Shown here: positions 1 to 52,896 of the stretch, one piece after another
Layout of the letters: every line of letters starts with the position of its first letter
Numbering within the stretch: position 1 is the first letter of the stretch
DNA from: a virus
IMG/VR virus record: IMGVR_UViG_3300028573_000022
Span: 1 to 52,896 of that record
Direction: 5' to 3' (one strand)
Length of the DNA: 52,896 nucleotides
The notes under the pieces: generated by a model
What the model was told of the DNA's origin: nothing
The model's input: the letters and a program-made list of their open reading frames with translations, nothing else
Databases searched by the model: none
Made by a program: the position numbers and the translations under genes

Positions 1-1
1 G

Positions 2-1003
2 CACAGGCCCGCCTGTGAGGCGATCGACCTCTCGAAGCTGCCGGCGTGCGACCCTGAGGCGTTCGCCGCAGAGGTGGGGCTCGCGTACAACGTCGACACC
101 GGCGAGGCGCGCGACCTGGGGCGAGACCTGGATCGCCAGTATCCGGACCTGGGGCCCCGGTGGATTTACGGGACCCTGGACACCCTCGGGTTGTCGCCAA
201 ACGAGGCCGTGGTCCTCGACGCGAAGACGGGGTGGGGCCATGTCCCGTCCGCCGATCGAAATTGGCAACTCCGAGCCGGAGCTGTGGCGGCATGCGCAGC
301 GTTCGGTCGGACCTCGGCTAGTGTGGGGTTGATCTATCTAAACCTGGATCCCGCTCGATTCGACACCGCCGCCCTGTCCGAGTTCGATCTGGCGATGGCT
401 GGCGCGGACCTCGCGACGATGGCGGATCGGGTCGAGGCTGCACAGGCCGAGGTGGCCGCAGGGAAGATGACTGTGGTCACCGAAGGCGAGCACTGCACCT
501 ACTGCCCGGCGTTCATGGCGTGCCCAGCGAAACACGCGCTGGTCACTCGGTTGGCGATGCAGCCGGACCAGGTGGCCTCGGATCTCTTGGCTAACCTGAC
601 TCCGGAGACATCAAGGGCGGCGTATCTTCGGCTCAAAGAGATCAATACGGTCGTGGCGAAGGTGAGCGCGGCCCTGGACGAGTATTCTCAGCAGTCGCCG
701 ATCCAGTTGTCCGAGTCGCTCTACTACGGCCCCCGTCCGCACACGGTCGAGAAGATCTCAGGCGGTGCTGCAGCGGTGGCTACGATTACCCGTGTGCTCG
801 GCAAGGAGCACGCAGATCGGGCATCGGAGATAACCGTCACCAAGGGTGCGCTCGACAAGGAGTGCAAGCGGTGGAAGGAGCTCAGCGGCGCTACCGAGAC
901 GCTCAAGGACATCAAGACCCGCGTCTACGGAGAGATCCGAAAGGTCGGCGGGCTTTCGAAGTCCACGACCTATCCGATCGGTGAGTACTCGCAGAAAAAG
1001 TAG
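2..1003 (+). CDS. PD-(D/E)XK (RecB/Cas4-like) nuclease, 5' partial
   Basis: The reading frame is open from base 2, so the true start lies upstream of the window; a GTG at 74 is an unlikely start. A strand ending VVLDAKTGWG supplies the D-x-K core of a PD-(D/E)XK nuclease, and EHCTYCPAFMACP (C-x2-C-x5-C) about 80 residues later resembles the C-terminal Fe-S cysteines of Cas4/AddB-type nucleases. The C-terminal half is helical and charged. In phages such proteins serve in recombination or DNA degradation. The family call rests on these motifs and a single-strand nuclease role is inferred. Confidence 0.7.
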   Translation, partial: HRPACEAIDLSKLPACDPEAFAAEVGLAYNVDTGEARDLGRDLDRQYPDLGPRWIYGTLDTLGLSPNEAVVLDAKTGWGHVPSADRNWQLRAGAVAACAAFGRTSASVGLIYLNLDPARFDTAALSEFDLAMAGADLATMADRVEAAQAEVAAGKMTVVTEGEHCTYCPAFMACPAKHALVTRLAMQPDQVASDLLANLTPETSRAAYLRLKEINTVVAKVSAALDEYSQQSPIQLSESLYYGPRPHTVEKISGGAAAVATITRVLGKEHADRASEITVTKGALDKECKRWKELSGATETLKDIKTRVYGEIRKVGGLSKSTTYPIGEYSQKK

Positions 1004-1007
1004 GCCG

Positions 1008-1036
1008 TTGACGAATCATCCATTTCGTAGTACAAC
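1008..1036 (+). promoter_or_regulatory. Sigma70-like promoter upstream of XRE gene
   Basis: TTGACG (1008-1013), a 17-nt spacer and TACAAC (1031-1036) lie 17 nt before the ATG at 1053, with GGAGG in between. A 15-mer covering the -35 (1005-1019) recurs with one mismatch at 49932-49946, ahead of another XRE gene. Confidence 0.6.
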
Positions 1037-1052
1037 CTTAAGTGGAGGCGGA

Positions 1053-1259
1053 ATGACGTTGACGGAGAAATTTCAGAGAAACCTCAAACGGATCCGGGTA
1101 GCGAAGGGCATGAGTCAACACAAGCTCGCCATCGTATCCGGGTACACCGTCTCGTACATCAGCGGTCTGGAGTGCGGCACCCGGGCTGGACCGTTGTCGA
1201 CCGTCGAGGCGTTCGCGAAGGCGCTGGGACTCAGGGATCCGCTGGAGTTGCTCCGGTGA
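1053..1259 (+). CDS. XRE-family helix-turn-helix protein
   Basis: A 68-residue protein that is essentially one Cro/C1-type HTH domain: RIRVAKGMSQHKLAIVSGYT followed by SYISGLECG. The ATG at 1053 follows a GGAGG ribosome site and is preferred over an in-frame upstream extension (from 846) that lies within the nuclease gene. It probably binds DNA as a dimer and may regulate this operon through the promoter just upstream. Its stop overlaps the next gene's GTG by 4 nt. Confidence 0.8.
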   Translation: MTLTEKFQRNLKRIRVAKGMSQHKLAIVSGYTVSYISGLECGTRAGPLSTVEAFAKALGLRDPLELLR

Positions 1260-1762
1260 AGCGCCTGGACCGTGACATCCTGGCTCTCTGCGAGGAAGTG
1301 ATCACTTTCTCGGATGGCCCAGTGGCAGTTTCGTTGGCTGTGCATATCAAGAAACGTCTCGCCAAGCCCACCCGCTCTGCTCGCGCCAAGGAGTACCGCC
1401 GCGCGAGGGTCGCCAAGATGACCGGACAGCGCGCCGCGCGGAACGCGACCACCTTGGATGTCCGCGCGAATGTTTGGGCCAGGTCGGCAGGTCGCTGCGA
1501 GGCCTGCGGGATCATGATGGGCATGGGGGCTAACCGGGGCCACATGGATCACTTCTTCGGCGGGTCCAAGCGTACCAGCGAGACGACGATCGAGGGATGC
1601 TGGAGGCTCTGTATTACGTGCGACGGACGAAAGACATGCAATGTCCCGTCTCGCCGCGCGTGGCTACTCCTCTACGAGACGCACTGCAAGGCGCACGGCT
1701 ATCAGGCGCAGGCGGAAAAGGTGGCCGGCGCCATCGCCCTCGAACTCGCGCAACACCCGTAA
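1256..1762 (+). CDS. HNH endonuclease-like protein
   Basis: 168 residues starting at GTG 1256 (GTGA overlap with the preceding stop). The centre has CEACG, then GHMDHFFGGSKR, then CWRLCITCDGRK: two Cys pairs around a DH pair, the usual layout of a zinc-stabilised HNH (beta-beta-alpha metal) nuclease. The N-terminal 70 residues are basic. HNH proteins in phages act in packaging, homing or host DNA attack; here the gene sits among regulators and small genes, so homing or host nicking is more likely than packaging. Confidence 0.65.
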   Translation: MKRLDRDILALCEEVITFSDGPVAVSLAVHIKKRLAKPTRSARAKEYRRARVAKMTGQRAARNATTLDVRANVWARSAGRCEACGIMMGMGANRGHMDHFFGGSKRTSETTIEGCWRLCITCDGRKTCNVPSRRAWLLLYETHCKAHGYQAQAEKVAGAIALELAQHP

Positions 1763-1778
1763 GTAAAGGAGACAAACC

Positions 1779-2519
1779 ATGGGCCTTGATGTCTATCTAT
1801 ATAAAATCACGAACCATGACGCGATGATGAAATGGGAGGAAGAAAGGGAGGGAATCGACGAAGATGAGGAGGCAAAATGGATCGCTGCTCACCCTGCCCC
1901 TGGAGAGAAGACCAAGATCGAAATTGACTCCAAGGTCGACTCCAAGCACTATTTCAAGATCGGGTATTTCCGCTCCTCGTACAATTGCTCCGGGATTGAT
2001 CGCGTTCTAGGGGACGCGGTTAATGTTCGCCTGTCCACTATCTTCGGGGTTGGCCGCGACGACTATGAGTTTCAACCGGACTGGACGAAGTCCAGGGATC
2101 GTGCGGTCGAAGCGCGCGAGACCTACGCTGCTTTCACCGAAACAAACGGCGGTCTCCGTGTTTTTGATGTGGGGACTCATCTATTCTCGGATTCCGCCAA
2201 GGTAACCAGTGGACAGGAGGCCCTTATCGTTGTCACGCGCGAGATCCGCAAGCTCAAGACTGAGCCGAGCGGATTCGGAGGATCCTATTCCTGTCGTGAT
2301 GGGGATTTCTTCTTGAATTCGAAGGAGCCACTAGAAGTTGTGGCCCTGATCCCCGGAATCCGTAAGCGGTCGTTCGGTGGTTTAGAGCCGGCGGTTTACG
2401 TGGTGTCCCGCTTGGAAAGTGACTGGTACCTGACCGCGCTCGACATTGTGATCGAGACCATCGACTACGTGCTGTCGCAGCCCGATCCCGGACTCTACTG
2501 GCTGCATTGGAGCGGATAA
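1779..2519 (+). CDS. Hypothetical protein (MGLDVYLYK start)
   Basis: 246 residues with an AAGGAGA-type ribosome site just before ATG 1779. The start MGLDVYLYKI and an acidic stretch EEEREGIDEDEE are visible; the rest is mixed alpha/beta without transmembrane segments. Proteins opening with this phrase occur in phages and bacteria, but I know of no function. Codon use matches the surrounding genes, although the local GC looks slightly lower. Confidence 0.75.
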   Translation: MGLDVYLYKITNHDAMMKWEEEREGIDEDEEAKWIAAHPAPGEKTKIEIDSKVDSKHYFKIGYFRSSYNCSGIDRVLGDAVNVRLSTIFGVGRDDYEFQPDWTKSRDRAVEARETYAAFTETNGGLRVFDVGTHLFSDSAKVTSGQEALIVVTREIRKLKTEPSGFGGSYSCRDGDFFLNSKEPLEVVALIPGIRKRSFGGLEPAVYVVSRLESDWYLTALDIVIETIDYVLSQPDPGLYWLHWSG

Positions 2520-2521
2520 CC

Positions 2522-3598
2522 ATGAGTGACGGAACGAAGATCCAATGGACGGACGCGACGTGGTCGGTGACTCGCGGTTGCTCTCGCGTCTCGGATGGCT
2601 GCAAAAACTGCTACGCCGAGCGCATGGCGCACCGGTTCTCCGGCGAGGGCGGACCATTCGCGGGGCTGACGCACGCCACGGCGGAAGGTCCGCGCTGGAC
2701 CGGAGAGGTGCGGCTGGTGCCCGAGGCGCTTGAGTTGCCGCTTCACTGGAGGAAACCGCGTCGCATCTTCGTCGACTCGATGTCCGACCTGTTTCACAAG
2801 GACGTGCCGGACGAGTTCATCTCCAAGGTGTTGGCGGTAATCTCTCTCGCGCCTCGCCACACCTTCCAATTGCTCACGAAGCGGCCAGAGCGAATGTCGC
2901 GCCTCTTCCGGTCAGATTGCTTCTGGGATCTCGTCGACGACGAATCCAGCATGCTTCTCGAGGACGAGGACTCTCCGGTAGGCCCGGGGCGCGGCTGGAA
3001 CGGACTCGAGCGGCGCAGCGACGACGCACGCGCGACCGCGCAGTGCCCGACCGTCGATGAGCCGCTGTCGAACCTGTGGGCCGGCGTGAGCGTCGAGAAC
3101 CAGCACGCCGCGGACGAGCGGATCCCGCTGCTTCTGGAGACCCCGGCTGCGGTTAGGTGGATCTCGGCGGAACCGCTGCTCGGAGATGTGGGCCTGTTCG
3201 CCTTCCTGCGGGGAGCCATCCGGGATGCGAGCCTAGCCGAACTCAATTGCCCGACGATGCCAGGGCTAGACTGGGTTGTCGCGGGCGGCGAGAGTGGTCC
3301 CAGTGCGCGGCCGGTGCATCCGGACTGGGTCCGATCGATCCGAGACCAGTGCCAGAGTGCTGGGGTTCCGTTCTTCTTCAAGTCGTGGGGAGAGTGGTCG
3401 CCGATCTACTCCTGCGACGATGACCCCGACGCGCGCACCATGCCCAACATGTTTAGTGATCGGCGACGCTGGATCAACTCTGCTGGCGGGCATGGCTTCC
3501 ATGGCAAGCGCGTTGTTGCTGTTGAGCGGGTGGGGAAGAAGCGCGCCGGCCGCGAACTGGACGGGCGTGAGTGGAGTGAATTCCCGGAGGCGGGATGA
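2522..3598 (+). CDS. DUF5131 (phage Gp37/Gp68) protein, radical-SAM-like
   Basis: 358 residues. The N-terminus has IQWTDATWSVTRGC followed by C-x6-C-x2-CYAERMA, the three-cysteine signature of the Gp37/Gp68 (DUF5131) family; FVDSMSDLFH, FQLLTKRPERM and GVSVENQ are further family blocks. The cysteines probably bind an Fe-S cluster as in radical SAM enzymes, but the substrate is unknown. An acidic, probably unstructured insert (about residues 140-180) separates the LTKRP and GVSVENQ blocks. ATG 2522 is chosen because it follows the previous stop by 2 nt and begins MSDGTKIQW. Confidence 0.85.
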   Translation: MSDGTKIQWTDATWSVTRGCSRVSDGCKNCYAERMAHRFSGEGGPFAGLTHATAEGPRWTGEVRLVPEALELPLHWRKPRRIFVDSMSDLFHKDVPDEFISKVLAVISLAPRHTFQLLTKRPERMSRLFRSDCFWDLVDDESSMLLEDEDSPVGPGRGWNGLERRSDDARATAQCPTVDEPLSNLWAGVSVENQHAADERIPLLLETPAAVRWISAEPLLGDVGLFAFLRGAIRDASLAELNCPTMPGLDWVVAGGESGPSARPVHPDWVRSIRDQCQSAGVPFFFKSWGEWSPIYSCDDDPDARTMPNMFSDRRRWINSAGGHGFHGKRVVAVERVGKKRAGRELDGREWSEFPEAG

Positions 3599-3765
3599 GT
3601 CGTCATATCTCAACCAAAGAGGAGCGCGAACTGATCGAGAAGGCCGGTTGGGTCCGCGATGAAGACGACTGGTGGTTCCCCCGTGGGGCCAGTAGCGGTT
3701 ACGGGAGAACCTGTAAAGAGGCGCTACGTATAGTGAAGAATTCCCGGAGGCGAGACGATGAGTGA
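3595..3765 (+). CDS. Small hypothetical protein
   Basis: A 56-residue ORF beginning at ATG 3595, which overlaps the DUF5131 stop by 4 nt, preceded by CCCGGAGGCGGG. It contains STKEERELIEKAGWV and DDWWFPRG and ends RRRDDE. Coding is supported by tight coupling on both sides: it overlaps the next gene's ATG by 8 nt. Function unknown. Confidence 0.55.
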   Translation: MSRHISTKEERELIEKAGWVRDEDDWWFPRGASSGYGRTCKEALRIVKNSRRRDDE

Positions 3766-4054
3766 CGAACGAATGTTCCCTTTGTTGGCCGTAAATCGAG
3801 GAGCCAGAAAGGACATCGCTCCTGGACCGCGTCAAGTCCCGGGCGCTGGCGCGCCTGCGATCGTCTCCGTGATTGATTCGCCGGTCGCCGCCGAGCCGGA
3901 GGGGTGCAGGCACTGCACGCGCTGTGACGGATCCGGAGAGGTCGACCACGACTGCGGTGACAGCACGTGCGGCGCGGAAAGGGATCCGTGCTTCGTGTGC
4001 GATGGCACCGGGTTCCGCCCGGCCGCTCCGGAGAAGGAGGTGGCCGATGGGTGA
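3758..4054 (+). CDS. Small zinc-finger protein, DnaJ-like CxxCxGxG motif
   Basis: 98 residues. The second half reads CRHCTRCDGSGEVDHDC followed by CGAERDPCFVCDGTGF, two CxxCxGxG-type repeats as in the DnaJ zinc-binding region. No J domain is present. The first half is Pro/Ala-rich and probably disordered. The ribosome-site region (3738-3752) repeats that of the preceding gene (3578-3592). Likely a metal-binding adaptor; function unknown. Confidence 0.65.
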   Translation: MSDERMFPLLAVNRGARKDIAPGPRQVPGAGAPAIVSVIDSPVAAEPEGCRHCTRCDGSGEVDHDCGDSTCGAERDPCFVCDGTGFRPAAPEKEVADG

Positions 4055-4250
4055 CTACGTCCCGGGGCGATGCGACGACTACATGTGCAGCGGCGGGTGC
4101 GCTACCCGCGGCCGGCTCATCGATTCCGCCATCAACGCAGGGGACGCGGCCGACTGGCCGGGCTGGTGGCCGGAACTGGCGCCGTTGACGCGCGAAGAGC
4201 GGGAGTTCGTACAGGCTCAGGCGCAAGGGAAGGTGGTGGACCGTGGGTAA
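4047..4250 (+). CDS. Small hypothetical protein
   Basis: 67 residues from ATG 4047 (AGGAGG 7 nt upstream), overlapping the preceding gene by 8 nt. It starts MGDYVPGRCDDYMCSGGC with three clustered cysteines and ends with a helical LTREEREFVQAQAQGK. Probably metal-binding; no family recognised. Confidence 0.55.
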   Translation: MGDYVPGRCDDYMCSGGCATRGRLIDSAINAGDAADWPGWWPELAPLTREEREFVQAQAQGKVVDRG

Positions 4251-4455
4251 AGGATTCCGATACAAACGATGGTACGAACTTGTAACTGGCGCTAGGTGCC
4301 CAAAATGTCGGTCGGAGTGGAAAAGCGTATTCGAGGTGTACGACCTCCACGCGTGCCCCGAGTGCGGCTATCACGTGGAACAGTCCGACGCCTACAAGGC
4401 TGCCTTCCCCAGCGAAAGTAAGACAGCGGCGGCGGGGAAGGAGAGCGGAAAGTGA
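4243..4455 (+). CDS. Zinc-ribbon protein
   Basis: 70 residues starting at GTG 4243, overlapping the preceding stop by 8 nt. CPKC and CPECGYH, 22 residues apart, form a classic four-cysteine zinc ribbon. The C-terminus is Lys/Ser-rich. Probably a nucleic-acid or protein-binding adaptor. Confidence 0.6.
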   Translation: MGKGFRYKRWYELVTGARCPKCRSEWKSVFEVYDLHACPECGYHVEQSDAYKAAFPSESKTAAAGKESGK

Positions 4456-4667
4456 CCCTGATAGGCGAGACCATGACCGGGCAGATCATCGAAGTGGGCG
4501 AAGCGGACGGGGGCGGTTTCGAGTTCGTTGTCGAGGTCGACGGAACGGATCGGAGATTGCACATGCCGTGTACCGCTCCAGTCGCCCGGGAAGCCGGTTC
4601 CGCCCTCTACGTTCCGATGGCGATCACCTTCACCATGATCGCTCGAGAGAAGGGACCGACGCCGTGA
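4452..4667 (+). CDS. Small hypothetical protein, probable beta fold
   Basis: 71 residues from GTG 4452 with a 4-nt overlap on both sides. Alternating hydrophobic residues (GQIIEVGEADGGGFEFVVEV, LYVPMAITFTMIA) suggest a small beta-barrel. No motif recognised. It directly precedes the ASCH-domain gene and is probably translationally coupled to it. Confidence 0.55.
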   Translation: MTLIGETMTGQIIEVGEADGGGFEFVVEVDGTDRRLHMPCTAPVAREAGSALYVPMAITFTMIAREKGPTP

Positions 4668-5308
4668 AAGAGCGCCCGATCTTGTTTTCCGCCCCGATGG
4701 TGCGCGCCCTCTTGGCCGGGCGGAAGAGCATGACTCGACGGACCGTGAAGCCGCAGCCCGGTCCACACCTCGGACTGCAAGAGATGTGGGGCACGTCGCC
4801 GGACGGGTTCGCCTTCGGTGAGCCCGGACTCTGGCGCGTGGTCGGGGAGGACTACCCGGACGACGAAAGCGACGATCGCCGCTGCCCCTACGGCGCGCCC
4901 GGGGATCGACTGTGTGTTCGCGAGGCATTCAGGTACACGGACGAATTCCGACAACACGTGGAGTTCCGCGCCGACCAGGACAAGGAGACCGATGGCTTCC
5001 GGTGGCGCCCGTCCATCCACTTACCGTGGATGTTCTCTCGCCTCATGCTGGAGATCACCCGGGTCCGAGTCGAGCAGCTCCAGGAGATCACCGAAGAGGA
5101 CGCGCGGGCGGAGGGCGTCACGCTCATGGAGAGCATCAGCCCGGACCAGCGGCTAGCTGGGACCGGTGAGCGGTTCGGGGATGCCCCGCACCGGTGCGCC
5201 TTCGCATGCCTCTGGGACGAGATCAACCCGGAGACCAGTTGGGTGTCAAATCCCTGGGTATGGGTGGTCAAATTCCGGAGGGTGGTGACGGAAGGGGCGA
5301 AGCCGTGA
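4664..5308 (+). CDS. ASCH-domain-like phage protein
   Basis: 214 residues from GTG 4664. It opens with KERPILFSAPMVRALLAGRK then TRRTVKPQP, continues with CPYGAPGDRLCVREAF, HLPWMFSRL, and ITEEDARAEGV, and ends LWDEINP...SNPWVWVVKF. This block order is that of the phage ASCH-domain family often called morphogenetic protein. ASCH domains bind RNA or nucleotides; the specific substrate is unknown. The earlier in-frame start would overlap the preceding gene by about 100 nt. Confidence 0.8.
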   Translation: MKERPILFSAPMVRALLAGRKSMTRRTVKPQPGPHLGLQEMWGTSPDGFAFGEPGLWRVVGEDYPDDESDDRRCPYGAPGDRLCVREAFRYTDEFRQHVEFRADQDKETDGFRWRPSIHLPWMFSRLMLEITRVRVEQLQEITEEDARAEGVTLMESISPDQRLAGTGERFGDAPHRCAFACLWDEINPETSWVSNPWVWVVKFRRVVTEGAKP

Positions 5309-5583
5309 AGATCAAGGTCTGGCTCGACAGCTACAATGGAGAAGAAGGCGCCACGGAGGTGGAGATCTCGGGGTCAACGGACGAGCAGGAATACTATTGT
5401 CAGCTCGATACCTGCGCCGAGGAATACGTCGAGAAACTCTACTCGGACCTCGAATACCCGAAGGAGGAAGAGGTCTCAATCCGGGATGAGTCTGGCGCCC
5501 TTTGGCTGATCGCGGTCTGCGTCGACCATGTGCCAGTGTTCCATGCTGCCACTCCGGAGCGCAAGGAAGGGGTGAAGCCATGA
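5305..5583 (+). CDS. Small acidic hypothetical protein
   Basis: 92 residues from GTG 5305 (GTGA overlap). Strongly acidic (EYVEKLYSDLEYPKEEEVSI), ending in a hydrophobic strand LWLIAVCVDHVPVFHA. No family recognised. It lies between the ASCH gene and an XRE regulator, with 4-nt overlaps to each. Confidence 0.55.
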   Translation: MKIKVWLDSYNGEEGATEVEISGSTDEQEYYCQLDTCAEEYVEKLYSDLEYPKEEEVSIRDESGALWLIAVCVDHVPVFHAATPERKEGVKP

Positions 5584-5816
5584 CGATCGTGGAGCGCTTT
5601 GGGCGCAACGTTTCGGCCGCGCGCAAGTTCGTTCAGATCTCCCAGTCCGATCTCGCGCGAGAGGCAGGGATCGATCCGTCGTATGTGTCGCTGATCGAAT
5701 CCGGTAAGCGCGAAGTCGGAATCGAAACCGCAGGCAGGATCGCGGCTGCACTCCAGGTTTCACTCGGCCATCTGTTGACCGGGCAGCCGTTCACAGGGGA
5801 AGGAGAAAAGCCGTGA
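5580..5816 (+). CDS. XRE-family helix-turn-helix protein
   Basis: 78 residues. NVSAARKFVQISQSDLAREA, then GIDPSYVSLIESGKREVGIE and AAALQVSLGHLL is a textbook Cro/C1 HTH domain filling almost the whole protein. ATG 5580 overlaps the preceding stop by 4 nt and has GGAAGG upstream. It is embedded in the operon without its own visible promoter, so it is probably co-transcribed. Confidence 0.85.
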   Translation: MTIVERFGRNVSAARKFVQISQSDLAREAGIDPSYVSLIESGKREVGIETAGRIAAALQVSLGHLLTGQPFTGEGEKP

Positions 5817-6838
5817 TCTGGGAACTCAAGCGCGGTGGATTCGGACCAGAAGAGATGGACATCTATTTCCCTGGGTGGCGCGAAGAGGTAAGCGAACTGT
5901 CGCAATTGGCAAAACGCGCCGAGTCGGCCAAGCATGAGCGCGACGCGATCGCGGCCTGCTACGACGACGCGACGGTACGGATCGCGGAGCTGGAGGCGTC
6001 CCAGGCACGACTTGCGGCCCTTGCCGAAAATTATCGGGCCCAATTGACAGCCGAACAGAGTCGCGGAAACGATTGTAATATGGAGTGGTCGGACCGGCTC
6101 AACGTCTCCGAGGCCAAGGTCGAACGGCTGCGGGAGGCGCTGCTGGCCTTCGCCAAGGAGACGGAGAATCCGGCCCTGGCCCTGGTCGCCCGCGACGTGC
6201 TCGGTACCTCCGCCGACGACAAGAAAAGGACCGCGCTCTCTCCAGAGGAATGGAAGGCGCGGGCCCGAAGGGAGTCGGAAGGCGAAGTGGGCTGCGGCGT
6301 TCCCGATCCCATGGCCGCCGAGCCGGAGCGGTGTGAGATCTGCGGAGAACGAAAATCGAACGCGGTTCACGTGGGTGAGCACGAGTTCCGTCCGGCCGTC
6401 CCGGTTGCCTCCGAGCCGGCGCTGTGCGAGGGCTGCGGTCACGCGGAGCTGCACCATAACTCCCGGTGGCGAACGGACGATGCGAGGGTGAATGGGACCG
6501 CTGCGGATGCGCCGGGTTCCGCCCGGCCGCGCCGGGGAAGGAGCCGGACCGTGGGTGACCGAGCAAAGGGACTCTACCGGAAGTTTCACGTCTACCGTGA
6601 CGACGGGCGTGATGGAAGTGGAGAGAAACATGATGGGTGCGAGTATTTCGTGCTCGACCTGACGCATGACCCGTTCGCCTGGTTCGCGCTCCGGAGGTAC
6701 GCGGAGGCCTGCCGAGAGACGCACCCGAAATTGTCGGCAGACCTCCATTTGAAGATAGACGCGCACAAGTCGTGGCTGCGGAAGATGGACGAAAGCGCTT
6801 ACGGCTTGGCGAACAAGAAGAAGGAGAGCCCGCGATGA
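5813..6838 (+). CDS. Mosaic protein: coiled coil, zinc motifs, C-terminal phage domain
   Basis: 341 residues from GTG 5813. Residues ~20-115 form a coiled coil including HERDAIAACYDDA, a phrase nearly repeated in the protein at 18128-19720. Two Cys/His motifs follow: CEICGE (near 174) and CEGCGHAELHH (near 205). From about residue 247 a separate module (KFHVYRDDG...KHDGCEYFVLDL...DPFAWFALRRYAEAC) matches a small phage protein I know as a stand-alone ORF. That module has its own ribosome site (AAGGAG) and in-frame GTG at 6551, so the shorter product could also be made. Function unknown. Confidence 0.7.
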   Translation: MIWELKRGGFGPEEMDIYFPGWREEVSELSQLAKRAESAKHERDAIAACYDDATVRIAELEASQARLAALAENYRAQLTAEQSRGNDCNMEWSDRLNVSEAKVERLREALLAFAKETENPALALVARDVLGTSADDKKRTALSPEEWKARARRESEGEVGCGVPDPMAAEPERCEICGERKSNAVHVGEHEFRPAVPVASEPALCEGCGHAELHHNSRWRTDDARVNGTAADAPGSARPRRGRSRTVGDRAKGLYRKFHVYRDDGRDGSGEKHDGCEYFVLDLTHDPFAWFALRRYAEACRETHPKLSADLHLKIDAHKSWLRKMDESAYGLANKKKESPR

Positions 6839-7155
6839 GACGCTACGCCAAGTTCGAAACCGTGAAGACTGAACGCCTCACGGTGCGCCAGCGCATCTGG
6901 CGTGCGGTCGCTCTGTTCGCCTACCGCCGCTGGGCCATCCCGCTACGCGCTCCTCCCGATGGCGTGCCAGGTCTCCGCGACCGGGATTCACCCTGCACGG
7001 CCTACGACCCGCGTCCCACCATGCGCGGTGATTGGGGTAGCTGCGAGAGCGATGGCCACTACCTATGCGCCGAGTGCGCGCACCTCGCGCGGTGTTCTTC
7101 GTGCAGGGAGCGGACGGGATACTGTGAGTGCGATCAGGAAGGAACGCAGCCGTGA
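6835..7155 (+). CDS. Cys-rich hypothetical protein
   Basis: 106 residues from ATG 6835 (4-nt overlap, AAGGAG upstream). The N-terminal half is basic (RLTVRQRIWRAVALFAYRRW). The C-terminal half has CESDGHYLCAECAHLARCS followed by CRERTGYCEC, probably two interleaved zinc sites. No family recognised. Confidence 0.6.
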   Translation: MRRYAKFETVKTERLTVRQRIWRAVALFAYRRWAIPLRAPPDGVPGLRDRDSPCTAYDPRPTMRGDWGSCESDGHYLCAECAHLARCSSCRERTGYCECDQEGTQP

Positions 7156-7415
7156 TCTGGGAACTCTACAGGGGCAACGGGGAATTCAGGTTGATCTCGT
7201 CTGAGAAGGAGGCTCCAGCGCGAGTAGGCGTGTTGGACGCGCTGATCGACTGCAAGGATGGAGATGCCGCGGAGGCGATCGCCAAACAGCACATGGCGAC
7301 GCAACGAATCCGCGAGCCGCACGAGATGCCGATGCTGTACAGGCCCACGGGTGAGCCGTTCGACATGGGTTGCGCGAAGGTCTTCGAGCGGAAGAAGAAC
7401 AAGGAGGGGGCATGA
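7152..7415 (+). CDS. Hypothetical protein
   Basis: 87 residues from GTG 7152. The first codons and upstream bases (7148-7166) are identical for 19 nt to those of the gene starting at 5813 (5809-5827), so both proteins begin VIWEL; after that they diverge. The body has LDALIDCKDGDAAEAIAKQH and ends with a basic tail. Function unknown. Confidence 0.55.
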   Translation: MIWELYRGNGEFRLISSEKEAPARVGVLDALIDCKDGDAAEAIAKQHMATQRIREPHEMPMLYRPTGEPFDMGCAKVFERKKNKEGA

Positions 7416-7594
7416 GCAAAGAGACCTGGTGTCCCTACTGCAAAGCGAATCACGCCGTACCGCCTCATGGCGGTAATCCAACCGACTGTCCGCTTTGGTG
7501 TGACTGGTGTCTGTGCGCCTGCGCGGACTATCAAACAAAGAAACTCGGCAAACTGCAAGAACTGCTACGCGTAGCGAAGGAGGACGAGTCGTGA
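7412..7594 (+). CDS. Small zinc-binding-like protein
   Basis: 60 residues from ATG 7412 (GGAGGGGG upstream). MSKETWCPYCKANH, then CPLWCDWCLCAC gives six or more clustered cysteines, and the C-terminus is a helix (TKKLGKLQELLRVAKEDE). Likely structural zinc binding; role unknown. Confidence 0.55.
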   Translation: MSKETWCPYCKANHAVPPHGGNPTDCPLWCDWCLCACADYQTKKLGKLQELLRVAKEDES

Positions 7595-8115
7595 TCCCCG
7601 ACGCGATGGCGCAACCCCTGGAGCGCTGGGCCGAGTTCAGTGAGGATCGGGTGTACCGCCGCAAGCTGTACATCCCGTTCGACACCAAGGGCCCGTTGAC
7701 CATGTTTCTGATGCTCAACCCGAGTGTCGCCGATGAGACCCGTAGCGACCCCACCGTCACCCGCTGCGAAGGGTTCGCCCGGAAGTGGGGATCGCGGGGG
7801 CTCTACATCGGAAACCTGTTCGATCTCGTGAGCACCAATCCGAGTGTGCTCCTGACTCATTCCGAGCCGTGGACGGTGAGGAACAATTTCGCGCTCCTCG
7901 AGATGGCAGAGGAGACCCTCGCCTCGGGCGGCCGAATCATCTGCGCCTGGGGGACGTGGGGCAGTACTCGACACCGAGATGATGACGTGCGGCGCAACCT
8001 GCGATGGTTCAATCTCTGGTGCCTGCGCAAGACGAAAGACGGATGCCCGGCGCACCCGCTGTACCTGCCGAAGAGCCTGGAGCCGATCATCTACTCGCAC
8101 AGGAGGGTGGCATGA
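7591..8115 (+). CDS. DUF1643 family protein
   Basis: 174 residues from GTG 7591. The blocks YRRKLYIPF, MFLMLNPSVADE, DPTVTRCEGFARKWG, LYIGNLFDLVSTNP and IICAWGTWG are those of DUF1643, a family common in phages and mobile elements with no established biochemical role. Overlaps both neighbours by 4 nt. Confidence 0.85.
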   Translation: MIPDAMAQPLERWAEFSEDRVYRRKLYIPFDTKGPLTMFLMLNPSVADETRSDPTVTRCEGFARKWGSRGLYIGNLFDLVSTNPSVLLTHSEPWTVRNNFALLEMAEETLASGGRIICAWGTWGSTRHRDDDVRRNLRWFNLWCLRKTKDGCPAHPLYLPKSLEPIIYSHRRVA

Positions 8116-8300
8116 TCCTTCTTGTCTCCTGCGCCTATTGCGGAACCGCCAACGAGACGCCCGATCCGCCCGCACTGGTGAAGTGCCGGGAGTGCGGGAG
8201 ATCGTTTCGAGTGCTGAGAAATGAGTCGGGGTGCAAGCACCCGATCGAAATAGGCGATGCTGCCCGGGAGTTCTACGAGCGGAAGAGGGGTGCCAAATGA
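8112..8300 (+). CDS. Zinc-ribbon protein
   Basis: 62 residues from ATG 8112 (AGGAGGG upstream). CAYCG and CRECG, 18 residues apart, form a zinc ribbon (MILLVSCAYCGTANETPD...VKCRECGRSFRV). A helical tail EFYERKRG follows. No function assigned. Confidence 0.6.
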   Translation: MILLVSCAYCGTANETPDPPALVKCRECGRSFRVLRNESGCKHPIEIGDAAREFYERKRGAK

Positions 8301-8659
8301 CCTGTGAGCGAATCGTCTATCCGAATGGTGATCACGGATGGATGTGCAGTCGAGGGCCAAAGAAGTCAGATCCCGACCCTCCATGCAGTGTCTGCGGCAA
8401 ACCGTCCGATCGGCTCTGCGATGGTGAGGTCTCACCAGGCAAGACCTGTGACGCGCCGCTCTGCGAACGCTGTTCGGTCAGCACCCCGCCGCTGGTGACC
8501 TTGCCGGTAAAATCGTTCGCGAGGGGACACATGGGCCACACGAAGGCGCCTCAGGAGTCCATCGAGGACTATCGGTTCTTTCGAGGGATCATAGCCGAAG
8601 AACTTGAGCCCGACTCTCGCGATTTCTGCCCCCGCCATTCGGCCGGAGTGCTACGATAG
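8297..8659 (+). CDS. Cys-rich hypothetical protein
   Basis: 120 residues from ATG 8297. CSVCGKPSDRLCDG, CDAPLCERC and a final CPRH suggest two zinc sites. This is the last gene of the left-hand operon; hairpin-forming sequence follows. No function recognised. Confidence 0.6.
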   Translation: MTCERIVYPNGDHGWMCSRGPKKSDPDPPCSVCGKPSDRLCDGEVSPGKTCDAPLCERCSVSTPPLVTLPVKSFARGHMGHTKAPQESIEDYRFFRGIIAEELEPDSRDFCPRHSAGVLR

Positions 8660-8697
8660 CCGCCCACGATTGATTCACTCTCGACCCGCGTAACCCT

Positions 8698-8749
8698 TGC
8701 ATGATTGCACCCTCCGGGGTATTCTTCGGTTTCGGGAGGGTGGATGCAT
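8698..8749 (+). terminator. Hairpin after left operon (possible terminator)
   Basis: CACCCTCC (8708-8715) pairs with GGAGGGTG (8735-8742), and the flanking TGCAT (8698-8702) pairs with ATGCA (8744-8748), giving a bulged stem about 13 bp long. There is no T-tract, so it may be Rho-linked or may protect RNA rather than terminate. Confidence 0.35.
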
Positions 8750-8776
8750 AAGGCGGCTAACGAGATAGACCCCAAT

Positions 8777-8799
8777 CCCTCCCGTGCTCGGCGGGAGGG
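8777..8799 (+). promoter_or_regulatory. Hairpin over the translation start region
   Basis: CCCTCCCG (8777-8784) and CGGGAGGG (8792-8799) form a perfect 8-bp stem with a 7-nt loop. The 3' arm contains the GGGAGGGG ribosome site of the next gene (GTG 8800 or ATG 8806), so the structure would mask initiation. Confidence 0.45.
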
Positions 8800-9420
8800 G
8801 TGACGATGCTGGTGCTCACTGGCGCGCTGGAGCGAACGGTTGAAGCGGTACTCCGGATGGCGGTCAGGTCGGGCGCGCCCGCGCTGGCGGTTAGCGCTGA
8901 GCGGCTCCTAAGCGACTTCGAGAAGCGGCGCGCCGCGAAACTGACCCCCGTCACAGAACGGCAGCTCGTGCTCTGGACCGAGAAGCCGGATGGCTCCCTG
9001 GAGCGCTGGCGCGGCCGACTGCCGCTTGACGCCTGTGTCGACTGCAAGGCGTTCGGCGCCACTCTGCCGCTCCGGACGTGCCTGCTGCGCCAGGGCTCCA
9101 CCTGGCCCGGGGGCAACAAGCTCAAGGACGGCTCGGTGCGGAAGAAGAAGGCGGGGATCCATCCCTACTGCGCCTCGAAGCGATGCGAGCAGGGGAACCT
9201 CTACGCGGCCAGCGTCGCGGGGGCGTGGGCGCCTCCGGTCTACTCCGAGTTTCGTCGGGACACCCCGCAGCAGCTCGCCGCGCGCGAGCGCTACCTTGCG
9301 GTCTCGCCGGATGCAGCTGCGAATCTGGACCGCGTCCCCGAGATCACCCAGGAATCCGAGGCCCTCGACCCCGAGGATGAGCTCGATCTCTCCATGATCT
9401 CGAAGGGATGTAGCCCGTGA
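8800..9420 (+). CDS. Hypothetical protein with Cys pairs
   Basis: 206 residues from GTG 8800; ATG 8806 is an equally good start. The N-terminal third is helical; CVDCKAFGATLPLRTCLLRQ and CASKRCEQG in the centre probably bind zinc. The C-terminus is acidic (ALDPEDELDLSM). It starts the packaging-side operon and overlaps the glycosyltransferase gene by 4 nt. No family recognised. Confidence 0.6.
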   Translation: MTMLVLTGALERTVEAVLRMAVRSGAPALAVSAERLLSDFEKRRAAKLTPVTERQLVLWTEKPDGSLERWRGRLPLDACVDCKAFGATLPLRTCLLRQGSTWPGGNKLKDGSVRKKKAGIHPYCASKRCEQGNLYAASVAGAWAPPVYSEFRRDTPQQLAARERYLAVSPDAAANLDRVPEITQESEALDPEDELDLSMISKGCSP

Positions 9421-10118
9421 ACTTCCCTCTCGTGTCTTGCTTGATGAATACCCGCAATCGCCGCCGGTTCGTCCCCGGGGCCATCAGATGCTTCCTTGCC
9501 CAGACGTACCCCGGACTCGAGCTTCTGGTGCTCGACGACGGAGAGGACCACGTAGTCGATCTCGTCCCCAAGGATCCCCGGATCCGGTACCGACGCACCA
9601 CTCGCCGGCTTAATTTGGGAGAAGCCCGGAACTCGGTAGCAGAGATGGCGCAGGGCGAGATCTTCGTTCTCTGGGACGACGACGACTTTCACCCGCCCGA
9701 CCGCGTCGAGCGCCAGGTGCTGCCGATCCTCCGGGGCGGGGTCGAGATCACGGGCACGAGCCGGGCCTATTTCTTCGACCCGGACCAAAACGAAGAGGCG
9801 TGGCTCTACCAGTATCCTGACGTGGGAGAGTACCTGCTCGGCGCCACGATGGTGTTCACTCGGTATCTCTGGGAATGGCGTCACTTCCCTCCCATCGCGG
9901 TCGGCGAGGACACCACCTGGATGACGGGGCTCAGGGACGCGGGGATCAAGCTTCATGATCTCGCCGATCCCCGGCTCTACGTCGCCAGCATCCACGCGAG
10001 GAACACCGCCCCGCGGAACCCGCAGGCCAACAGCGTGTGGAGCCGGGCGTCCGTGGAGATGGTCCGGACTCTCTGGTCAGGGCGAGGGGATACACTGGAC
10101 GTAGCGAGGGGCGAATGA
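9417..10118 (+). CDS. Family 2 glycosyltransferase (GT-A fold)
   Basis: 233 residues from GTG 9417. The GT2 plan is visible: VSCLMNTRNRRRFVPGAI, FLAQTYPGLELLVLDDGE, LGEARNSVAEMAQGEIFVLW, then the metal-binding DDDDFHPPDRV. The second half has GATMVFTRYLW and GEDTTWMTGLRDAG. It probably transfers a sugar to phage DNA, a virion protein or the host surface; the acceptor is not shown. Located between a Cys-rich protein and a ParB-like protein just ahead of the terminase. Confidence 0.8.
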   Translation: MNFPLVSCLMNTRNRRRFVPGAIRCFLAQTYPGLELLVLDDGEDHVVDLVPKDPRIRYRRTTRRLNLGEARNSVAEMAQGEIFVLWDDDDFHPPDRVERQVLPILRGGVEITGTSRAYFFDPDQNEEAWLYQYPDVGEYLLGATMVFTRYLWEWRHFPPIAVGEDTTWMTGLRDAGIKLHDLADPRLYVASIHARNTAPRNPQANSVWSRASVEMVRTLWSGRGDTLDVARGE

Positions 10119-10669
10119 CCAGCACGTGGAAGAACCGAATTGTCGGGTACGGCGAGGATAAGCCAGAGAATTTGCTGGCAAATCCGAAAAATTGGAGGAG
10201 GCATCCGGCCGAGCAACAGGATGCGCTCGCGGGTGCAATGCGCGAAGTCGGCTACGTCCAGGCCGTGATCGTCAATCGGAGCACAGGGTTCCTGGTCGAT
10301 GGACACTGCCGCGTCGAGCAGGCCATGCGTGCGCATCAGGAATCCATTCCGGTGGTTTACGTCGAGCTGTCCAAAGAGGACGAGGCCAAAGTGCTCGCCA
10401 CCCTGGACCCGCTCGGCGCCATGGCCTCCCGCGACGATGCCGCGCTGACCGAGCTCCTGCGCGAAGTCCAGACCGATGACCCGGCGTTGATCAAGCTGCT
10501 CGGTGATCTCGGCGCAGATGCGGTGCTCGCCCAAGCCGAGGGCCCGGAACAAGGCGAATCCATGGGCCAGGACCTGCAGGTGATCGTGAACTGCGCCGAC
10601 CGGCGCGCCCAAGAGACCCTCCTCGCCCGGCTCAATGCCGAGGGCTACCAGTGCCAGGGAAAGGGATGA
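10115..10669 (+). CDS. ParB/sulfiredoxin-like nuclease-domain protein
   Basis: 184 residues from ATG 10115. NPKNWRRHPAEQQDALAGAM, VQAVIVNRSTGFLVDGHCR and the following helix are the ParB/Srx N-terminal domain including the GHCR box. Phage homologues are often fused to a DNA methyltransferase; here none is fused, though two solitary methyltransferases lie at the right end of the window. The C-terminal half (LLREVQTDDPALIKLLGDL) is helical. Its position before the terminase is common in phages. Confidence 0.8.
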   Translation: MTSTWKNRIVGYGEDKPENLLANPKNWRRHPAEQQDALAGAMREVGYVQAVIVNRSTGFLVDGHCRVEQAMRAHQESIPVVYVELSKEDEAKVLATLDPLGAMASRDDAALTELLREVQTDDPALIKLLGDLGADAVLAQAEGPEQGESMGQDLQVIVNCADRRAQETLLARLNAEGYQCQGKG

Positions 10670-11331
10670 ACGTCATGGGAGTGAACGGTAACCCAGCCCA
10701 ATTAAGGGCCAAACTGGCGATAGCGGTGGATGACCGGCGCGCCAAGCTCGCTGAAGGCAAGGTGCGCGGGCTCTCCATCCGGCAGATCCAGGCAGAGATG
10801 GAGGAGACCGGCTGCGTCAACCCGACTACAGGCAAGGCCTGGTCGATTGGGATCCTCGACAAGGACTGCCAGGAGCTCTCAAAGCGGTTTCGGGCTGAGG
10901 CGCTCGAGGACATCACCGAGCTGCGCCTGAGGGAGCTCGAGGAACTTGCACAGGTCGAGGCCGAGGCGTGGAAGGCCTGGCACCGCGGGATCGGCACGAA
11001 GAAGAAGACGATCACGGAACGAAACGAGAGTGGCAAGGGGGCACACGCAAAGGCTTCAATGGTCACCGAGGAGCTCAACGGCGACCCGCGCTACTTGGCT
11101 ATCATCCTCGACTGCCGGAAACAGCGGCGGGCGATCTTGGGCCTGGACGCGCCAGAGCGCAAAGAGGTCAGCGGACCTGACGGAGGTCCTATCCAGATCG
11201 ACGACACGGAGCGCGCGGCCAGGATTCAGGCATTGATCTCGGGCGCCCTAGACCGCGATCTAGATGCGGCGGCGTCTGCGCTGACTGAATCCGTAACTCC
11301 AGCCATCAAGATGGAGCCCGACGCGGAGTGA
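10666..11331 (+). CDS. terS: Putative terminase small subunit
   Basis: 221 residues; ATG 10666 overlaps the preceding stop by 4 nt. GLSIRQIQAEMEETGC resembles an HTH, then a long central helix (ELRLRELEELAQVEAEAWKA) suits oligomerisation, then DCRKQRRAILGLDAPERKEV, a phrase frequent in terminase small subunits. Immediately upstream of the large subunit with a 4-nt overlap. Assignment is by position and architecture. Confidence 0.65.
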   Translation: MNVMGVNGNPAQLRAKLAIAVDDRRAKLAEGKVRGLSIRQIQAEMEETGCVNPTTGKAWSIGILDKDCQELSKRFRAEALEDITELRLRELEELAQVEAEAWKAWHRGIGTKKKTITERNESGKGAHAKASMVTEELNGDPRYLAIILDCRKQRRAILGLDAPERKEVSGPDGGPIQIDDTERAARIQALISGALDRDLDAAASALTESVTPAIKMEPDAE

Positions 11332-12907
11332 TTTTCACCGACCAAGACATCCGGCGCGCCGTAGGCAGAATGACCCCCGAGGAACTGGTCGAACTGGATC
11401 GGCTCCTCAAGGGGGTTTCTCCGTGGCGCCCGCTGCCCGGTCCCCAATCGGAGGCGTTTTCTTCCCCGGCTGACATCATGCTGTACGGTGGTGCCGCCGG
11501 GGGAGGCTGAGTAAGACCGATCTGTTGCTTGGGGTGGCGCGTCATAGCCATAGACGGACAGTGATATTCCGAAGAGTGTTCCCGTCGCTTCGTGCCATCA
11601 TCGATCGGAGTCGAGAGATCTATAACCCTGACGGCGCCTCTGCCGCTGGCGACTCGTACAATGAGACCTTGTATCGATGGAGGTTCAAGGACAAGCGACT
11701 GATCCGTTTTGGGTCCATCCAACACGAGAACGACGTGACGGACTGGCAGGGCCAACCTCACGACCTGTACGGCTTCGATGAAATAACCGAGTTCACGGAA
11801 AAGCAATTCAGGTTCGTGACTGGGTGGAACCGGACAACGTTGAAGGGGCAGCGCTGTCGAGTCATCTGCACAGGCAACCCGCCCACCAGCGCAGAGGGGG
11901 AATGGGTAATACGCTTCTGGGCTCCCTGGCTGGACGAGTCATACCCGAATCCCGCTAACCCGGGAGAGCTGCGATGGTTCACTACTGAGGACGGGAAGGA
12001 CGAAGAGGCGCCGGACGGTAGGCCTTTCGTGCGCGGGTCCAGCGGGGAGCGCATATACGACTTTGACCCTGAGAAGTACAAGGTAACGGACGTGTTGTCT
12101 CCCCGCTCTAGGACCTTCATTCCTGCCCGGGTAGCGGACAATCCGTATCTGGTAGCGTCCGGGTACGTCTCGACACTCCAGGCGCTTCCGGAGCCGCTTA
12201 GGTCGCAGATGCTGTACGGCGACTTCCGGTCGGGCCGCAAGGATGATGCCTTCCAGGCGATCCCGTCAGAGTGGGTTCGGTTGGCGCAGCAACGCTGGAG
12301 AGATCGTCCCGCACCGACCACGCCGATGAACGCTCTGGGTGTCGATGTGGCTCGAGGCGGCAAAGACAAGACTGTGCTGTCGGCGCGACACGGGAACTGG
12401 TTCGGAACCCAGTGGACCTATCCTGGCACCGATACGCCCAATGGCGATCTTGTCGCGACCTTGGCCCTAAAGCATCGCGGCTCCAATGCGACGTGCATCA
12501 ACATCGACGTGCTGGGGGTTGGCTCCAGTCCCTACGACACGCTCCATGGCATGAAGGGCGTCAAGATCGTTGCGCTCAACTCCAGCGCGGGAAGCGACGC
12601 GATGGATCGTTCCGGGCAACTCGGATTCATCAATAAGCGGGCCGAGTGGTGGTGGAAACTCCGGGAAGCGCTAGAGCCTGGCAGTGGACAGGACCTCGCT
12701 TTGCCTCCCGATCCGGAGCTCCTGGCGGACCTGTGCGCGCCGAAATGGAAGACCTCAGCCCGCGGGATCCAGATCGAATCCAAGGATGAGGTCAAGAAGC
12801 GGATTGGCCGGAGCCCCGACAAAGGCGATTCACTCGTCTACGCGCACGCGAACGAGGGGATCCGCCTAACCAGCCTGGAGCGGAGCAAGATCCTCTGTAC
12901 CATGTAG
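11328..12907 (+). CDS. terL: Terminase large subunit, reading frame broken in Walker A
   Basis: Packaging ATPase/nuclease in two frames. Frame 1 (11328-11510) runs from MIFTDQDIRRAVGRM to MLYGGAAGGG and then TGA. The other frame resumes with KTDLLLGVARH at 11513 and is open to 12907. Related terminases read GGAAGGGKTDLL, so relative to them the DNA has five extra bases (TGAGT, 11508-11512, or an equivalent placement) between the last Gly and the catalytic Lys. Downstream motifs are intact: LYGFDEI (Walker B), TGNPP (coupling motif) and VDVARGGKDKT (nuclease). I see no slippery heptamer at the break. Either the gene is inactive here, the bases are an assembly error, or an unusual recoding or splicing event repairs it. 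Confidence 0.85.
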
Positions 12908-12929
12908 ACACGCATGATACGTGCAGGGC

Positions 12930-14504
12930 ATGGGACGAAAATCACGACAGTCCAGGGTCGACGCACGGGAAGCCGAGATCGCCACACGCCGGGCAGAGAT
13001 CAGCTCCGCTCGCGTCGACGGCTGGGCCAACGTGCTCACCGGCCTCGGCTCCTCGAACGACAAGCGCATGGGTGGGATGGTCACCGTCCGGAAGTTCAGC
13101 TATGCCGATTGCGAGGCGCTCTACCGCGGGTCGGACATGGCCGCTCGGATCGCCGATTCCGTGCCTGACGAGATGACGCGCGAGGGGTGGGATCTCCAGT
13201 GCGAAAATGACTCCGAGACCTCCGAGGCTGTCGGGCAGCAGTGGGAAGACCTCGACGTGGAGTCCCGGTACAACCTGGCGCTCAAGTGGGCTCGGGCGTT
13301 CGGCGGTGCCGGGATCATCGTCGGCGCGGATGACGGGGTATCCGATGTTTCGCTTCCTCTGCGGATGGATAAGATCCGCGCGGTCGAGTGGCTGTCGGTC
13401 CTGGACGCCCGTGAACTCGTGCCGTGGACTTTCTACCTCGACCCGATGAGTCCGCACTATGGCGAGCCGTCTAGCTACAAAATCATGCCCTACAATGTCG
13501 GCATCGGCCCCGGCGGCGTGGCCTACGAGGAGAGGAAGCAGCCGCTCTACGCTGCGCAGTGGAAGGAGATCCACGCGACCAGAGTGTTGCGCTTCGAGGG
13601 CGTCGTGGTGAACCGGTACCAGATGCGCGAGACCTGGGGTTGGGGATCCAGTATCTACGAGCGCGTCTACGAGGTGCTGCGGGATTTCTCGTCCAGCTAC
13701 GACTCTGCGGCGAGCCTGGTACAGGACTTTTCACAGGGCGTGTTCTGGATCCACAACCTCGCAGGACTGCTCGCCTCCGCGAATGGGGAGGACCTCCAAA
13801 AGCGGATGGCGCTGATCAACCTGCAGCGGTCGGTGTTGGGCGCGGCCATCCTGGATGCAGGCGAGGACGTGACGGGGGCGGGGAAAGAGGACTTCGAGCG
13901 CAAGGCCACGCCGATGTCTGGTCTACCCGAGATCCTGGATCGTCTTGCTCATCGACTTGCGGCCGCGGTGGACATGCCGGTGACTAGGCTCATGGGCCAG
14001 CAGCCGGCGGGTCTGAACGCGACCGGCGACAACGACATTCGTCGGTGGTACGACCACGTGGCGAACCTGCAGCGGATGAAACTCAAGCCGCAGCTCAAGC
14101 GGTTGACTCAGATCCTGTTCGCCGCCAAGCAGGGCCCGACGAAGGGCAAGGCACCGAAGAAGTGGTCGATCGTGTTCCGCCCGCTGTGGAAACTCGATGA
14201 GCTCCAGGAGTCGACTCGCCGGTTGAACATCGCCAACGCCGACAACCTGTACATCAACAACGGGACCCTGCTGCCCGAAGAGGTCGCGGAGACTCGTTTC
14301 GGCGGCGACACCTACGACGGCAGCGACATGAATCTCGACATGGCCGTGCGCCGGAAGATGCTGGCCAACGGGCCGACCGAAGACCCCAAGGAGCCGACTC
14401 CGGTGAACCCTGACGACGCCAAGCCGCAACCCGTGCGACAGGCAGTCGGCCAAGATGCGCCGAGTTCCAACGCGAACCCGATTGGCAATGTGAAGGCGCG
14501 GTAG
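12930..14504 (+). CDS. Portal protein, DUF1073 family
   Basis: 524 residues from ATG 12930 (GTG 12921 is an alternative). MAARIADSVPDEMTREGW, RAFGGAGIIVGADDG, TRVLRFEGVVVN and VDMPVTRLMGQQPAGLNATG are characteristic of DUF1073 portals. The ring of this protein forms the DNA channel at the head vertex. The C-terminal 40 residues are Pro/Asn-rich and probably disordered. Sits between terminase and MuF-like gene as expected. Confidence 0.9.
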   Translation: MGRKSRQSRVDAREAEIATRRAEISSARVDGWANVLTGLGSSNDKRMGGMVTVRKFSYADCEALYRGSDMAARIADSVPDEMTREGWDLQCENDSETSEAVGQQWEDLDVESRYNLALKWARAFGGAGIIVGADDGVSDVSLPLRMDKIRAVEWLSVLDARELVPWTFYLDPMSPHYGEPSSYKIMPYNVGIGPGGVAYEERKQPLYAAQWKEIHATRVLRFEGVVVNRYQMRETWGWGSSIYERVYEVLRDFSSSYDSAASLVQDFSQGVFWIHNLAGLLASANGEDLQKRMALINLQRSVLGAAILDAGEDVTGAGKEDFERKATPMSGLPEILDRLAHRLAAAVDMPVTRLMGQQPAGLNATGDNDIRRWYDHVANLQRMKLKPQLKRLTQILFAAKQGPTKGKAPKKWSIVFRPLWKLDELQESTRRLNIANADNLYINNGTLLPEEVAETRFGGDTYDGSDMNLDMAVRRKMLANGPTEDPKEPTPVNPDDAKPQPVRQAVGQDAPSSNANPIGNVKAR

Positions 14505-14508
14505 ACCC

Positions 14509-15396
14509 GTGCGCTCCCCCGCCGCCATCGTCTCTGACATCCGTGCGCGCCGCGCCATACTCCGTGTCGTCGGCCGGCCGCACCGTCGTCGGGGCCCGCT
14601 CCCCAGACAGAAGCAGCCCGACTCGATTCGGCTCAGCTACTTCCGGGCCCTGCTGGACGTGCTCGCGCAAGCCAAGCAGCTTGTTGAGCGGGCCGAACCA
14701 AGACTCCGGGCGTTCGTCGAGCGGGCGGCGTCGGCTCGAGGAGACGGCATCCGCACGGATGCCCACGAGGACGATCCGAACGAGATCTTTGACGAACTGT
14801 CTGAGGGTTTCTTCCGGGAGTTCGATACCGAGCGCCTGACCGAACTGGCGCGGCAGTACGCGATCCGGACCTCCGAGTTTCAGCGCGAGCAGCTACGGCG
14901 CCAAATCAAGAACGCCATGGGCGTCGACGTGGTGCAGGCTGAGCCATGGCTGGAGCCCAAGATCGTCGACTTCGCCCGAGAGAACGTGGCGCTCATCAAG
15001 TCGGTCCCGACCCAGTATTTCGCTGAGCTGGAAAAGTCGGTAGCCCAAGGGATGCGCTCCGGCGTCCGCTGGGAAGAGATCGCCTCCGACATGGAGGATC
15101 GCTATGGCGTCGCAGAGAACCGGGCCAAGCTCATCGCCCGCGACCAGGTCGGCAAGATGGCCGCCGAGGTCAATCAGGCGCGGCAGGAAGACCTAGGCGT
15201 CAAGAGATTCATCTGGCGGACCTCGAATGACAACCGCGTCAGGGATTCGCACGTCGAGCTCGAAGGCAAGACCTTCGACTGGGACGATCCACCGATAGTA
15301 GATGGCGAGCCCGCGACCCCAGGTAGTCCGGTGCAGTGCCGATGCGAGGCTCAGCCGGTCCTTGACGAGTTGCTCGGCGCGGTAGACGAAGAGTAG
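14509..15396 (+). CDS. Phage head morphogenesis protein, MuF-like
   Basis: 295 residues from GTG 14509. The last third has NRAKLIARDQVGKMAAEVNQ, RFIWRTSNDNRVRDSHVELE, GKTFDWDDPP and GSPVQCRCEAQPV, the Mu gpF/SPP1 gp7 (MuF) domain including its CxC. The N-terminal 200 residues are helical and basic. MuF-like proteins are minor capsid proteins linked to the portal and can be injected with DNA. The N-terminal 40 residues are weakly supported; a later start is possible. Confidence 0.85.
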   Translation: MRSPAAIVSDIRARRAILRVVGRPHRRRGPLPRQKQPDSIRLSYFRALLDVLAQAKQLVERAEPRLRAFVERAASARGDGIRTDAHEDDPNEIFDELSEGFFREFDTERLTELARQYAIRTSEFQREQLRRQIKNAMGVDVVQAEPWLEPKIVDFARENVALIKSVPTQYFAELEKSVAQGMRSGVRWEEIASDMEDRYGVAENRAKLIARDQVGKMAAEVNQARQEDLGVKRFIWRTSNDNRVRDSHVELEGKTFDWDDPPIVDGEPATPGSPVQCRCEAQPVLDELLGAVDEE

Positions 15397-15417
15397 CGCC
15401 CGCTGCGTGCCTGACCC

Positions 15418-15446
15418 TTGACGACCGTTAGCGGTAGCGGTAGAGT
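15418..15446 (+). promoter_or_regulatory. Sigma70-like promoter for gene at 15485
   Basis: TTGACG (15418-15423), a 17-nt spacer and TAGAGT (15441-15446) lie in the 88-nt gap between the MuF-like gene and the next ORF, 38 nt before its ATG. It may also drive the tmRNA farther downstream. Confidence 0.5.
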
Positions 15447-15484
15447 TCGGATCGCAGGCAGTACAACCCGGAGACAAACATACC

Positions 15485-15805
15485 ATGGCGAAAACCAAAA
15501 AGACCCCACGCAAGATCGTGACCGATTTCAAGGATCTGGATCAGAGCGCAGCCCTCCCGATCGGAACATCCATCATCGTCCGGACGGTGACTCACTATTA
15601 CACCGGCAAGCTGGTCGCCGCAGACGATAAGTTTCTTCTCCTCGAGGACGCGGCCTGGGTCGCGGATACCGGCCGCTGGGCTGAGGCGCTCCGAACCGGA
15701 GTCCTGTCCGAGATCGAGCCGTATCCCGGGAGGTGCTGGGTGGCGGTCGGGGCAGTGAACGATTTCAGCCCGTGGGCGCACCCCTTGCCGCGCGAGGTCA
15801 AGTAG
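15485..15805 (+). CDS. Hypothetical protein
   Basis: 106 residues from ATG 15485 (GGAGA 11 nt upstream). A basic start MAKTKKTPRK is followed by beta-like strands (SIIVRTVTHYYTGKLVAADD, KFLLLEDAAWVADTGRWAEA), a pattern seen in small accessory proteins near phage head genes. No family named. It has its own promoter and is followed at once by the repeat ORF. Confidence 0.65.
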   Translation: MAKTKKTPRKIVTDFKDLDQSAALPIGTSIIVRTVTHYYTGKLVAADDKFLLLEDAAWVADTGRWAEALRTGVLSEIEPYPGRCWVAVGAVNDFSPWAHPLPREVK

Positions 15806-15807
15806 CC

Positions 15808-16029
<222 letters not shown>

Positions 16030-16084
16030 ACAACCATCATCGAAAAGGAGAATGCCATGGAACATTACTAGGGTCGAGAGTTCC

Positions 16085-16386
16085 GGGCCCGAAATGGTTT
16101 CGACGGACCGGTCAAAAAGCGGATCGCGTGCAGGGGTTGGTCAGCAGGCCCCGTAAAAAGCCGACCACGTATAACGGCCAATGAGCCCATGCAGCAGCTC
16201 GCAGTAGCCTAAAGTCTACTGCGCCCGTAGCGCCGGTGAGGTCTGCCTCTCGTAGCCGTCGCTGCGTCATCCACCAGGGACGTCTAAGGGTGTTCACGGG
16301 ATCACAGCGCCGGCTGCCTCCGGACACGCACGTACCGATTCACTTGCTGGCTGGACCGGACCGGGGTTCGATTCCCCGCGGGTCCA
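16085..16386 (+). ncRNA. ssrA: Transfer-messenger RNA (tmRNA)
   Basis: A complete tmRNA of about 302 nt. The 5' end GGGCCCG (16085-16091) pairs with CGGGTCC (16379-16385), with a G-U wobble at the third pair, the alanine identity element. GGTTTCGACGG is the conserved 5' tRNA-like segment; the T-arm CGGGG-TTCGATT-CCCCG lies at 16362-16378. The 3' end is not followed by an encoded CCA. PK1 is visible: GGGG (16133-16136) with CCCC (16149-16152) crossed by TGGTC (16138-16142) with GACCA (16163-16167). The tag frame at 16177-16212 (GCC start, TAA stop) encodes ANEPMQQLAVA, with A at -4 of the resume codon. It would rescue stalled ribosomes together with SmpB, presumably from the host. Confidence 0.93.
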
Positions 16387-16432
16387 AGTCGTTCGCGGTT
16401 GTTTTAGCTGGGGTGGAGGGGGGATTTCTGAA

Positions 16433-16765
16433 ATGAAACAATTGACGCTGTCATGGTCGGGCCAGCGCACGTGCCCGGGTGGCGGATCGCCACGTATCTC
16501 CCCGGGCCACCGTCTGAGCCTGGCCGCAGAGGCGGATAACGCGCGCACAGACGGGCAGCCGGGTAGGCCGGTGCAGAGCGGTGAGAGCCCGCTCGAGTTT
16601 GACGAGCGCCCAATGGCCAAGTGCTGCTCAAGCTGCGGGCGGGGCGGCCGGCTGATCTGGACCGGGCCCGGGGAGGAGCGCCGATGGATGCATCGCTCCT
16701 GTTTCGAGGACGTTGACCGGCTCGAAGAGGCTCTTGAGCACGCATGGAGAGGAGAGGACCCGTGA
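16433..16765 (+). CDS. Hypothetical protein with C-terminal zinc motif
   Basis: Up to 110 residues from ATG 16433, preceded by GGAGGGGGG. The C-terminal half (from Met at 16613) reads MAKCCSSCGRGGRLIWTG, then RRWMHRSCFEDVDRLEEALE: a CxxC and a later HxxC that could bind zinc. The N-terminal half is Gly/Pro/Arg-rich and looks non-globular, so the 16613 start is a real alternative although it lacks a good ribosome site. Confidence 0.5.
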   Translation: MKQLTLSWSGQRTCPGGGSPRISPGHRLSLAAEADNARTDGQPGRPVQSGESPLEFDERPMAKCCSSCGRGGRLIWTGPGEERRWMHRSCFEDVDRLEEALEHAWRGEDP

Positions 16766-17088
16766 AGACAGTTTACGTGGCTGGGCCGCTGATTGGGGAT
16801 TTCGCGGGCAACACCGCGAGGGCCATCGAGGTCGCAGACGAACTGCTGGATGGAGGGGTGGCGCCCTTCGTCCCGCACCTGGCCATCCATTGGCATGCGG
16901 TCCATGAGCACCATTACGAGGACTGGATGGCCTACGACTTCGCATGGATCCTGAAATGCGACGCCTTGGTGCGCATGCCAGGAAAGAGCCCCGGCGCGGA
17001 TCGGGAGGTAGAGTTCGCGCGCAAGCACGGGATCCCGGTCTTCTTCGGCATCAACGAGTGCCTTGCCTGGGCGAGGAACACGCCGTGA
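16762..17088 (+). CDS. DUF4406 protein (nucleoside deoxyribosyltransferase-like)
   Basis: 108 residues from GTG 16762. VYVAGPLIGDFAGNTARAIE at the start, FVPHLAIHWH, DWMAYDFAWILKCDALVRMP and GADREVEFARKHGIPVFF at the end are the DUF4406 pattern, related to nucleoside 2-deoxyribosyltransferases. A nucleotide-processing role is inferred; the catalytic residues were not checked. Overlaps neighbours by 4 nt. Confidence 0.8.
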   Translation: MKTVYVAGPLIGDFAGNTARAIEVADELLDGGVAPFVPHLAIHWHAVHEHHYEDWMAYDFAWILKCDALVRMPGKSPGADREVEFARKHGIPVFFGINECLAWARNTP

Positions 17089-17261
17089 AGAAACCGTCTT
17101 CGTACATGGCTCTGCTGACTCCGTTGGCCTCCGGTTTCCCCTCGGGCAACCCGGTGCTGGTGGAGATCTCCGAAGAGCACGACAGCGAATGGATCGGCCG
17201 CAGGCGTGGTGAAGCGCACGATACCTCGTGGCCGAAGACGGGATGGAGGCGAGAGTCATGA
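17085..17261 (+). CDS. Small hypothetical protein
   Basis: 58 residues from GTG 17085 (4-nt overlap with DUF4406 stop). Contains LLTPLASGFPSGNPVLVEIS and a basic end WIGRRRGEAHD...RRES. Supported mainly by overlap coupling on both sides. No family recognised. Confidence 0.5.
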   Translation: MKKPSSYMALLTPLASGFPSGNPVLVEISEEHDSEWIGRRRGEAHDTSWPKTGWRRES

Positions 17262-17461
17262 GGTTCCAGGAGCTGCGGAAGATGACGAAGGACCCTGCGA
17301 TCCGCGCGCTGACATCGATCCGCGGGTCGGAGGTGGCGGAACTGCTGGAGACGCTGGATCGGTGCGCGGACCTACGGGAGAGGCTGCGACGCACGCCCGG
17401 GCTCGTAGACTCGGCGGCGGTCGCGGACGGACTGGAACAGGCGCTGGGAGGAGTGACGTGA
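17258..17461 (+). CDS. Small helical hypothetical protein
   Basis: 67 residues from ATG 17258. Nearly all helix: FQELRKMTKDPAIRALTSI, SEVAELLETLDRCADLRERL. The upstream GGAGGCGAG is a fair ribosome site. Overlaps both neighbours by 4 nt. No family recognised. Confidence 0.55.
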   Translation: MRFQELRKMTKDPAIRALTSIRGSEVAELLETLDRCADLRERLRRTPGLVDSAAVADGLEQALGGVT

Positions 17462-17826
17462 CCATTCAGGTCCACGCAGGAGATCAGTTCCACGGGTGGA
17501 CGGTGATCGGCGAGGTCGCCCGAACTTGTTCTCCGTGCGGCCAGTCGAATCGACGGATCGCGGTCCGGTGCGCCTGCGGGCAAGTAACTGAGACCGGACT
17601 CTTCCACCTTCTCTACGGCCACACTCATCGGTGTGCGCGATGCGCCTCGGACTCTCACAGACCAATTGTGATGGTCGACGGTCGTCCCCGTTTTCTTGGT
17701 GAGGTACTCCGGGAGAACGGGATCTCGCTGAACACCTACGAACAGCGGGTACTTCGTGGCTGGCCCAAGGGGCGCGCTGCGACGAAGCCCGTGCAGAAGC
17801 ACAGCAAGATGAACCGGTTCGCGTAA
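17458..17826 (+). CDS. Zinc ribbon plus HTH-like protein (homing-endonuclease-type modules)
   Basis: 122 residues from GTG 17458. CSPCGQSNRRIAVRCACG and later CARC form a treble-clef zinc site; the C-terminus DGRPRFLGEVLRENGISLNT, then VLRGWPKGRAATKP, resembles the HTH tails (RGW..EAL..P) found in phage AP2/HNH proteins. No nuclease motif is present, so it may be a DNA-binding remnant or regulator. Confidence 0.6.
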   Translation: MTIQVHAGDQFHGWTVIGEVARTCSPCGQSNRRIAVRCACGQVTETGLFHLLYGHTHRCARCASDSHRPIVMVDGRPRFLGEVLRENGISLNTYEQRVLRGWPKGRAATKPVQKHSKMNRFA

Positions 17827-17858
17827 TTCGACGCAAAACGTCAGGTCGCTGGTGTACA

Positions 17859-17870
17859 GTTAGCGCTAAC
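17859..17870. promoter_or_regulatory. Perfect 12-bp palindrome, possible operator
   Basis: GTTAGCGCTAAC lies in the 65-nt gap before the gene at 17892 and overlaps a possible -10 (TACAGT, 17855-17860). No convincing -35 is seen. Size and position fit an operator for a dimeric HTH regulator. Confidence 0.4.
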
Positions 17871-17891
17871 GATTCTCGGGAAGGGGAAGAT

Positions 17892-18131
17892 ATGAAGGAC
17901 GAACTGGCAGCGTTGGAGTTGGATGCGGAGATCAAAGTGCGGTACGCGATCAATCTCCGACTGGAGGGGATGCACCAGCACGGGTTAGTTGCGATGTATC
18001 GACAGCAGCGAAACGAATCGCTGGCCAAAGAGGCGATTTTACGAGAGGCGATAGAGAAGATCGCGAAGGATTCTCTTCCGTTTTCCAATGAAAGATCGAT
18101 CGCGCTCGCCGCCATCCGGGAGGGAACATGA
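17892..18131 (+). CDS. Small helical hypothetical protein
   Basis: 79 residues from ATG 17892 (GGGAAGGGGAAG upstream). Helical throughout (DELAALELDAEIKVRYAINL, AKEAILREAIEKIAKD). It starts a new transcription unit after the palindrome. No family recognised. Confidence 0.6.
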   Translation: MKDELAALELDAEIKVRYAINLRLEGMHQHGLVAMYRQQRNESLAKEAILREAIEKIAKDSLPFSNERSIALAAIREGT

Positions 18132-19720
18132 CCATCGAAGAGATCCGGATCGCGGTGAAGGCGGGCGTCGAGGCATGGTGCAAAAACAGCCCAGCGGCTC
18201 GGCGAGCTATCGCTACGGAATCGTTCTCCATGGATGACCTCGTCACCGACGTTGCGTATGAGGTGGAGAGGGCGACCAGGGAGGACGAAGAGGCGATGGA
18301 GGTCGCCGGCAGGGCTTACGATGCTGATCCACCACAGGGAGGGAGAAGCCTTGTTCCGCCATGGACTCATACCACACCAAATGCTCCGGATGGTGGTGCG
18401 GATCCTTTGGGTGTTCGTATCGTCCGCTGGGCCGTGGCCACGTTTGGCCCCGAGAGTATGAATGGTCCCGAGCGAACCATGCGTACCCTGGAAGAGGCAG
18501 CGGAGCTTGCGCAGTCGGAGGGCGTCACGCAGTCGATGGCCGAGTCCGTGATCTCCCGGGTCTACTCTCGACCGGCCGGGGACTCGCGCAGGGAGGCGTC
18601 TCAGCTCGCCCTGACGCTCTGGGCCTACTGTGGATTCAAGGGCTGGGATCCGATGGCCCTCGCGAATATGGAGGCAAGCCGGGTTGAGTTGTTGCCTGCG
18701 GAGCACTGGCAGCGCCGACACGCCGCGAAGGCGGCGGTCGGGATCGTCGCGTCCGCGGAGCCCAACCGTAGCGAAGAAGAACTCAGGTGGCGATCCATGG
18801 CAGGATCAAGCGAAGAGTCCATCAGGCGAGTGGAGAAGCTCTGGGATGAGGCAAGCGCGAATCACTGCGAAGCCGTCCGCCACATCGGCAAGGTGGAGAA
18901 GGAACTTGAGGCGGCGCGCGTCAGGATCGCGGAGCTGCAGCACGAGCTACAGCACCAAACAACCAAGATCGATCGGGCGCGTGTCGACTATCGAGGGTCC
19001 GAAAGATTTCACCAGGCGCACGAGCTTGGCGGCACAGCGTTGGAACGGCGGGTAGCAGACGCCGACTCCCGCATCGAAGAGTTGGAGCGGAGCGTCGCCG
19101 TGTATCGCGGCCAGTGGACCGATGCCCGGGACGAAATAGTCAGGCTCTCGCTCCTACTCAAGAAACTGGAAAACCAGATCGCCGACGTGAAGAGAATAGC
19201 GAGCCGATGGGCCAGTCATCCCCAACTCAGTACAAACGCCTACGGGTACTGGCATCTGGCGGCCCGAGAACTGCGTAGCGTGTTGGGTATTCCTCACGCA
19301 CCTTGCGTGATCCCTGGGTGCGCAGCGTGCGATCCTCGTTTAGATCCGCCCGCCGGTCTTGCTCTGTCTTACAACTCGGTCTCTGATAGACCGTATCCTG
19401 CTCAGGTTGAGATCGAGCGGCTGTGTGCCGAACGCGACGCGATCGCTGGATGCTACGATGATGCGCGAGCCGAGCTCGACGACATACATGAACGGGTGGA
19501 CGATTTTTGTGGGATCGTGCTGCCCTTAAGCGCTGGGCTGTCGACGCCGAAGAAGAGCGAACCCGTTCGCCCGCCGCCGGTCAACGACCCGAAGCCCTGC
19601 AAGTGCGGTCATCTGTGGTATATGCACGAGCTGCAATTTCAGCATCCATATCAGGCAGGGAAATGTAACGGCGTAGGATGCGGTTGCGAATCCTACGAGC
19701 CGGCATCGGAGGGCGCATGA
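18128..19720 (+). CDS. Mosaic protein: MazG-like NTPase domain, coiled coil, zinc motif
   Basis: 530 residues from ATG 18128. Residues ~95-210 contain FGPESMNGPERTMRTLEEAA with EExxE near 122-126 and RVELLPAEHWQRRHAAKAAV, matching phage MazG-like nucleotide pyrophosphohydrolases. Residues ~225-370 are a long coiled coil. Near 430-455 CAERDAIAGCYDDARAEL repeats the phrase seen in the protein at 5813-6838. The end (from ~491) has CKCGHLWYMHE, CNGVGCGCESY, a phage zinc motif. At least three modules normally found apart are fused here. The overall role is unknown; the MazG part may cleave dNTPs. Confidence 0.7.
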   Translation: MTIEEIRIAVKAGVEAWCKNSPAARRAIATESFSMDDLVTDVAYEVERATREDEEAMEVAGRAYDADPPQGGRSLVPPWTHTTPNAPDGGADPLGVRIVRWAVATFGPESMNGPERTMRTLEEAAELAQSEGVTQSMAESVISRVYSRPAGDSRREASQLALTLWAYCGFKGWDPMALANMEASRVELLPAEHWQRRHAAKAAVGIVASAEPNRSEEELRWRSMAGSSEESIRRVEKLWDEASANHCEAVRHIGKVEKELEAARVRIAELQHELQHQTTKIDRARVDYRGSERFHQAHELGGTALERRVADADSRIEELERSVAVYRGQWTDARDEIVRLSLLLKKLENQIADVKRIASRWASHPQLSTNAYGYWHLAARELRSVLGIPHAPCVIPGCAACDPRLDPPAGLALSYNSVSDRPYPAQVEIERLCAERDAIAGCYDDARAELDDIHERVDDFCGIVLPLSAGLSTPKKSEPVRPPPVNDPKPCKCGHLWYMHELQFQHPYQAGKCNGVGCGCESYEPASEGA

Positions 19721-20169
19721 CCCGATCCACCTGGGACGAATACTTCATGAGCATCGCCCGGGTCGTGGCAACGCGCGCGACCTGTGATCGCAAACACGTA
19801 GGTGCGGCGCTGGTCCGCGACCGGACCATTCTCTCCACCGGGTACAACGGGTCGATCCGGGGGCTGCCTCACTGTAGCGAGGTCGGCCACATGATGGAGG
19901 ACGGACACTGCGTGGCTACCGTTCACGCCGAGGCGAACGCGATCATCCAGGCGGCCAAGAACGGGGTGGCCATCGACGGCTCCACCATCTACACCACCGC
20001 CTTGCCTTGCTGGCCCTGCTTCAAGCTCATCGCCAACGCGGGGTGCAAGCGGATCGTCTTCGGTGAGTTCTACCGCGACAACCGGATCTTTGAGATCGCG
20101 AAACAGCTCGGCATCGAAATAGTTGACCTTGGGACGCCGGCCGAAGAGCCCGCGTTGCCCAAGACGTAG
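19717..20169 (+). CDS. Deoxycytidylate (dCMP) deaminase
   Basis: 150 residues from ATG 19717 (GGAGGG upstream). The CDA-fold zinc site is complete: HAE at 70-72 (TVHAEANAIIQAAKNG) and PCWPC with Cys 98 and 101. RATCDRKHVGAALVRDRTIL and STGYNGSIRG are typical of the dCMP/ComE-type family. It would convert dCMP to dUMP, feeding thymidylate synthesis. Confidence 0.92.
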   Translation: MTRSTWDEYFMSIARVVATRATCDRKHVGAALVRDRTILSTGYNGSIRGLPHCSEVGHMMEDGHCVATVHAEANAIIQAAKNGVAIDGSTIYTTALPCWPCFKLIANAGCKRIVFGEFYRDNRIFEIAKQLGIEIVDLGTPAEEPALPKT

Positions 20170-20172
20170 ACC

Positions 20173-20286
20173 ATGTGCGGTGCCGTAGCGCATCAATCTG
20201 GTGGTCCGTGCGACAGACCATTGGATCATGAAGGCGCGCACACCTCTGGCAGTTGGATTTGGAAGCTACTCCAGGAGCCCAAATGA
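20173..20286 (+). CDS. Small Cys/His protein
   Basis: 37 residues from ATG 20173, 4 nt after the deaminase stop; its stop overlaps the next ATG by 4 nt. MCGAVAHQSGGPCDRPLDHE followed by GAHTSGSWIW follows a C..C..H..H pattern I recognise from short phage proteins or protein ends, possibly zinc-binding. Too short for firm assignment. Confidence 0.5.
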   Translation: MCGAVAHQSGGPCDRPLDHEGAHTSGSWIWKLLQEPK

Positions 20287-20483
20287 CCCGCGCGAAACTC
20301 ACGACGAATCTAGCCCAGGTCCGGGTGAAGAAAGGTCTGACTCAGGCAGAACTCGCCGCGCAGTCGGGGGTCAGCTACGGCACGGTCTCGACCGCGGAGA
20401 AGACCGGGTATCTCTCGGACCGCAGCGCAGACCTTTTGGCGAAGGCGCTCGGGACCACCGCGAAGAAGATCAGGGAGGGCTGA
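20283..20483 (+). CDS. XRE-family helix-turn-helix protein
   Basis: 66 residues. NLAQVRVKKGLTQAELAAQS, then GVSYGTVSTAEKTG and AKALGTTAKKIREG: a minimal Cro/C1 HTH. ATG 20283 has CCAGGAG upstream and overlaps the preceding stop; an in-frame ATG at 20253 would extend the protein by 10 residues but has no better ribosome site. Confidence 0.8.
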   Translation: MTRAKLTTNLAQVRVKKGLTQAELAAQSGVSYGTVSTAEKTGYLSDRSADLLAKALGTTAKKIREG

Positions 20484-20485
20484 CC

Positions 20486-20800
20486 ATGCCGATCGACCCG
20501 AAGAAGATCGAGGAATACCGAACCATCGAGTCGGACACGGAGGGCGACACGTCCCTCAGGTTGCACCTGTACCAGCAGGCCGTCCCCGCGCTGCTAGCCG
20601 AGCGGGAGGAGCTGATCGCGCTGCTGCGGGAGGTGGAGTGGGCCGACAACAGCGATGGCATCCGAATGTGCGTGGTTTGTGCCGGCATAAATCCGGAAGA
20701 TTACGAAAAGGCGCGCAGACTTTGGTGTTATTACTTGCCTGGAAGACGAGGCCACACCGCTAACTGCGAACTCGGCGCGTTTCTCAAGGGGACAACATGA
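20486..20800 (+). CDS. Hypothetical protein with CxxC
   Basis: 104 residues from ATG 20486 (GGGAGGG upstream). DPKKIEEYRTIESDTEGD, then a helix LYQQAVPALLAEREELIALL, then CVVCAGINPEDYEK and a final HTANCELGAFLKG: four Cys/His residues that could bind zinc. Phage proteins with this plan are common; function unknown. Confidence 0.6.
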   Translation: MPIDPKKIEEYRTIESDTEGDTSLRLHLYQQAVPALLAEREELIALLREVEWADNSDGIRMCVVCAGINPEDYEKARRLWCYYLPGRRGHTANCELGAFLKGTT

Positions 20801-21129
20801 CCTTGCGCGACATGACCCGTGAGCGCCTGACTGGCGCGGCTCTCGAATTGGCGGACCTGATGTAGGAACTGTCCGAGGAGTGTTACTGCGCCGGGTGGCT
20901 CCACGGCTGCGAGTTCGAGCTCTGGTCAATGGTGCAGCACGGACCACGATCTTGGGGACTGGGCGAAATCACCGCGGCGCACATTGATCGACTCCGCGTT
21001 CTGTCGATCCAATGCGGCGGTTGGGTGGTGCACTGGGAAAATGACGCAGGAAGGAAGTTCGTACCGATGGCCAAGTGGCTAGGGATGTACGCGCGGGAGC
21101 GAGCGCTTTGGACGAAAGGGAAGCCGTGA
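20797..21129 (+). pseudogene. Hypothetical phage protein with in-frame amber codon
   Basis: ATG 20797 overlaps the preceding stop and opens MTLRDMTRERLTGAALELAD; after 22 codons TAG (20863-20865) interrupts, and the same frame then stays open to 21129. The part after TAG reads ELSEECYCAGWLHGCEFELW and continues through GGWVVHWENDAGRKFVPM to ARERALWTKGKP. YCAGWL..EFELW is a phrase I know from intact phage proteins, so the two parts belong together. A shorter product could start at ATG 20929. Either a nonsense mutation, a sequence error or amber suppression explains this. Confidence 0.6.
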
Positions 21130-21326
21130 CCCGGACCCGACTCAACAGCATCCCGACGCCCGTCGAGAAACTCGTGTCTCGCTGGCGCCCCGGGATTGGA
21201 TTCGAGGATCAGGTGGACAGGGATCTAGTCGAGGACACGACAGGCGGTGGCCTGGAGTGCTTCCGCAAGCTGGGCCCGTTTCCGTCTACGGTGCTGGCGT
21301 GCGCGGAGGCGCCGGAGCGCGGATGA
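21126..21326 (+). CDS. Small hypothetical protein
   Basis: 66 residues from GTG 21126 (4-nt overlap). TRTRLNSIPTPVEKLVSRWR followed by GIGFEDQVDRDLVEDTTGGG; no motif recognised. Support comes from the overlap and an in-register spacing to the next gene. Confidence 0.45.
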   Translation: MTRTRLNSIPTPVEKLVSRWRPGIGFEDQVDRDLVEDTTGGGLECFRKLGPFPSTVLACAEAPERG

Positions 21327-21354
21327 AGTGAAGTTCAATCCGAAGGAGGATGGC

Positions 21355-22131
21355 ATGTACGAAGAAGTGAAGCTTTGCACGGACCCGCATTCGGAGAATT
21401 ACGGATTTGCGATCGCGCCGGAGGAGCCCACCGGTCTGATGGGACGGAAGCTGTGCCCCGTCAACAACAGGAGTTTTGATCCCGGGGCCGAAACCGTTGT
21501 TTATAGGGAGTTCAGCAACGAAACGAATCGCGTTCTTGCGCCTGAAATCTGCTGGGAGGTTAGGCAGAAGGTAGTGTCGATTCCGGTCGGCTTCCGATCT
21601 GGGGACGCCAAGGCACAGGCTGCGGCGTATCGATCCATCGAGGAGCGGATCGATCAGATCATAGCGTTCGGCGATCAAGACAATTTTCTGCTCGGGATGC
21701 TGAATCAGCCCCGGGCTATTTCGTGCATAGCCCCGGACGGGAAACCTTTCTCCTCGAAGTGGGCAGAGAAGAGCGACTCGGAGATTCTGAACGACCTAAA
21801 CTTGATGGCCAAGAAGGTCACGCGAGCCAACACTTTGCTCCTCCCTGTGGAGCAGCGTAAAAAGATCGTCGGCTCGATAGAACAACGCTTCCTGGATCAG
21901 AATCCGAGCATCATCGCGATAGAGGCTTGGTACAGGTGCAAGGGTGCCGGGCCGAACGGCACCGATCGGGCCATGCTGTACTACTGTCACCCCAAGATGA
22001 TCGAAATGATCATCCCGCTCGAGGCCGAGACTCTTCCGGCGCAGCCGGGAGGACTGACTCCGGTGCACGCCCGCGTGTCAGGGGTCGCGCTGCATGAAAC
22101 CGGTTCCGTCTGCTACATGGACGGGATCTGA
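21355..22131 (+). CDS. Divergent paralogue of the major capsid protein (DUF2184-like)
   Basis: 258 residues from ATG 21355 (GAAGGAGG upstream). The last 190 residues align with the capsid protein at 25069-26010: SIEERIDQIIAFGDQDNFLL corresponds to AIEEKIDAIIATGDSDTGLL, EILNDLNLMA to EILADLNALA, and AWYRCKGAGPNGTDRAMLYY to SWYKCKGAGASGTDRAVAYR; both then read IPLEAE. The N-terminal ~70 residues are different and shorter, and no matching N-arm is seen. Likely a second capsid-fold protein; a pentamer/vertex role by analogy to T4 gp24 is inference, and a decaying duplicate is the alternative. Confidence 0.8.
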   Translation: MYEEVKLCTDPHSENYGFAIAPEEPTGLMGRKLCPVNNRSFDPGAETVVYREFSNETNRVLAPEICWEVRQKVVSIPVGFRSGDAKAQAAAYRSIEERIDQIIAFGDQDNFLLGMLNQPRAISCIAPDGKPFSSKWAEKSDSEILNDLNLMAKKVTRANTLLLPVEQRKKIVGSIEQRFLDQNPSIIAIEAWYRCKGAGPNGTDRAMLYYCHPKMIEMIIPLEAETLPAQPGGLTPVHARVSGVALHETGSVCYMDGI

Positions 22132-22158
22132 TACCGTAGTTCACAGGAAAGGACGAAC

Positions 22159-22365
22159 ATGAGCGGACCTCGTTTTTGTTGCTTCATCCCGGAAGATCAA
22201 CAGAAAGCTGCGTCCCAGGGAGAGAACGTTCCGGGCTGCCAGAAGCCTGCGCAATGGGAACTGGGAACGGTCGGCGGGTCAGCATACGAGACCCTGGACG
22301 CATGCTCAGAGCACGTGGGGAACCTGCTGAACGGAGAGCACACCAACCACGTCAGCAAGATTTGA
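22159..22365 (+). CDS. Small Cys-rich hypothetical protein
   Basis: 68 residues from ATG 22159 (AGGAAAGGA upstream). FCCFIPEDQQ, GCQKPAQWEL and TLDACSEHVG form a C..C..C..H pattern suited to zinc. Located after the capsid paralogue; its stop begins the second copy of a TGATACCGTAG motif. Confidence 0.55.
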   Translation: MSGPRFCCFIPEDQQKAASQGENVPGCQKPAQWELGTVGGSAYETLDACSEHVGNLLNGEHTNHVSKI

Positions 22366-22427
22366 TACCGTAGCTCAACACACCGGCTACGCCCCCGGCT
22401 AAGCCGCGCGCCTCAGGCCGGTATCGT

Positions 22428-22466
22428 GAGCGCCACTCCTCCCGGGGGTGGCGCTCTTCGTATTTC
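22428..22466 (+). terminator. Rho-independent terminator
   Basis: GAGCGCCAC (22428-22436) pairs perfectly with GTGGCGCTC (22448-22456) over an 11-nt loop, followed by TTCGTATTT. It separates the second accessory block from the head operon. Confidence 0.75.
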
Positions 22467-22501
22467 GGGGCCTCGTGATATGTGCGATCTGAGAGGATCG
22501 C

Positions 22502-24064
22502 ATGCCCGACTCCAAGGTCGACATAGCCCAGCGAGAGGACGTGAGCCCGAAGGAGGGGACGCGCGATTACGGCGACGTTCAATTCGCGGACCCGATCAAC
22601 CACAGGTACCCGATCGACTGCGAGGAGCACATCCGCGCCGCCTGGTCGTATCTCCACCAAGGGAAGAACGCCGACAAGTACCCGGCCGAGGACGTGGCGC
22701 GGATGAAGTCGCGCATCGTCGCGGCCTGGAAGAAGCTGGTAGACCCCAAGGGCCCGCCCTCCGCGCGCGTGGATGGCGTGATGCGCTTCGACGCGGGCGC
22801 GCTGGGCAAGGCTGAGACGACACCGGAAGGATGGCTCAAAGTCCACGCGCGCATCGCCCGCGCAGGGATTTACGAGTACCGGAATCCGGACGGTACGGTG
22901 CGGCGTGAACTGCGGGCTCCCGAGGAAGTCTTCAAGGCCGACTCTTTGGACACCTTCGTGATGCGCCCGGTCACCGACGACCATCCCTGGGCCGAATCGC
23001 CGCCGCTCCTGACCCCCGCGAACGCTCGCACCTATCAACGGGGCTCCACCGGTGAATCGGTAATCCGGAGCGGCGACTACGTCGAGACGACCCTCATGAT
23101 CACAGACGGGAGTCTCATCGAGAAGATCAAGGGCGGGACACAAGAGGTGTCCGCCGGCTACCTCGCCGACACCGTGTGGGAACCCGGTGAATGGCACGGC
23201 CAGCCCTACGATTGCTATCAGGAGAACATCCGGGGGAACCACGTTGCCATCCTGCTGAAAGGTCGCGCAGGGGATGATGTGAGGCTCCGATTGGACAGCG
23301 GCGCGGCGGTCGCGATACGTCGGATCTGTGATGGTAACGAATCCATTTCCGAACCCCAGGAGCAAGCAATGTCGGGTGAGATGACGAAGACCAACATCGC
23401 CGGCATCGACTTCGATGTCCCGGCCCAGGTGGCGCAGGCGCTCGACAAGCACAACGCCGAGCACAAGGCAGAGCTCAAGTCGCACAAGGAGAAGGCCGAC
23501 AAGGCTGGCAAGTGCGACAAGTGCGACTCCGCGATGAGCTGCCCTAAGTGCGACGCGCCCCCCGCCGCCGAGAAGGACAGCACGAAGACCGACGCCGACT
23601 CGAAGGCGCTCGCTGACGCGCTGCAGAAGGAGAAGGCCCGAGCGGACGTAGCCGAAGCGAAGCTCGCGGCCTCCGAGAAGGCCCGCGTCGACGCCGCCGA
23701 CCCCAAGATCATCAACGCCCGCGTCTCTGCCCGCGTCGCCCTCGAGACCCAGGCCCGCGAGATCCTCGGCGCCGAAGCGAAGCTCGACACCATGGACGAC
23801 CTCGAGGTCAAGAAGACGGTGCTCGGCAAGATCGCGGAGCAGGTGAAACTCGACGGCAAGGACCCGGTCTACGTCGATGCCGCCTACGACAGCGCGATGG
23901 CTCTCGTTGGCCGGAAGACGCTCGGTGAGCTCCGCGTCGCCACCGGCGCCAAGTTCGACGGCAAGGAGTCGGACCCCAAGGTCGACGCTTCGTTCGTCTG
24001 GGAAAAGAACCGGGTCGAACAGGCGAACGCCTGGAAGCGCAATACCACCAAGGAAAACGCCTAA
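22502..24064 (+). CDS. Prohead protease (DUF2213) fused to scaffold, DUF6582-like N-terminus
   Basis: 520 residues from ATG 22502. Residues ~23-85 (GDVQFADPINHRYPIDCEEH, MKSRIVAAWKKL) look like DUF6582. Residues ~95-275 match DUF2213, a prohead-maturation-protease-like family: EGWLKVHARIARAGIYEYRN, FVMRPVTDDHPW, GGTQEVSAGYLAD and NHVAILLKGRAG. The remainder (from ~290) is a charged coiled coil with a CDKCDSAMSCPKC insert, suited to scaffolding. The ribosome site GAGAGG lies in a small hairpin (GCGATC/GATCGC) just before the ATG. The catalytic residues were not confirmed by alignment. Confidence 0.85.
   Translation: MPDSKVDIAQREDVSPKEGTRDYGDVQFADPINHRYPIDCEEHIRAAWSYLHQGKNADKYPAEDVARMKSRIVAAWKKLVDPKGPPSARVDGVMRFDAGALGKAETTPEGWLKVHARIARAGIYEYRNPDGTVRRELRAPEEVFKADSLDTFVMRPVTDDHPWAESPPLLTPANARTYQRGSTGESVIRSGDYVETTLMITDGSLIEKIKGGTQEVSAGYLADTVWEPGEWHGQPYDCYQENIRGNHVAILLKGRAGDDVRLRLDSGAAVAIRRICDGNESISEPQEQAMSGEMTKTNIAGIDFDVPAQVAQALDKHNAEHKAELKSHKEKADKAGKCDKCDSAMSCPKCDAPPAAEKDSTKTDADSKALADALQKEKARADVAEAKLAASEKARVDAADPKIINARVSARVALETQAREILGAEAKLDTMDDLEVKKTVLGKIAEQVKLDGKDPVYVDAAYDSAMALVGRKTLGELRVATGAKFDGKESDPKVDASFVWEKNRVEQANAWKRNTTKENA
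23369..24064 (+). CDS. Nested scaffold protein (internal start)
   Basis: An in-frame ATG at 23369 with CCAGGAG 8 nt upstream opens MSGEMTKTNIAGIDFDV exactly where the protease part ends and the coiled-coil part begins. It would yield a separate 231-residue scaffold, as in lambda C/Nu3. Inferred from ribosome site and domain boundary. Confidence 0.55.
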   Translation: MSGEMTKTNIAGIDFDVPAQVAQALDKHNAEHKAELKSHKEKADKAGKCDKCDSAMSCPKCDAPPAAEKDSTKTDADSKALADALQKEKARADVAEAKLAASEKARVDAADPKIINARVSARVALETQAREILGAEAKLDTMDDLEVKKTVLGKIAEQVKLDGKDPVYVDAAYDSAMALVGRKTLGELRVATGAKFDGKESDPKVDASFVWEKNRVEQANAWKRNTTKENA

Positions 24065-24084
24065 CCGGCGTTGGGAGAATCGCA

Positions 24085-25044
24085 ATGAGTGGAATGGGAC
24101 AGACGACTTACATGACCCGGCTCCCGGTCGCTTATGCCGGGCAGATCGCCGACAACGCGCCTCGGACCATCGAGACCGGCCTGAACAACGAATCGGCGCC
24201 GATTCCTTTCGGGGTCGGGCTCGTGAAGGACGCCGGCGATCGCAAGTACCGGCTGCCGAATGCGTCCGGTGACGCGATCGACGGGGTTTCGATCTTCCAG
24301 CACAGCGTCAACACGATCGGCATGTCGACCCTGACCGGGAAAGCCAGCCCTGGACCGGTCGGCGACACCACCATCACGACGTGGGTGGCCAGCACGGCAT
24401 ATCGCGTCGGCGACATGGTGAACTGCCACGGCAAGATCTACAAGTGCGACGTGGCCGGCACTTCCGACACGCCGACCGGCCCCACCGCCGTCACCACCAC
24501 GAACGCCGGCATCACGGACGGCACGGTCAAGTGGCACTTCGACCGGTACGCCTCGGCGGGCACGGGACCCGGGTACCAACCCGGCATCCCCGTGGCAGAC
24601 ATCTTCGGCCTGCTGGTCGACGGTCGGGTCTACGTGATCCCTGAACTCGACGTGACCCAGGATGATGCGGTCTACTGCAGGTTCGCCCTCGGCAGCGTGG
24701 CCGGATCCTCGGATCAGCTCGGTGCCTTCCGCAACGCGGTCGACTCGGTCGCTGCCTGGGCCGCGGGACATGCGTATTACGTAGGCGATCGGGTGAGCGT
24801 CGGTGGCCATCTCTACGAGTACACGACCGCCGGCACCTCGGACAACTCGAGCCCGCCGGTTCCGCCCTCGACCCTGACGACCACCGCCGACTCCATCACG
24901 GACAGCACCGCCAAGTGCAAGTACCTCGGCGAGCAGGCGACGGGCGCCAGCAACACGGTCGTGAAGGGCGCTCGATTCGCTGCGACTGCCAAAGCTGGCG
25001 TTCCGGTCCCGATCGCCTTCAACAAACTCCTGGCCCGAAGCTAA
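24085..25044 (+). CDS. Capsid decoration/cement protein with two inserted carbohydrate-binding-like modules
   Basis: 319 residues from ATG 24085. The N-terminus (RLPVAYAGQIADNAPRTIET, then PIPFGVGLVKDAGDRKYRLP) and C-terminus (ARFAATAKAGVPVPIAFNKL) are typical of structural cement proteins between protease and capsid genes. Two modules interrupt it: residues ~98-153 and ~222-283, each W-x-A-x3-Y-x-V-G-D...G-x-x-Y...AGTS...ITD. They resemble CBM5/12-like chitin-binding folds and recur in the sheath and baseplate wedge. The capsid surface would thus display sugar-binding domains. Confidence 0.8.
   Translation: MSGMGQTTYMTRLPVAYAGQIADNAPRTIETGLNNESAPIPFGVGLVKDAGDRKYRLPNASGDAIDGVSIFQHSVNTIGMSTLTGKASPGPVGDTTITTWVASTAYRVGDMVNCHGKIYKCDVAGTSDTPTGPTAVTTTNAGITDGTVKWHFDRYASAGTGPGYQPGIPVADIFGLLVDGRVYVIPELDVTQDDAVYCRFALGSVAGSSDQLGAFRNAVDSVAAWAAGHAYYVGDRVSVGGHLYEYTTAGTSDNSSPPVPPSTLTTTADSITDSTAKCKYLGEQATGASNTVVKGARFAATAKAGVPVPIAFNKLLARS
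24376..24543 (+). repeat. Carbohydrate-binding-like module, copy 1 (decoration protein)
   Basis: Encodes TWVASTAYRVGDMVNCHGKI, followed by YKCDVAGTSDTPTGPTAV and ITDGTVKWHFD. Same plan as copies at 24748, 29976 and 37115. Confidence 0.75.
24748..24933 (+). repeat. Carbohydrate-binding-like module, copy 2 (decoration protein)
   Basis: Encodes AAWAAGHAYYVGDRVSVGGH, followed by LYEYTTAGTSDNSSPPVPPS and ITDSTAKCKYLG. Closest to the sheath copy (AGTSNNSSPAVPPS). Confidence 0.75.
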
Positions 25045-25068
25045 CTCCAGGGACAAAGGACAACGCCA

Positions 25069-26010
25069 ATGTCAGCATTCAGAAGCTTCAATCTCCCGGT
25101 CCTGGACGCAGCCGAAAACCTCTTCTTCGAGCGTGAGCTCGAGGCCGTGGCGGCGAAGTCCTACGACATGAAGTACCCGCAGTTGAAGGGCCGCCAGTTG
25201 GTCCCCGTGAAGAACGACGTGGACCGCGGCATGGAAACCTTCAAGTTCAAGCAATACGACATGGCGGGTGTCGCCCTGATCGCGAACAACTACACGGACG
25301 CCATTCCGATGGTGAACGTGCGAGGCAAAGAGTTCCGCGTCGCCATCAAGCCGGTGGTGGACGGGTTCCAGTACAGCATCCAGGAAATCCAGAATGCTCG
25401 GAGGAACGGTATGCCGCTCGAGCAGCGAGAGGCCAATGCGGCCCGCCGCGCGATCGAGGAGAAGATCGACGCCATCATCGCGACCGGCGACTCGGATACG
25501 GGTCTTCTGGGCCTGCTCTCGCTGACGAATACGATCGTCTACACGCCCCCGAACGGCACCAGCGGTCACACTCAGTGGTCGACGAAAACGCCGCTCGAGA
25601 TCCTCGCGGACCTCAACGCGCTGGCGAATACGATCGTCTCCACCACGAACGAGGTCGAGATCCCCGATACGATCGTGATGCCCACCATCCAGCGGCAGCT
25701 CATCGCCAACACCCCGATCAGCCTCGCGGGCGCAACGTCGGTCTCCATCGAGGAGTACTTCCTCAAGACCAACAACTACATCAAGGAGATCGTCTCCTGG
25801 TACAAGTGCAAGGGCGCGGGCGCGAGCGGGACCGATCGCGCTGTCGCGTACCGCCGAGACCCGGACGCGATCCAGGCCGTCATTCCGCTGGAGGCCGAGT
25901 TCCTGCCTCCGCAACCGGTTGGTTTCGTGTTCAAGATCCCGGCGCACGCGCGCACCGCGGGCGTGGTCACGTATTACCCGATGTCGATCTGCTACGCAGA
26001 CAACATCTGA
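25069..26010 (+). CDS. Major capsid protein, DUF2184 family
   Basis: 313 residues from ATG 25069. YDMKYPQLKGRQLVPVKNDV, AAKSYDMK, EFRVAIKPVVDGFQYSIQEI, RRAIEEKIDAIIATGDSDTG and the C-terminal PIPLEAE-like IPLEAEFLPPQP match the DUF2184 HK97-fold capsid family. Follows the decoration protein by 24 nt. A second copy of the fold lies at 21355-22131. A strong pseudoknot-forming sequence begins 16 nt after its stop. Confidence 0.92.
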   Translation: MSAFRSFNLPVLDAAENLFFERELEAVAAKSYDMKYPQLKGRQLVPVKNDVDRGMETFKFKQYDMAGVALIANNYTDAIPMVNVRGKEFRVAIKPVVDGFQYSIQEIQNARRNGMPLEQREANAARRAIEEKIDAIIATGDSDTGLLGLLSLTNTIVYTPPNGTSGHTQWSTKTPLEILADLNALANTIVSTTNEVEIPDTIVMPTIQRQLIANTPISLAGATSVSIEEYFLKTNNYIKEIVSWYKCKGAGASGTDRAVAYRRDPDAIQAVIPLEAEFLPPQPVGFVFKIPAHARTAGVVTYYPMSICYADNI

Positions 26011-26025
26011 AAAGAGGTCCGCCAG

Positions 26026-26089
26026 GGCTGGCGCCAAGAGCCCGACTCGCGCAGGGGCGCCAGCCTTCCCCCTCCGGCCTGCGCGAGTC
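26026..26089 (+). promoter_or_regulatory. H-type RNA pseudoknot (or competing hairpins) after capsid gene
   Basis: Four arms in the order S1 (26026-26035, GGCTGGCGCC), S2 (26044-26055, GACTCGCGCAGG), S1' (26056-26065), S2' (26078-26089), with perfect 10-bp and 12-bp complementarity. Loops are 8, 0 and 12 nt, a textbook H-type pseudoknot; alternatively the two stems form one at a time. Just downstream CTCCT and AGGAG (26092-26105) can hide the ribosome site of the next gene. Confidence 0.7.
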
Positions 26090-26112
26090 ACTCTCCTCGA
26101 AGGAGTCACGCA

Positions 26113-26538
26113 ATGCTGGTCCGAAACACCACCACCTCAATCCAGGTTCTCTCGTACCACTCGCGCCCCGCAACGACGAAAAGCGAGAAGGGCGACGCCA
26201 TGCCGCCCATCACGAAGACGATCACGCTGATGCCAGGGAACAACGAGGTCGATCCGGCTGACTGGACCGAGCTCATGAAGAATTCGCACGTCCAGAATCA
26301 GACCGAGGATCGCGTCTTCGAGGTTGAGAAGGATGTCAGCCTCAAGGACATCTCGAAGCTATCCGACCGGAAGGCCATCAAGGTCGTACAGGAGACGTAC
26401 CTCCGGGAGATCCTGCGCAACTGGGCCCGGCTCGAGCATCGGCCCGAGATCGCGAAGGCGATCGAAGAGCAGCTCGCGAAGGTCTCCGGAATCTCCGAAG
26501 CCAAGTCCGATCCGGTCTCGCAGTCGGCCGAAGGGTAA
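26113..26538 (+). CDS. Hypothetical head-region protein
   Basis: 141 residues from ATG 26113 (AAGGAG upstream); ATG 26200 (MPPITKTITLMPGNNEVDPA) is a plausible shorter start. The core TELMKNSHVQNQTEDRVFEV and a helix ETYLREILRNWARLEHRPEI suggest a small structural or assembly protein. Position after the capsid gene is typical for head-completion accessory proteins, but no family is recognised. Confidence 0.65.
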   Translation: MLVRNTTTSIQVLSYHSRPATTKSEKGDAMPPITKTITLMPGNNEVDPADWTELMKNSHVQNQTEDRVFEVEKDVSLKDISKLSDRKAIKVVQETYLREILRNWARLEHRPEIAKAIEEQLAKVSGISEAKSDPVSQSAEG

Positions 26539-26543
26539 CATCC

Positions 26544-26885
26544 ATGGCGGCGCCTGCCGATGTGATCCGGATCGCCCCCGAGTTCGCCGCGCTGGACGCG
26601 ACGACGGTGATTCAGCCGTTCATTGACGACGCCGCCAACGAGATCAACCCGAATAGGTGGGGGCGGCAGGCGAACCGTGCAGTTACTCTGCTCGCCGCGC
26701 ACGCCCTCGCCTGCTCCTATCCGTCGCTGTACCTCCGGCCGCCGACGACGGACCACGTTGGTCCAGTGACGATCTCCTACGCGAACTCGGTCGCGCCGCG
26801 CATGGATGAGCACGCTACGACCCGGTTCGGGCTCGAGTTCATGCGCCTTCGTCGCCTGTTGGGGCCATCGGCCATGGTGGTCTGA
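26544..26885 (+). CDS. Head-tail adaptor, DUF4054 family
   Basis: 113 residues from ATG 26544. FAALDATTVIQPFIDDAANE, then AVTLLAAHALACSYPSLYLR and a C-terminal TRFGLEFMRLRRLLGPSAMV is the DUF4054 pattern (gp6/gp15-like connector). The neck position between capsid and tail-completion genes supports this. Confidence 0.8.
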   Translation: MAAPADVIRIAPEFAALDATTVIQPFIDDAANEINPNRWGRQANRAVTLLAAHALACSYPSLYLRPPTTDHVGPVTISYANSVAPRMDEHATTRFGLEFMRLRRLLGPSAMVV

Positions 26886-27500
26886 ATGGGCCACCTGATC
26901 GTCAAGGACCACGGGTGGAATAAGCTCAAAGCCGATCTTGAGAAGCTCGCGCGCGGCGAATCCTACGTCAAGGTGGGGATGGTCGGCGAGAAGGCGGCCA
27001 AGGTCGAGCCTGAGCATGCGGCGGCCGGCGGTGAGCCCCTGACGAATGTGAAGCTCGCCGCCATCCACGAGTTCGGAGCGCCGGAGCGGGGCATCCCCGA
27101 GCGCTCCTTCTTGCGGTCGACCTTCTCGACTCACCGCGCCGAGTACCAGGAGCTGCTCAAGAAGGCGGCGGCCGAGATCATGTCGGGCAAGTGGAAGACC
27201 TCGATCCGGAAGATGCTGTCCGCTATCGGATTCAAGGCCAAGTGGGACGTGAAGGACGCGATCCTCAAGGGGACCGGGATCCCACCGCCGAATGCTCAAG
27301 CCACCATCGACGCGAAGAATCGCAAGGGCGCGTGGAACAAGGGATCGAAGCTGCGAGATAGGAGCGGAAAATTCTCTCGCACCGGTGACTCATCGGGCCC
27401 CCGCACCCTGGTCGACACCACCGTGATGGTCAAGGCGATCGATCACGCAGTGGTGATTTCCGGGGAAGCACCAGAACCTAACGCAGGAGAGAAAGAATGA
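26886..27500 (+). CDS. Tail-completion/virion morphogenesis protein (gpG/HK97 gp10-like)
   Basis: 204 residues from ATG 26886, directly adjacent to the connector stop. GESYVKVGMVGEKA, KLAAIHEFGAPERGIPERSF and LRSTFSTHRAEYQELLKKAA are characteristic; the C-terminal part (IPPPNAQATIDAKN, LVDTTVMVKAIDHAVV) matches neck proteins of contractile-tail phages. Confidence 0.8.
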   Translation: MGHLIVKDHGWNKLKADLEKLARGESYVKVGMVGEKAAKVEPEHAAAGGEPLTNVKLAAIHEFGAPERGIPERSFLRSTFSTHRAEYQELLKKAAAEIMSGKWKTSIRKMLSAIGFKAKWDVKDAILKGTGIPPPNAQATIDAKNRKGAWNKGSKLRDRSGKFSRTGDSSGPRTLVDTTVMVKAIDHAVVISGEAPEPNAGEKE

Positions 27501-28243
27501 AGCGCCTGATCTGTCTGATGGTCGTGGTCGCCGCGGGCCTAGCTAGGGCGAGTGACTTCACGTCCGACTCAACCAACATCGACTCGTTTCTTACCCGCGG
27601 CGGACTCCCCGAAACCATGCGAGCGGTTCGGGATCTCCGGACCGACGTGAAGGCGCTACAGGCGGCGACCACCGGCACGAACTCGGGTGACGTTACGATC
27701 GGCAGCGTGGGGGCGGCTACTGCAAACGGCGCGTCGCTGTCGGGCCAGATGCTTTCGTTGACGCCGGCCGATGGCACGCATCCGGGAATCGTGACGACCG
27801 GCTCTCAGTCGATTGCGGGCGCCAAGACATTCACCGGCGCCATTGGGGCATCCAACCTGAGCGGAACCAACACGGGAGACGTGACCCTCGCTGCAGTGGG
27901 CGCGACGCCGTCCGCGAACGGGGCCAGCCTATCAAGCCAGGCGCTCACGCTGCAGCCGGCTGACGCCACCCACCCTGGCGTGATGACCGCGGCCGCGCAG
28001 ACCTTCGGCGGGGTGAAGACCTTTGCCGGCCTGGTAGCGGGAACGACCTCGCTGTCTACCTGCGGGACCACGATTGCCGAGGGGACGCTCTCTCAGCAGG
28101 GCGGCGGGACCAGCGGCACGCGTACCAAGCTCTGTTGGTGCACGAGCGACGGCAGCGGGACGCCGGCCTACGCCTGGAAAAACATCACGACGATCGCCGC
28201 CAACGACGCGGCATCCATCGGGACCGCTACGACCTGTCCATGA
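27497..28243 (+). CDS. Secreted fibre-like protein with beta repeats
   Basis: 248 residues from ATG 27497 (4-nt overlap). A Sec signal peptide is clear: MKRLICLMVVVAAGLARAS. Then ASDFTSDSTNIDSFLTRGGL and MRAVRDLRTDVKAL, followed by two repeats of the type GTNSGDVTIGSVGAATANGA / LSLTPADGTHPGIVTTGSQ / GAKTFTG (about 75 residues each), a trimeric-fibre style seen in tail and head fibres. The end KLCWCTSDGSGTPAYAWKNI resembles the C-terminus of the protein at 28644. Lying amid neck genes, it may be a neck or head fibre; the signal peptide is odd for a virion protein. Confidence 0.7.
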   Translation: MKRLICLMVVVAAGLARASDFTSDSTNIDSFLTRGGLPETMRAVRDLRTDVKALQAATTGTNSGDVTIGSVGAATANGASLSGQMLSLTPADGTHPGIVTTGSQSIAGAKTFTGAIGASNLSGTNTGDVTLAAVGATPSANGASLSSQALTLQPADATHPGVMTAAAQTFGGVKTFAGLVAGTTSLSTCGTTIAEGTLSQQGGGTSGTRTKLCWCTSDGSGTPAYAWKNITTIAANDAASIGTATTCP

Positions 28244-28647
28244 TCCCCGTCGCCGCCGCCATTGATCGCCTTGCTGGTGGGACCTACCCGGTCACCCGTC
28301 GCGCGATGGGCTCGTATGTGGATGGCCGGTACGTCCCCGGGACCGCCTCCGTGCTGTCGATCAAGGCGCTCATCCAGCCTGCTGGCCACCTCGAGGTCAT
28401 GCGCCTGCCCGAGGGCGAGCGCGACCGGAAGACGATCGCGATCTACACCCGTACGCCGCTCGTTCATGCCGTGGCCAACGGTCCGCCCTCCGATCGAATC
28501 GCCTGGCGCGGCGACGTGTTCGAGATCTCTTCGATCGACGAATGGAACGAGTACGCCGGGTTCACCTACGCGCTGGCAACGAAGATCCAGGACCTCACGG
28601 ACTCGGGATCCCTTGAGTCGCCACTGGAAGGTGGGGTAGTCGGATGA
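28240..28647 (+). CDS. Head-tail connector/stopper-like protein
   Basis: 135 residues from ATG 28240. RRAMGSYVDGRYVPGTASVL, IKALIQPAGHLEVMRLPEGE and KTIAIYTRTPL, WRGDVFEISSIDEWNEYAGF match small neck proteins of the gp16/stopper type in DUF3383-sheath phages. Overlaps neighbours by 4 nt. Confidence 0.7.
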   Translation: MIPVAAAIDRLAGGTYPVTRRAMGSYVDGRYVPGTASVLSIKALIQPAGHLEVMRLPEGERDRKTIAIYTRTPLVHAVANGPPSDRIAWRGDVFEISSIDEWNEYAGFTYALATKIQDLTDSGSLESPLEGGVVG

Positions 28648-29039
28648 AAGACGTGAATAAATTCTCAATCGTCGTCACATCTATCGGCCTCGTCCTCGCT
28701 GCGATCGCCGCTACGGCCGACGCCGGCACCTTCGTCTCGGACCCGACCACCATTCTCCCGGGGCCAAAGACCGCCCTGCGCAGCCTGCCGGAGGGCGCCG
28801 ACCCCGCGAACTTCATCCGCGCCGCCGACTACAACGCCCTGAGGGACGCGCTCACCGATGTCCGCAGCGCCCTGATGCCTGTGGTCACCACCTCGACAAC
28901 GTGCCCGACATGCGCGGCCGCGCTCCGCGGATGGGGCTGCTACGTCCAGGGCGGAACCGGCGCGGCCGACACGTTGTCGGTCTGCTCCAGGAGCTCCAGC
29001 GCCTCCTATGCCTGGCATGTTGTGACCTGGGGACCCTGA
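28644..29039 (+). CDS. Secreted fibre-like protein
   Basis: 131 residues from ATG 28644. Signal peptide MKDVNKFSIVVTSIGLVLAA followed by IAATADA. Mature start GTFVSDPTTILPGPKTALRS and RAADYNALRDALTDVRSA resembles the N-termini of the proteins at 27497 and 44394. The end WGCYVQGGTGAADTLSVCSR followed by SSSASYAWHVVTWGP resembles the C-terminus at 27497. Probably a short fibre or secreted adaptor. Confidence 0.65.
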   Translation: MKDVNKFSIVVTSIGLVLAAIAATADAGTFVSDPTTILPGPKTALRSLPEGADPANFIRAADYNALRDALTDVRSALMPVVTTSTTCPTCAAALRGWGCYVQGGTGAADTLSVCSRSSSASYAWHVVTWGP

Positions 29040-29557
29040 TGCTCTCCTGGACCGCCATCGAGAGGGCCATCGTCAACCACGTGAAGGCGGCCACAGGGAT
29101 TGAGGTCATCTTCGCGAATCAGGTCGGCGAACAGCCGCTCATGCCCTACGCGACCATCAAGATCAACGGCCCTCGGGCACTTTCGCCGCAGCCCGAGATC
29201 CTATTGGGCTACGACTCCGGCGCGCCTGCTGGGCAAGAAGTCACCCAAACGGTCATCCTGCATGGGGAGATCCAGGTCTCGATTCAGACCTACTCCCAGA
29301 TTACGGCGGGCGCGGGGACGGCGCGCGAGCTGCTCGAACAGATCCGAAGGACGCTCTTCCTGCCTGGTCGGCGGGATCTGCTAAGCGCAGCCGGGTTGGC
29401 CCTGCTGGCCGCGAGTGATACTCAGGATCTGTCAGTGCTGCTCGAAGCAACATGGCAATCTCGGGCGGCCATGGACGTGAGATTCAACGTGGTCGATGAC
29501 TCCGCGAAAGATCGCACCGGGTACATCGCCACCGTGCACGTGACGGGATCGGCCTAG
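29039..29557 (+). CDS. Tail terminator/neck protein (LIC_12616-like)
   Basis: 172 residues from ATG 29039 (TGATG overlap with the preceding stop). WTAIERAIVNHVKAATGIEV, NQVGEQPLMPYATIKINGPR, HGEIQVSIQTYSQ and LEATWQSRAAMDVRFNVVDD match the LIC_12616-type neck/terminator family found immediately before DUF3383 sheath genes. Confidence 0.75.
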   Translation: MLSWTAIERAIVNHVKAATGIEVIFANQVGEQPLMPYATIKINGPRALSPQPEILLGYDSGAPAGQEVTQTVILHGEIQVSIQTYSQITAGAGTARELLEQIRRTLFLPGRRDLLSAAGLALLAASDTQDLSVLLEATWQSRAAMDVRFNVVDDSAKDRTGYIATVHVTGSA

Positions 29558-29567
29558 GAGGCCAGAC

Positions 29568-31058
29568 ATGCCGCTGAACGACATTTTCACCGTGAACATC
29601 ACGACCTCGAGTCCTGGGCTCACCGCGCTGGGCTTCGGCAAGCCGATGATCCTGGGCGCGTACACCAAGACGTGGTCGGAACTCTACCGGGAATACGCCT
29701 CGATCTCGGAAGTGGCCGTCGACTTCCTCGCGACCGATCCCGAGTACCGGATGGCCGCGCGCCTCTTCCAGCAGGATCCCCGGCCGCCGACCGTGGGAGT
29801 CGGCCGCGGTGCCCTGCCCCCGACCCAGCGATGGGCCATCACTCCGACCGTGCTCAACGCGACGGCGTACAAGCTCTACGTCGGCGACAAAACGGTGACG
29901 TACACCTCGGACTCGACGGCGACCGCAGCCGAGATCATCGGCGGGCTGCTCGCGCTCATCAACGCGCTGGCCCCTGCCTGGGCCGCGAACCACGCCTACT
30001 CGGTCGCTGATCGCTGCTCTTCGGGTGGGCTCGTCTATGAGTGCATCACCGCGGGAACCAGCAACAACTCCAGCCCTGCGGTTCCGCCGTCCGGGACCAC
30101 CTCGAACATCACAGATGGAACCGCACATTGGAAGTACGTCGGCGCCGCGGTGACGGCGAGCGACCAGACGACCTACCTGCGGATCGTCGTCCAGACCGCC
30201 GGCCTGTGGACCTCGGTCGAGGTCGACAACGTGACCCGGCTGTCGCTCGCTCAGGACCACGCCGATCCGGGCGTCGCGACCGACCTGGCCGCCATCAAGC
30301 TCGAGGATGATTCCTGGTACGAGCTCTTGACCCTCTCCAATTCCTACGCGGTCGTACTCGCCGCTGCCGGATGGGTCGAGACCGATGGAGGCAAGACCTA
30401 CGCGGCGCAGACCCAAGACACCGCGGTCGAGGCGACGGCACTCGCGGGCGCGACGGACATCGGCGAGAAGCTGCAGTCCCTCGGCTACGCGAGGACTCAC
30501 CTCTGGTACGACCGGGACGGCGCGGACTTCCTCGACGCCGGCGTCTCCGGTGCGTGCCTGCCGCTCGATCCCGGCACCGAGACCTGGAAGTTCAAGCAGC
30601 CGGCGGGATGCGCCGCCCTCTCGCTGACCTCGACACAGAAGAGCCACCTGGACGCGAAGAACGTCAACTACTTCTACGTCGTCACCCAATCGCTCGCGAT
30701 CACCGGCGAGGGCAAGGTGGCGAGTGGCGAGTGGATCGACATCGTTCGCGGGCGTGACGCGCTGGCGAACGCCATCCAAACGGCAGTGGTCAATGCCGTC
30801 ACCGACCCCGCGATTTCCAAGTTGCCGTATACCGACGCCGGGATCCAGGTGATCGCGAACCGAGTCCAGGAGGCGCTCACCAAGTTCGAGGTCTCGCCCG
30901 GACTGCTGACCCCGGGATCCTCGACGATCTCGGTTCCGAAGGCATCGAGCGTGAGCGACGCCGACCGCGCGGCCCGCGTCCTCAACAACCTGTCTTGGAC
31001 GGCGCAGCTCCAGAGCGCCATACACTCCGGCACCATCTCCGGCGTGGTCACGTACTAA
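29568..31058 (+). CDS. Tail sheath protein, DUF3383 family, with inserted module
   Basis: 496 residues from ATG 29568 (AGGAGG upstream). FTVNITTSSPGLTALGFGKP, YREYASISEVAVDF, LAAIKLEDDSWYELL and RVLNNLSWTAQLQSAIHSGT identify a DUF3383 contractile sheath. Residues ~137-192 are an extra carbohydrate-binding-like module between INALAP and TASDQTTYLRIVVQ. If exposed, the sheath would carry the same module as the capsid decoration protein. Confidence 0.9.
   Translation: MPLNDIFTVNITTSSPGLTALGFGKPMILGAYTKTWSELYREYASISEVAVDFLATDPEYRMAARLFQQDPRPPTVGVGRGALPPTQRWAITPTVLNATAYKLYVGDKTVTYTSDSTATAAEIIGGLLALINALAPAWAANHAYSVADRCSSGGLVYECITAGTSNNSSPAVPPSGTTSNITDGTAHWKYVGAAVTASDQTTYLRIVVQTAGLWTSVEVDNVTRLSLAQDHADPGVATDLAAIKLEDDSWYELLTLSNSYAVVLAAAGWVETDGGKTYAAQTQDTAVEATALAGATDIGEKLQSLGYARTHLWYDRDGADFLDAGVSGACLPLDPGTETWKFKQPAGCAALSLTSTQKSHLDAKNVNYFYVVTQSLAITGEGKVASGEWIDIVRGRDALANAIQTAVVNAVTDPAISKLPYTDAGIQVIANRVQEALTKFEVSPGLLTPGSSTISVPKASSVSDADRAARVLNNLSWTAQLQSAIHSGTISGVVTY
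29976..30143 (+). repeat. Carbohydrate-binding-like module, copy 3 (sheath)
   Basis: Encodes AWAANHAYSVADRCSSGGLV, followed by YECITAGTSNNSSPAVPPSG and ITDGTAHWKYVG; the ITDGTxxWxY ending matches copies 1 and 4. Confidence 0.8.
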
Positions 31059-31070
31059 GGGAGTCTCCCG

Positions 31071-31502
31071 ATGCCAGTTGGCAATTACGACCCCAGCAAG
31101 AACCAAATCTCGATCGGCTCCTATCCGGTGACGGATGGCGTGGCCGCCGGCACCTTCGTGAAGGCGAGCCGCAAGACCGACTCCTTCAAATCGGACGTGG
31201 GCGCATTCGGTGACGTGGTGCTGAACCACAGCCATGACGAGCGCGGAGACATCGAGATCACCGTGCTCCGCACGTCCTCGCTCAACGACTACCTGTCGAG
31301 CCTGATGGCCAAGCACGAGCAGTTCGGTACAGGTTTCGTCGCGATCACCATCAAGGATCTGAACGGCACGACCAAGGTCTTCGGCGCCGAGTGCTGGCCG
31401 GTGAAGTACCCGGATGTCGAAGAGGCGGTCGAGGCACAGAACCGCGTGTGGAAGTTCGAGGTGGCGCACCTGCAGATGAAGGTCGGCGGCGAAAATACCT
31501 GA
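31071..31502 (+). CDS. Tail tube protein, DUF3277-like
   Basis: 143 residues from ATG 31071. MPVGNYDPSKNQISIGSYPV, FGDVVLNHSHDERGDIEITV, SLNDYLSSLMAKHEQFGTGF and AQNRVWKFEVAHLQM match inner-tube proteins that follow DUF3383 sheaths. Forms the tail tube inside the sheath. Confidence 0.85.
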   Translation: MPVGNYDPSKNQISIGSYPVTDGVAAGTFVKASRKTDSFKSDVGAFGDVVLNHSHDERGDIEITVLRTSSLNDYLSSLMAKHEQFGTGFVAITIKDLNGTTKVFGAECWPVKYPDVEEAVEAQNRVWKFEVAHLQMKVGGENT

Positions 31503-31536
31503 TCCCGCCGGGGGTCAGTAAACGGAGGAGGCGGAC

Positions 31537-32165
31537 ATGATCGAGACGCGCACCAAGGAGATCGGGGGAATCACCTACCAGGTGACGCAGCTCCCCGCGA
31601 TGAAGGGCTTCAAGCTGCAGCGTAGGTTGGCGGCGATCTTGGGCCCTCCTGCGGCCGAAGTCATGGGGGGAGCGGTATCGGTCTCGGAGCTCCTCAAGTT
31701 CAATCTCAATCTCGGCGTGCTCGCCCCTGCGCTGCGGGACCTGTTCGAGCGGCTCACCGAGTCCGAGTTGGAGACCATCACTCGCTCGCTGCTGGAGACG
31801 GCCCAGGTCACCGAAAGCGGGAAGACGGGGCCCGTGATGCCCGTCTTCGACACTCACTTCGCAGGCCGGTACAACGACCTTTACGAACTGATCGGGTTCG
31901 CGCTGGAGGTGAACTACGGCGATTTTTTAGGCGGCCTCGGCGCGAGATTCGCCAGCGCCCAGGCCCGCACGTCGCCTATCGCGGGATCGAACACCTCCTC
32001 GACACCTGGCCTTGTTGGGTCCTCATCCTAGCCGATAAGGCCACGATGGTCGAAACGCAGACCGTTCTTTCGGTGGATGACATCCAGGACGGGGTTGACG
32101 CGCTGATGGCGCAACAGGAGGCAGACGAGGAGTTTCGACAACTGATGACGGAAAAGAAGGGATAG
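31537..32165 (+). CDS. Tail assembly chaperones expressed by -1 frameshift
   Basis: The short product (31537-32031, 164 residues) starts MIETRTKEIGGITYQVTQLP and ends in the original frame. At 31923-31929 the frame reads (ga)T TTT TTA, an ideal -1 slippery heptamer. After slipping, the -1 frame is open to TAG at 32163-32165, encoding RREIRQRPGPHVAYRGIEHL, then LDTWPCWVLILADKATMVET and QEADEEFRQLMTEKKG. The product (~209 residues) is the longer chaperone, as in lambda G/GT. The tape measure gene begins 5 nt later, as expected. GC-rich pairing sequence follows the heptamer. Confidence 0.85.
31923..31929 (+). promoter_or_regulatory. Programmed -1 frameshift site TTTTTTA
   Basis: A six-T run then A in the phase X XXY YYZ of the chaperone gene (codons TTT TTA). 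Possible stems (GGCG 31930-31933 with a downstream CGCC) lie just after it. Confidence 0.85.
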
Positions 32166-32170
32166 CACCA

Positions 32171-33784
32171 ATGGTGTTGCAGGAATTGTTCTCCGTTATC
32201 GGTTTTAAGGTCGACAAGCCGTCGCTTTCCAATGCCGAGGCCGCAGTCGAGAAGGTGAAGCACGGGCTGACTCGGCTCGGTGAGGCGTTCGCCGCCTTCG
32301 AACTCGTCAAAAAGTTGAAAGAGATCGTCGAGGAGACCGCAGGCGCGGCGACGGGGGCCGCGAAAGCCGCTCAGCGGATCGGCGTCGCCCGGGAGTCCTT
32401 CGAGGAGCTCGCGCACGCCGCGCATGAGTCCGGGGTTCCCATCGAGGCGATGGAAACCGGGCTCAAGTTTCTTAACCGCAACCTGTACGCTGCGGGTAAA
32501 GGTAGCGGTGAGGCTGGTCAGTCGTTCCGTGCTCTAGGGATCGCAACCCGCGATGGCACTGGGAAGCTCCGTTCCGCCGACGACGTGATGATGGACGCGG
32601 CCGAGCGGTTCGCCGGCATGAAGGATGGAGCCGAGAAAACGGCGCTGTCCATGCGGCTGTTTGGCCGCTCAGGCAACGAACTGATCCCGATGCTCAACAA
32701 GGGCCGGGAAGGCCTCGCTGAGATGCGCCAGGAGGCGCATGAACTCGGGCTGGTGTTCTCCGAGGAAGACGTAGCCGCAGCAAAAGACTTCACGGTCTCA
32801 TCCCGCCGGCTGGATTCCGTCCTAGAGGGCGTGAAGCGACGCATCGGGATCGCGCTCCTGCCACAGCTCGGGAAAATGAAAAAGGAGTTCGCAGATTGGA
32901 TCATCGCCAACCGGGAGCTCATCAAGCAGCGCGTGGTCGAGTTCGCCGAAGGGCTTGGGAAGGCCCTGCGCGCGGTGGTTCAGGTGACAGAGCCACTCCG
33001 GGCCATGATTGCTTCGCTCATCGACCTGGTCGCGTCATCCAGTGAGGCGAAGACCGCGATCACAGTGCTCGGCGGCGCGCTGCTGCTCATGTTCAATGCG
33101 CCGCTGGCTTCGGCCATGGCGCTCTTCGGCATCATCGAGGAGATCTGGGGCTGGATCACCGGGAAGCGTGACACGCTCCTAGGTGACTGGCTCGGGCCAT
33201 TCCAGCAACTCGACAAGCTCAATCCGGCCGATAGCGACTTCACCAAGGGCATCAAGAGCCTGTTCATTTACATCAAGGAGAATGGACCGGGAGTCAAGGA
33301 CACCCTTGTAACGATCGCAAACGCGTTGCGTGCGATCTGGGACGTGACAGGAAAACCGATCACCTGGCTATTCCAGGAGACGGCCAAGCAGGCGCAGAAC
33401 ATGGCCCTGCCTGGTCCGGCCGGAGCTTTGGTCAACGTGGTCGCCGCGGGGCTCGCCGGCACAGGGACAGGCAGAGCGGCCGGAATAGGCGTTACTCCGG
33501 ATTCGACTCCCGCCGCAGGATCGGCGTGGCTCGGAACTTCGAGCGCGGGCGCCTTCGTAAACCTGCTGGCTGCCGTTCGAGACTCGATGCGAACGCCATC
33601 GTTTCAGCCCCTGGGCGGATCTGGAATTGGATCCATGGGCGGCGTGTCGGTAACGGTGAACGTTGACGCGGGCGGCACCGTAGGAGCCGCTGATGGTTCC
33701 AGGCTCGGGCAGCAGATCGGAGAACAGGTCCGAATCGAAATACAGAAGGTGGTCAGCAACGCGCACGTCTCGGTGAACCGATGA
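32171..33784 (+). CDS. Tail tape measure protein
   Basis: 537 residues from ATG 32171. The N-terminus is helical (VEKVKHGLTRLGEAFAAFEL), with GVARESFEELAHAAHESGVP and MRLFGRSGNELIPMLNKGRE, phrases common to tape measures; a hydrophobic segment (~297-330, ITVLGGALLLMFNAPLASAM) could be a membrane-spanning part. The Gly/Ala-rich C-terminus ends in SVTVNVDAGGTVGAADG. At ~0.15 nm per residue the tail would be about 80 nm long (rule of thumb). Confidence 0.85.
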   Translation: MVLQELFSVIGFKVDKPSLSNAEAAVEKVKHGLTRLGEAFAAFELVKKLKEIVEETAGAATGAAKAAQRIGVARESFEELAHAAHESGVPIEAMETGLKFLNRNLYAAGKGSGEAGQSFRALGIATRDGTGKLRSADDVMMDAAERFAGMKDGAEKTALSMRLFGRSGNELIPMLNKGREGLAEMRQEAHELGLVFSEEDVAAAKDFTVSSRRLDSVLEGVKRRIGIALLPQLGKMKKEFADWIIANRELIKQRVVEFAEGLGKALRAVVQVTEPLRAMIASLIDLVASSSEAKTAITVLGGALLLMFNAPLASAMALFGIIEEIWGWITGKRDTLLGDWLGPFQQLDKLNPADSDFTKGIKSLFIYIKENGPGVKDTLVTIANALRAIWDVTGKPITWLFQETAKQAQNMALPGPAGALVNVVAAGLAGTGTGRAAGIGVTPDSTPAAGSAWLGTSSAGAFVNLLAAVRDSMRTPSFQPLGGSGIGSMGGVSVTVNVDAGGTVGAADGSRLGQQIGEQVRIEIQKVVSNAHVSVNR

Positions 33785-34371
33785 GCCTCCTCCTCTACTA
33801 CACGCTCCCCGGCGCCAAACTCGCTGAGCTCGAACTCGACGCAACGCTCAGCGAGCAGCATTCCAGCCGGGGAGAGATCACCGATTTCCCTGTGGAGAGC
33901 GGGGCCAACGTCTCCGACCACAAGCGGGTGCTGCCTGACCATTTGCGCATCGAGGGCGTCGTCAGCAACAACCCGCTTCCTTCTCAGACCGGATCGCCAT
34001 CGACCTTCGAGGATGACATGCGCAGCGGCATCTACGCCGGTCGCGCCGAGTCCGCCTATGACGAACTCCTGTCGATTCATCAGGCCGGGATAGCGATCAC
34101 GATCTCCACATCCCTACGGCAGTACGACAACATGGAGTTGGAATCGCTGGAGGTTCCCCGGAGCTCCGCGATCGGTGACGTGGTTCACTTCACTGCCGAC
34201 TTCAAACAGATTACCACGGTGGAGTCACAGACCGTGACGATCCCGAAGAAGGCTTCGAAGCCCCCGCAACAGCACCTCGGGACGCAACCGAAGAAGACCG
34301 AGACCAATCCGGGGCCAGTGAAGAGCATATTCAAGCAGGGCAAGATTGCTGTCTCAGGGATCAACTCATGA
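33781..34371 (+). CDS. Baseplate protein (Dit-like N-terminus)
   Basis: 196 residues from ATG 33781. GEITDFPVESGANVSDHKRV, LPDHLRIEGVVSNNPLP and MELESLEVPRSSAIGDVVHF, TADFKQI is the plan of the baseplate protein directly after tape measure in this phage type. The C-terminal 45 residues are Pro/Lys-rich. Connects tube to hub. Confidence 0.75.
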   Translation: MSLLLYYTLPGAKLAELELDATLSEQHSSRGEITDFPVESGANVSDHKRVLPDHLRIEGVVSNNPLPSQTGSPSTFEDDMRSGIYAGRAESAYDELLSIHQAGIAITISTSLRQYDNMELESLEVPRSSAIGDVVHFTADFKQITTVESQTVTIPKKASKPPQQHLGTQPKKTETNPGPVKSIFKQGKIAVSGINS

Positions 34372-34697
34372 TCTACTACCTGCCAGCGCGGACCGATCTG
34401 CAGCATTACGACTACCAGACCGACTTGGAGGGCGCGGTCTACACGCTTGAACTCTACTGGGATCAGCGCTCCGAATGTTGGTTGCTGTCGGTCTACGATG
34501 CCGAGTCGAACCCGATCGTCAGCGACCGAAAGGTCTTGCTCGGCTCCCCGCTGTTGGGGCGCGGGAATCGGCCGAGCGGCCCGCCCGGAACCATGATCGC
34601 GATCGACACCACCGGGGCTAACGTGGAGGCTGGGATCAGCGACCTGGGAGATCGCGTTCAGCTCGTCTATCTCGACTCCACGGAGGCGCTGTCGTGA
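34368..34697 (+). CDS. Baseplate plug-like protein (DUF6983 type)
   Basis: 109 residues from ATG 34368. GAVYTLELYWDQRSECWLLS, VYDAESNPIVSDRKVLLGSP, then FPP-like RPSGPPGTMIAIDTTG and DLGDRVQLVYLDS match the small protein family between Dit-like and hub genes. Confidence 0.75.
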   Translation: MIYYLPARTDLQHYDYQTDLEGAVYTLELYWDQRSECWLLSVYDAESNPIVSDRKVLLGSPLLGRGNRPSGPPGTMIAIDTTGANVEAGISDLGDRVQLVYLDSTEALS

Positions 34698-35617
34698 GCC
34701 TGGTTGGAACCATCACGAGCCGACAGCTTGTCGGGACCATCACCGAAACCGTCTTGGTTGGCACCATCACGACCAAAGCCACAGACGCGGGGCGCCTATG
34801 GCAACGGGCGTGGTCAGTCACGGTCGACACCATCAAGACCGATCAGCTACGGGTGGAGTTCACCGTCAAGAAGACGTTGACCGCGAATCCGAACACCTGC
34901 GATCTGAAACTCTACAATCTCTCGGAGACGACCCGAGCTCAAATCCAACGGAAGCGTGTGCCTGTCATCCTGGTGGCGGGATACCAGACCACCTCGGAGA
35001 TCATCTTCTCTGGGACCGCGCGCACCGTTGATCATGTCCGAGAGGGCGCCAACTGGGTCACGCACATCCAATGCGGCGACGGGGAGATGGCATTCACCGA
35101 CTCGCTGTCGACGATTTCGCAGGCCCCGGGAGTCACGGTACAGGACCAGCTTGCGCGCATCATCGGCGACATGAACATCAACACGCGAGACGCGGTCGCG
35201 GCGATCAGAAGCGGCAAGCTGTTGTTCGCCTTCCCTCGGCTACAGCAGGGGTACACCGCGCAGGGCAAGACGGTCCGGCTGCTCGACGCCGCACTTAGGC
35301 CTCACGGAATCCACTGGTCGATCCAAAACATGACGCTGCAGCTACTCCAGGGCTCGGCCCCCACCTCTGACACGGCGGTGCTGCTGTCGCCGGCGTCGGG
35401 GCTCATCGGCTCGCCCGACCACGGCGCGCCGCAGAAGGACGGGGCGCCCACGTATATCAAACTCAAGTCGCTACTCCAGCCCTCGATACGTCCGGGGCGT
35501 GTGCTACAACTCCGAACGCAGGCATTCAACGGCGATTACGTGACCCAGAAAGTCGAGCACAAGGGCGACTCTCATGGCCAAGAGTGGATCACCGAGATCG
35601 AATGTCTGCCGAGGTGA
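34694..35617 (+). CDS. Baseplate hub protein (gpD-like)
   Basis: 307 residues from GTG 34694. AGRLWQRAWSVTVDTIKTDQ, RVEFTVKKTLTANPNTCDLK, LYNLSETTRAQI, VILVAGYQTTSEIIFSGTAR and GDGEMAFTDS follow the hub pattern of such phages. The N-terminus carries three copies of LVGTIT about 10-11 residues apart, an extra low-complexity tail probably from local duplication. Confidence 0.8.
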   Translation: MSLVGTITSRQLVGTITETVLVGTITTKATDAGRLWQRAWSVTVDTIKTDQLRVEFTVKKTLTANPNTCDLKLYNLSETTRAQIQRKRVPVILVAGYQTTSEIIFSGTARTVDHVREGANWVTHIQCGDGEMAFTDSLSTISQAPGVTVQDQLARIIGDMNINTRDAVAAIRSGKLLFAFPRLQQGYTAQGKTVRLLDAALRPHGIHWSIQNMTLQLLQGSAPTSDTAVLLSPASGLIGSPDHGAPQKDGAPTYIKLKSLLQPSIRPGRVLQLRTQAFNGDYVTQKVEHKGDSHGQEWITEIECLPR

Positions 35618-35620
35618 CGC

Positions 35621-36259
35621 ATGCCTTCCGCTCTGCCTGAGATTGGACCGCTACCCGACCTGTCCGACGTGATCCGGCTCGCGGTGTCGCTCGCGGTGGC
35701 CGAACTCCACGTGTCCCTACCGGCGAAGGTCGTGCGCGTGGACCTGGCAAAAGGCCAGGTCGATGCCAAGCCGGTGGTGAAGGATGTCCTGAACGACGCA
35801 AATGGCAACCGGATAGCCCTATCCGTGCCGGTGGTGACGAACGTCCCGCTGGTCTTCCCGGGCGCGGGCGGCATGCGGATCACCTTCCCTGTCGCAGTCG
35901 GAGACACCGTGCTGCTGGTCTTCTCGGATCGCTCCCTGGACTCGTGGGCGGTGCAGGGCGGCGAAGTGGACCCGCTGGACGACAGGCGTCACCATCTCTC
36001 GGATGCCATCGCTATCCCGGGCCTGCGCGACTTCGGGCACGCCTGGAAGGGCGTGGACGCCGGCACCATGACCATCGGCAAGGACGGCGCCGCCCAACAT
36101 GCCGCGGGGCTCGGAGACCGAATCAGGACCGAACTTGACGCCGTCTGGGCTGCGATCTACGGCGCCACCGGGCACACGCATACCAGCAACGGAACTCCGG
36201 CCACAGGGCTTGCGTCCAAGCAGACTGTGACCTCCGGTACGGTGAAGGTCACGGAATGA
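35621..36259 (+). CDS. Baseplate spike (gpV/Gp138-like)
   Basis: 212 residues from ATG 35621. LHVSLPAKVVRVDLAKGQVD, VTNVPLVFPGAGGMRITFPV, AVGDTVLLVFSDRSLDSWA is the Gp138/gpV OB-fold; the C-terminus GHTHTSNGTPATGL has the HxH motif of metal-binding spike tips. Probably the membrane-piercing spike. Confidence 0.85.
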   Translation: MPSALPEIGPLPDLSDVIRLAVSLAVAELHVSLPAKVVRVDLAKGQVDAKPVVKDVLNDANGNRIALSVPVVTNVPLVFPGAGGMRITFPVAVGDTVLLVFSDRSLDSWAVQGGEVDPLDDRRHHLSDAIAIPGLRDFGHAWKGVDAGTMTIGKDGAAQHAAGLGDRIRTELDAVWAAIYGATGHTHTSNGTPATGLASKQTVTSGTVKVTE

Positions 36260-36263
36260 TACG

Positions 36264-36704
36264 GTGATCTCGATGGCATCGCTTGGGATACAGGTCGTCG
36301 GCGGGGACATCGTCTGGGGCGGCGGCGCGATCGCGGTCGTGACGGACCCGCTCGCCGCCCTGGCGCAGCTCCTGGTGTCGCGTCTCTCGATGGTCCTCGG
36401 CGAGTGGTTTCTTGACCCTGACGATGGCTTGGACCTCTACAACTCGATCCTAGGGAAGAGCCGGGGCGAAGGGGTCATCCGCCAGGCGCTCAGGACCCGG
36501 ATCCTGGGCACCCCTGGCGTGAAGGCGCTCCAGTCCCTATCCCTGGAGCTCGACGGCCAGACCAGGGCGCTTGCGATCCGAATCGTGGTTCAGGCGACGC
36601 CCACCGCGGCCAGCGTGGTGACCGGCTCGACGACCATCACGATTTCGTCGTCGGACGTGACTCGGACCAGTGAACTCGGGTTCGAGCTTGGAGGCGAGCT
36701 GTGA
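36264..36704 (+). CDS. Baseplate wedge protein (gp25-like)
   Basis: 146 residues from GTG 36264; ATG 36273 (MASLGIQVV) is possible. LAQLLVSRLSMVLGEWFLDP, DDGLDLYNSILGKSRGEGVI and RTRILGTPGVKALQSLSLEL match the gp25/gpW-like wedge family upstream of baseplate J. Confidence 0.8.
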   Translation: MISMASLGIQVVGGDIVWGGGAIAVVTDPLAALAQLLVSRLSMVLGEWFLDPDDGLDLYNSILGKSRGEGVIRQALRTRILGTPGVKALQSLSLELDGQTRALAIRIVVQATPTAASVVTGSTTITISSSDVTRTSELGFELGGEL

Positions 36705-38053
36705 CAACGGCCTATGGCGTGACGGACACCGGATTCGTGGTCAAGTCGCTTGAGGAGTGCGTTTCCGAGTTGCAGGCGCTCTTCTACGCCACATTCGGCA
36801 ACGGGATCTCGCTCGACAACAGCACGCCCGAGGGTCAGTTGATCGGCATCATCTCGGAGCGGGAGTCCGAGCTTTGGGACATGGCATCCGAGGTCTACGC
36901 CTCCCGGGACCCGGATCAGGCCACCGGTGCGGCGCTGGCGGCCCTCGCCATGATCACCGGCACGGTCGGACCCAAGGCGGCCACGCACTCGCAGCTCGGC
37001 GCGCTGACCCTCGGGGGAACCACGGGTACCATCGTCCCCGCCGGCTCGCAGGCGAGCGTCTCAGGGACCGGGGTGAAGCTCCAGACCCTGCAGTCCGGAA
37101 CCCTTGCCGCGGTGAGCGCCTGGGCTGGATCTCATGGCTACGCCCTCGGCGCGCGCGCGACGAACGGCGGAAGCGTCTACGAGGTCGTCACCGCCGGCAC
37201 CTCGGCGAGTTCAGGTGGCCCTACCACCTCCGGAACTGACATCACCGATGGCTCGGTCCATTGGCGCTATCTGGGTGCGGGTGATGGGGCGGTGGACGTG
37301 ACAGCGCAGGCCGTGGACACCGGCCCCCTCGCGGCGCCGTCGCGGACGATCTCGCAGATCGAGACCCCGGTGTCGGGCTGGGCGTGGGTCACGAACGCCA
37401 ACGATGCCGCGCCAGGCACGGACGAAGAGACGGACGCCGCTCTCCGCACGCGCCGCTTGGCTGAGCTCGAGGCGCAGGGGAACTCGACCGTCGACGCCAT
37501 TCGCGCTCACCTTCTGAGGGTGGCCGGAGTGACGGCCTGCACCGTCTTCGAGAACATCACCGACACCACCGACACCGATGGACGCCCCCCGCATTCCGTC
37601 GAGGTAGTGGCGACGGGCGGGGCGACCCAGGACCTGTTGAATGCGGTCTGGGCGGCCAAGCCGGGCGGGATCCAGTCCTACGGGACCACGTCCGGAACCG
37701 TGGTGGACTCACAGGGGACCGACCACACTGTGTCATTCGCGCGCCCAGTCCCAGTCCCGATCTACCTGATCCTCGACGTGGCCATCAACGCCGACCTGTA
37801 CCCGGCAGATGGAGACGCCCAGGTCGAGGCGGCCGTGCTGGCCTACGGGATTGCCTCTCTGGCGCTCGGGGTGGACGTGATCCCCTTCCAACTCTCGCGC
37901 GTGATCGAGGTCAGCGGAGTCGAGGACGTGACGATCTACCTCGGCACGGCGCCGGCGCCCAGCGGCCAGACGAAGATTTCGATCGGCCACACGCAACAGG
38001 CGGTACTGGACTCCAGCCGAATCACCGTCACCTCTTCGCCCTTCGTGCCCTGA
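36701..38053 (+). CDS. Baseplate J-like wedge protein with inserted module
   Basis: 450 residues from GTG 36701. GFVVKSLEECVSELQALFYA, STPEGQLIGIISERESELWD, GTDEETDAALRTRRLAEL-like PGTDEETDAALRTRRLAELE and AIRAHLLRVAGVTACTVFEN are baseplate J. Residues ~139-192 are the fourth carbohydrate-binding-like module, placed between a beta strand and AVDVTAQAVDTGPLAAP. Confidence 0.9.
   Translation: MTTAYGVTDTGFVVKSLEECVSELQALFYATFGNGISLDNSTPEGQLIGIISERESELWDMASEVYASRDPDQATGAALAALAMITGTVGPKAATHSQLGALTLGGTTGTIVPAGSQASVSGTGVKLQTLQSGTLAAVSAWAGSHGYALGARATNGGSVYEVVTAGTSASSGGPTTSGTDITDGSVHWRYLGAGDGAVDVTAQAVDTGPLAAPSRTISQIETPVSGWAWVTNANDAAPGTDEETDAALRTRRLAELEAQGNSTVDAIRAHLLRVAGVTACTVFENITDTTDTDGRPPHSVEVVATGGATQDLLNAVWAAKPGGIQSYGTTSGTVVDSQGTDHTVSFARPVPVPIYLILDVAINADLYPADGDAQVEAAVLAYGIASLALGVDVIPFQLSRVIEVSGVEDVTIYLGTAPAPSGQTKISIGHTQQAVLDSSRITVTSSPFVP
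37115..37276 (+). repeat. Carbohydrate-binding-like module, copy 4 (baseplate J)
   Basis: Encodes SAWAGSHGYALGARATNGGS, followed by VYEVVTAGTSASSGGP and ITDGSVHWRYLG. Confidence 0.75.
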
Positions 38054-38056
38054 GCC

Positions 38057-38638
38057 ATGGCCCTCCAGCACATCACCGACCACGTCGAGCGCGCCCAGTC
38101 CCGGCTGATCACGCTCTACCGCGAAAGTCCGGGCATGCTCGGGCTCGTGGCGTGCGGGACCACCGAGGCGCAGGCCTTGGAGGATCAGCTCTGGGCGATC
38201 TTCATTGAGACGATCGACACGGCCGCTGCGGATCCACTCGATGTCTACGGTCGGATCGTCGGCCAGGCGCGCGAGGGCCGCGACGACGCGACTTACCGGA
38301 CCTGGATCAAGACTCGGGTCAAGATCAACCACTCCAGTGGCGGGGCCGAAGAGATCTTGGCTGTCTTCACGGCGCTACTTGCGGGCGCCAGTTCGCTAGT
38401 CATCCAGGAACAATTCCCGGCAGCCATTGTGGTTCAGATCGTGAGTTATCAGTCCACGCTCGACGTATCTGAGGCTGCTAGAATTCTCCAAGAGTGCAGG
38501 GCCGCCGGAATCTATGCTGTGCTGGAGAGCCCCACCACCTCAGATGCAGAATCTTTCGCTTTCGATTCTGCGGGTGCCGGGTTCGGGGATTGCAATTATC
38601 CGACCGTTGGGGGCGGTTTTGCGACCGCCTTAATCTAG
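38057..38638 (+). CDS. Tail protein (DUF2612, gpI-like)
   Basis: 193 residues from ATG 38057. ALEDQLWAIFIETIDTAAAD, LDVYGRIVGQAREGRDDATY, RTWIKTRVKINHSSGGAEEI and the C-terminal FAFDSAGAGFGD match DUF2612 baseplate/fibre-attachment proteins that follow baseplate J. Confidence 0.85.
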   Translation: MALQHITDHVERAQSRLITLYRESPGMLGLVACGTTEAQALEDQLWAIFIETIDTAAADPLDVYGRIVGQAREGRDDATYRTWIKTRVKINHSSGGAEEILAVFTALLAGASSLVIQEQFPAAIVVQIVSYQSTLDVSEAARILQECRAAGIYAVLESPTTSDAESFAFDSAGAGFGDCNYPTVGGGFATALI

Positions 38639-38647
38639 GAGAGCATC

Positions 38648-39346
38648 ATGGGGCTTCTGACTTCGCTTCCTCGTTGGGCCACTGGCGGTAGCGCTCAGAT
38701 CACGGAGCCGTCTAGCGGTAAAAAGGACACAGGATGGGTTCCGGCCGAGAAGCCTCCGGCTCAATACATGAATTGGCTCTTCAAGACAATCTATAACGCG
38801 GCTGTAGTTCTTGATGGACTCGCAGGGATAGCGATGACGTGGACGGCGGCGCACGTTTTTAACGCCGGCCTGTCGGCGTCCAGCGCTGCATTTACAGGCG
38901 CGATCACAGTGCAGACCCCTACCGTCGCGGCCAACCCGCTTCGCTTTGACTCGGTGCTGGGCGTGGCGAATCTGCCAGCGCTGAACAGGGTCGCGAGCAG
39001 TGACAGCGGATCGTTTTACACCACTTCGGACACCCTGGTGGACGTAACCAATCTATCCGTCAGCATCACCACCAGGGGGCGCCCTGTCATGATTGCAGTG
39101 ACGCCATCTGGAGCCATAAACGGATCGACGATACTGGTGGACGGAACGGCAACGACGCAAAACACCATGTCTATCACCAGAGATGGGACGACTGTGGCCG
39201 TAATGACTGTTGGGTACGGAGCGAACATACCGGCGATACTCATGTTTGATTCGCAGGCTGCGGGCACGTACGTCTACAAACTGCGGGCTAGCGGCACGTC
39301 AGGGATAGGCGTGTATTACTGCAAACTATCGGTGATTGAACTGTAA
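38648..39346 (+). CDS. Tail fibre protein
   Basis: 232 residues from ATG 38648 (AGGAGAG upstream). The N-terminus RWATGGSAQITEPSSGKKDT, GWVPAEKPPAQYMNWLFKTI is a widespread phage fibre attachment motif. The body is beta-rich and ends AGTYVYKLRASGTSGIGVYY. The last 31 nt overlap the convergent lipoprotein gene. Local GC is lower than in preceding tail genes, suggesting a different origin. Confidence 0.8.
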   Translation: MGLLTSLPRWATGGSAQITEPSSGKKDTGWVPAEKPPAQYMNWLFKTIYNAAVVLDGLAGIAMTWTAAHVFNAGLSASSAAFTGAITVQTPTVAANPLRFDSVLGVANLPALNRVASSDSGSFYTTSDTLVDVTNLSVSITTRGRPVMIAVTPSGAINGSTILVDGTATTQNTMSITRDGTTVAVMTVGYGANIPAILMFDSQAAGTYVYKLRASGTSGIGVYYCKLSVIEL

Positions 39347-39897
39347 GCTACACACCGAACGTCTAACAGCTGCCATTCCTCGTATGCGTCGCTCTGCCAG
39401 TATGCCTTGGTGACGGTGCCTGCCGGACAGTCGGACAGTCCGTCCCAGGCGGCATTAGCCCATGAACACTCGACGTAGCCTCCAGAGATCTCTACTACGT
39501 CAGCATTCGAGCAGAGCCTGCTTTGATCGGCCTGAACGATAGTCGACTGGGTCGGCAGGGTCCCACAAGTGACCGAGGCGAGTTCAAACGGATCGCTATC
39601 GAACGAATCGAAGACCGCGACTATTTTGGCGTCCTGACAGGTCGGAAACTTTGTCCAAGCCTCAACGTCAGCCGCGTGGTCGGTAGGGCGGTAGGAGATC
39701 CAAGAGGCGTTGCCCCAAGCGCAGGTGATCTCTGTTGTTTGGTCGCTGCTCTGGGTGCTGACCAAGATCTCGGTGGTGCGGGTATCCGCATTAGAGCAGG
39801 CCGTGGTTTGGTCGGCCCATGTGGTCTTGTCTCCCTGGATCGGAGAACCACAGCCGATAGTCAGGACCAGCGTCATCATCGCAATTCGGGTCATCAT
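39316..39897 (-). CDS. Two-domain Cys-rich lipoprotein
   Basis: 193 residues on the minus strand from ATG 39897 (39894 is a second Met). MTRIAMMTLVLTIGC is a lipoprotein signal with a lipobox ending in Cys. The mature part holds two related units: CSNADTRTTEI...TCAWGNASW...C...C and CSNADVVEISGGYVECSWAN...C...C, each about 80 residues with four Cys, probably two disulfide bonds each. Last gene of the leftward island. An envelope-located accessory role such as superinfection exclusion is possible but unproven. Confidence 0.7.
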   Translation of the reverse strand: MMTRIAMMTLVLTIGCGSPIQGDKTTWADQTTACSNADTRTTEILVSTQSSDQTTEITCAWGNASWISYRPTDHAADVEAWTKFPTCQDAKIVAVFDSFDSDPFELASVTCGTLPTQSTIVQADQSRLCSNADVVEISGGYVECSWANAAWDGLSDCPAGTVTKAYWQSDAYEEWQLLDVRCVAYSSITDSLQ

Positions 39898-40085
39898 GTC
39901 TGCCTCTGAGAGCCCAACAGGGCGGCGGTGGGGAAAAATTCGATCACGTCAGCTAGCTGCGAGTCCAGGCGATGCGAGGCGGCTTGCTTGAGTGCCCACG
40001 CGGCCTCGTGCTCAGGGGATCCGGCCGGGGAGAGCGTCAACGCCGCGCCGAAGAAGGCTACCGCCTGGAGATTGTGGTCTCGCAT
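39894..40085 (-). CDS. Small hypothetical protein
   Basis: 63 residues from ATG 40085 with GGAGAGGA upstream on the minus strand; the stop overlaps the lipoprotein ATG by 4 nt. LQAVAFFGAALTLSPAGSPE, HEAAWALKQAASHRLDSQLA: helical, no family recognised. Confidence 0.55.
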   Translation of the reverse strand: MRDHNLQAVAFFGAALTLSPAGSPEHEAAWALKQAASHRLDSQLADVIEFFPTAALLGSQRQT

Positions 40086-40087
40086 GA

Positions 40088-40324
40088 TCAGTCCTCTCCG
40101 ATCACGCCGAGCTCCTCGATGGCGTCGAGGATTCCGGCCGGCAGGGCGCTGAGGTTGCGGTAGTAGAGGTCGGCCAGTTGCTGCTCGACGACCCAGCAGT
40201 CCATGGGGGTCATTCCGGCGCTGTCCAGGGAGGCCAGCAGGTTCCGCGCGGTCTCAGCGACGGGATCCGGTGACTCGAAGGCGTAGGCCTGCAGACTATC
40301 CGGCAGAATAAGAGTGGCGCTCAT
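40088..40324 (-). CDS. Small helical hypothetical protein
   Basis: 78 residues from ATG 40324 (GAGGGGAAC upstream on minus strand). PDPVAETARNLLASLDSAGM, TPMDCWVVEQQLADLYYRNL and ILDAIEELGVIGED: helical and acidic, plausible protein-binding factor. Follows the 3' hairpin of the cassette at 40373-40420. Confidence 0.6.
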   Translation of the reverse strand: MSATLILPDSLQAYAFESPDPVAETARNLLASLDSAGMTPMDCWVVEQQLADLYYRNLSALPAGILDAIEELGVIGED

Positions 40325-40372
40325 GTTCCCCTCGCGGTTTTGCTATTCGCCCGCAGGGCCTCCCGACCGTAG

Positions 40373-40420
40373 TCGGGGAGTCCTGCCGGCGGGCCCCGTA
40401 GGGCCCGGGGTGCGGCTACT
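40373..40420 (-). repeat. 3' flank repeat, copy 1, with GGGCCC hairpin
   Basis: 48 nt nearly identical (one mismatch) to 42487-42534. It begins at the stop codon of the upstream cargo gene and contains CGGGCCC-TACG-GGGCCCG, a 7-bp tetraloop hairpin. Possibly a terminator or RNA-stabilising 3' end; no T-tract. Confidence 0.8.
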
Positions 40421-40940
40421 GCTTGACCGCGCGATACTGCGCGAGCTCGGGATCGGAGGCGCGCGCTGCGTGCTCCCATACCAGGGTGGCGCGAACCATC
40501 TCGTCGAGCTCGTCCTGATCGGCGTCCTGCTCGAGGTGGTAGTGATCGGGATGCGGGGCTACCCACAGTCCGTCCGGGGTGTGCACGAGCCAGCCATGCG
40601 ACTCGGCTACGGTCTCGTCCCAGCGCACTTGGATCTCGTGCAGCGTGCTCTCGGTCCGGTCCTCCTCGCTGGTGGTGAGCACCTCCGAAATCCACGCGAG
40701 CACGCAGCCGTCCTGATCCTCGGAGGGATCCCCGCTCTCGACCATCACGGGAGCATCAGCGTGTTTCTCGGCCCACTCGCCGAGCAGGTAGATCTGATTC
40801 CCGGGCAGGACATCGATCGCGCCGACCTCGCGGTCGAATCCGTCGGGGATCTCATAGACCGGGGTGGACGCGGGGAGGGTGTGAATCGTTCCGCTGGTGA
40901 GGTCCCGCACCTTGATCATCTGCTGGCTCTGGTTCGTCAT
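40416..40940 (-). CDS. Cargo protein of leftward cassette 1 (acidic, unknown)
   Basis: 174 residues from ATG 40940 with GGGAGAG upstream. IKVRDLTSGTIHTLPASTPV, YEIPDGFDREVGAIDVLPGN, QIYLLGEWAEKHADAP and EHAARASDPELAQYRAVKQ; strongly acidic (DADQDELDEM). An in-frame ATG at 40976 would add 12 residues, but those codons coincide with the leader hairpin, which is identical in the unrelated cassette 2. Not recognised; acidity would fit an anti-defence protein, but this is speculation. Confidence 0.7.
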   Translation of the reverse strand: MTNQSQQMIKVRDLTSGTIHTLPASTPVYEIPDGFDREVGAIDVLPGNQIYLLGEWAEKHADAPVMVESGDPSEDQDGCVLAWISEVLTTSEEDRTESTLHEIQVRWDETVAESHGWLVHTPDGLWVAPHPDHYHLEQDADQDELDEMVRATLVWEHAARASDPELAQYRAVKQ

Positions 40941-40942
40941 GG

Positions 40943-41012
40943 TCTCTCTCCCTGCTCGGTCGCTCCGTGCGACCATGGATAGACGATACTACTACGTCTG
41001 ACGGGTGTCAAG
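40943..41012 (-). repeat. 5' flank repeat, copy 1 (promoter plus leader)
   Basis: 70 nt with two mismatches to 42892-42961. Includes the promoter, leader hairpin (GGTCGC/GCGACC, 40958-40974) and ribosome site of the cassette 1 cargo gene. Confidence 0.9.
40983..41011 (-). promoter_or_regulatory. Strong sigma70 promoter of cassette 1
   Basis: On the minus strand TTGACA (41011-41006), exactly 17 nt, then TATCGT (40988-40983). Transcription would begin near 40976, immediately before the leader hairpin. The -35 overlaps the stop of the AP2-like gene. Confidence 0.85.
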
Positions 41013-41481
41013 TATCCATAGGTCCACGAAAACACAGGCCAAATTTTGCCACCAGGCCGTGCTCGCGCACGATATCGTCGCGATCGCGCGCGGCCTCCTC
41101 TGGCGTGGCTCGGCAGGAGCCTGTGATGATTTTGACCCCAGGCACGTTGACCACGGACCGCCAGTAAACGCGGCCATGCTTCCCTGTCCGGTACACGCTG
41201 GGATATCCAGAGACGGCCGATTTCCCTTTTCGAGGGACGCCTGACCCGAGCCGACCGCATTCGGCCGCGGACTCCCTGTGCAGCAGGCGACGGGAGTTCA
41301 CAGGGATCGGCTCGCCACGCTCGGCGGCCTCCCGGACTCGAGCCGGGATATCGCACTGGGGAACGTTATCCCAACCGGCCGAGATGAGTCGGTCTAGTGC
41401 CCGTTCATGCGCCCTGTCCGCCCGGCGCGACTCTTCACTCTCGAGTGGATAGTGCCTCGTAAGCTCCGTCATGCCCGTCAT
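41008..41481 (-). CDS. AP2-like DNA-binding domain protein
   Basis: 157 residues from ATG 41481 (AGGGGGACGAA upstream on minus strand). The C-terminal half SGYPSVYRTGKHGRVYWRSV, VNVPGVKIITGSCRATPEEA, ARDRDDIVREHG is an AP2/ERF-like three-strand-plus-helix domain, common in phage HNH homing proteins. The N-terminal half RALDRLISAGWDNVPQCDI is helical. No nuclease motif is visible. Confidence 0.7.
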   Translation of the reverse strand: MTGMTELTRHYPLESEESRRADRAHERALDRLISAGWDNVPQCDIPARVREAAERGEPIPVNSRRLLHRESAAECGRLGSGVPRKGKSAVSGYPSVYRTGKHGRVYWRSVVNVPGVKIITGSCRATPEEAARDRDDIVREHGLVAKFGLCFRGPMDT

Positions 41482-41726
41482 TTCGTCCCCCTGCCGTTGG
41501 CGTGCTTTTCCGCGAGTTCGCGCAATTTGATGCCGGGGCGCTTCCCGAGCGCCCTCCATGTCGACTCCCGGAGTCGGAGCGAGTAGCGCCTCATCCCCTC
41601 CCCGGGCCCCGATCTCTCTCGGATCTCGGTGAGTGGTCGGCCCCGGAGCTGCTGCAGGTAATGACTGGCGCAGAGCCCCTTGGCGCAGGCCTCTCGACCG
41701 CATCCGAGGAATGAGCAAGTCGACAC
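41478..41726 (-). CDS. Zinc-motif DNA-binding-like protein
   Basis: 82 residues from GTG 41726, preceded by GGAGG on the minus strand. CSFLGCGREACAKGLCASHY, LQQLRGRPLTEIRE is the phage C..C..GLC..HY..RG zinc motif. The remainder is basic (RLRESTWRALGKRPGIKLRE). Stop overlaps the AP2-like gene start by 4 nt. The same motif appears in decayed form at about 42349-42411. Confidence 0.65.
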   Translation of the reverse strand: MSTCSFLGCGREACAKGLCASHYLQQLRGRPLTEIRERSGPGEGMRRYSLRLRESTWRALGKRPGIKLRELAEKHANGRGTK

Positions 41727-41727
41727 G

Positions 41728-42261
41728 TTAGACCTCCTCGACGGGCGCGGCCGCGGTCGGAGTCGGAGCGGCCGCGTCTGCCTCGATCTCGCCGAGCCCG
41801 CGCTCACGGAACGCCCGCGCCAGGTCCATGCGAGTCGCCATCGGCATCTTAGCGATCGCCACCTGGAGCCCGGCGATCTGCTGGCCGGCGTACTTCGCCT
41901 GCTCCTGGGCCGCATGGAGTCGGCGGCGCAGGCTGCGGACATCGGGATCATCCATCGCGGCGAGTTGGGCCGACAACACCGCATTCTGTTCCGCGCGGAG
42001 CGTAGCTTCGGCGCTGGACGTGGCGGCGATCTGTACCGACTCGGCGAGGTCGACCTGGAGTTTCTCGGAAAACGCTTGGAGTCGCTGGATCTCCTTCTCA
42101 CTCTCGATCCGTGCCTGGGCGTTCTCCGTCTGAGCCTCTCCCAAGCGCTTCACGAGGCGTTGATTCTCCTCCCAGAGACCTTGGAGTTTGAGGACCTCGA
42201 GTTCGGCTGCGTTGGCGCGGGCGGCGAGAATGGCGTTCTTGGTGGGCTGCGGCTTGGCCAT
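41728..42261 (-). CDS. Coiled-coil protein
   Basis: 177 residues from ATG 42261 (AGGAGAGGG upstream). A long heptad region (ENQRLVKRLGEAQTENAQAR, ESEKEIQRLQAFSEKLQVDL) ends in an Ala/Pro-rich acidic tail. No family recognised. It lies 1 nt from the zinc-motif gene, so the two are probably co-transcribed. Confidence 0.6.
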   Translation of the reverse strand: MAKPQPTKNAILAARANAAELEVLKLQGLWEENQRLVKRLGEAQTENAQARIESEKEIQRLQAFSEKLQVDLAESVQIAATSSAEATLRAEQNAVLSAQLAAMDDPDVRSLRRRLHAAQEQAKYAGQQIAGLQVAIAKMPMATRMDLARAFRERGLGEIEADAAAPTPTAAAPVEEV

Positions 42262-42348
42262 GATGTTTGTCCCTCTCCTGGGCTGTGGTGCCCTCTCTCG
42301 ATCGGACTCGGGTCGGCGCGAGGGAGGGCCGGGCGAGGTGTCGCCCGG

Positions 42349-42411
42349 TATCGCCGTCAATGTGTGGCCGCGCTGTTGCTGGCGGTAATGGTTGGCGTAG
42401 GTTCCTGTCGG
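42349..42411 (-). pseudogene. Decayed copy of zinc-motif protein
   Basis: The minus strand upstream of the coiled-coil gene encodes GTYANHYRQQQRGHTLTAI, which aligns to GLCASHYLQQLRGRPLTEI of the protein at 41478-41726 with the key Cys replaced by Tyr, and no usable start. It lies in a 268-nt stretch (42262-42529) otherwise without a gene except the hairpin repeat at its right end. Confidence 0.45.
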
Positions 42412-42486
42412 CTCCTCGCCGGCTCTTCCTCGCCGCTCCGCGCGGTGAGGTTCGGGCTGCGTGCCCGCAGGGCGCTCCGAGGTGAC

Positions 42487-42534
42487 TCGGGGAGTCCTGC
42501 CGGCGGGCCCCGTAGGGCCCGGAGTGCGGCTACT
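42487..42534 (-). repeat. 3' flank repeat, copy 2, with GGGCCC hairpin
   Basis: 48 nt with one mismatch to 40373-40420, including the stop codon of cargo 2 and the GGGCCC-TACG-GGGCCC hairpin. Confidence 0.8.
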
Positions 42535-42889
42535 CCTCATCGCGGAGGCTGACGCCGTGGCGACTCACCTCCAGGTCGGCGGCGGGAGCGCCCCCGCGCC
42601 CAGCGACATAGGCGTCTGCGGCCGGAGTGATCTTGACGATCCGGTACTCCGAGGTGGCGTCACCGGAGCCCCGGCGCGCATCCGCGATCGCAGCCTCGGG
42701 GGTGCTGCCCAGTCCGTACACGGCGCCAGAGATCGGGTCGGTCGCGTCGATCGCCGCAAACCGCCGGCGGTCATCGACCCCTGCTCCTGCCTGATCGTAA
42801 GCCGCCGCGTAGGGATTGGGCTCGCCGGAATCGATCGCCGCCTGAAAGTTGCTAGCAAATTTCGCGATATCAAACTTAGGGTTCGCCAT
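42530..42889 (-). CDS. Cargo protein of leftward cassette 2 (unknown)
   Basis: 119 residues from ATG 42889. MANPKFDIAKFASNFQAAID, SGEPNPYAAAYDQAGAGVDD, DPISGAVYGLGSTPEAAIAD, YRIVKITPAADAYVAGRGGA. It shares no recognisable similarity with cargo 1 beyond the M-x-N start, although both are flanked by the same 70-nt and 48-nt repeats. Function unknown. Confidence 0.7.
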   Translation of the reverse strand: MANPKFDIAKFASNFQAAIDSGEPNPYAAAYDQAGAGVDDRRRFAAIDATDPISGAVYGLGSTPEAAIADARRGSGDATSEYRIVKITPAADAYVAGRGGAPAADLEVSRHGVSLRDEE

Positions 42890-42891
42890 GT

Positions 42892-42961
42892 TCTCTCTCC
42901 CTGCTCGGTCGCTCCGTGCGACCATGGATAGACAATACTACTACGTCTGACGGTTGTCAAG
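42892..42961 (-). repeat. 5' flank repeat, copy 2 (promoter plus leader)
   Basis: 70 nt matching 40943-41012 with two mismatches; leader hairpin GGTCGC/GCGACC at 42907-42923. Confidence 0.9.
42932..42960 (-). promoter_or_regulatory. Strong sigma70 promoter of cassette 2
   Basis: Minus strand TTGACA (42960-42955), 17-nt spacer, TATTGT (42937-42932), immediately after the coiled-coil gene's stop at 42964. Confidence 0.85.
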
Positions 42962-42963
42962 GG

Positions 42964-43164
42964 CTACTTCGCCAGTTTCGCCTCGAGGTCCTCGAGCTCC
43001 TGGTGCGCGCGGGCGAACTGCTCCTCGACCTCGCGGGCGGACTGGAGGCGGGCTGCGGCGGCGAGACGGGCGGCGCGCTGGGCGGCGAGGCGGGCGGGAA
43101 GCTCTGCGGAGATGCGGAGACTGGCGAGGATGTCTGCGATGAGCGTCGTCGTGGTGGTCTTCAT
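42964..43164 (-). CDS. Small coiled-coil protein
   Basis: 66 residues from ATG 43164. After TTTTTLIADILASLRISAEL the rest is an Arg/Ala/Glu helix (RLQSAREVEEQFARAHQELE). Ribosome site is weak. First gene of the leftward island; its own promoter was not found. Confidence 0.5.
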   Translation of the reverse strand: MKTTTTTLIADILASLRISAELPARLAAQRAARLAAAARLQSAREVEEQFARAHQELEDLEAKLAK

Positions 43165-43213
43165 GTCTGCTGGTATTGCAGCCCGCGTGCTAGTAATTCG
43201 GAGCGAAACCATA

Positions 43214-43235
43214 GGGGATTTTCCAGCCAATCCCC
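43214..43235. other. Inverted repeat in divergent spacer
   Basis: GGGGATT (43214-43220) and AATCCCC (43229-43235) form a 7-bp stem in the 148-nt gap between divergent genes. No convincing promoter was seen in this gap on either strand. Confidence 0.35.
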
Positions 43236-43312
43236 GACCCAGGGGTCTCGCGTAAACCCAGGCGGGGGCTGTAGACGGGACACCGGACCACAGGTGCGAT
43301 ACGTGCAAAGGC

Positions 43313-44389
43313 ATGAGCCGATACCTCAGAGCCCTACTCGTCCTGGCCGCGCTGGCGCCCCTGGGAGTCTCCGCGCAGGCCGTGTGCCGCAATCCCACCC
43401 CATCGGTCACCACCGTGGGACTCTCCGCGGTCGCTGTACCCGCCACCCCGCTCGATGGTCGGACACAGATCGTGATCTGCAATGCCGCGGAAAACGCCAC
43501 GGCCGCGACGGTGAAGTGTCGCTCCGATGGCGCCAATCCGACGATCGGACCAGGCTACGTGGGCGACGCGATCGCGCGCGGCACATGTCAGCCCTATTTC
43601 GCGGGCAGCGGATTGCCGATCAAATGCATCTCGGACACCGCCAGCACCTACGTCGTCGGCAGGGAGTGCGTCTCATCGGCGCCGCTTCCGGACGTTCCGA
43701 GTCCGAGCTCTGCTGGCACCGGTGCAGTCTCGGGTACCGTCGCGGTGAGTTCAATCCCCGCCATATCCGGCACAGTAGCCGTGAGTTCGATCCCTGCCGT
43801 CTCAGGTACAGTGACCGTGAGTTCTCTTCCAGCGATCACCGGAGCCGTAACCGGAGGCAAGACTAATGACTCCGCTGCCGCCGGCACCGACAACGTGGGC
43901 GCTCTCACCGCGATCACCAGCGCGACGGACCCGACATGGACTACCGGTCATCTCGTAGCGCATTCAGCCGATCTGAATGGCTATGTTCGGAGCGTCATAA
44001 AAGGGTCGGTGGCCTCCTATCAGGGCACGCCTGCGCTGATCTATGACTCCGGGGTAGTAGGGTCTGGAGCGGCCATCCTGAGTGGATGTATCGACACCAG
44101 CAAAACGGACATGCTCGAGATCGCGTCCCTGAACTCGGACGCCAGTTCGGACCGTTACCTAACAGTCTATTTCTACGACACGACGACGTGCACCAACCAA
44201 ATCACTGCCCCGTACGCCACCAGCACCAAGGGGTCGGTGACGATCCTCGTTTCGATCGGCCGCGGGTCTGGCTCTGGAGCGTCATGGACGGGAGTCAGCA
44301 ACATCTATTACGGACTCAAGCTCCCGCCTGGAGTGAAAATCGGTCTCGGCGCTGCAGGCTCCTCCAATGCTCACGTTTGGGTTTGGTGA
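43313..44389 (+). CDS. Secreted fibre-like protein with SGTVAVSSIPA repeats
   Basis: 358 residues from ATG 43313. Signal peptide MSRYLRALLVLAALAPLGVS-AQA. A Cys-containing domain (AVPATPLDGRTQIVICNAAE, ATAATVKCRSDGANP) is followed by three ~12-residue repeats SGTVAVSSIPAI / SGTVAVSSIPAV / SGTVTVSSLPAI, a style found in phage fibre shafts and head-fibre spikes. The C-terminal ~150 residues are a beta-rich domain ending PPGVKIGLGAAGSSNAHVWV. Likely a receptor-interacting or display protein; the signal peptide is unexpected. Confidence 0.7.
   Translation: MSRYLRALLVLAALAPLGVSAQAVCRNPTPSVTTVGLSAVAVPATPLDGRTQIVICNAAENATAATVKCRSDGANPTIGPGYVGDAIARGTCQPYFAGSGLPIKCISDTASTYVVGRECVSSAPLPDVPSPSSAGTGAVSGTVAVSSIPAISGTVAVSSIPAVSGTVTVSSLPAITGAVTGGKTNDSAAAGTDNVGALTAITSATDPTWTTGHLVAHSADLNGYVRSVIKGSVASYQGTPALIYDSGVVGSGAAILSGCIDTSKTDMLEIASLNSDASSDRYLTVYFYDTTTCTNQITAPYATSTKGSVTILVSIGRGSGSGASWTGVSNIYYGLKLPPGVKIGLGAAGSSNAHVWVW
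43729..43848 (+). repeat. 36-nt repeats encoding SGTVxVSSxPAx
   Basis: Three near-identical 36-nt units within the gene at 43313, plus a degenerate fourth (TGAVTGG). Synonymous differences between units suggest they are not very recent. Confidence 0.7.
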
Positions 44390-44393
44390 TCCG

Positions 44394-46379
44394 ATGAAGC
44401 GCGCGATCCTATTGTTCGTCCTTCTTCCGTTCCTGGCGCGCGCGGGCACGTACGTGACTGGGAATACGACGCCGTTCGTCGACAAGGTTGATGCAAAACC
44501 CTGCGTCAACCCGGATGGAACCAAGTGCATTGTAGCGTCCGACATTAACTCGCTCAAAAGCGCGGCGGCGGATCTCAGGACCCATACCACGGGATCGTTC
44601 AACGTTCGCGACTACGGCGCTATCCCGGACGATTCCGGGGACGATGCCGCCGCCATCCAGTCCGCCATCAACGCAGCCAAAGTGAAACACGGCGTAGTGT
44701 TCTTCCCCGAAGGCACGTATCGGGTGAGCGCCCCATTGGTGCTCGATGAAAATTCCGTAGCTCTACGCGGGGCGGGATACACGGGGGCCACGATTCAAGC
44801 CACAGCGGGCATGGATGCCGTGATCAAGTGGTCGGACTCGATGAATCAGTCGTCGCACGAAATCTCCAACCTGAAAATCTACGCCGCCGGTCTGGCCAGC
44901 TACGGCATTTACTCTGCGACGATCTCTCATTTCCTGCTGCATCGCGTGCAGGTGATGAATGCGACGTTGGCCGGGGTGTCCCTTGGATATGGATGGGACA
45001 ACGACATCGTCGAGAGTGCGATCAGCTACAATGGCGGGGATGGCGTCAGGCTGACCATCCACGACAACAACGCCGTCAATATTCTAAACTCGAAGATCTA
45101 CAATAACTCCGGGTTTGGAATCGTGGCATACCAGGGGACGATCAACGTGATCGGGTCTACCCTGGAAAACAACGCAGCAGGAGCAATCTACCAGGTCAAC
45201 GGCGGCCGACCGCTGAACGTCACGAACTGCTACTTTGAGGTCAACGGACAGAACGGCTATACGTTCGCCAGCCCGAGCATTACCGTCAAAGCGAACATTC
45301 TGCTCAACGCATCCACTGATCCTACCGTCCTGCATGACTGGGGAGACCAGTGGGATATCGTCAATTACGCGCTAAACCTGACGGGATCCAAGTTCATCGG
45401 GACATACACGGACTCGATTGTTTTTGCGAGCGGATCTCAGCAGGTAAACATTTGGGGCAATTCACTGGACTCCGGAAAGCCGGCCGTATTGTTCCCTGCT
45501 CCCAGGATCGATACATCGTCGGCCCTGCCAGGTCTTCGAGAGGTAACGATCTGGGGTAACTTCGGAATGCAGACCGTAGCCGAGTCCGGGACTTTGAGCG
45601 CGACCGCCCCGGTCGATACCTCGGGCTGGGACATTCGCCACGGGTGGGGCTACTACCCTCGCCGCAATTGGATGAGCCCGAAAGCCTCCGCGTATTCCTC
45701 GATCGCTTCCGGCGGTGGTGGAACGTTCTCCGTTTCGGCTGGATGGTCTGGTTGGAATCAGTACCAGATCACCAAGGGTGGCGGTGGAGACTCGGACACC
45801 TTCGGCGAGACGATCGACCTGAGCGTCAACACCGACCTCAAGGGGCAACTGGTTTATCTGGCCGGACAGGTCTGGACCAACGACACCAGTTCCGATGTGG
45901 CGTTCTACAACAGCGTCACCGGCGCGGACCGCTCGACTCCTACGGCAGGTACCGTGTCTCCTCAGTGGCGCGCTACGACGTTTCGGATGCCCACCAGCGG
46001 AACCGTTACGGTTGGCTTTCGGCTGATTGGCGGAACCGGTACGAGCGCCACCCTGTATCAGCCGGTGCTTGCGATTGTGGGATCGCCTTACGCAGACCTC
46101 ACCCGGGACGCTCCTGCTGCTCCAGAATCGGCGCGAACCACCACGATCGGCTGGGATCCCGGAACCGTAAACCCGGCATCGTGCGCGGCCGAATCGATCA
46201 CGATTGCTGGAGCGGCAACCGGATCTGAATGCTTGGCTACCTCGAGCACTTTGAATTCGACGTTGCTCGCGGATTGCCACGTAACAGGGACCAACACCGT
46301 GTCGCTGCGCGTCTGCAATGCCGGGGGCACAGGTCAGGCCGGATCCGCCTATTACAGTGTTAGGATCTTCACCCCATGA
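44394..46379 (+). CDS. Tailspike with pectate-lyase (parallel beta-helix) fold
   Basis: 661 residues from ATG 44394. A signal peptide MKRAILLFVLLPFLARA is followed by GTYVTGNTTPFVDKV and SDINSLKSAAADLRT, similar to the N-termini at 27497 and 28644. Then SFNVRDYGAIPDDSGDDAAA and GVVFFPEGTYRVSAPLVLDE, the standard start of pectate-lyase-like spikes, and beta-helix rungs (YNGGDGVRLTIHDNNAVNIL). The C-terminal part (from ~440) has jelly-roll-like strands and the motif SLRVCNAGGTGQAGSAYYSV. Probably degrades or binds a host surface polysaccharide; catalytic residues cannot be picked by eye. In-frame ATG 44367 is less likely. Confidence 0.8.
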   Translation: MKRAILLFVLLPFLARAGTYVTGNTTPFVDKVDAKPCVNPDGTKCIVASDINSLKSAAADLRTHTTGSFNVRDYGAIPDDSGDDAAAIQSAINAAKVKHGVVFFPEGTYRVSAPLVLDENSVALRGAGYTGATIQATAGMDAVIKWSDSMNQSSHEISNLKIYAAGLASYGIYSATISHFLLHRVQVMNATLAGVSLGYGWDNDIVESAISYNGGDGVRLTIHDNNAVNILNSKIYNNSGFGIVAYQGTINVIGSTLENNAAGAIYQVNGGRPLNVTNCYFEVNGQNGYTFASPSITVKANILLNASTDPTVLHDWGDQWDIVNYALNLTGSKFIGTYTDSIVFASGSQQVNIWGNSLDSGKPAVLFPAPRIDTSSALPGLREVTIWGNFGMQTVAESGTLSATAPVDTSGWDIRHGWGYYPRRNWMSPKASAYSSIASGGGGTFSVSAGWSGWNQYQITKGGGGDSDTFGETIDLSVNTDLKGQLVYLAGQVWTNDTSSDVAFYNSVTGADRSTPTAGTVSPQWRATTFRMPTSGTVTVGFRLIGGTGTSATLYQPVLAIVGSPYADLTRDAPAAPESARTTTIGWDPGTVNPASCAAESITIAGAATGSECLATSSTLNSTLLADCHVTGTNTVSLRVCNAGGTGQAGSAYYSVRIFTP

Positions 46380-46732
46380 CCCGCCTCCTCCCTCTCCTCG
46401 CAGTCCTAGCGTGCGCGCACCAGGCGCGGCGGCCGGTGGTAATGCCGGACAGGCTGGAGACGCGGAGTAGCGCGATGGTCAAGACGGGGGAGCGGACCGT
46501 CGTCAATCCGGTAGTGCCTTGCGTGGTCCCCAGGCCGCCGATCGTGGTTCGCGTTCCATGCCCTCCGATTCCCGCCGAGCCGGTGCTGTCTTGGATGTCC
46601 CCGGCATGCCCATCTCAGTTCGGCGCATGCATCCTTCCTGAGGACACCAAAGAAATGGCTAGATACATGCACAACATCAATGCCCTCATGAGGGCAATCA
46701 AGGAGGGGTGCGTCTATGCCAACGACAACTGA
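46376..46732 (+). CDS. Putative outer-membrane spanin-like lipoprotein (Rz1-like)
   Basis: 118 residues from ATG 46376. MTRLLPLLAVLACAHQ has a lipobox LAVLAC. A Pro-rich stretch (VVPCVVPRPPIVVRVPCPPI) follows, as in o-spanins, and then an unusual Cys-containing C-terminus PACPSQFGACILPEDTKEMA. Supports a Gram-negative host. Longer than typical Rz1, and the partner i-spanin is not certain; the TM proteins at 46716 and 47105 are candidates. Confidence 0.6.
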   Translation: MTRLLPLLAVLACAHQARRPVVMPDRLETRSSAMVKTGERTVVNPVVPCVVPRPPIVVRVPCPPIPAEPVLSWMSPACPSQFGACILPEDTKEMARYMHNINALMRAIKEGCVYANDN

Positions 46733-47108
46733 GAGGATCGTGGAGAGGGCTACCGCGATCGGAAAAGAGATCGTGGAATCTTCTGGCAGTAAAAACAAGA
46801 CAGACGGAACCCCAATCACTCGAACGCTGATCATTATTGGCTCTGTGGTGGCGTCATGTTTTACCTTCATGGGAATGCAGCTCTACGGTTCCCAGCAGTT
46901 GACCCAAATGATCGTGAAACAGAACCACGAAGACAACGTAGCCCTTCGAGACTCCGTGAAGGAGTTGAAGGGTGCATTTGACGTATTCTCGGCTACCATG
47001 CGCACGCTCGTCCTTGTGCAGGGAGGGGCCGATCCTCCGGCGAATATCGCGTCTCAACCCGCCGCTACACCCAAACGGTTGGTGTCATCGAAAGGCAGAT
47101 CCCCGTGA
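46716..47108 (+). CDS. Membrane protein, single TM plus helix (lysis region)
   Basis: 130 residues from ATG 46716, overlapping the preceding gene by 17 nt (AAGGAGGGG upstream). TM segment RTLIIIGSVVASCFTFMGMQ near residues 36-55, then a coiled-coil MIVKQNHEDNVALRDSVKEL. Its N-in, C-out layout suits an i-spanin or pinholin-like protein; not assigned to a family. Confidence 0.55.
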   Translation: MPTTTERIVERATAIGKEIVESSGSKNKTDGTPITRTLIIIGSVVASCFTFMGMQLYGSQQLTQMIVKQNHEDNVALRDSVKELKGAFDVFSATMRTLVLVQGGADPPANIASQPAATPKRLVSSKGRSP

Positions 47109-47395
47109 ACTTGCCATCGATCGACGTTGCCTCGCTCTGCCTCGGGATCGCGGTTGGGCTAGTATTCGCCGCAGGGGTATTCGCTGTCGCCTTTGGTTGG
47201 AGCGTCAAGCAGATGGTCGCCATCGTCCGAGAAGCCCGAGAGGCGTCCAGCAAGGCGAAGGCGCTCGCGTCCAACCTCCTCACGCTCTACGGCGCGATTC
47301 CGGAGAAGGTAGAGAGGATGGACGAGAGATTGAAGTGCCTGGAGCGGGCAGAGCGGTTGCGCACTCCGCTGAAAATGGAGGTGGCAGATGGCTAA
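47105..47395 (+). CDS. Small membrane protein with coiled coil (lysis region)
   Basis: 96 residues from GTG 47105. One TM segment (LCLGIAVGLVFAAGVFAVAF) followed by a charged helix VKQMVAIVREAREASSKAKA and ERMDERLKCLERAERLR. Candidate Rz-like i-spanin. Overlaps the endolysin start by 8 nt. Confidence 0.55.
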   Translation: MNLPSIDVASLCLGIAVGLVFAAGVFAVAFGWSVKQMVAIVREAREASSKAKALASNLLTLYGAIPEKVERMDERLKCLERAERLRTPLKMEVADG

Positions 47396-47903
47396 CTTCG
47401 ACCCGGCAATCAAGGTGGTCCTGGAGCACGAGGGCGGTCTGTCCGACGATCCTGTCGATCCGGGAGGCGTAACGAATTGGGGGATCACGCTGGGATGGCT
47501 CCACGATTTCGAGCCCGGCGCAACCGCCGATACGATTCGTCGCATGACGAGGGAGTCGGCAGTGCAGCGTTACCGGGACTACGTCTGGGATCGCCAAGGG
47601 TACGGCGAGATCTACGATCAGGACGTGGCAACCAAATGGTTTGATGCGGCTGTGAATTTCGGTGAGCGACAGGCCAACATGCTCGGCCAGGCGGCGCTCA
47701 ACGCCATCGGATTCAACTTGGATCACGATGGCGTGCTTGGCGCGCGGACTTTGGCGGCCATCAATCGCACGGATTCGGACCGCCTGGTGATGGCGATGAG
47801 CTCGGTCTATTCCGCGAAGTACCATTCAATCGTCGAGAAGCGACCCGCGTCGGTGAAATTTTTGGTAGGATGGTTACGACGTGCTCGCTGGCCGAGGGAG
47901 TGA
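47388..47903 (+). CDS. Endolysin, glycoside hydrolase family 108
   Basis: 171 residues from ATG 47388 (GGAGG upstream). VVLEHEGGLSDDPVDPGGVT and NWGITLGWLHDF are the GH108 (N-acetylmuramidase) signature with catalytic Glu15 in EGG; the C-terminal ~90 residues, ALNAIGFNLDHDGVLGARTL, form the PG_binding_3 domain. It cuts peptidoglycan to release progeny. No signal peptide, so export needs a holin. Confidence 0.92.
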   Translation: MANFDPAIKVVLEHEGGLSDDPVDPGGVTNWGITLGWLHDFEPGATADTIRRMTRESAVQRYRDYVWDRQGYGEIYDQDVATKWFDAAVNFGERQANMLGQAALNAIGFNLDHDGVLGARTLAAINRTDSDRLVMAMSSVYSAKYHSIVEKRPASVKFLVGWLRRARWPRE

Positions 47904-47906
47904 AAA

Positions 47907-48353
47907 ATGAAAACGGCAATCCTGAAATTCTTCAAATTGTTCTGGCTCGATGAGGCTTTCTTCGAACGCGTCATGCGCTCTCTGCTGTTTGGTTGGGCCG
48001 GCGCTGCCGCCATGTTCGCCAAGGAACTGGGGGAACTCGTGGTAGCCCCGAGGCTGATCCTCTGGATCAAGGTCTCTGGTGTCGTCTCCATACTGCTGGC
48101 CGGGCTGATCATGGCCGGAGAGAAGAACGAGAAGCGGGAGGGTCAGCAAGAAGTAGCGCCGCCCTCCGTCGCCCACGGCTTCGCTAGCTTCGCCGCGCTG
48201 ATCTCCCTCGTTGGCGTCTGCCTGCTGGCCCAAGTCGCGGTGGTGACGCGATGGCATCCGGGACCAGCGGCGGTGCTGGTCGTTTGGGCGATCGGCGCGA
48301 CCGGCATCTTCTTTGCGGTTCTCTGGTTCGTTCGCCGCATGGATCGCGAATGA
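47907..48353 (+). CDS. Polytopic membrane protein, holin candidate
   Basis: 148 residues from ATG 47907. About four hydrophobic segments: SLLFGWAGAAAMFAKEL, VVSILLAGLIMAG, FASFAALISLVGVCLLAQVA and GPAAVLVVWAIGATGIFFAV, with a charged loop KNEKREGQQE. Next to the endolysin, so a holin role is plausible. No family recognised. Confidence 0.6.
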   Translation: MKTAILKFFKLFWLDEAFFERVMRSLLFGWAGAAAMFAKELGELVVAPRLILWIKVSGVVSILLAGLIMAGEKNEKREGQQEVAPPSVAHGFASFAALISLVGVCLLAQVAVVTRWHPGPAAVLVVWAIGATGIFFAVLWFVRRMDRE

Positions 48354-48535
48354 CCTCGTTTGAGCGGGGGCTGGAGCAGATACCGGATCTGCTGGCGTGG
48401 CTCCGGGCCCCCGTGTACCCGGGTGGAAAGTCGCCCCTGGACTACCTGAGAGAGAAGCGCATCAGGGTTTTCCGGGGGCTGGTGATGAGCGCCAGGGACG
48501 GACGAATCAACCCGAAACACCAGGAGCACGAATGA
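48350..48535 (+). CDS. Small hypothetical protein
   Basis: 61 residues from ATG 48350 with 4-nt overlaps on both sides. FERGLEQIPDLLAWLRAPVY, GGKSPLDYLREKRIRVFRGL; no motif recognised. Confidence 0.5.
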   Translation: MTSFERGLEQIPDLLAWLRAPVYPGGKSPLDYLREKRIRVFRGLVMSARDGRINPKHQEHE

Positions 48536-49059
48536 CCCCAGACATCCTGATCGGTTTCTGCAAGGGCACGGCGCTCCTCTCCCGCATCATCGAGTGGTTC
48601 ACCGGTGGCGGCCCGTCGCACGTTTTCATTCTGTACCGCTCCGAGGATTTCGGAGGGTGGGTATCTATCGGATCCGAAGCGAAAGGTTGGATCCCTCTGC
48701 CGGCCGAGTCGATGGAGAATGTCACCGATCTCTACTCGATCCCCGGTCTAGACCTACGCAAGGGTCTTCGGGCCAGCCGTCCGGACCTCTGTGCCAACTA
48801 CGACATTGGCGGTCTGCTGGGCATGTCGTGGGTGATGGTTGCTTGGAGATTCCTCGGCAAGAAGGTCCGGAATCCGCTCCTGACTCTAGGAGCCTGGTTC
48901 TGTTCTGAGGCGGCGGCCCTGGTGGTTCGGAGGTCGGATGGGATCCTGACCCTCGGACCAGGTGAAACCGATCCGCTGCGCTTCCAGGAGGAGATCGTCT
49001 CTGTCTTCTCTGCGACCAAAGTCACCGACCGGGCGGCGTACCCGGTGAAATGGAAGTGA
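48532..49059 (+). CDS. Permuted papain-like (YiiX/NlpC-P60-type) hydrolase
   Basis: 175 residues from ATG 48532. ILIGFCKGTALLSRIIEWFT, GGGPSHVFILYRS has the early His, and LGAWFCSEAAALVV the later Cys: the order of circularly permuted NlpC/P60 (YiiX-like) enzymes. Substrate could be a peptidoglycan stem or lipid. Sits between lysis genes and the TM/coiled-coil protein. Confidence 0.7.
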   Translation: MTPDILIGFCKGTALLSRIIEWFTGGGPSHVFILYRSEDFGGWVSIGSEAKGWIPLPAESMENVTDLYSIPGLDLRKGLRASRPDLCANYDIGGLLGMSWVMVAWRFLGKKVRNPLLTLGAWFCSEAAALVVRRSDGILTLGPGETDPLRFQEEIVSVFSATKVTDRAAYPVKWK

Positions 49060-49076
49060 CCAGGGAGGGGGACACA

Positions 49077-49862
49077 ATGTGGACTCGGGTTTGGGAAGCG
49101 GTTCGTCCGGCGCTGCAGCTCGTGGCGATGCTCGCCGTTGTCGCAATCGCGGGCGTGATAGTGCTCCACGAGGTCAACGCGCGGAAGGCGGCCGAGGACC
49201 AGGCGGCGAAGGCTGCCGAGTCGGCGCGGCTCGAGCGCGCCGGCCTGGTGGTGGCCCACGATGCGACCACGGCGCAGCTCCAGGCCAAAATCGATGACGC
49301 TACCCGCCGTAACTCCGACCTCGCCGAGGCCCTCGCGCGCGCCCAGGCAGCGGCGCCCGACCTTCATCCCACCGGCACCGTGACCGCGTCCACCGGCGTC
49401 GTACCCGTCGAGCATCATTCCGCAGCACCACCCGCAACATCCCCTGCAACACCACCCACCCCCACGGCGTCCGGCTCGCCCCCGGGCGCCGCGTGCGTTC
49501 TGACCGCGGCAGATCAAGGGGAGGTGCGGGTCGACGAAGTGGTGCTCGACACCAAAGCCGGGTCGCGCGTGCTGGTCGGCGCGGCGTCGGCGTGGCGGGC
49601 GGGTCCGAATCCTGTCCGATTGTTCGGCGGATCGTTCTCGGCTCCCCTGACGACAGCCGACGTGACGCCGCCTCCGGTTGTGCAGCGCTCGCGTTGGGGT
49701 GCGGGTGCCTACATTGGCGTGGCCAAGGGGAACGGGTGGTCCTACGGGCCTGCGCTGGCGTTCCCACAACTCTCTCTCTGGAGTCTGGAGCTCGACACCA
49801 CAGTCGGCGTCGGACTCGGGACCACGATCCAGGCCGGGGCTACCGCGATCGTTCGGTGGTAG
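49077..49862 (+). CDS. TM/coiled-coil protein with C-terminal beta domain
   Basis: 261 residues from ATG 49077 (AGGGAGGGGG upstream; in-frame ATG 49050 overlaps the previous gene). A TM segment LQLVAMLAVVAIAGVIVLHE, a periplasmic coiled coil ARKAAEDQAAKAAESARLER, a Pro/Thr/Ala linker, then ADQGEVRVDEVVLDTKAG and GAGAYIGVAKGNGWSYGPAL, LELDTTVGVGLGTTIQAGAT, a beta-strand-rich end seen in phage lysis-region proteins. It could bridge inner membrane and envelope like a spanin; inferred. Confidence 0.65.
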   Translation: MWTRVWEAVRPALQLVAMLAVVAIAGVIVLHEVNARKAAEDQAAKAAESARLERAGLVVAHDATTAQLQAKIDDATRRNSDLAEALARAQAAAPDLHPTGTVTASTGVVPVEHHSAAPPATSPATPPTPTASGSPPGAACVLTAADQGEVRVDEVVLDTKAGSRVLVGAASAWRAGPNPVRLFGGSFSAPLTTADVTPPPVVQRSRWGAGAYIGVAKGNGWSYGPALAFPQLSLWSLELDTTVGVGLGTTIQAGATAIVRW

Positions 49863-49934
49863 ACCGTTGACAAGCGACCGGTTGTCTGCAAATCCCAAGA
49901 TCGTGGTGGGTCATACCGGGTCAAACTTGCACCG

Positions 49935-49963
49935 TTGACGGATCATGAGTAAGCAGTCATTGT
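49935..49963 (+). promoter_or_regulatory. Candidate promoter for XRE gene at 49971
   Basis: TTGACG (49935-49940), 17 nt, CATTGT (49958-49963). The start point would be at or near the ATG, so a leaderless message is possible. A second TTGACA (49867-49872) lacks a good -10. The -35 lies in a 15-mer shared with the promoter at 1008. Confidence 0.45.
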
Positions 49964-49970
49964 TTACAGC

Positions 49971-50204
49971 ATGCCTGCTGAACATCATCGAGCCGCATAC
50001 CTGATACTGGCAGACAATCTACGAGCTACTCGGATCGCGAAGGGTTTAACATTGCGCGATCTGGAGCGCCTATCCGGAATCAACAACTCGAACCTGAGCA
50101 GACTCGAGCGCGGCCAGCGACAACAGGTCCGAGGCTTAGGCTATATCGATCGATTGGCCACTGCGTTGGGCGTGTCGGTGGCTGACTTGCTGAGGGAAAC
50201 ATAG
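49971..50204 (+). CDS. XRE-family helix-turn-helix protein
   Basis: 77 residues from ATG 49971. NLRATRIAKGLTLRDLERLS, GINNSNLSRLERGQRQQV and ATALGVSVADLLRE: a Cro/C1 HTH. No visible ribosome site upstream; see the promoter entry. It begins the right-end operon that includes two methyltransferases and may regulate them. Confidence 0.8.
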   Translation: MPAEHHRAAYLILADNLRATRIAKGLTLRDLERLSGINNSNLSRLERGQRQQVRGLGYIDRLATALGVSVADLLRET

Positions 50205-50218
50205 TCCGGGGGCGGACA

Positions 50219-50434
50219 ATGAGCCGTGCAGATCTGGCGTGGGATGTGGCGATCGTGGCCAGTTACGTCGCAGACAACCCGGTGGTTCGCGAGTTGGAAA
50301 CGACCGAGGAACGACTCGAGGAATGCGTGATGGGCCTCGACACCGCGTTGCGTGAGTACGCCTGGGAAACCCAATCCAAAGCGGTCCAGGTCGAGTATCA
50401 GGCCTGGATGGCTAAGTTCCGGGGTGAGACGTGA
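50219..50434 (+). CDS. Small helical hypothetical protein
   Basis: 71 residues from ATG 50219 (GGGGGCGGA upstream). VAIVASYVADNPVVRELETT, EERLEECVMGLDTALREYAW: helical. Overlaps the methyltransferase start by 4 nt. No family recognised. Confidence 0.55.
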   Translation: MSRADLAWDVAIVASYVADNPVVRELETTEERLEECVMGLDTALREYAWETQSKAVQVEYQAWMAKFRGET

Positions 50435-51219
50435 TTGATTCCGCAAACATTACTTGCGAAGTCCGATTTGGCGACTGTATCGAAGGGTTAACTAACCTGC
50501 CAGATAAGTCGATCGATCACGCGATCTTTGATCCTCCCTACGAAGAAGAGGCCCACACAAAACAGGTCAGAGCCAACACAAAAGGCCCAGGTCACGGGAA
50601 AAGCAACGTCGTAGAGGTGCAGTTGGATTTCGGCGCCATCTCCAAGGAAACACGAAGCACTATTGCCGTCCATCTCGCGCGAATCGTGCGCCGCTGGGTG
50701 CTGTGTTTCTGCCAAGCAGAGGGACTCTCGCTGTGGAAGTCCTCCTTTGAAAGCGCTGGCCTAGGTTGGCGTCGGTGTGGTGTCTGGATCAAGCCTGACG
50801 CGATGCCGCAGATCACCGGGGACCGGCCCGGCACGGGCGCGGAAATGATCGCCATCGCTCACGCGAAGGGTCGCAGCAAATGGAACGGCGGCGGAAGGTC
50901 CGGGGTGTGGACCTTCCCCAAAAACGAATCCGGTAGAGAGCACCCGACGCAAAAGCCACTCGCCCTCATGGAGGCGCTGGTCAGGGATTTTACCGACCCA
51001 GGCGATCTGGTGCTCGACCCCTTCGCCGGCTCTGGGACCACTGGCGTAGCGTGCCGCAGGCTTGGCCGGAGATTCCTGGGATGGGAACAAAACGCTAAAT
51101 ATCACGCCATAGCCGCTCGACGGATCTCGGAGGCCCGCGAGCAGTTAGCATTGATTGGCCATTCGAAGGCTCCAGCACCAAAACAATCTTCGATGTTCAG
51201 CGCCGAAAAAGAAGGTTAA
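50431..51219 (+). CDS. Solitary DNA methyltransferase (DPPY type)
   Basis: 262 residues from GTG 50431. DPPY at 34-37 (IDHAIFDPPYEEEAHT) and, much later, DPFAGSGTTGVACRRLGRR (F198) with HPTQKP before it: catalytic motif first, AdoMet motif second, the beta-class order. DPPY is typical of N6-adenine methylation. No cognate restriction enzyme is visible. Probably protects phage DNA or alters regulation. Confidence 0.9.
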   Translation: MIDSANITCEVRFGDCIEGLTNLPDKSIDHAIFDPPYEEEAHTKQVRANTKGPGHGKSNVVEVQLDFGAISKETRSTIAVHLARIVRRWVLCFCQAEGLSLWKSSFESAGLGWRRCGVWIKPDAMPQITGDRPGTGAEMIAIAHAKGRSKWNGGGRSGVWTFPKNESGREHPTQKPLALMEALVRDFTDPGDLVLDPFAGSGTTGVACRRLGRRFLGWEQNAKYHAIAARRISEAREQLALIGHSKAPAPKQSSMFSAEKEG

Positions 51220-51221
51220 CC

Positions 51222-51473
51222 ATGACCGACTCCGATATCCTTCGCCTGTTCCGTGAACGAGACCAGCGCTTAGATGCGCTCGAAAAAGAGCTAGCCAGGC
51301 ACGAGGCGCCGAAAGGACACCTTTGCCAATCATGCGCCCTATTCTCCCAGGAGGGTGGCAAGTGCTCGATCTGGATCGGCACGGGGCAGTCACGGGGTCG
51401 CGCCATCACGTTCGCGTCGAGCCCTCAGTGCGACGATTGGGCCGACGCTCCTTCGCATGGGAAGGTCACATGA
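51222..51473 (+). CDS. Small Cys-containing hypothetical protein
   Basis: 83 residues from ATG 51222. A helix FRERDQRLDALEKELARHEA is followed by CQSCALFSQEGGKCSIWIGT and SSPQCDDWADA: four cysteines, probably a metal site; the CxxC..C..C plan is common in phages. Function unknown. Confidence 0.6.
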   Translation: MTDSDILRLFRERDQRLDALEKELARHEAPKGHLCQSCALFSQEGGKCSIWIGTGQSRGRAITFASSPQCDDWADAPSHGKVT

Positions 51474-51715
51474 CCATCGACGATCGCGTTATCGCGGGAA
51501 TAGCCGCTAGGCAACGGGCGCGGCCAATGGCTCGCTCCTGCCCCGGCTGCGGCAGTCTGGAAGCTCCGATCCCGAGTTGTTTGTCACCCAAGGTAATCAA
51601 AGAGATCGGCTCACTGCCACTCCGCTGCCCCCGATGCGCCCGGCATGTATTCCCTGACGATCGGTGGATCTACCCGCTACCGGCGCCGGGCAAGGCAAGC
51701 GGGAGGGTGGGGTGA
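51470..51715 (+). CDS. Zinc-ribbon protein
   Basis: 81 residues from ATG 51470 (GAAGG upstream). CPGCGS and CPRCAR, about 34 residues apart, form a zinc ribbon. Overlaps both neighbours by 4 nt. Confidence 0.55.
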   Translation: MTIDDRVIAGIAARQRARPMARSCPGCGSLEAPIPSCLSPKVIKEIGSLPLRCPRCARHVFPDDRWIYPLPAPGKASGRVG

Positions 51716-52692
51716 CTTGGCGCATCCTCACCGGCGACTGCTTCGAGGTTCTCCGGACGCTGCCGGCGGACTCGGTTCAGTGCTGCGTGACCAGCCCGCC
51801 ATACTGGGGGCTCCGGGATTACGGGGTGGAAGGCCAGATCGGTCTCGAGCGCACGCCGGAGGAGTACGTCGCGCGCATGGTCGAGGTGTTCCGGGAGGTG
51901 CGGCGGGTGCTTCGGCCGGACGGGATACTCTGGCTCAACCTCGGGGATTCGTACTGCTCGACCGACAAATGGGGAGGGGGCGGAAATACTGGCAAACATT
52001 CTGTGGCGACGGACGGCACAGTGCCGTCGTGGGCGGTGCGAACGAAAAAAGCGGCAATACCCGGTCTCAAACCGAAGGACCTGGTCGGCATCCCGTGGCG
52101 CGTCGCCTTTGCGCTCCAGGCGGACGGGTGGTGGCTGCGCGCCGATGTCATCTGGTCGAAGCCGAACCCGATGCCCGAGTCGGTGCGCGACCGCCCAACG
52201 AAGGCGCACGAGTACGTGTTCCTGTTCGCCAAAAGCGAGGGCTACTTCTACGACGCGGACGCGATCAGGGAGCAGCACAAGACGCCCCACAAGCACCGAG
52301 CCACAAAGCACGGCCACAACGCGATGCGTGGTCAGGAGTCCATCCGGCCGCGCGGCAATATGGAGGCCGTCGGCGATCCCGCCGCTCGCTACTACGCGCA
52401 TGGCGGACGCAACCGCCGCTCAGTGTGGACAATCTCCACCAAACCATTCAATGGGGCTCATTTCGCAACGATGCCCTGGGATCTGGTCGAGCCCTGCATC
52501 CTCGCCGGCTCGCGCCCGGGCGACCTAGTGCTAGACCCGTTCAGCGGCGCAGGGACGGTGGGGGTGGTCGCGCAGAGGCATGGACGTGGATTCATCGGCA
52601 TCGATCTGAATCCGGCCTACGTCGAGATGGCGGAGAACCGGATCGTGGCGGACGCGCCGCTCTTCAACGCTGCGACGGGGAGGGCGAGGTGA
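51712..52692 (+). CDS. Solitary DNA methyltransferase (SPPYW type)
   Basis: 326 residues from GTG 51712. SPPYWGLRDYG at 28-31 and DPFSGAGTVGVVAQRHGRGF (F277) give the beta-class order; DLVGIPWRVAFALQADGWWL and VIWSKPNPMPESVRDRPTKA complete the family. SPPY motifs occur mainly in N4-cytosine enzymes, so that is the likelier product. A second specificity alongside the DPPY enzyme widens DNA protection. Confidence 0.88.
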   Translation: MTWRILTGDCFEVLRTLPADSVQCCVTSPPYWGLRDYGVEGQIGLERTPEEYVARMVEVFREVRRVLRPDGILWLNLGDSYCSTDKWGGGGNTGKHSVATDGTVPSWAVRTKKAAIPGLKPKDLVGIPWRVAFALQADGWWLRADVIWSKPNPMPESVRDRPTKAHEYVFLFAKSEGYFYDADAIREQHKTPHKHRATKHGHNAMRGQESIRPRGNMEAVGDPAARYYAHGGRNRRSVWTISTKPFNGAHFATMPWDLVEPCILAGSRPGDLVLDPFSGAGTVGVVAQRHGRGFIGIDLNPAYVEMAENRIVADAPLFNAATGRAR

Positions 52693-52896
52693 TCGCGGCC
52701 TTGTTCGTCCACCGCGGTGGCGTCTACTGGGACCTCCCGGACGTGGACCCGTGGGACGAGTCCCGAGATGCGCGCCTTTACGCCGGCCCTTGGCCGGTCG
52801 TGGCGCACCCTCCATGCTCGCGCTGGTGCCGTCTCGCCGGACTCGTGGAGGCACGCTGGGGCCACAAACGTGGCGAGGACGGCGGGTGTTTCGCGT
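52689..52896 (+). CDS. Hypothetical phage protein, 3' partial
   Basis: From GTG 52689 (4-nt overlap) the frame stays open to the window end. VYWDLPDVDPWDESRDARLY, AGPWPVVAHPPCSRWCRLAG and HKRGEDGGCFA are phrases of a widespread phage family of unknown function. The HPPCSRW piece resembles a C5-methyltransferase PPC loop, but no AdoMet motif is visible here. Confidence 0.7.
   Translation, partial: MIAALFVHRGGVYWDLPDVDPWDESRDARLYAGPWPVVAHPPCSRWCRLAGLVEARWGHKRGEDGGCFA

Follow-up and report, generated by a model that had tools for sequence, protein, structure and literature searches.

The DNA analyzed here (IMG/VR virus record IMGVR_UViG_3300028573_000022; 52,896 bases, hereafter the window) carries four copies of one module of ~60 residues, all in frame and inserted at fixed loops of three virion proteins: twice in the head cement (decoration) protein, and once each in the contractile tail sheath protein and the baseplate wedge protein J. 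Judging from sequence profiles and structure models, the module is an independently folding accessory domain with a predicted CBM5/12-like fold and, on balance, we lean towards the view that it may serve as an exchangeable surface adhesin displayed in virion loops, with weak, multivalent binding of glycans.

The copies occupy positions 24367-24549 (cement residues 95-155; 59.3 bits), 24742-24936 (cement residues 220-284; 50.8 bits), 29967-30149 (sheath residues 134-194; 77.4 bits) and 37103-37282 (J residues 135-194; 81.0 bits), all on the plus strand. These scores were obtained by scanning the six frames with a profile built exclusively from modules of other phages, window sequences being excluded; the next best score in the window was 7.2 bits, the top score in 20 shuffled sets was 11.6, and no fifth copy was found in the whole record. 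Leave-one-out profiles made from three copies recovered the fourth in each case, with E-values of 8e-13 (cement copy 1), 9e-22 (cement copy 2), 2e-22 (sheath) and 2e-14 (J). The in-frame mapping and the profile scan bear out the claim of an initial annotation that four copies interrupt three unrelated virion proteins; the span that it gave is amended to 24367-37282. Of its motif, the final Trp is lost in cement copy 2 (ITDSTAKCKY), and the sheath and J copies keep no more than a degenerate V-G-D element. Amino-acid identity between copy pairs ranges from 33 to 59%, the columns identical in all four being W, Y, G, Y, A-G-T-S and I-T-D. Since even the most alike pair, cement copy 2 and the sheath copy (59% identical in protein), shares just 63% of its DNA and 49% of third positions, the copies were not recently duplicated, and recent duplication or gene conversion within the window was rejected. 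A paralogous relationship between two signal-peptide ORFs of the tail cluster was also considered and is not supported by BLASTP.

The cement protein (24085-25044, plus strand; 319 residues) was identified by its match to Pfam PF22758 Phage_cement (E 6.3e-15, above cutoff), and its gene adjoins that of the major capsid protein (25069-26010, plus strand; PF09950, E 2.7e-60). Its core matches the cement proteins of phages Pam3 (8hdt), E217 (gp24, 8frs) and XM1 (7kmx), also of PF22758, with Z-scores of 15-19, the Pam3 chain 8hdt_G reaching 18.7 with 157 of 166 residues aligned; these chains comprise 160-211 residues, in contrast to the 319 of the window protein with its two inserts. When the window cement alone was used as query against viral contigs no relative was found, and homologues were recovered instead among the collected loci, including one of 166 residues devoid of the module (L095:1018-1515). 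In the alignment with the three closest homologues (L001, L005 and L019), the module at the copy 2 site is common to all, whereas none of the three has one at the copy 1 site. The module parts of the cement model were predicted with moderate confidence (block pLDDT about 45-83).

The sheath protein (29568-31058, plus strand; 496 residues; phrog_205, E 5.8e-84) yielded a model with pLDDT 90.5 and pTM 0.88, whose closest solved sheath structure is that of Sf14 (9c3b_A, Z 34.4). Its module copy is located in the sheath's extra domain, between the helix at residues 120-132 and the strand at residues 195-199, and is predicted as a separate four-strand unit (block pLDDT about 79-96); among 104 unique full-length sheath homologues, 13 carry the module and 91 have an empty site. 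As for J (36701-38053, plus strand; 450 residues; PF04865, E 6.5e-14; phrog_6, E 4.4e-65), the module was present in 60 of 123 unique homologues, 59 of these having it at the same site as the window, and one relative (L185; 44% identical across the aligned region) displays a clean empty site. The J loop behaves as a slot that may be occupied by the module, by a domain related to the outer domain of the sheath, by other inserts or by nothing, and the module site is kept among proteins whose C-terminal parts are just 42-57% identical. Because relatives of the cement, sheath and J proteins are without them, the module segments are true insertions; the reading by which they would be integral to each fold was rejected given the many homologues of all three proteins with empty sites, and neither are they core to all related phages.

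With regard to the fold, the Pfam CBM_5_12 profile (PF02839) matched the cement protein (E 3.9e-13; 49.6 bits, cutoff 26.2) in two stretches, the best of which spans just profile positions 1-31 of 44; the sheath scored 18.4, under the cutoff, and J gave no match. The module family aligned to the ChiA1 CBM12 by hhalign with probability 95 (E 2e-8), and a profile search of the PDB retrieved 7eea across the full module (E 4e-6) and 1ed7 across its first 29 residues (E 2e-5). In structure comparison with VIA-align, the best match of copy 2 was 7eea_B (Z 9.3, rmsd 1.5 Å over 57 residues), and chitinase and chitin-deacetylase CBMs followed with Z 5.0-6.7 over 47-50 residues; no Ig domain was among the matches listed for the cement model, where the structure compared was copy 2. 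Both lines of evidence agree with the resemblance to CBM5/12 folds originally pointed out. The CBM5 and CBM12 modules (PF02839; ChiA1 1ed7, ChiC 2d49, deacetylases 4nz1 and 3wx7) share with the module a small beta core, superposed with an rmsd of about 2 Å over 47-50 residues, and a W-x5-Y...GD...Y-x-C signature; however, the phage module is 10-15 residues longer, ends in a conserved D-G-T-x-x-W-x-Y hairpin, and does not have the exposed aromatic pair for chitin. The full-length module, including the C-terminal hairpin, is found in a domain of the Pam1 tailspike gp17 (7eea, residues about 587-643), which belongs to the receptor-binding part of that tailspike; Pam1 has a single copy there, whereas in the window the copies are spread over head, sheath and baseplate.

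The module is not peculiar to this phage. Phages commonly carry it as an accessory domain, and more than 30 unrelated clusters of phage proteins contain it (37 host-protein clusters counted). Carriers include T4-type sheaths of isolated cyanophages such as Synechococcus phage S-SSM4 and ACG-2014d, where the module occupies gp18 residues 196-249 or thereabouts, as well as tailspikes, a tail fibre, an amidase and podovirus tail-tube proteins. A tblastn search of isolate phages with the module consensus gave no match at E 1e-3, a negative result due to limited sensitivity, since at E 10, with profile checks, the cyanophage sheaths and other carriers were found. One close relative (G002/L005) has the module in cement, sheath and J, as in the window, and in another locus (L058) four ORFs within 8.9 kb contain five copies in total. 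The module occurred in the sheath solely where J also had one (8 records vs 0; one-sided Fisher p 0.0004, relatedness of records ignored). In addition, sheath and J modules were more similar within genomes than between them (0.55 vs 0.50; permutation p 0.009, eight genomes, relatedness ignored), a weak signal that is not seen in the window itself.

Binding of chitin by CBM5 modules is mediated by an exposed aromatic pair, Y-W or W-W (PMC8449059). The corresponding pair, after the conserved T-S, is absent in all four window copies, which makes binding of chitin by the classical route unlikely; furthermore, just 13 of 159 module sequences have a Trp in this stretch, the exposed Trp of ChiA1 aligns to a Ser/Gly stretch of the module, and no conserved aromatic platform was found in the CBM5 binding stretch across 174 copies. 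The residues that are conserved in these copies (W, Y, Y, G-T-S, D-G, W and Y/F) look like residues of the fold. Canonical chitin binding was thus rejected for want of the binding aromatics, and the ligand is probably not chitin held through the classical aromatic face. Named module-bearing relatives come from groundwater MAGs and a spring and are mostly cyanophages, rather than phages of animal mucosa. Consequently, although the CBM5/12 fold and the Pfam match would suit a true chitin-binding module by which the phage sticks to chitin or animal mucin, we regard this explanation as very improbable. The sugar-binding reading of the initial annotation holds in part: its CBM5/12-like fold is retained, its suggestion of chitin is made unlikely by the missing aromatics, and that of mucin finds nothing in its favor.

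A different explanation, rather unlikely in our estimation but the strongest of the competing ones, is that the module constitutes a structural spacer or extra cement, which fills gaps or contacts neighboring subunits and stabilizes the particle with no sugar bound. The structural appearance of the conserved residues, together with the missing classical binding aromatics, would be expected of such a domain; cement and sheath form dense lattices in which added domains could touch their neighbors, and the relative of the sheath outer domain that also fills the J slot has no known sugar role. Nevertheless, the carriers listed above, from tailspikes and the amidase to podovirus tail-tube proteins, provide quite different neighbors, and many relatives of each carrier protein manage without the module. 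The wide and scattered distribution across unrelated proteins, and the exchange with other domains in one loop, could instead be attributed to a nearly neutral promiscuous domain, spread by recombination and tolerated by loops with no selected function; this we hold to be improbable, considering that the key W, Y and D positions are retained in 94-99% of 174 copies, that the J site persists despite the divergence of the C-terminal parts, and that sheath and J modules co-occur as described.

In the adhesin reading, the cement copies would decorate the head at three-fold positions, the sheath copy would lie on the extra outer domain of the sheath and the J copy on the baseplate, by analogy with homologues; assuming an E217-like stoichiometry, the number of copies coating the particle would range from some hundreds to more than a thousand. 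Each copy may bind weakly to polysaccharide on the surface of the host cell or of its matrix, and together the copies would provide avidity, keeping the phage near its host before specific receptor-binding proteins engage. We likewise infer that the virion may be built to stick to a polysaccharide, as initially suggested. An adhesive role would fit the presence of the module in the Pam1 tailspike and in the other tailspikes, the tail fibre and the amidase named above, and display on several particle parts would fit the genomes that carry it in more than one (G002/L005 and L058). In Pam1, the tailspike helix and distal sandwich have been proposed to recognize host extracellular polysaccharide (PMC9382816).

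In its working, the module is most likely comparable to the Ig-like domains of tailed phages, reportedly treated in Fraser et al. 2006, and to the CBMs of lactococcal phages. Ig-like domains are present in about 25% of tailed phages, in five protein classes (PMC7602432). They are likewise small promiscuous beta domains carried on head, tail, baseplate and decoration proteins, and the module shares with them its occurrence in several unrelated virion proteins and its variable presence among homologues; it differs in its predicted fold, in having the contractile sheath as a main carrier, and in that one genome has it in three particle parts. The 936 lactococcal siphophages carry CBMs on the neck, the major tail protein extension and Dit, two of which (tail tube and neck) attached to host cells when fused to GFP (Hayes et al. 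2019, PMC6669499). These CBMs are BppA-like and largely extensions of siphophage neck, tail and Dit proteins, and that paper describes no sheath or cement carrier, whereas the window has both. In the open PMC literature no description of the module in sheath or cement proteins was found, and a paper on gut phage carbohydrate-interacting proteins makes no reference to CBM, chitin or sheath. We tentatively entertain a broader possibility, that the module represents a second general phage display system beside Ig-like domains, CBM5/12-derived, having lost the chitin face and gained the C-terminal hairpin, swapped among fixed head, sheath, baseplate, neck and fibre slots, and selected as a set that gives head, sheath and baseplate one and the same polysaccharide target.

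Should the module bind glycans, adhesion would extend beyond the tail tip to the surfaces of head and sheath, with a bearing on how phages find their hosts in biofilm, soil or water. The loops in cement, sheath and J may be listed as natural carriers of foreign domains, and S-SSM4 and ACG-2014d, as isolated cyanophages, would allow direct study of the sheath copy.

The myovirus head and tail cluster encoded by the 52,896-base IMG/VR record carries four in-frame copies of one module of ~60 residues each: two in the head decoration (cement) protein (24367-24549 and 24742-24936), one in the contractile tail sheath protein (29967-30149) and one in the baseplate wedge protein J (37103-37282). The initial annotation had proposed a single module shared by these three virion proteins, and a profile built from other phages, excluding the window sequences, bears this out, scoring 59.3 and 50.8 bits for cement copies 1 and 2, 77.4 bits for the sheath and 81.0 bits for J; the next-best place in the window reached 7.2 bits, and the top score among 20 shuffled sets was 11.6. 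In leave-one-out profiles every copy was recovered by the others, and no fifth copy was found in the 52,896-base record. The module is a real and well-supported feature of the window.

Sheath and J homologues were gathered using module-free queries, consisting of the C-terminal parts of both proteins. The module was present in 13 of 104 unique full-length sheath homologues and in 60 of 123 J homologues, 59 of these at the loop used in the window; as part of the loci had been fetched via the module search, these counts are biased, and the less biased figures are 7/63 (viral contigs) and 2/36 (bacterial genomes) for the sheath, and 41/75 and 0/44, respectively, for J. In the alignments the empty sites are clean: the sheath helix ending in GLxAAINA leads directly into the following strand, and in J, TGVRFRTLADVTI continues directly as GGGGTVVAAMESEDTGPL. 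Module-free cement homologues are ~166 aa long (L095, a fetched locus), and the copy 2 site is common to three relatives in whose alignment the copy 1 site is unfilled. The segments are therefore insertions, as had been supposed, and not parts of the protein cores.

With a looser length cut (139 J homologues), the J loop contained the module in 60, an unrelated domain of ~80-110 residues in 42, both in 0 and neither in 37. Among the 79 homologues devoid of the module, the N-terminal part was short, of the empty type, in 26 and long in 51, a few of the latter displaying two or three additional insert types; other, unrelated inserts in the same loop are found in L173:2350-3735, L195:2353-3741, L204:2278-3738, L234:2251-3753 and L252:16594-18048 (loci of relatives). 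The insert most often present in place of the module is a relative of the outer domain that many sheaths possess; its profile matched 62 ORFs encoding sheaths, and matched the window sheath with an E of about 5e-5 (database of 34,616 ORFs). In the window sheath, the module is nested within this insert-related domain. The J loop thus serves other domains besides the CBM-like module, and domains can replace one another at the same loops. The J proteins of L027, L038, L041, L045, L056, L063, L065 and L007 have a further slot, with a second module at about residue 430, close to the C-terminus.

In the sheath model (mean pLDDT 90.5, pTM 0.88), the module forms a four-strand unit flanked by helix 120-132 and a strand near 195. 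The nearest solved sheaths, from phages Sf14 (Z 34) and Bas63 (Z 33), displayed no module-like insert in the profile alignment, and the smaller Pam3 sheath (384 aa) matched the profile mainly from position 182 onward. The extra domain of T4 gp18 faces the outside, and by analogy the sheath module is most likely located on the tail surface. According to the E217 paper, R2 pyocin lacks the additional sheath domain A, which T4 retains (PMC10329688). In the cement model, confidence is high for the core (Pam3 8hdt_G, Z 18.7) and moderate for the modules; copy 2 resembled the Pam1 tailspike domain 7eea (Z 9.3, 1.5 A, 57 residues) as well as CBM5/12 domains of chitinase and chitin-deacetylase (Z 5-6.7). 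Pfam (CBM_5_12), a PDB profile search and hhalign to the chitinase ChiA1 CBM12, whose sequence past residue 29 is provisional, agree with this structural comparison and support the proposed CBM5/12 resemblance.

In CBM5, chitin is bound by a pair of adjacent surface aromatics (Y-W or W-W), and two further aromatics form the core (PMC8449059). Across 174 phage modules, the residues kept are W4, Y10, Y23, G29-T-S, P37, D46-G, W51 and Y/F53, whereas aromatics between T-S and the C-terminal hairpin occur at 0-4% per column and are absent there from the four window copies; the CBM5/12 match also stops about where the binding Trp is expected. The module thus shares the CBM5/12 fold and lacks its known binding face.

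A single module pattern retrieved 190 relatives in viral contigs, and from the 79 kept loci plus earlier ones, 113 host ORFs were obtained that fall into 37 clusters; among the hosts are J, sheath, cement, tail terminator, podovirus tail-tube, head virion-structural and DUF2612 baseplate proteins, tailspikes and an amidase. A whole-record scan detected the head, sheath and J trio in a relative of 49,114 bases (G002), and an 8.9-kb podovirus-like contig harbors five copies in four adjoining tail/neck ORFs (L058:3170-7891). Carriers among isolates and named records include Synechococcus phages S-SSM4 (L308, E 5e-12) and ACG-2014d (L309, E 2e-9), both in a T4-type sheath at about residues 196-249; a spring-water myovirus, in J; Glutamicibacter phage Voltaire (L311:61-1668), with a C-terminal copy in the annotated major capsid protein (E 6e-12); and Bacillus phage Eldridge, in a tail fibre. 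Since T4-type cyanophage sheaths (about 800 aa) are far longer than the window sheath and of a distant type, the sheath was probably recruited as carrier more than once.

The best reading, plausible by analogy, is a surface-displayed accessory domain that would give weak multivalent binding. E217 has 180 cement trimers and 204 sheath subunits (PMC10329688); an E217-like particle would display about 1,000 copies on the head and 100-200 on the sheath. Module homes in tailspikes, fibre and amidase provide supporting context for adhesion, and there is a precedent in lactococcal phages of the 936 group, whose tail-tube and neck CBMs attached to host cells (PMC6669499). The sticky, polysaccharide-binding particle originally envisaged is a plausible hypothesis. 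Sheath and J modules co-occur in 8 distinct records, with J alone in 17 and sheath alone in 0 (one-sided Fisher p 0.0004, kinship ignored), which hints at joint selection and may alternatively reflect descent. Promiscuous virion accessory domains are already known, namely Ig-like domains and lactococcal CBMs; a module derived from CBM5/12 that occupies slots in sheath and cement proteins has been described less.

Other features were observed in the window. ORFs 27497-28243 and 28644-29039 (+) have signal-peptide-like starts and no detectable relatedness to each other; secreted or envelope proteins are unexpected inside a neck/tail cluster. Directly behind the tail genes, on the opposite strand, lies a lipoprotein-like ORF lacking a Pfam match (39316-39897, -). 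A tmRNA gene is located at 16085-16387 (+; Rfam RF00023, 104.6 bits; predicted tag ANEPMQQLAVA), and a second major-capsid-family gene at 21247-22131 (+; PF09950, E 1.2e-22), whose product shares 36% identity with the main capsid protein (25069-26010), resulting in two capsid paralogues in one phage.

Follow-up and report, generated by a model that had tools for sequence, protein, structure and literature searches.

A contractile-tail phage record of 52,896 bp, the whole of which is the window analysed here, carries one regulatory frame twice, each time enclosing a different and unrelated coding gene, and we consider it probable that the two units (cassettes A and B, Table 1) are stand-alone expression units. 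The frame has exact limits and occurs at these two places only in the genome; both flanks lie where the sequence-only reading of this DNA had placed them, and the feature is real and well marked. Evidence for a frame includes limits of likeness that coincide with functional borders at both ends. Counting against it are the two copies only, in a single genome, and the lack of an independent cassette elsewhere.

As we picture it, a sigma-70-type promoter would start the transcript at or near the 5' stem-loop, ahead of a ribosome site that extends into codon 3. A two-hairpin end bearing C(UACG)G tetraloops follows the stop codon; it may terminate, process or protect the message. Each enclosed accessory gene would then be read leftward as a stand-alone, probably stable monocistronic message. 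That the promoter works is our inference, as is protection or termination of the transcript by the hairpins.

Table 1. Positions of the cassettes, their neighbours and other phage genes in the window
Feature	Position	Strand	Remarks
Cassette A 5' flank	42890..42961	(-)	
Cassette A promoter	-35 42960-42955; -10 42937-42932	(-)	TTGACA, 17-nt spacer, TATTGT
Cassette A leader		(-)	hairpin GGTCGC-ACGGA-GCGACC, GGGAGAG ribosome site
Cargo ORF A	42530..42889	(-)	119 aa, pI 4.7, orphan
Cassette A 3' element	42463..42532	(-)	TAG, CGGGCCC(TACG)GGGCCCG hairpin, nested hairpin
Cassette B 5' flank	40941..41012	(-)	includes leader hairpin and ribosome site
Cassette B promoter	-35 41011-41006; -10 40988-40983	(-)	TTGACA, 17-nt spacer, TATCGT
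Cargo ORF B	40416..40940	(-)	174 aa, pI 4.3, net charge about -25, strongly acidic, orphan
Cassette B 3' element	40349..40418	(-)	TAG, CGGGCCC(TACG)GGGCCCG hairpin, nested hairpin
177-aa likely coiled coil	41728..42261	(-)	orphan; direction as cassettes
Zinc-finger-like piece	41478..41720	(-)	resembles N-termini of HNH endonucleases (phrog_19978, E 1.5e-9)
Basic protein	41008..41472	(-)	C-terminal part like Vibrio phage DNA-binding / HNH endonuclease protein
Small Cro/CI-type HTH proteins (n=4)	1053-1259, 5580-5816, 20283-20483, 49971-50204		
PD-(D/E)XK exonuclease, phage type	74-1003		
Terminase	11525-12907		family search
Portal	12921-14504		family search
Head protease	22502-24064		family search
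Major capsid	25069-26010		family search
Sheath	29568-31058		family search
Tape measure	32171-33784		family search
Baseplate genes	within 34694-38053		family search
Endolysin	47388-47903		family search

Genomic setting

The type of phage was read from family searches of the window proteins, which gave a complement of head, sheath and baseplate genes, together with tail fibre or spike genes and, at the right end of the window, methyltransferases. Almost all genes point rightward, with one leftward block (39316-43164) that has a tail-fibre-like gene (38648-39346) on one side and, on the other, the point where rightward genes resume. Both cassettes lie within this block, whose genes are mostly orphans, and they share one orientation at a spacing of about 2 kb. 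Exact repeated 25-mers are confined to the cassette flanks and one array of GGTCGN hexamers (about 15.85-16.03 kb); the flank copies stand in direct orientation and include identical runs of 42 nt in the leader and 36 nt in the 3' block.

Several other features of the record were observed. A one-piece tmRNA gene (16085-16387, plus strand; 104.6 bits in Rfam; tag ANEPMQQLAVA) is set among the phage genes, with head morphogenesis on one side and nucleotide metabolism on the other; over its first 90 nt it matches part of Myxococcus phage Mx1 at 77% identity, and the hexamer array, GGTCG[T/G/C], directly precedes it (15843-16030). Two genes of the major-capsid family (PF09950 / phrog_264), at 21328-22131 and the capsid position in Table 1, flank the head protease gene and are alike (E 4e-38). 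Among the small genes at the left end, two pairs of gene junctions are repeated, one of 58 nt at 81% (3998-4055 / 6502-6559) and one of 30 nt at 87% (5798-5827 / 7137-7166); these include start codons and may represent a second kind of shared gene border. DUF5131 and DUF1643 proteins are also encoded there (2522-3598 and 7591-8115).

The 5' flank

Taken from the C before the -35 box through the base before ATG, the 5' flank measures 72 nt and differs at three positions between the copies (69/72 identical). The order in both units is C-TTGACA, 17 nt, TAT(C/T)GT, CTATCC, the ATGGTCGCACGGAGCGACC hairpin, GAGCAGGGAGAGAGA and the start codon, and likeness is bounded by the -35 box, upstream of which there is none, and by codon 3. 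Consensus-like promoters (TTGAC[A/T]-16/18-TANNNT, with at least 4/6 matches in the -10 hexamer) were sought on both strands of the 53 kb, and only those of the two cassettes were found, on either strand. At up to 3 mismatches, the promoter piece (the -10-side piece was the one tested by shuffling) and the leader piece each have exactly two sites in the window, with 0 expected for each in shuffled sequence; the bare 15-nt spacer by itself is not significant, 1.07 sites being expected in shuffles. The spacer carries CGTCAGACG, and in copy B an inverted pair, AGACG-N9-CGTCT, surrounds the -10 box. Stoperators of the Cluster-A-like kind (GGNTGTCAAG adjoining -35) were considered and rejected, with 11 sites against 11.0 expected and both exact sites being the -35 boxes themselves.

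The 3' element

Behind each gene the order is last codon, TAG, CCGCAC, the hairpin CGGGCCC(UACG)GGGCCCG, and an outer stem GCCGGCAGG...CCCTGCGGGC round an inner stem. The inner loop is TCAC in cassette A, and the nested hairpin of cassette B bears a second C(UACG)G tetraloop. Likeness is bounded by the last codon and by the foot of the second hairpin, ending at once beyond the outer stem. The sequence-only reading had a 5' flank of almost the size found here; its 48-nt 3' flank held the first hairpin only and overlooked the second, nested stem-loop, with which the repeat runs on to 40349 and 42463. Three differences in all had been claimed, and four are found over this shorter extent, three in the 5' flank and one in the 46-nt inner 3' block.

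The GGGCCC hairpin has exactly two sites in the window at up to 3 mismatches (0.25 expected in shuffles). Long C(UNCG)G hairpins, with a stem of at least 6 bp and both strands scanned, number three in the genome, all of them in the two 3' elements; block shuffles give 1.06 anywhere. Compared with shuffled sequences, the 3' element of copy B folds clearly better (z -3.1) and that of copy A moderately better (z -2.0). Known RNA elements were absent from the cassettes in Rfam.

Counted from the stop codon, the copies agree at 61 of 70 nt, and 8 of the 9 differences gather near the inner-stem tip of the nested hairpin. Over both flanks together, 8/12 differences fall within 14/142 positions at one hairpin tip (p about 4e-7, calculated post hoc). 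Both copies still pair at the changed tip; the case for conserved pairing there depends on a single clear compensatory pair, and tips refilled at random fold equally well in 6-7% of trials. Because differences are few overall and many at one still-paired tip, it is suggested that selection may maintain most of the frame and that the hairpin may function as a structure. No U-tract follows the hairpin of either cassette, and a simple terminator scan picked neither; judged by its sequence, the 3' element is not a textbook intrinsic terminator, and since the U-tract is lacking, that label exceeds the data.

Enclosed genes, neighbours and possible regulators

Both cargo ORFs are supported by codon usage, with scores per codon of 0.29 and 0.21 on the minus strand against 0.02 and -0.03 on the plus strand, and antisense plus-strand ORFs over the cassettes were ruled out on this ground. 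The two are unrelated, as the sequence-only reading had said in stating that only the ORF differs: comparisons of ORF A with ORF B and of each with every other window protein gave no match. Neither has a significant match in PHROGs, Pfam, NCBIfam or PDB sequences (the single PDB-sequence match of ORF B, E 0.3, is insignificant) or in PADLOC, which covers defence and not anti-defence proteins, and no relatives of either were found among viral contigs, phages and plasmids. Structure models were too poor for use (mean pLDDT 54 for A and 45 for B); the single-sequence model of ORF A, itself unreliable, hints at a beta-beta-alpha-beta core. The earlier proposal of anti-defence cargo therefore finds no support in protein families, PDB sequences or such models. 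The likeliest class would be small accessory proteins that act on the host.

Three other genes separate the two units. The basic protein nearest to cassette B is 40% identical to the Vibrio phage protein over 63 aa (E 1e-3), and the TGA stop of its gene lies inside the -35 box of that cassette. It can be speculated that HNH-type or DNA-binding genes between the copies could have imported or converted the adjacent DNA.

Elsewhere the phage encodes four small proteins of the Cro/CI-type HTH class, of which the one at 1053-1259 is detectably similar to those at 5580-5816 and 20283-20483. They could act on the cassette promoter, and regulation is possible. Constant expression, perhaps also from a prophage, had been proposed for the cassettes, and we found no support for either; the proteins scanned did not include an integrase. 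Given the CGTCAGACG in the spacer, the inverted pair in copy B and the HTH proteins encoded, neither constitutive nor prophage expression is established.

Occurrence in other genomes

Patterns for the promoter, leader and 3' hairpin had no match in IMG/VR, and the promoter pattern, the one flank part scanned in GTDB species genomes, had none there; both were exact-pattern scans, which diverged flanks escape and which perhaps left out records very near the window. A search of the cassette region against phages and plasmids gave nothing. As far as the databases reach, the flanks are confined to this genome, which is half of what the sequence-only reading had named as evidence against it.

Capsid and terminase searches gave relatives, with tail genes common only to three of them (G001-G003), apparently copies of a single phage; their capsid identity to the window is 71%. 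In G001 the cassette block is replaced by unrelated DNA and only HNH pieces are shared, elsewhere in its genome. The block behaves as accessory DNA, because apart from these HNH-type pieces it has no counterpart in G001. A search with ORF B of nine related records gave nothing. The nearest phage matches of the major capsid are all below 36% identity, mostly from phages of 38-70 kb.

Alternative explanations

It is possible, though we lean against it, that homologous recombination through the identical flanks repeatedly swaps cargo between phages, as at moron or anti-defence loci. The earlier idea of cargo exchange stands in so far as identical runs in direct orientation would allow such recombination, and at 42 and 36 nt they are longer than the ~25 bp of identity usually quoted as sufficient for RecA pathways. 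The phage also encodes a PD-(D/E)XK exonuclease, HNH-type genes lie between the copies, and precedents are reported for T4-like phages (PMC4503421) and the haloarchaeal HGTV-1 (PMC3950731). However, no third cargo and no further genome with the flanks was found, and the tip differences mean that the copies are not freshly exchanged. Recombination between them would, moreover, delete 1.9-2.1 kb, an arrangement unstable unless selected; since about 2 kb would be lost in this way, the presence of both copies implies selection or recent arrival. Rather unlikely, in our view, is co-regulation without mobility, in which one phage or host regulator acts on both units and selection, perhaps with gene conversion within the genome, keeps the control regions alike. 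This would fit a likeness that stops at functional borders, the motifs in the spacer and around the -10 box of copy B, and the HTH proteins, but a shared operator leaves unexplained the 42 identical leader bases with hairpin loop and ribosome site, as well as the matching 3' elements, unless leader and 3' element were once copied together.

It is improbable that a whole gene was duplicated in tandem together with its flanks, one ORF then diverging beyond recognition. The same orientation, the spacing of about 2 kb and other duplicated genes in this genome (capsid, methyltransferase) are compatible with such a duplication, yet identity is 96% and 87% in the flanks, whereas the ORFs are of different lengths and show no similarity, and drift is not expected to diverge so far solely inside ORF limits. 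We also give little credence to a leaderless start at an in-frame ATG 36 nt upstream (40976 / 42925, 6 nt past the -10 box), which would give both proteins the N-terminus MVARSDRAGRE. That ATG is in frame in both copies, and on the minus strand TATNNT-6 nt-ATG occurs only at the two cassettes; the stretch, however, has no codon-usage signal (-1.3) and folds into a hairpin that is followed by a ribosome site, and a good start codon lies downstream (40940 / 42889).

Returning to two copies of one frame around stand-alone genes, a gene would have entered the second copy via recombination in or adjoining the flanks, a route also proposed for PeSL cassettes of T4-like phages, and cargo exchange would be a reasonable, though conjectural, history. 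More tentatively, and with considerable doubt, the frame may be a two-ended expression socket, bounded by -35 and codon 3 at one end and by the last codon and the base of the double hairpin at the other, in which whole ORFs are exchangeable; if so, ORF swaps at start and stop codons would keep a ready-made, end-protected single-gene transcript. If genes do exchange via such frames, the frame could serve as bait for fast-changing phage accessory genes without recognisable homologs, and raw metagenomes could be queried with the 42-nt leader and the 36-nt 3' block, both being sufficiently exact.

Comparison with known systems

Repeated control elements have been described in other viruses. In the haloarchaeal tailed virus HGTV-1, a repeated motif of TATA box and inverted repeat stands before many ORFs (PMC3950731); one repeated promoter and inverted-repeat motif ahead of ORFs in a single virus is what our frame has in common with it, whereas HGTV-1 has an archaeal promoter type, many copies and no matching 3' element described (PMC3950731). 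The SAS and ESAS of Cluster K mycobacteriophages comprise a 13-bp start-site repeat in many copies that is thought to be translational (PMC3203893). Like the present repeat, they lie directly upstream of the start codons in genes from different families, partly with inverted repeats, but here the repeat contains a promoter and is joined by a separate 3' element, and the 13-bp GGGATAGGAGCCC is absent from the cassette 5' flank sequence. Morons, in the account of PMC6469090, are extra genes thought to be transcribed independently of their neighbours. Their hallmark is that close relatives lack them; no close relative was found here, and the comparison is with one distant relative only; of an own promoter and terminator, the cassettes have a promoter matching the consensus and hairpins without a U-tract.

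By anatomy, the nearest known kind appears to be the PeSL (promoter early stem-loop) cassettes of T4-like phages, although membership is not claimed. In PeSLs the stem-loop and the promoter stand together in one gap. These composite promoter-terminator motifs are reported to mediate shuffling and to be densely repeated where shuffling is intense (PMC4503421, citing Arbiol 2010, Comeau 2014). Both kinds are repeated intergenic modules of promoter and stem-loop, placed beside unrelated accessory ORFs in a variable region of a phage with a contractile tail, and a role in expression and gene shuffling has been proposed for PeSLs. Unlike PeSLs, each gene here has its own promoter and leader before it and its own two-hairpin element behind, and three other genes lie between the units. 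Promoter and stem-loop are indeed repeated round unrelated ORFs in one genome, but with two copies in 53 kb rather than at high density; as to variable gene content, the sole relative sharing structural genes is without the unit, and as to a T4-like background, the record has a contractile tail and 53 kb, with the low capsid identities given above. If genes are indeed exchanged through them, the present cassettes would carry the PeSL idea beyond T4-like phages, into a smaller myovirus and in a form whose 5' and 3' elements are separate.
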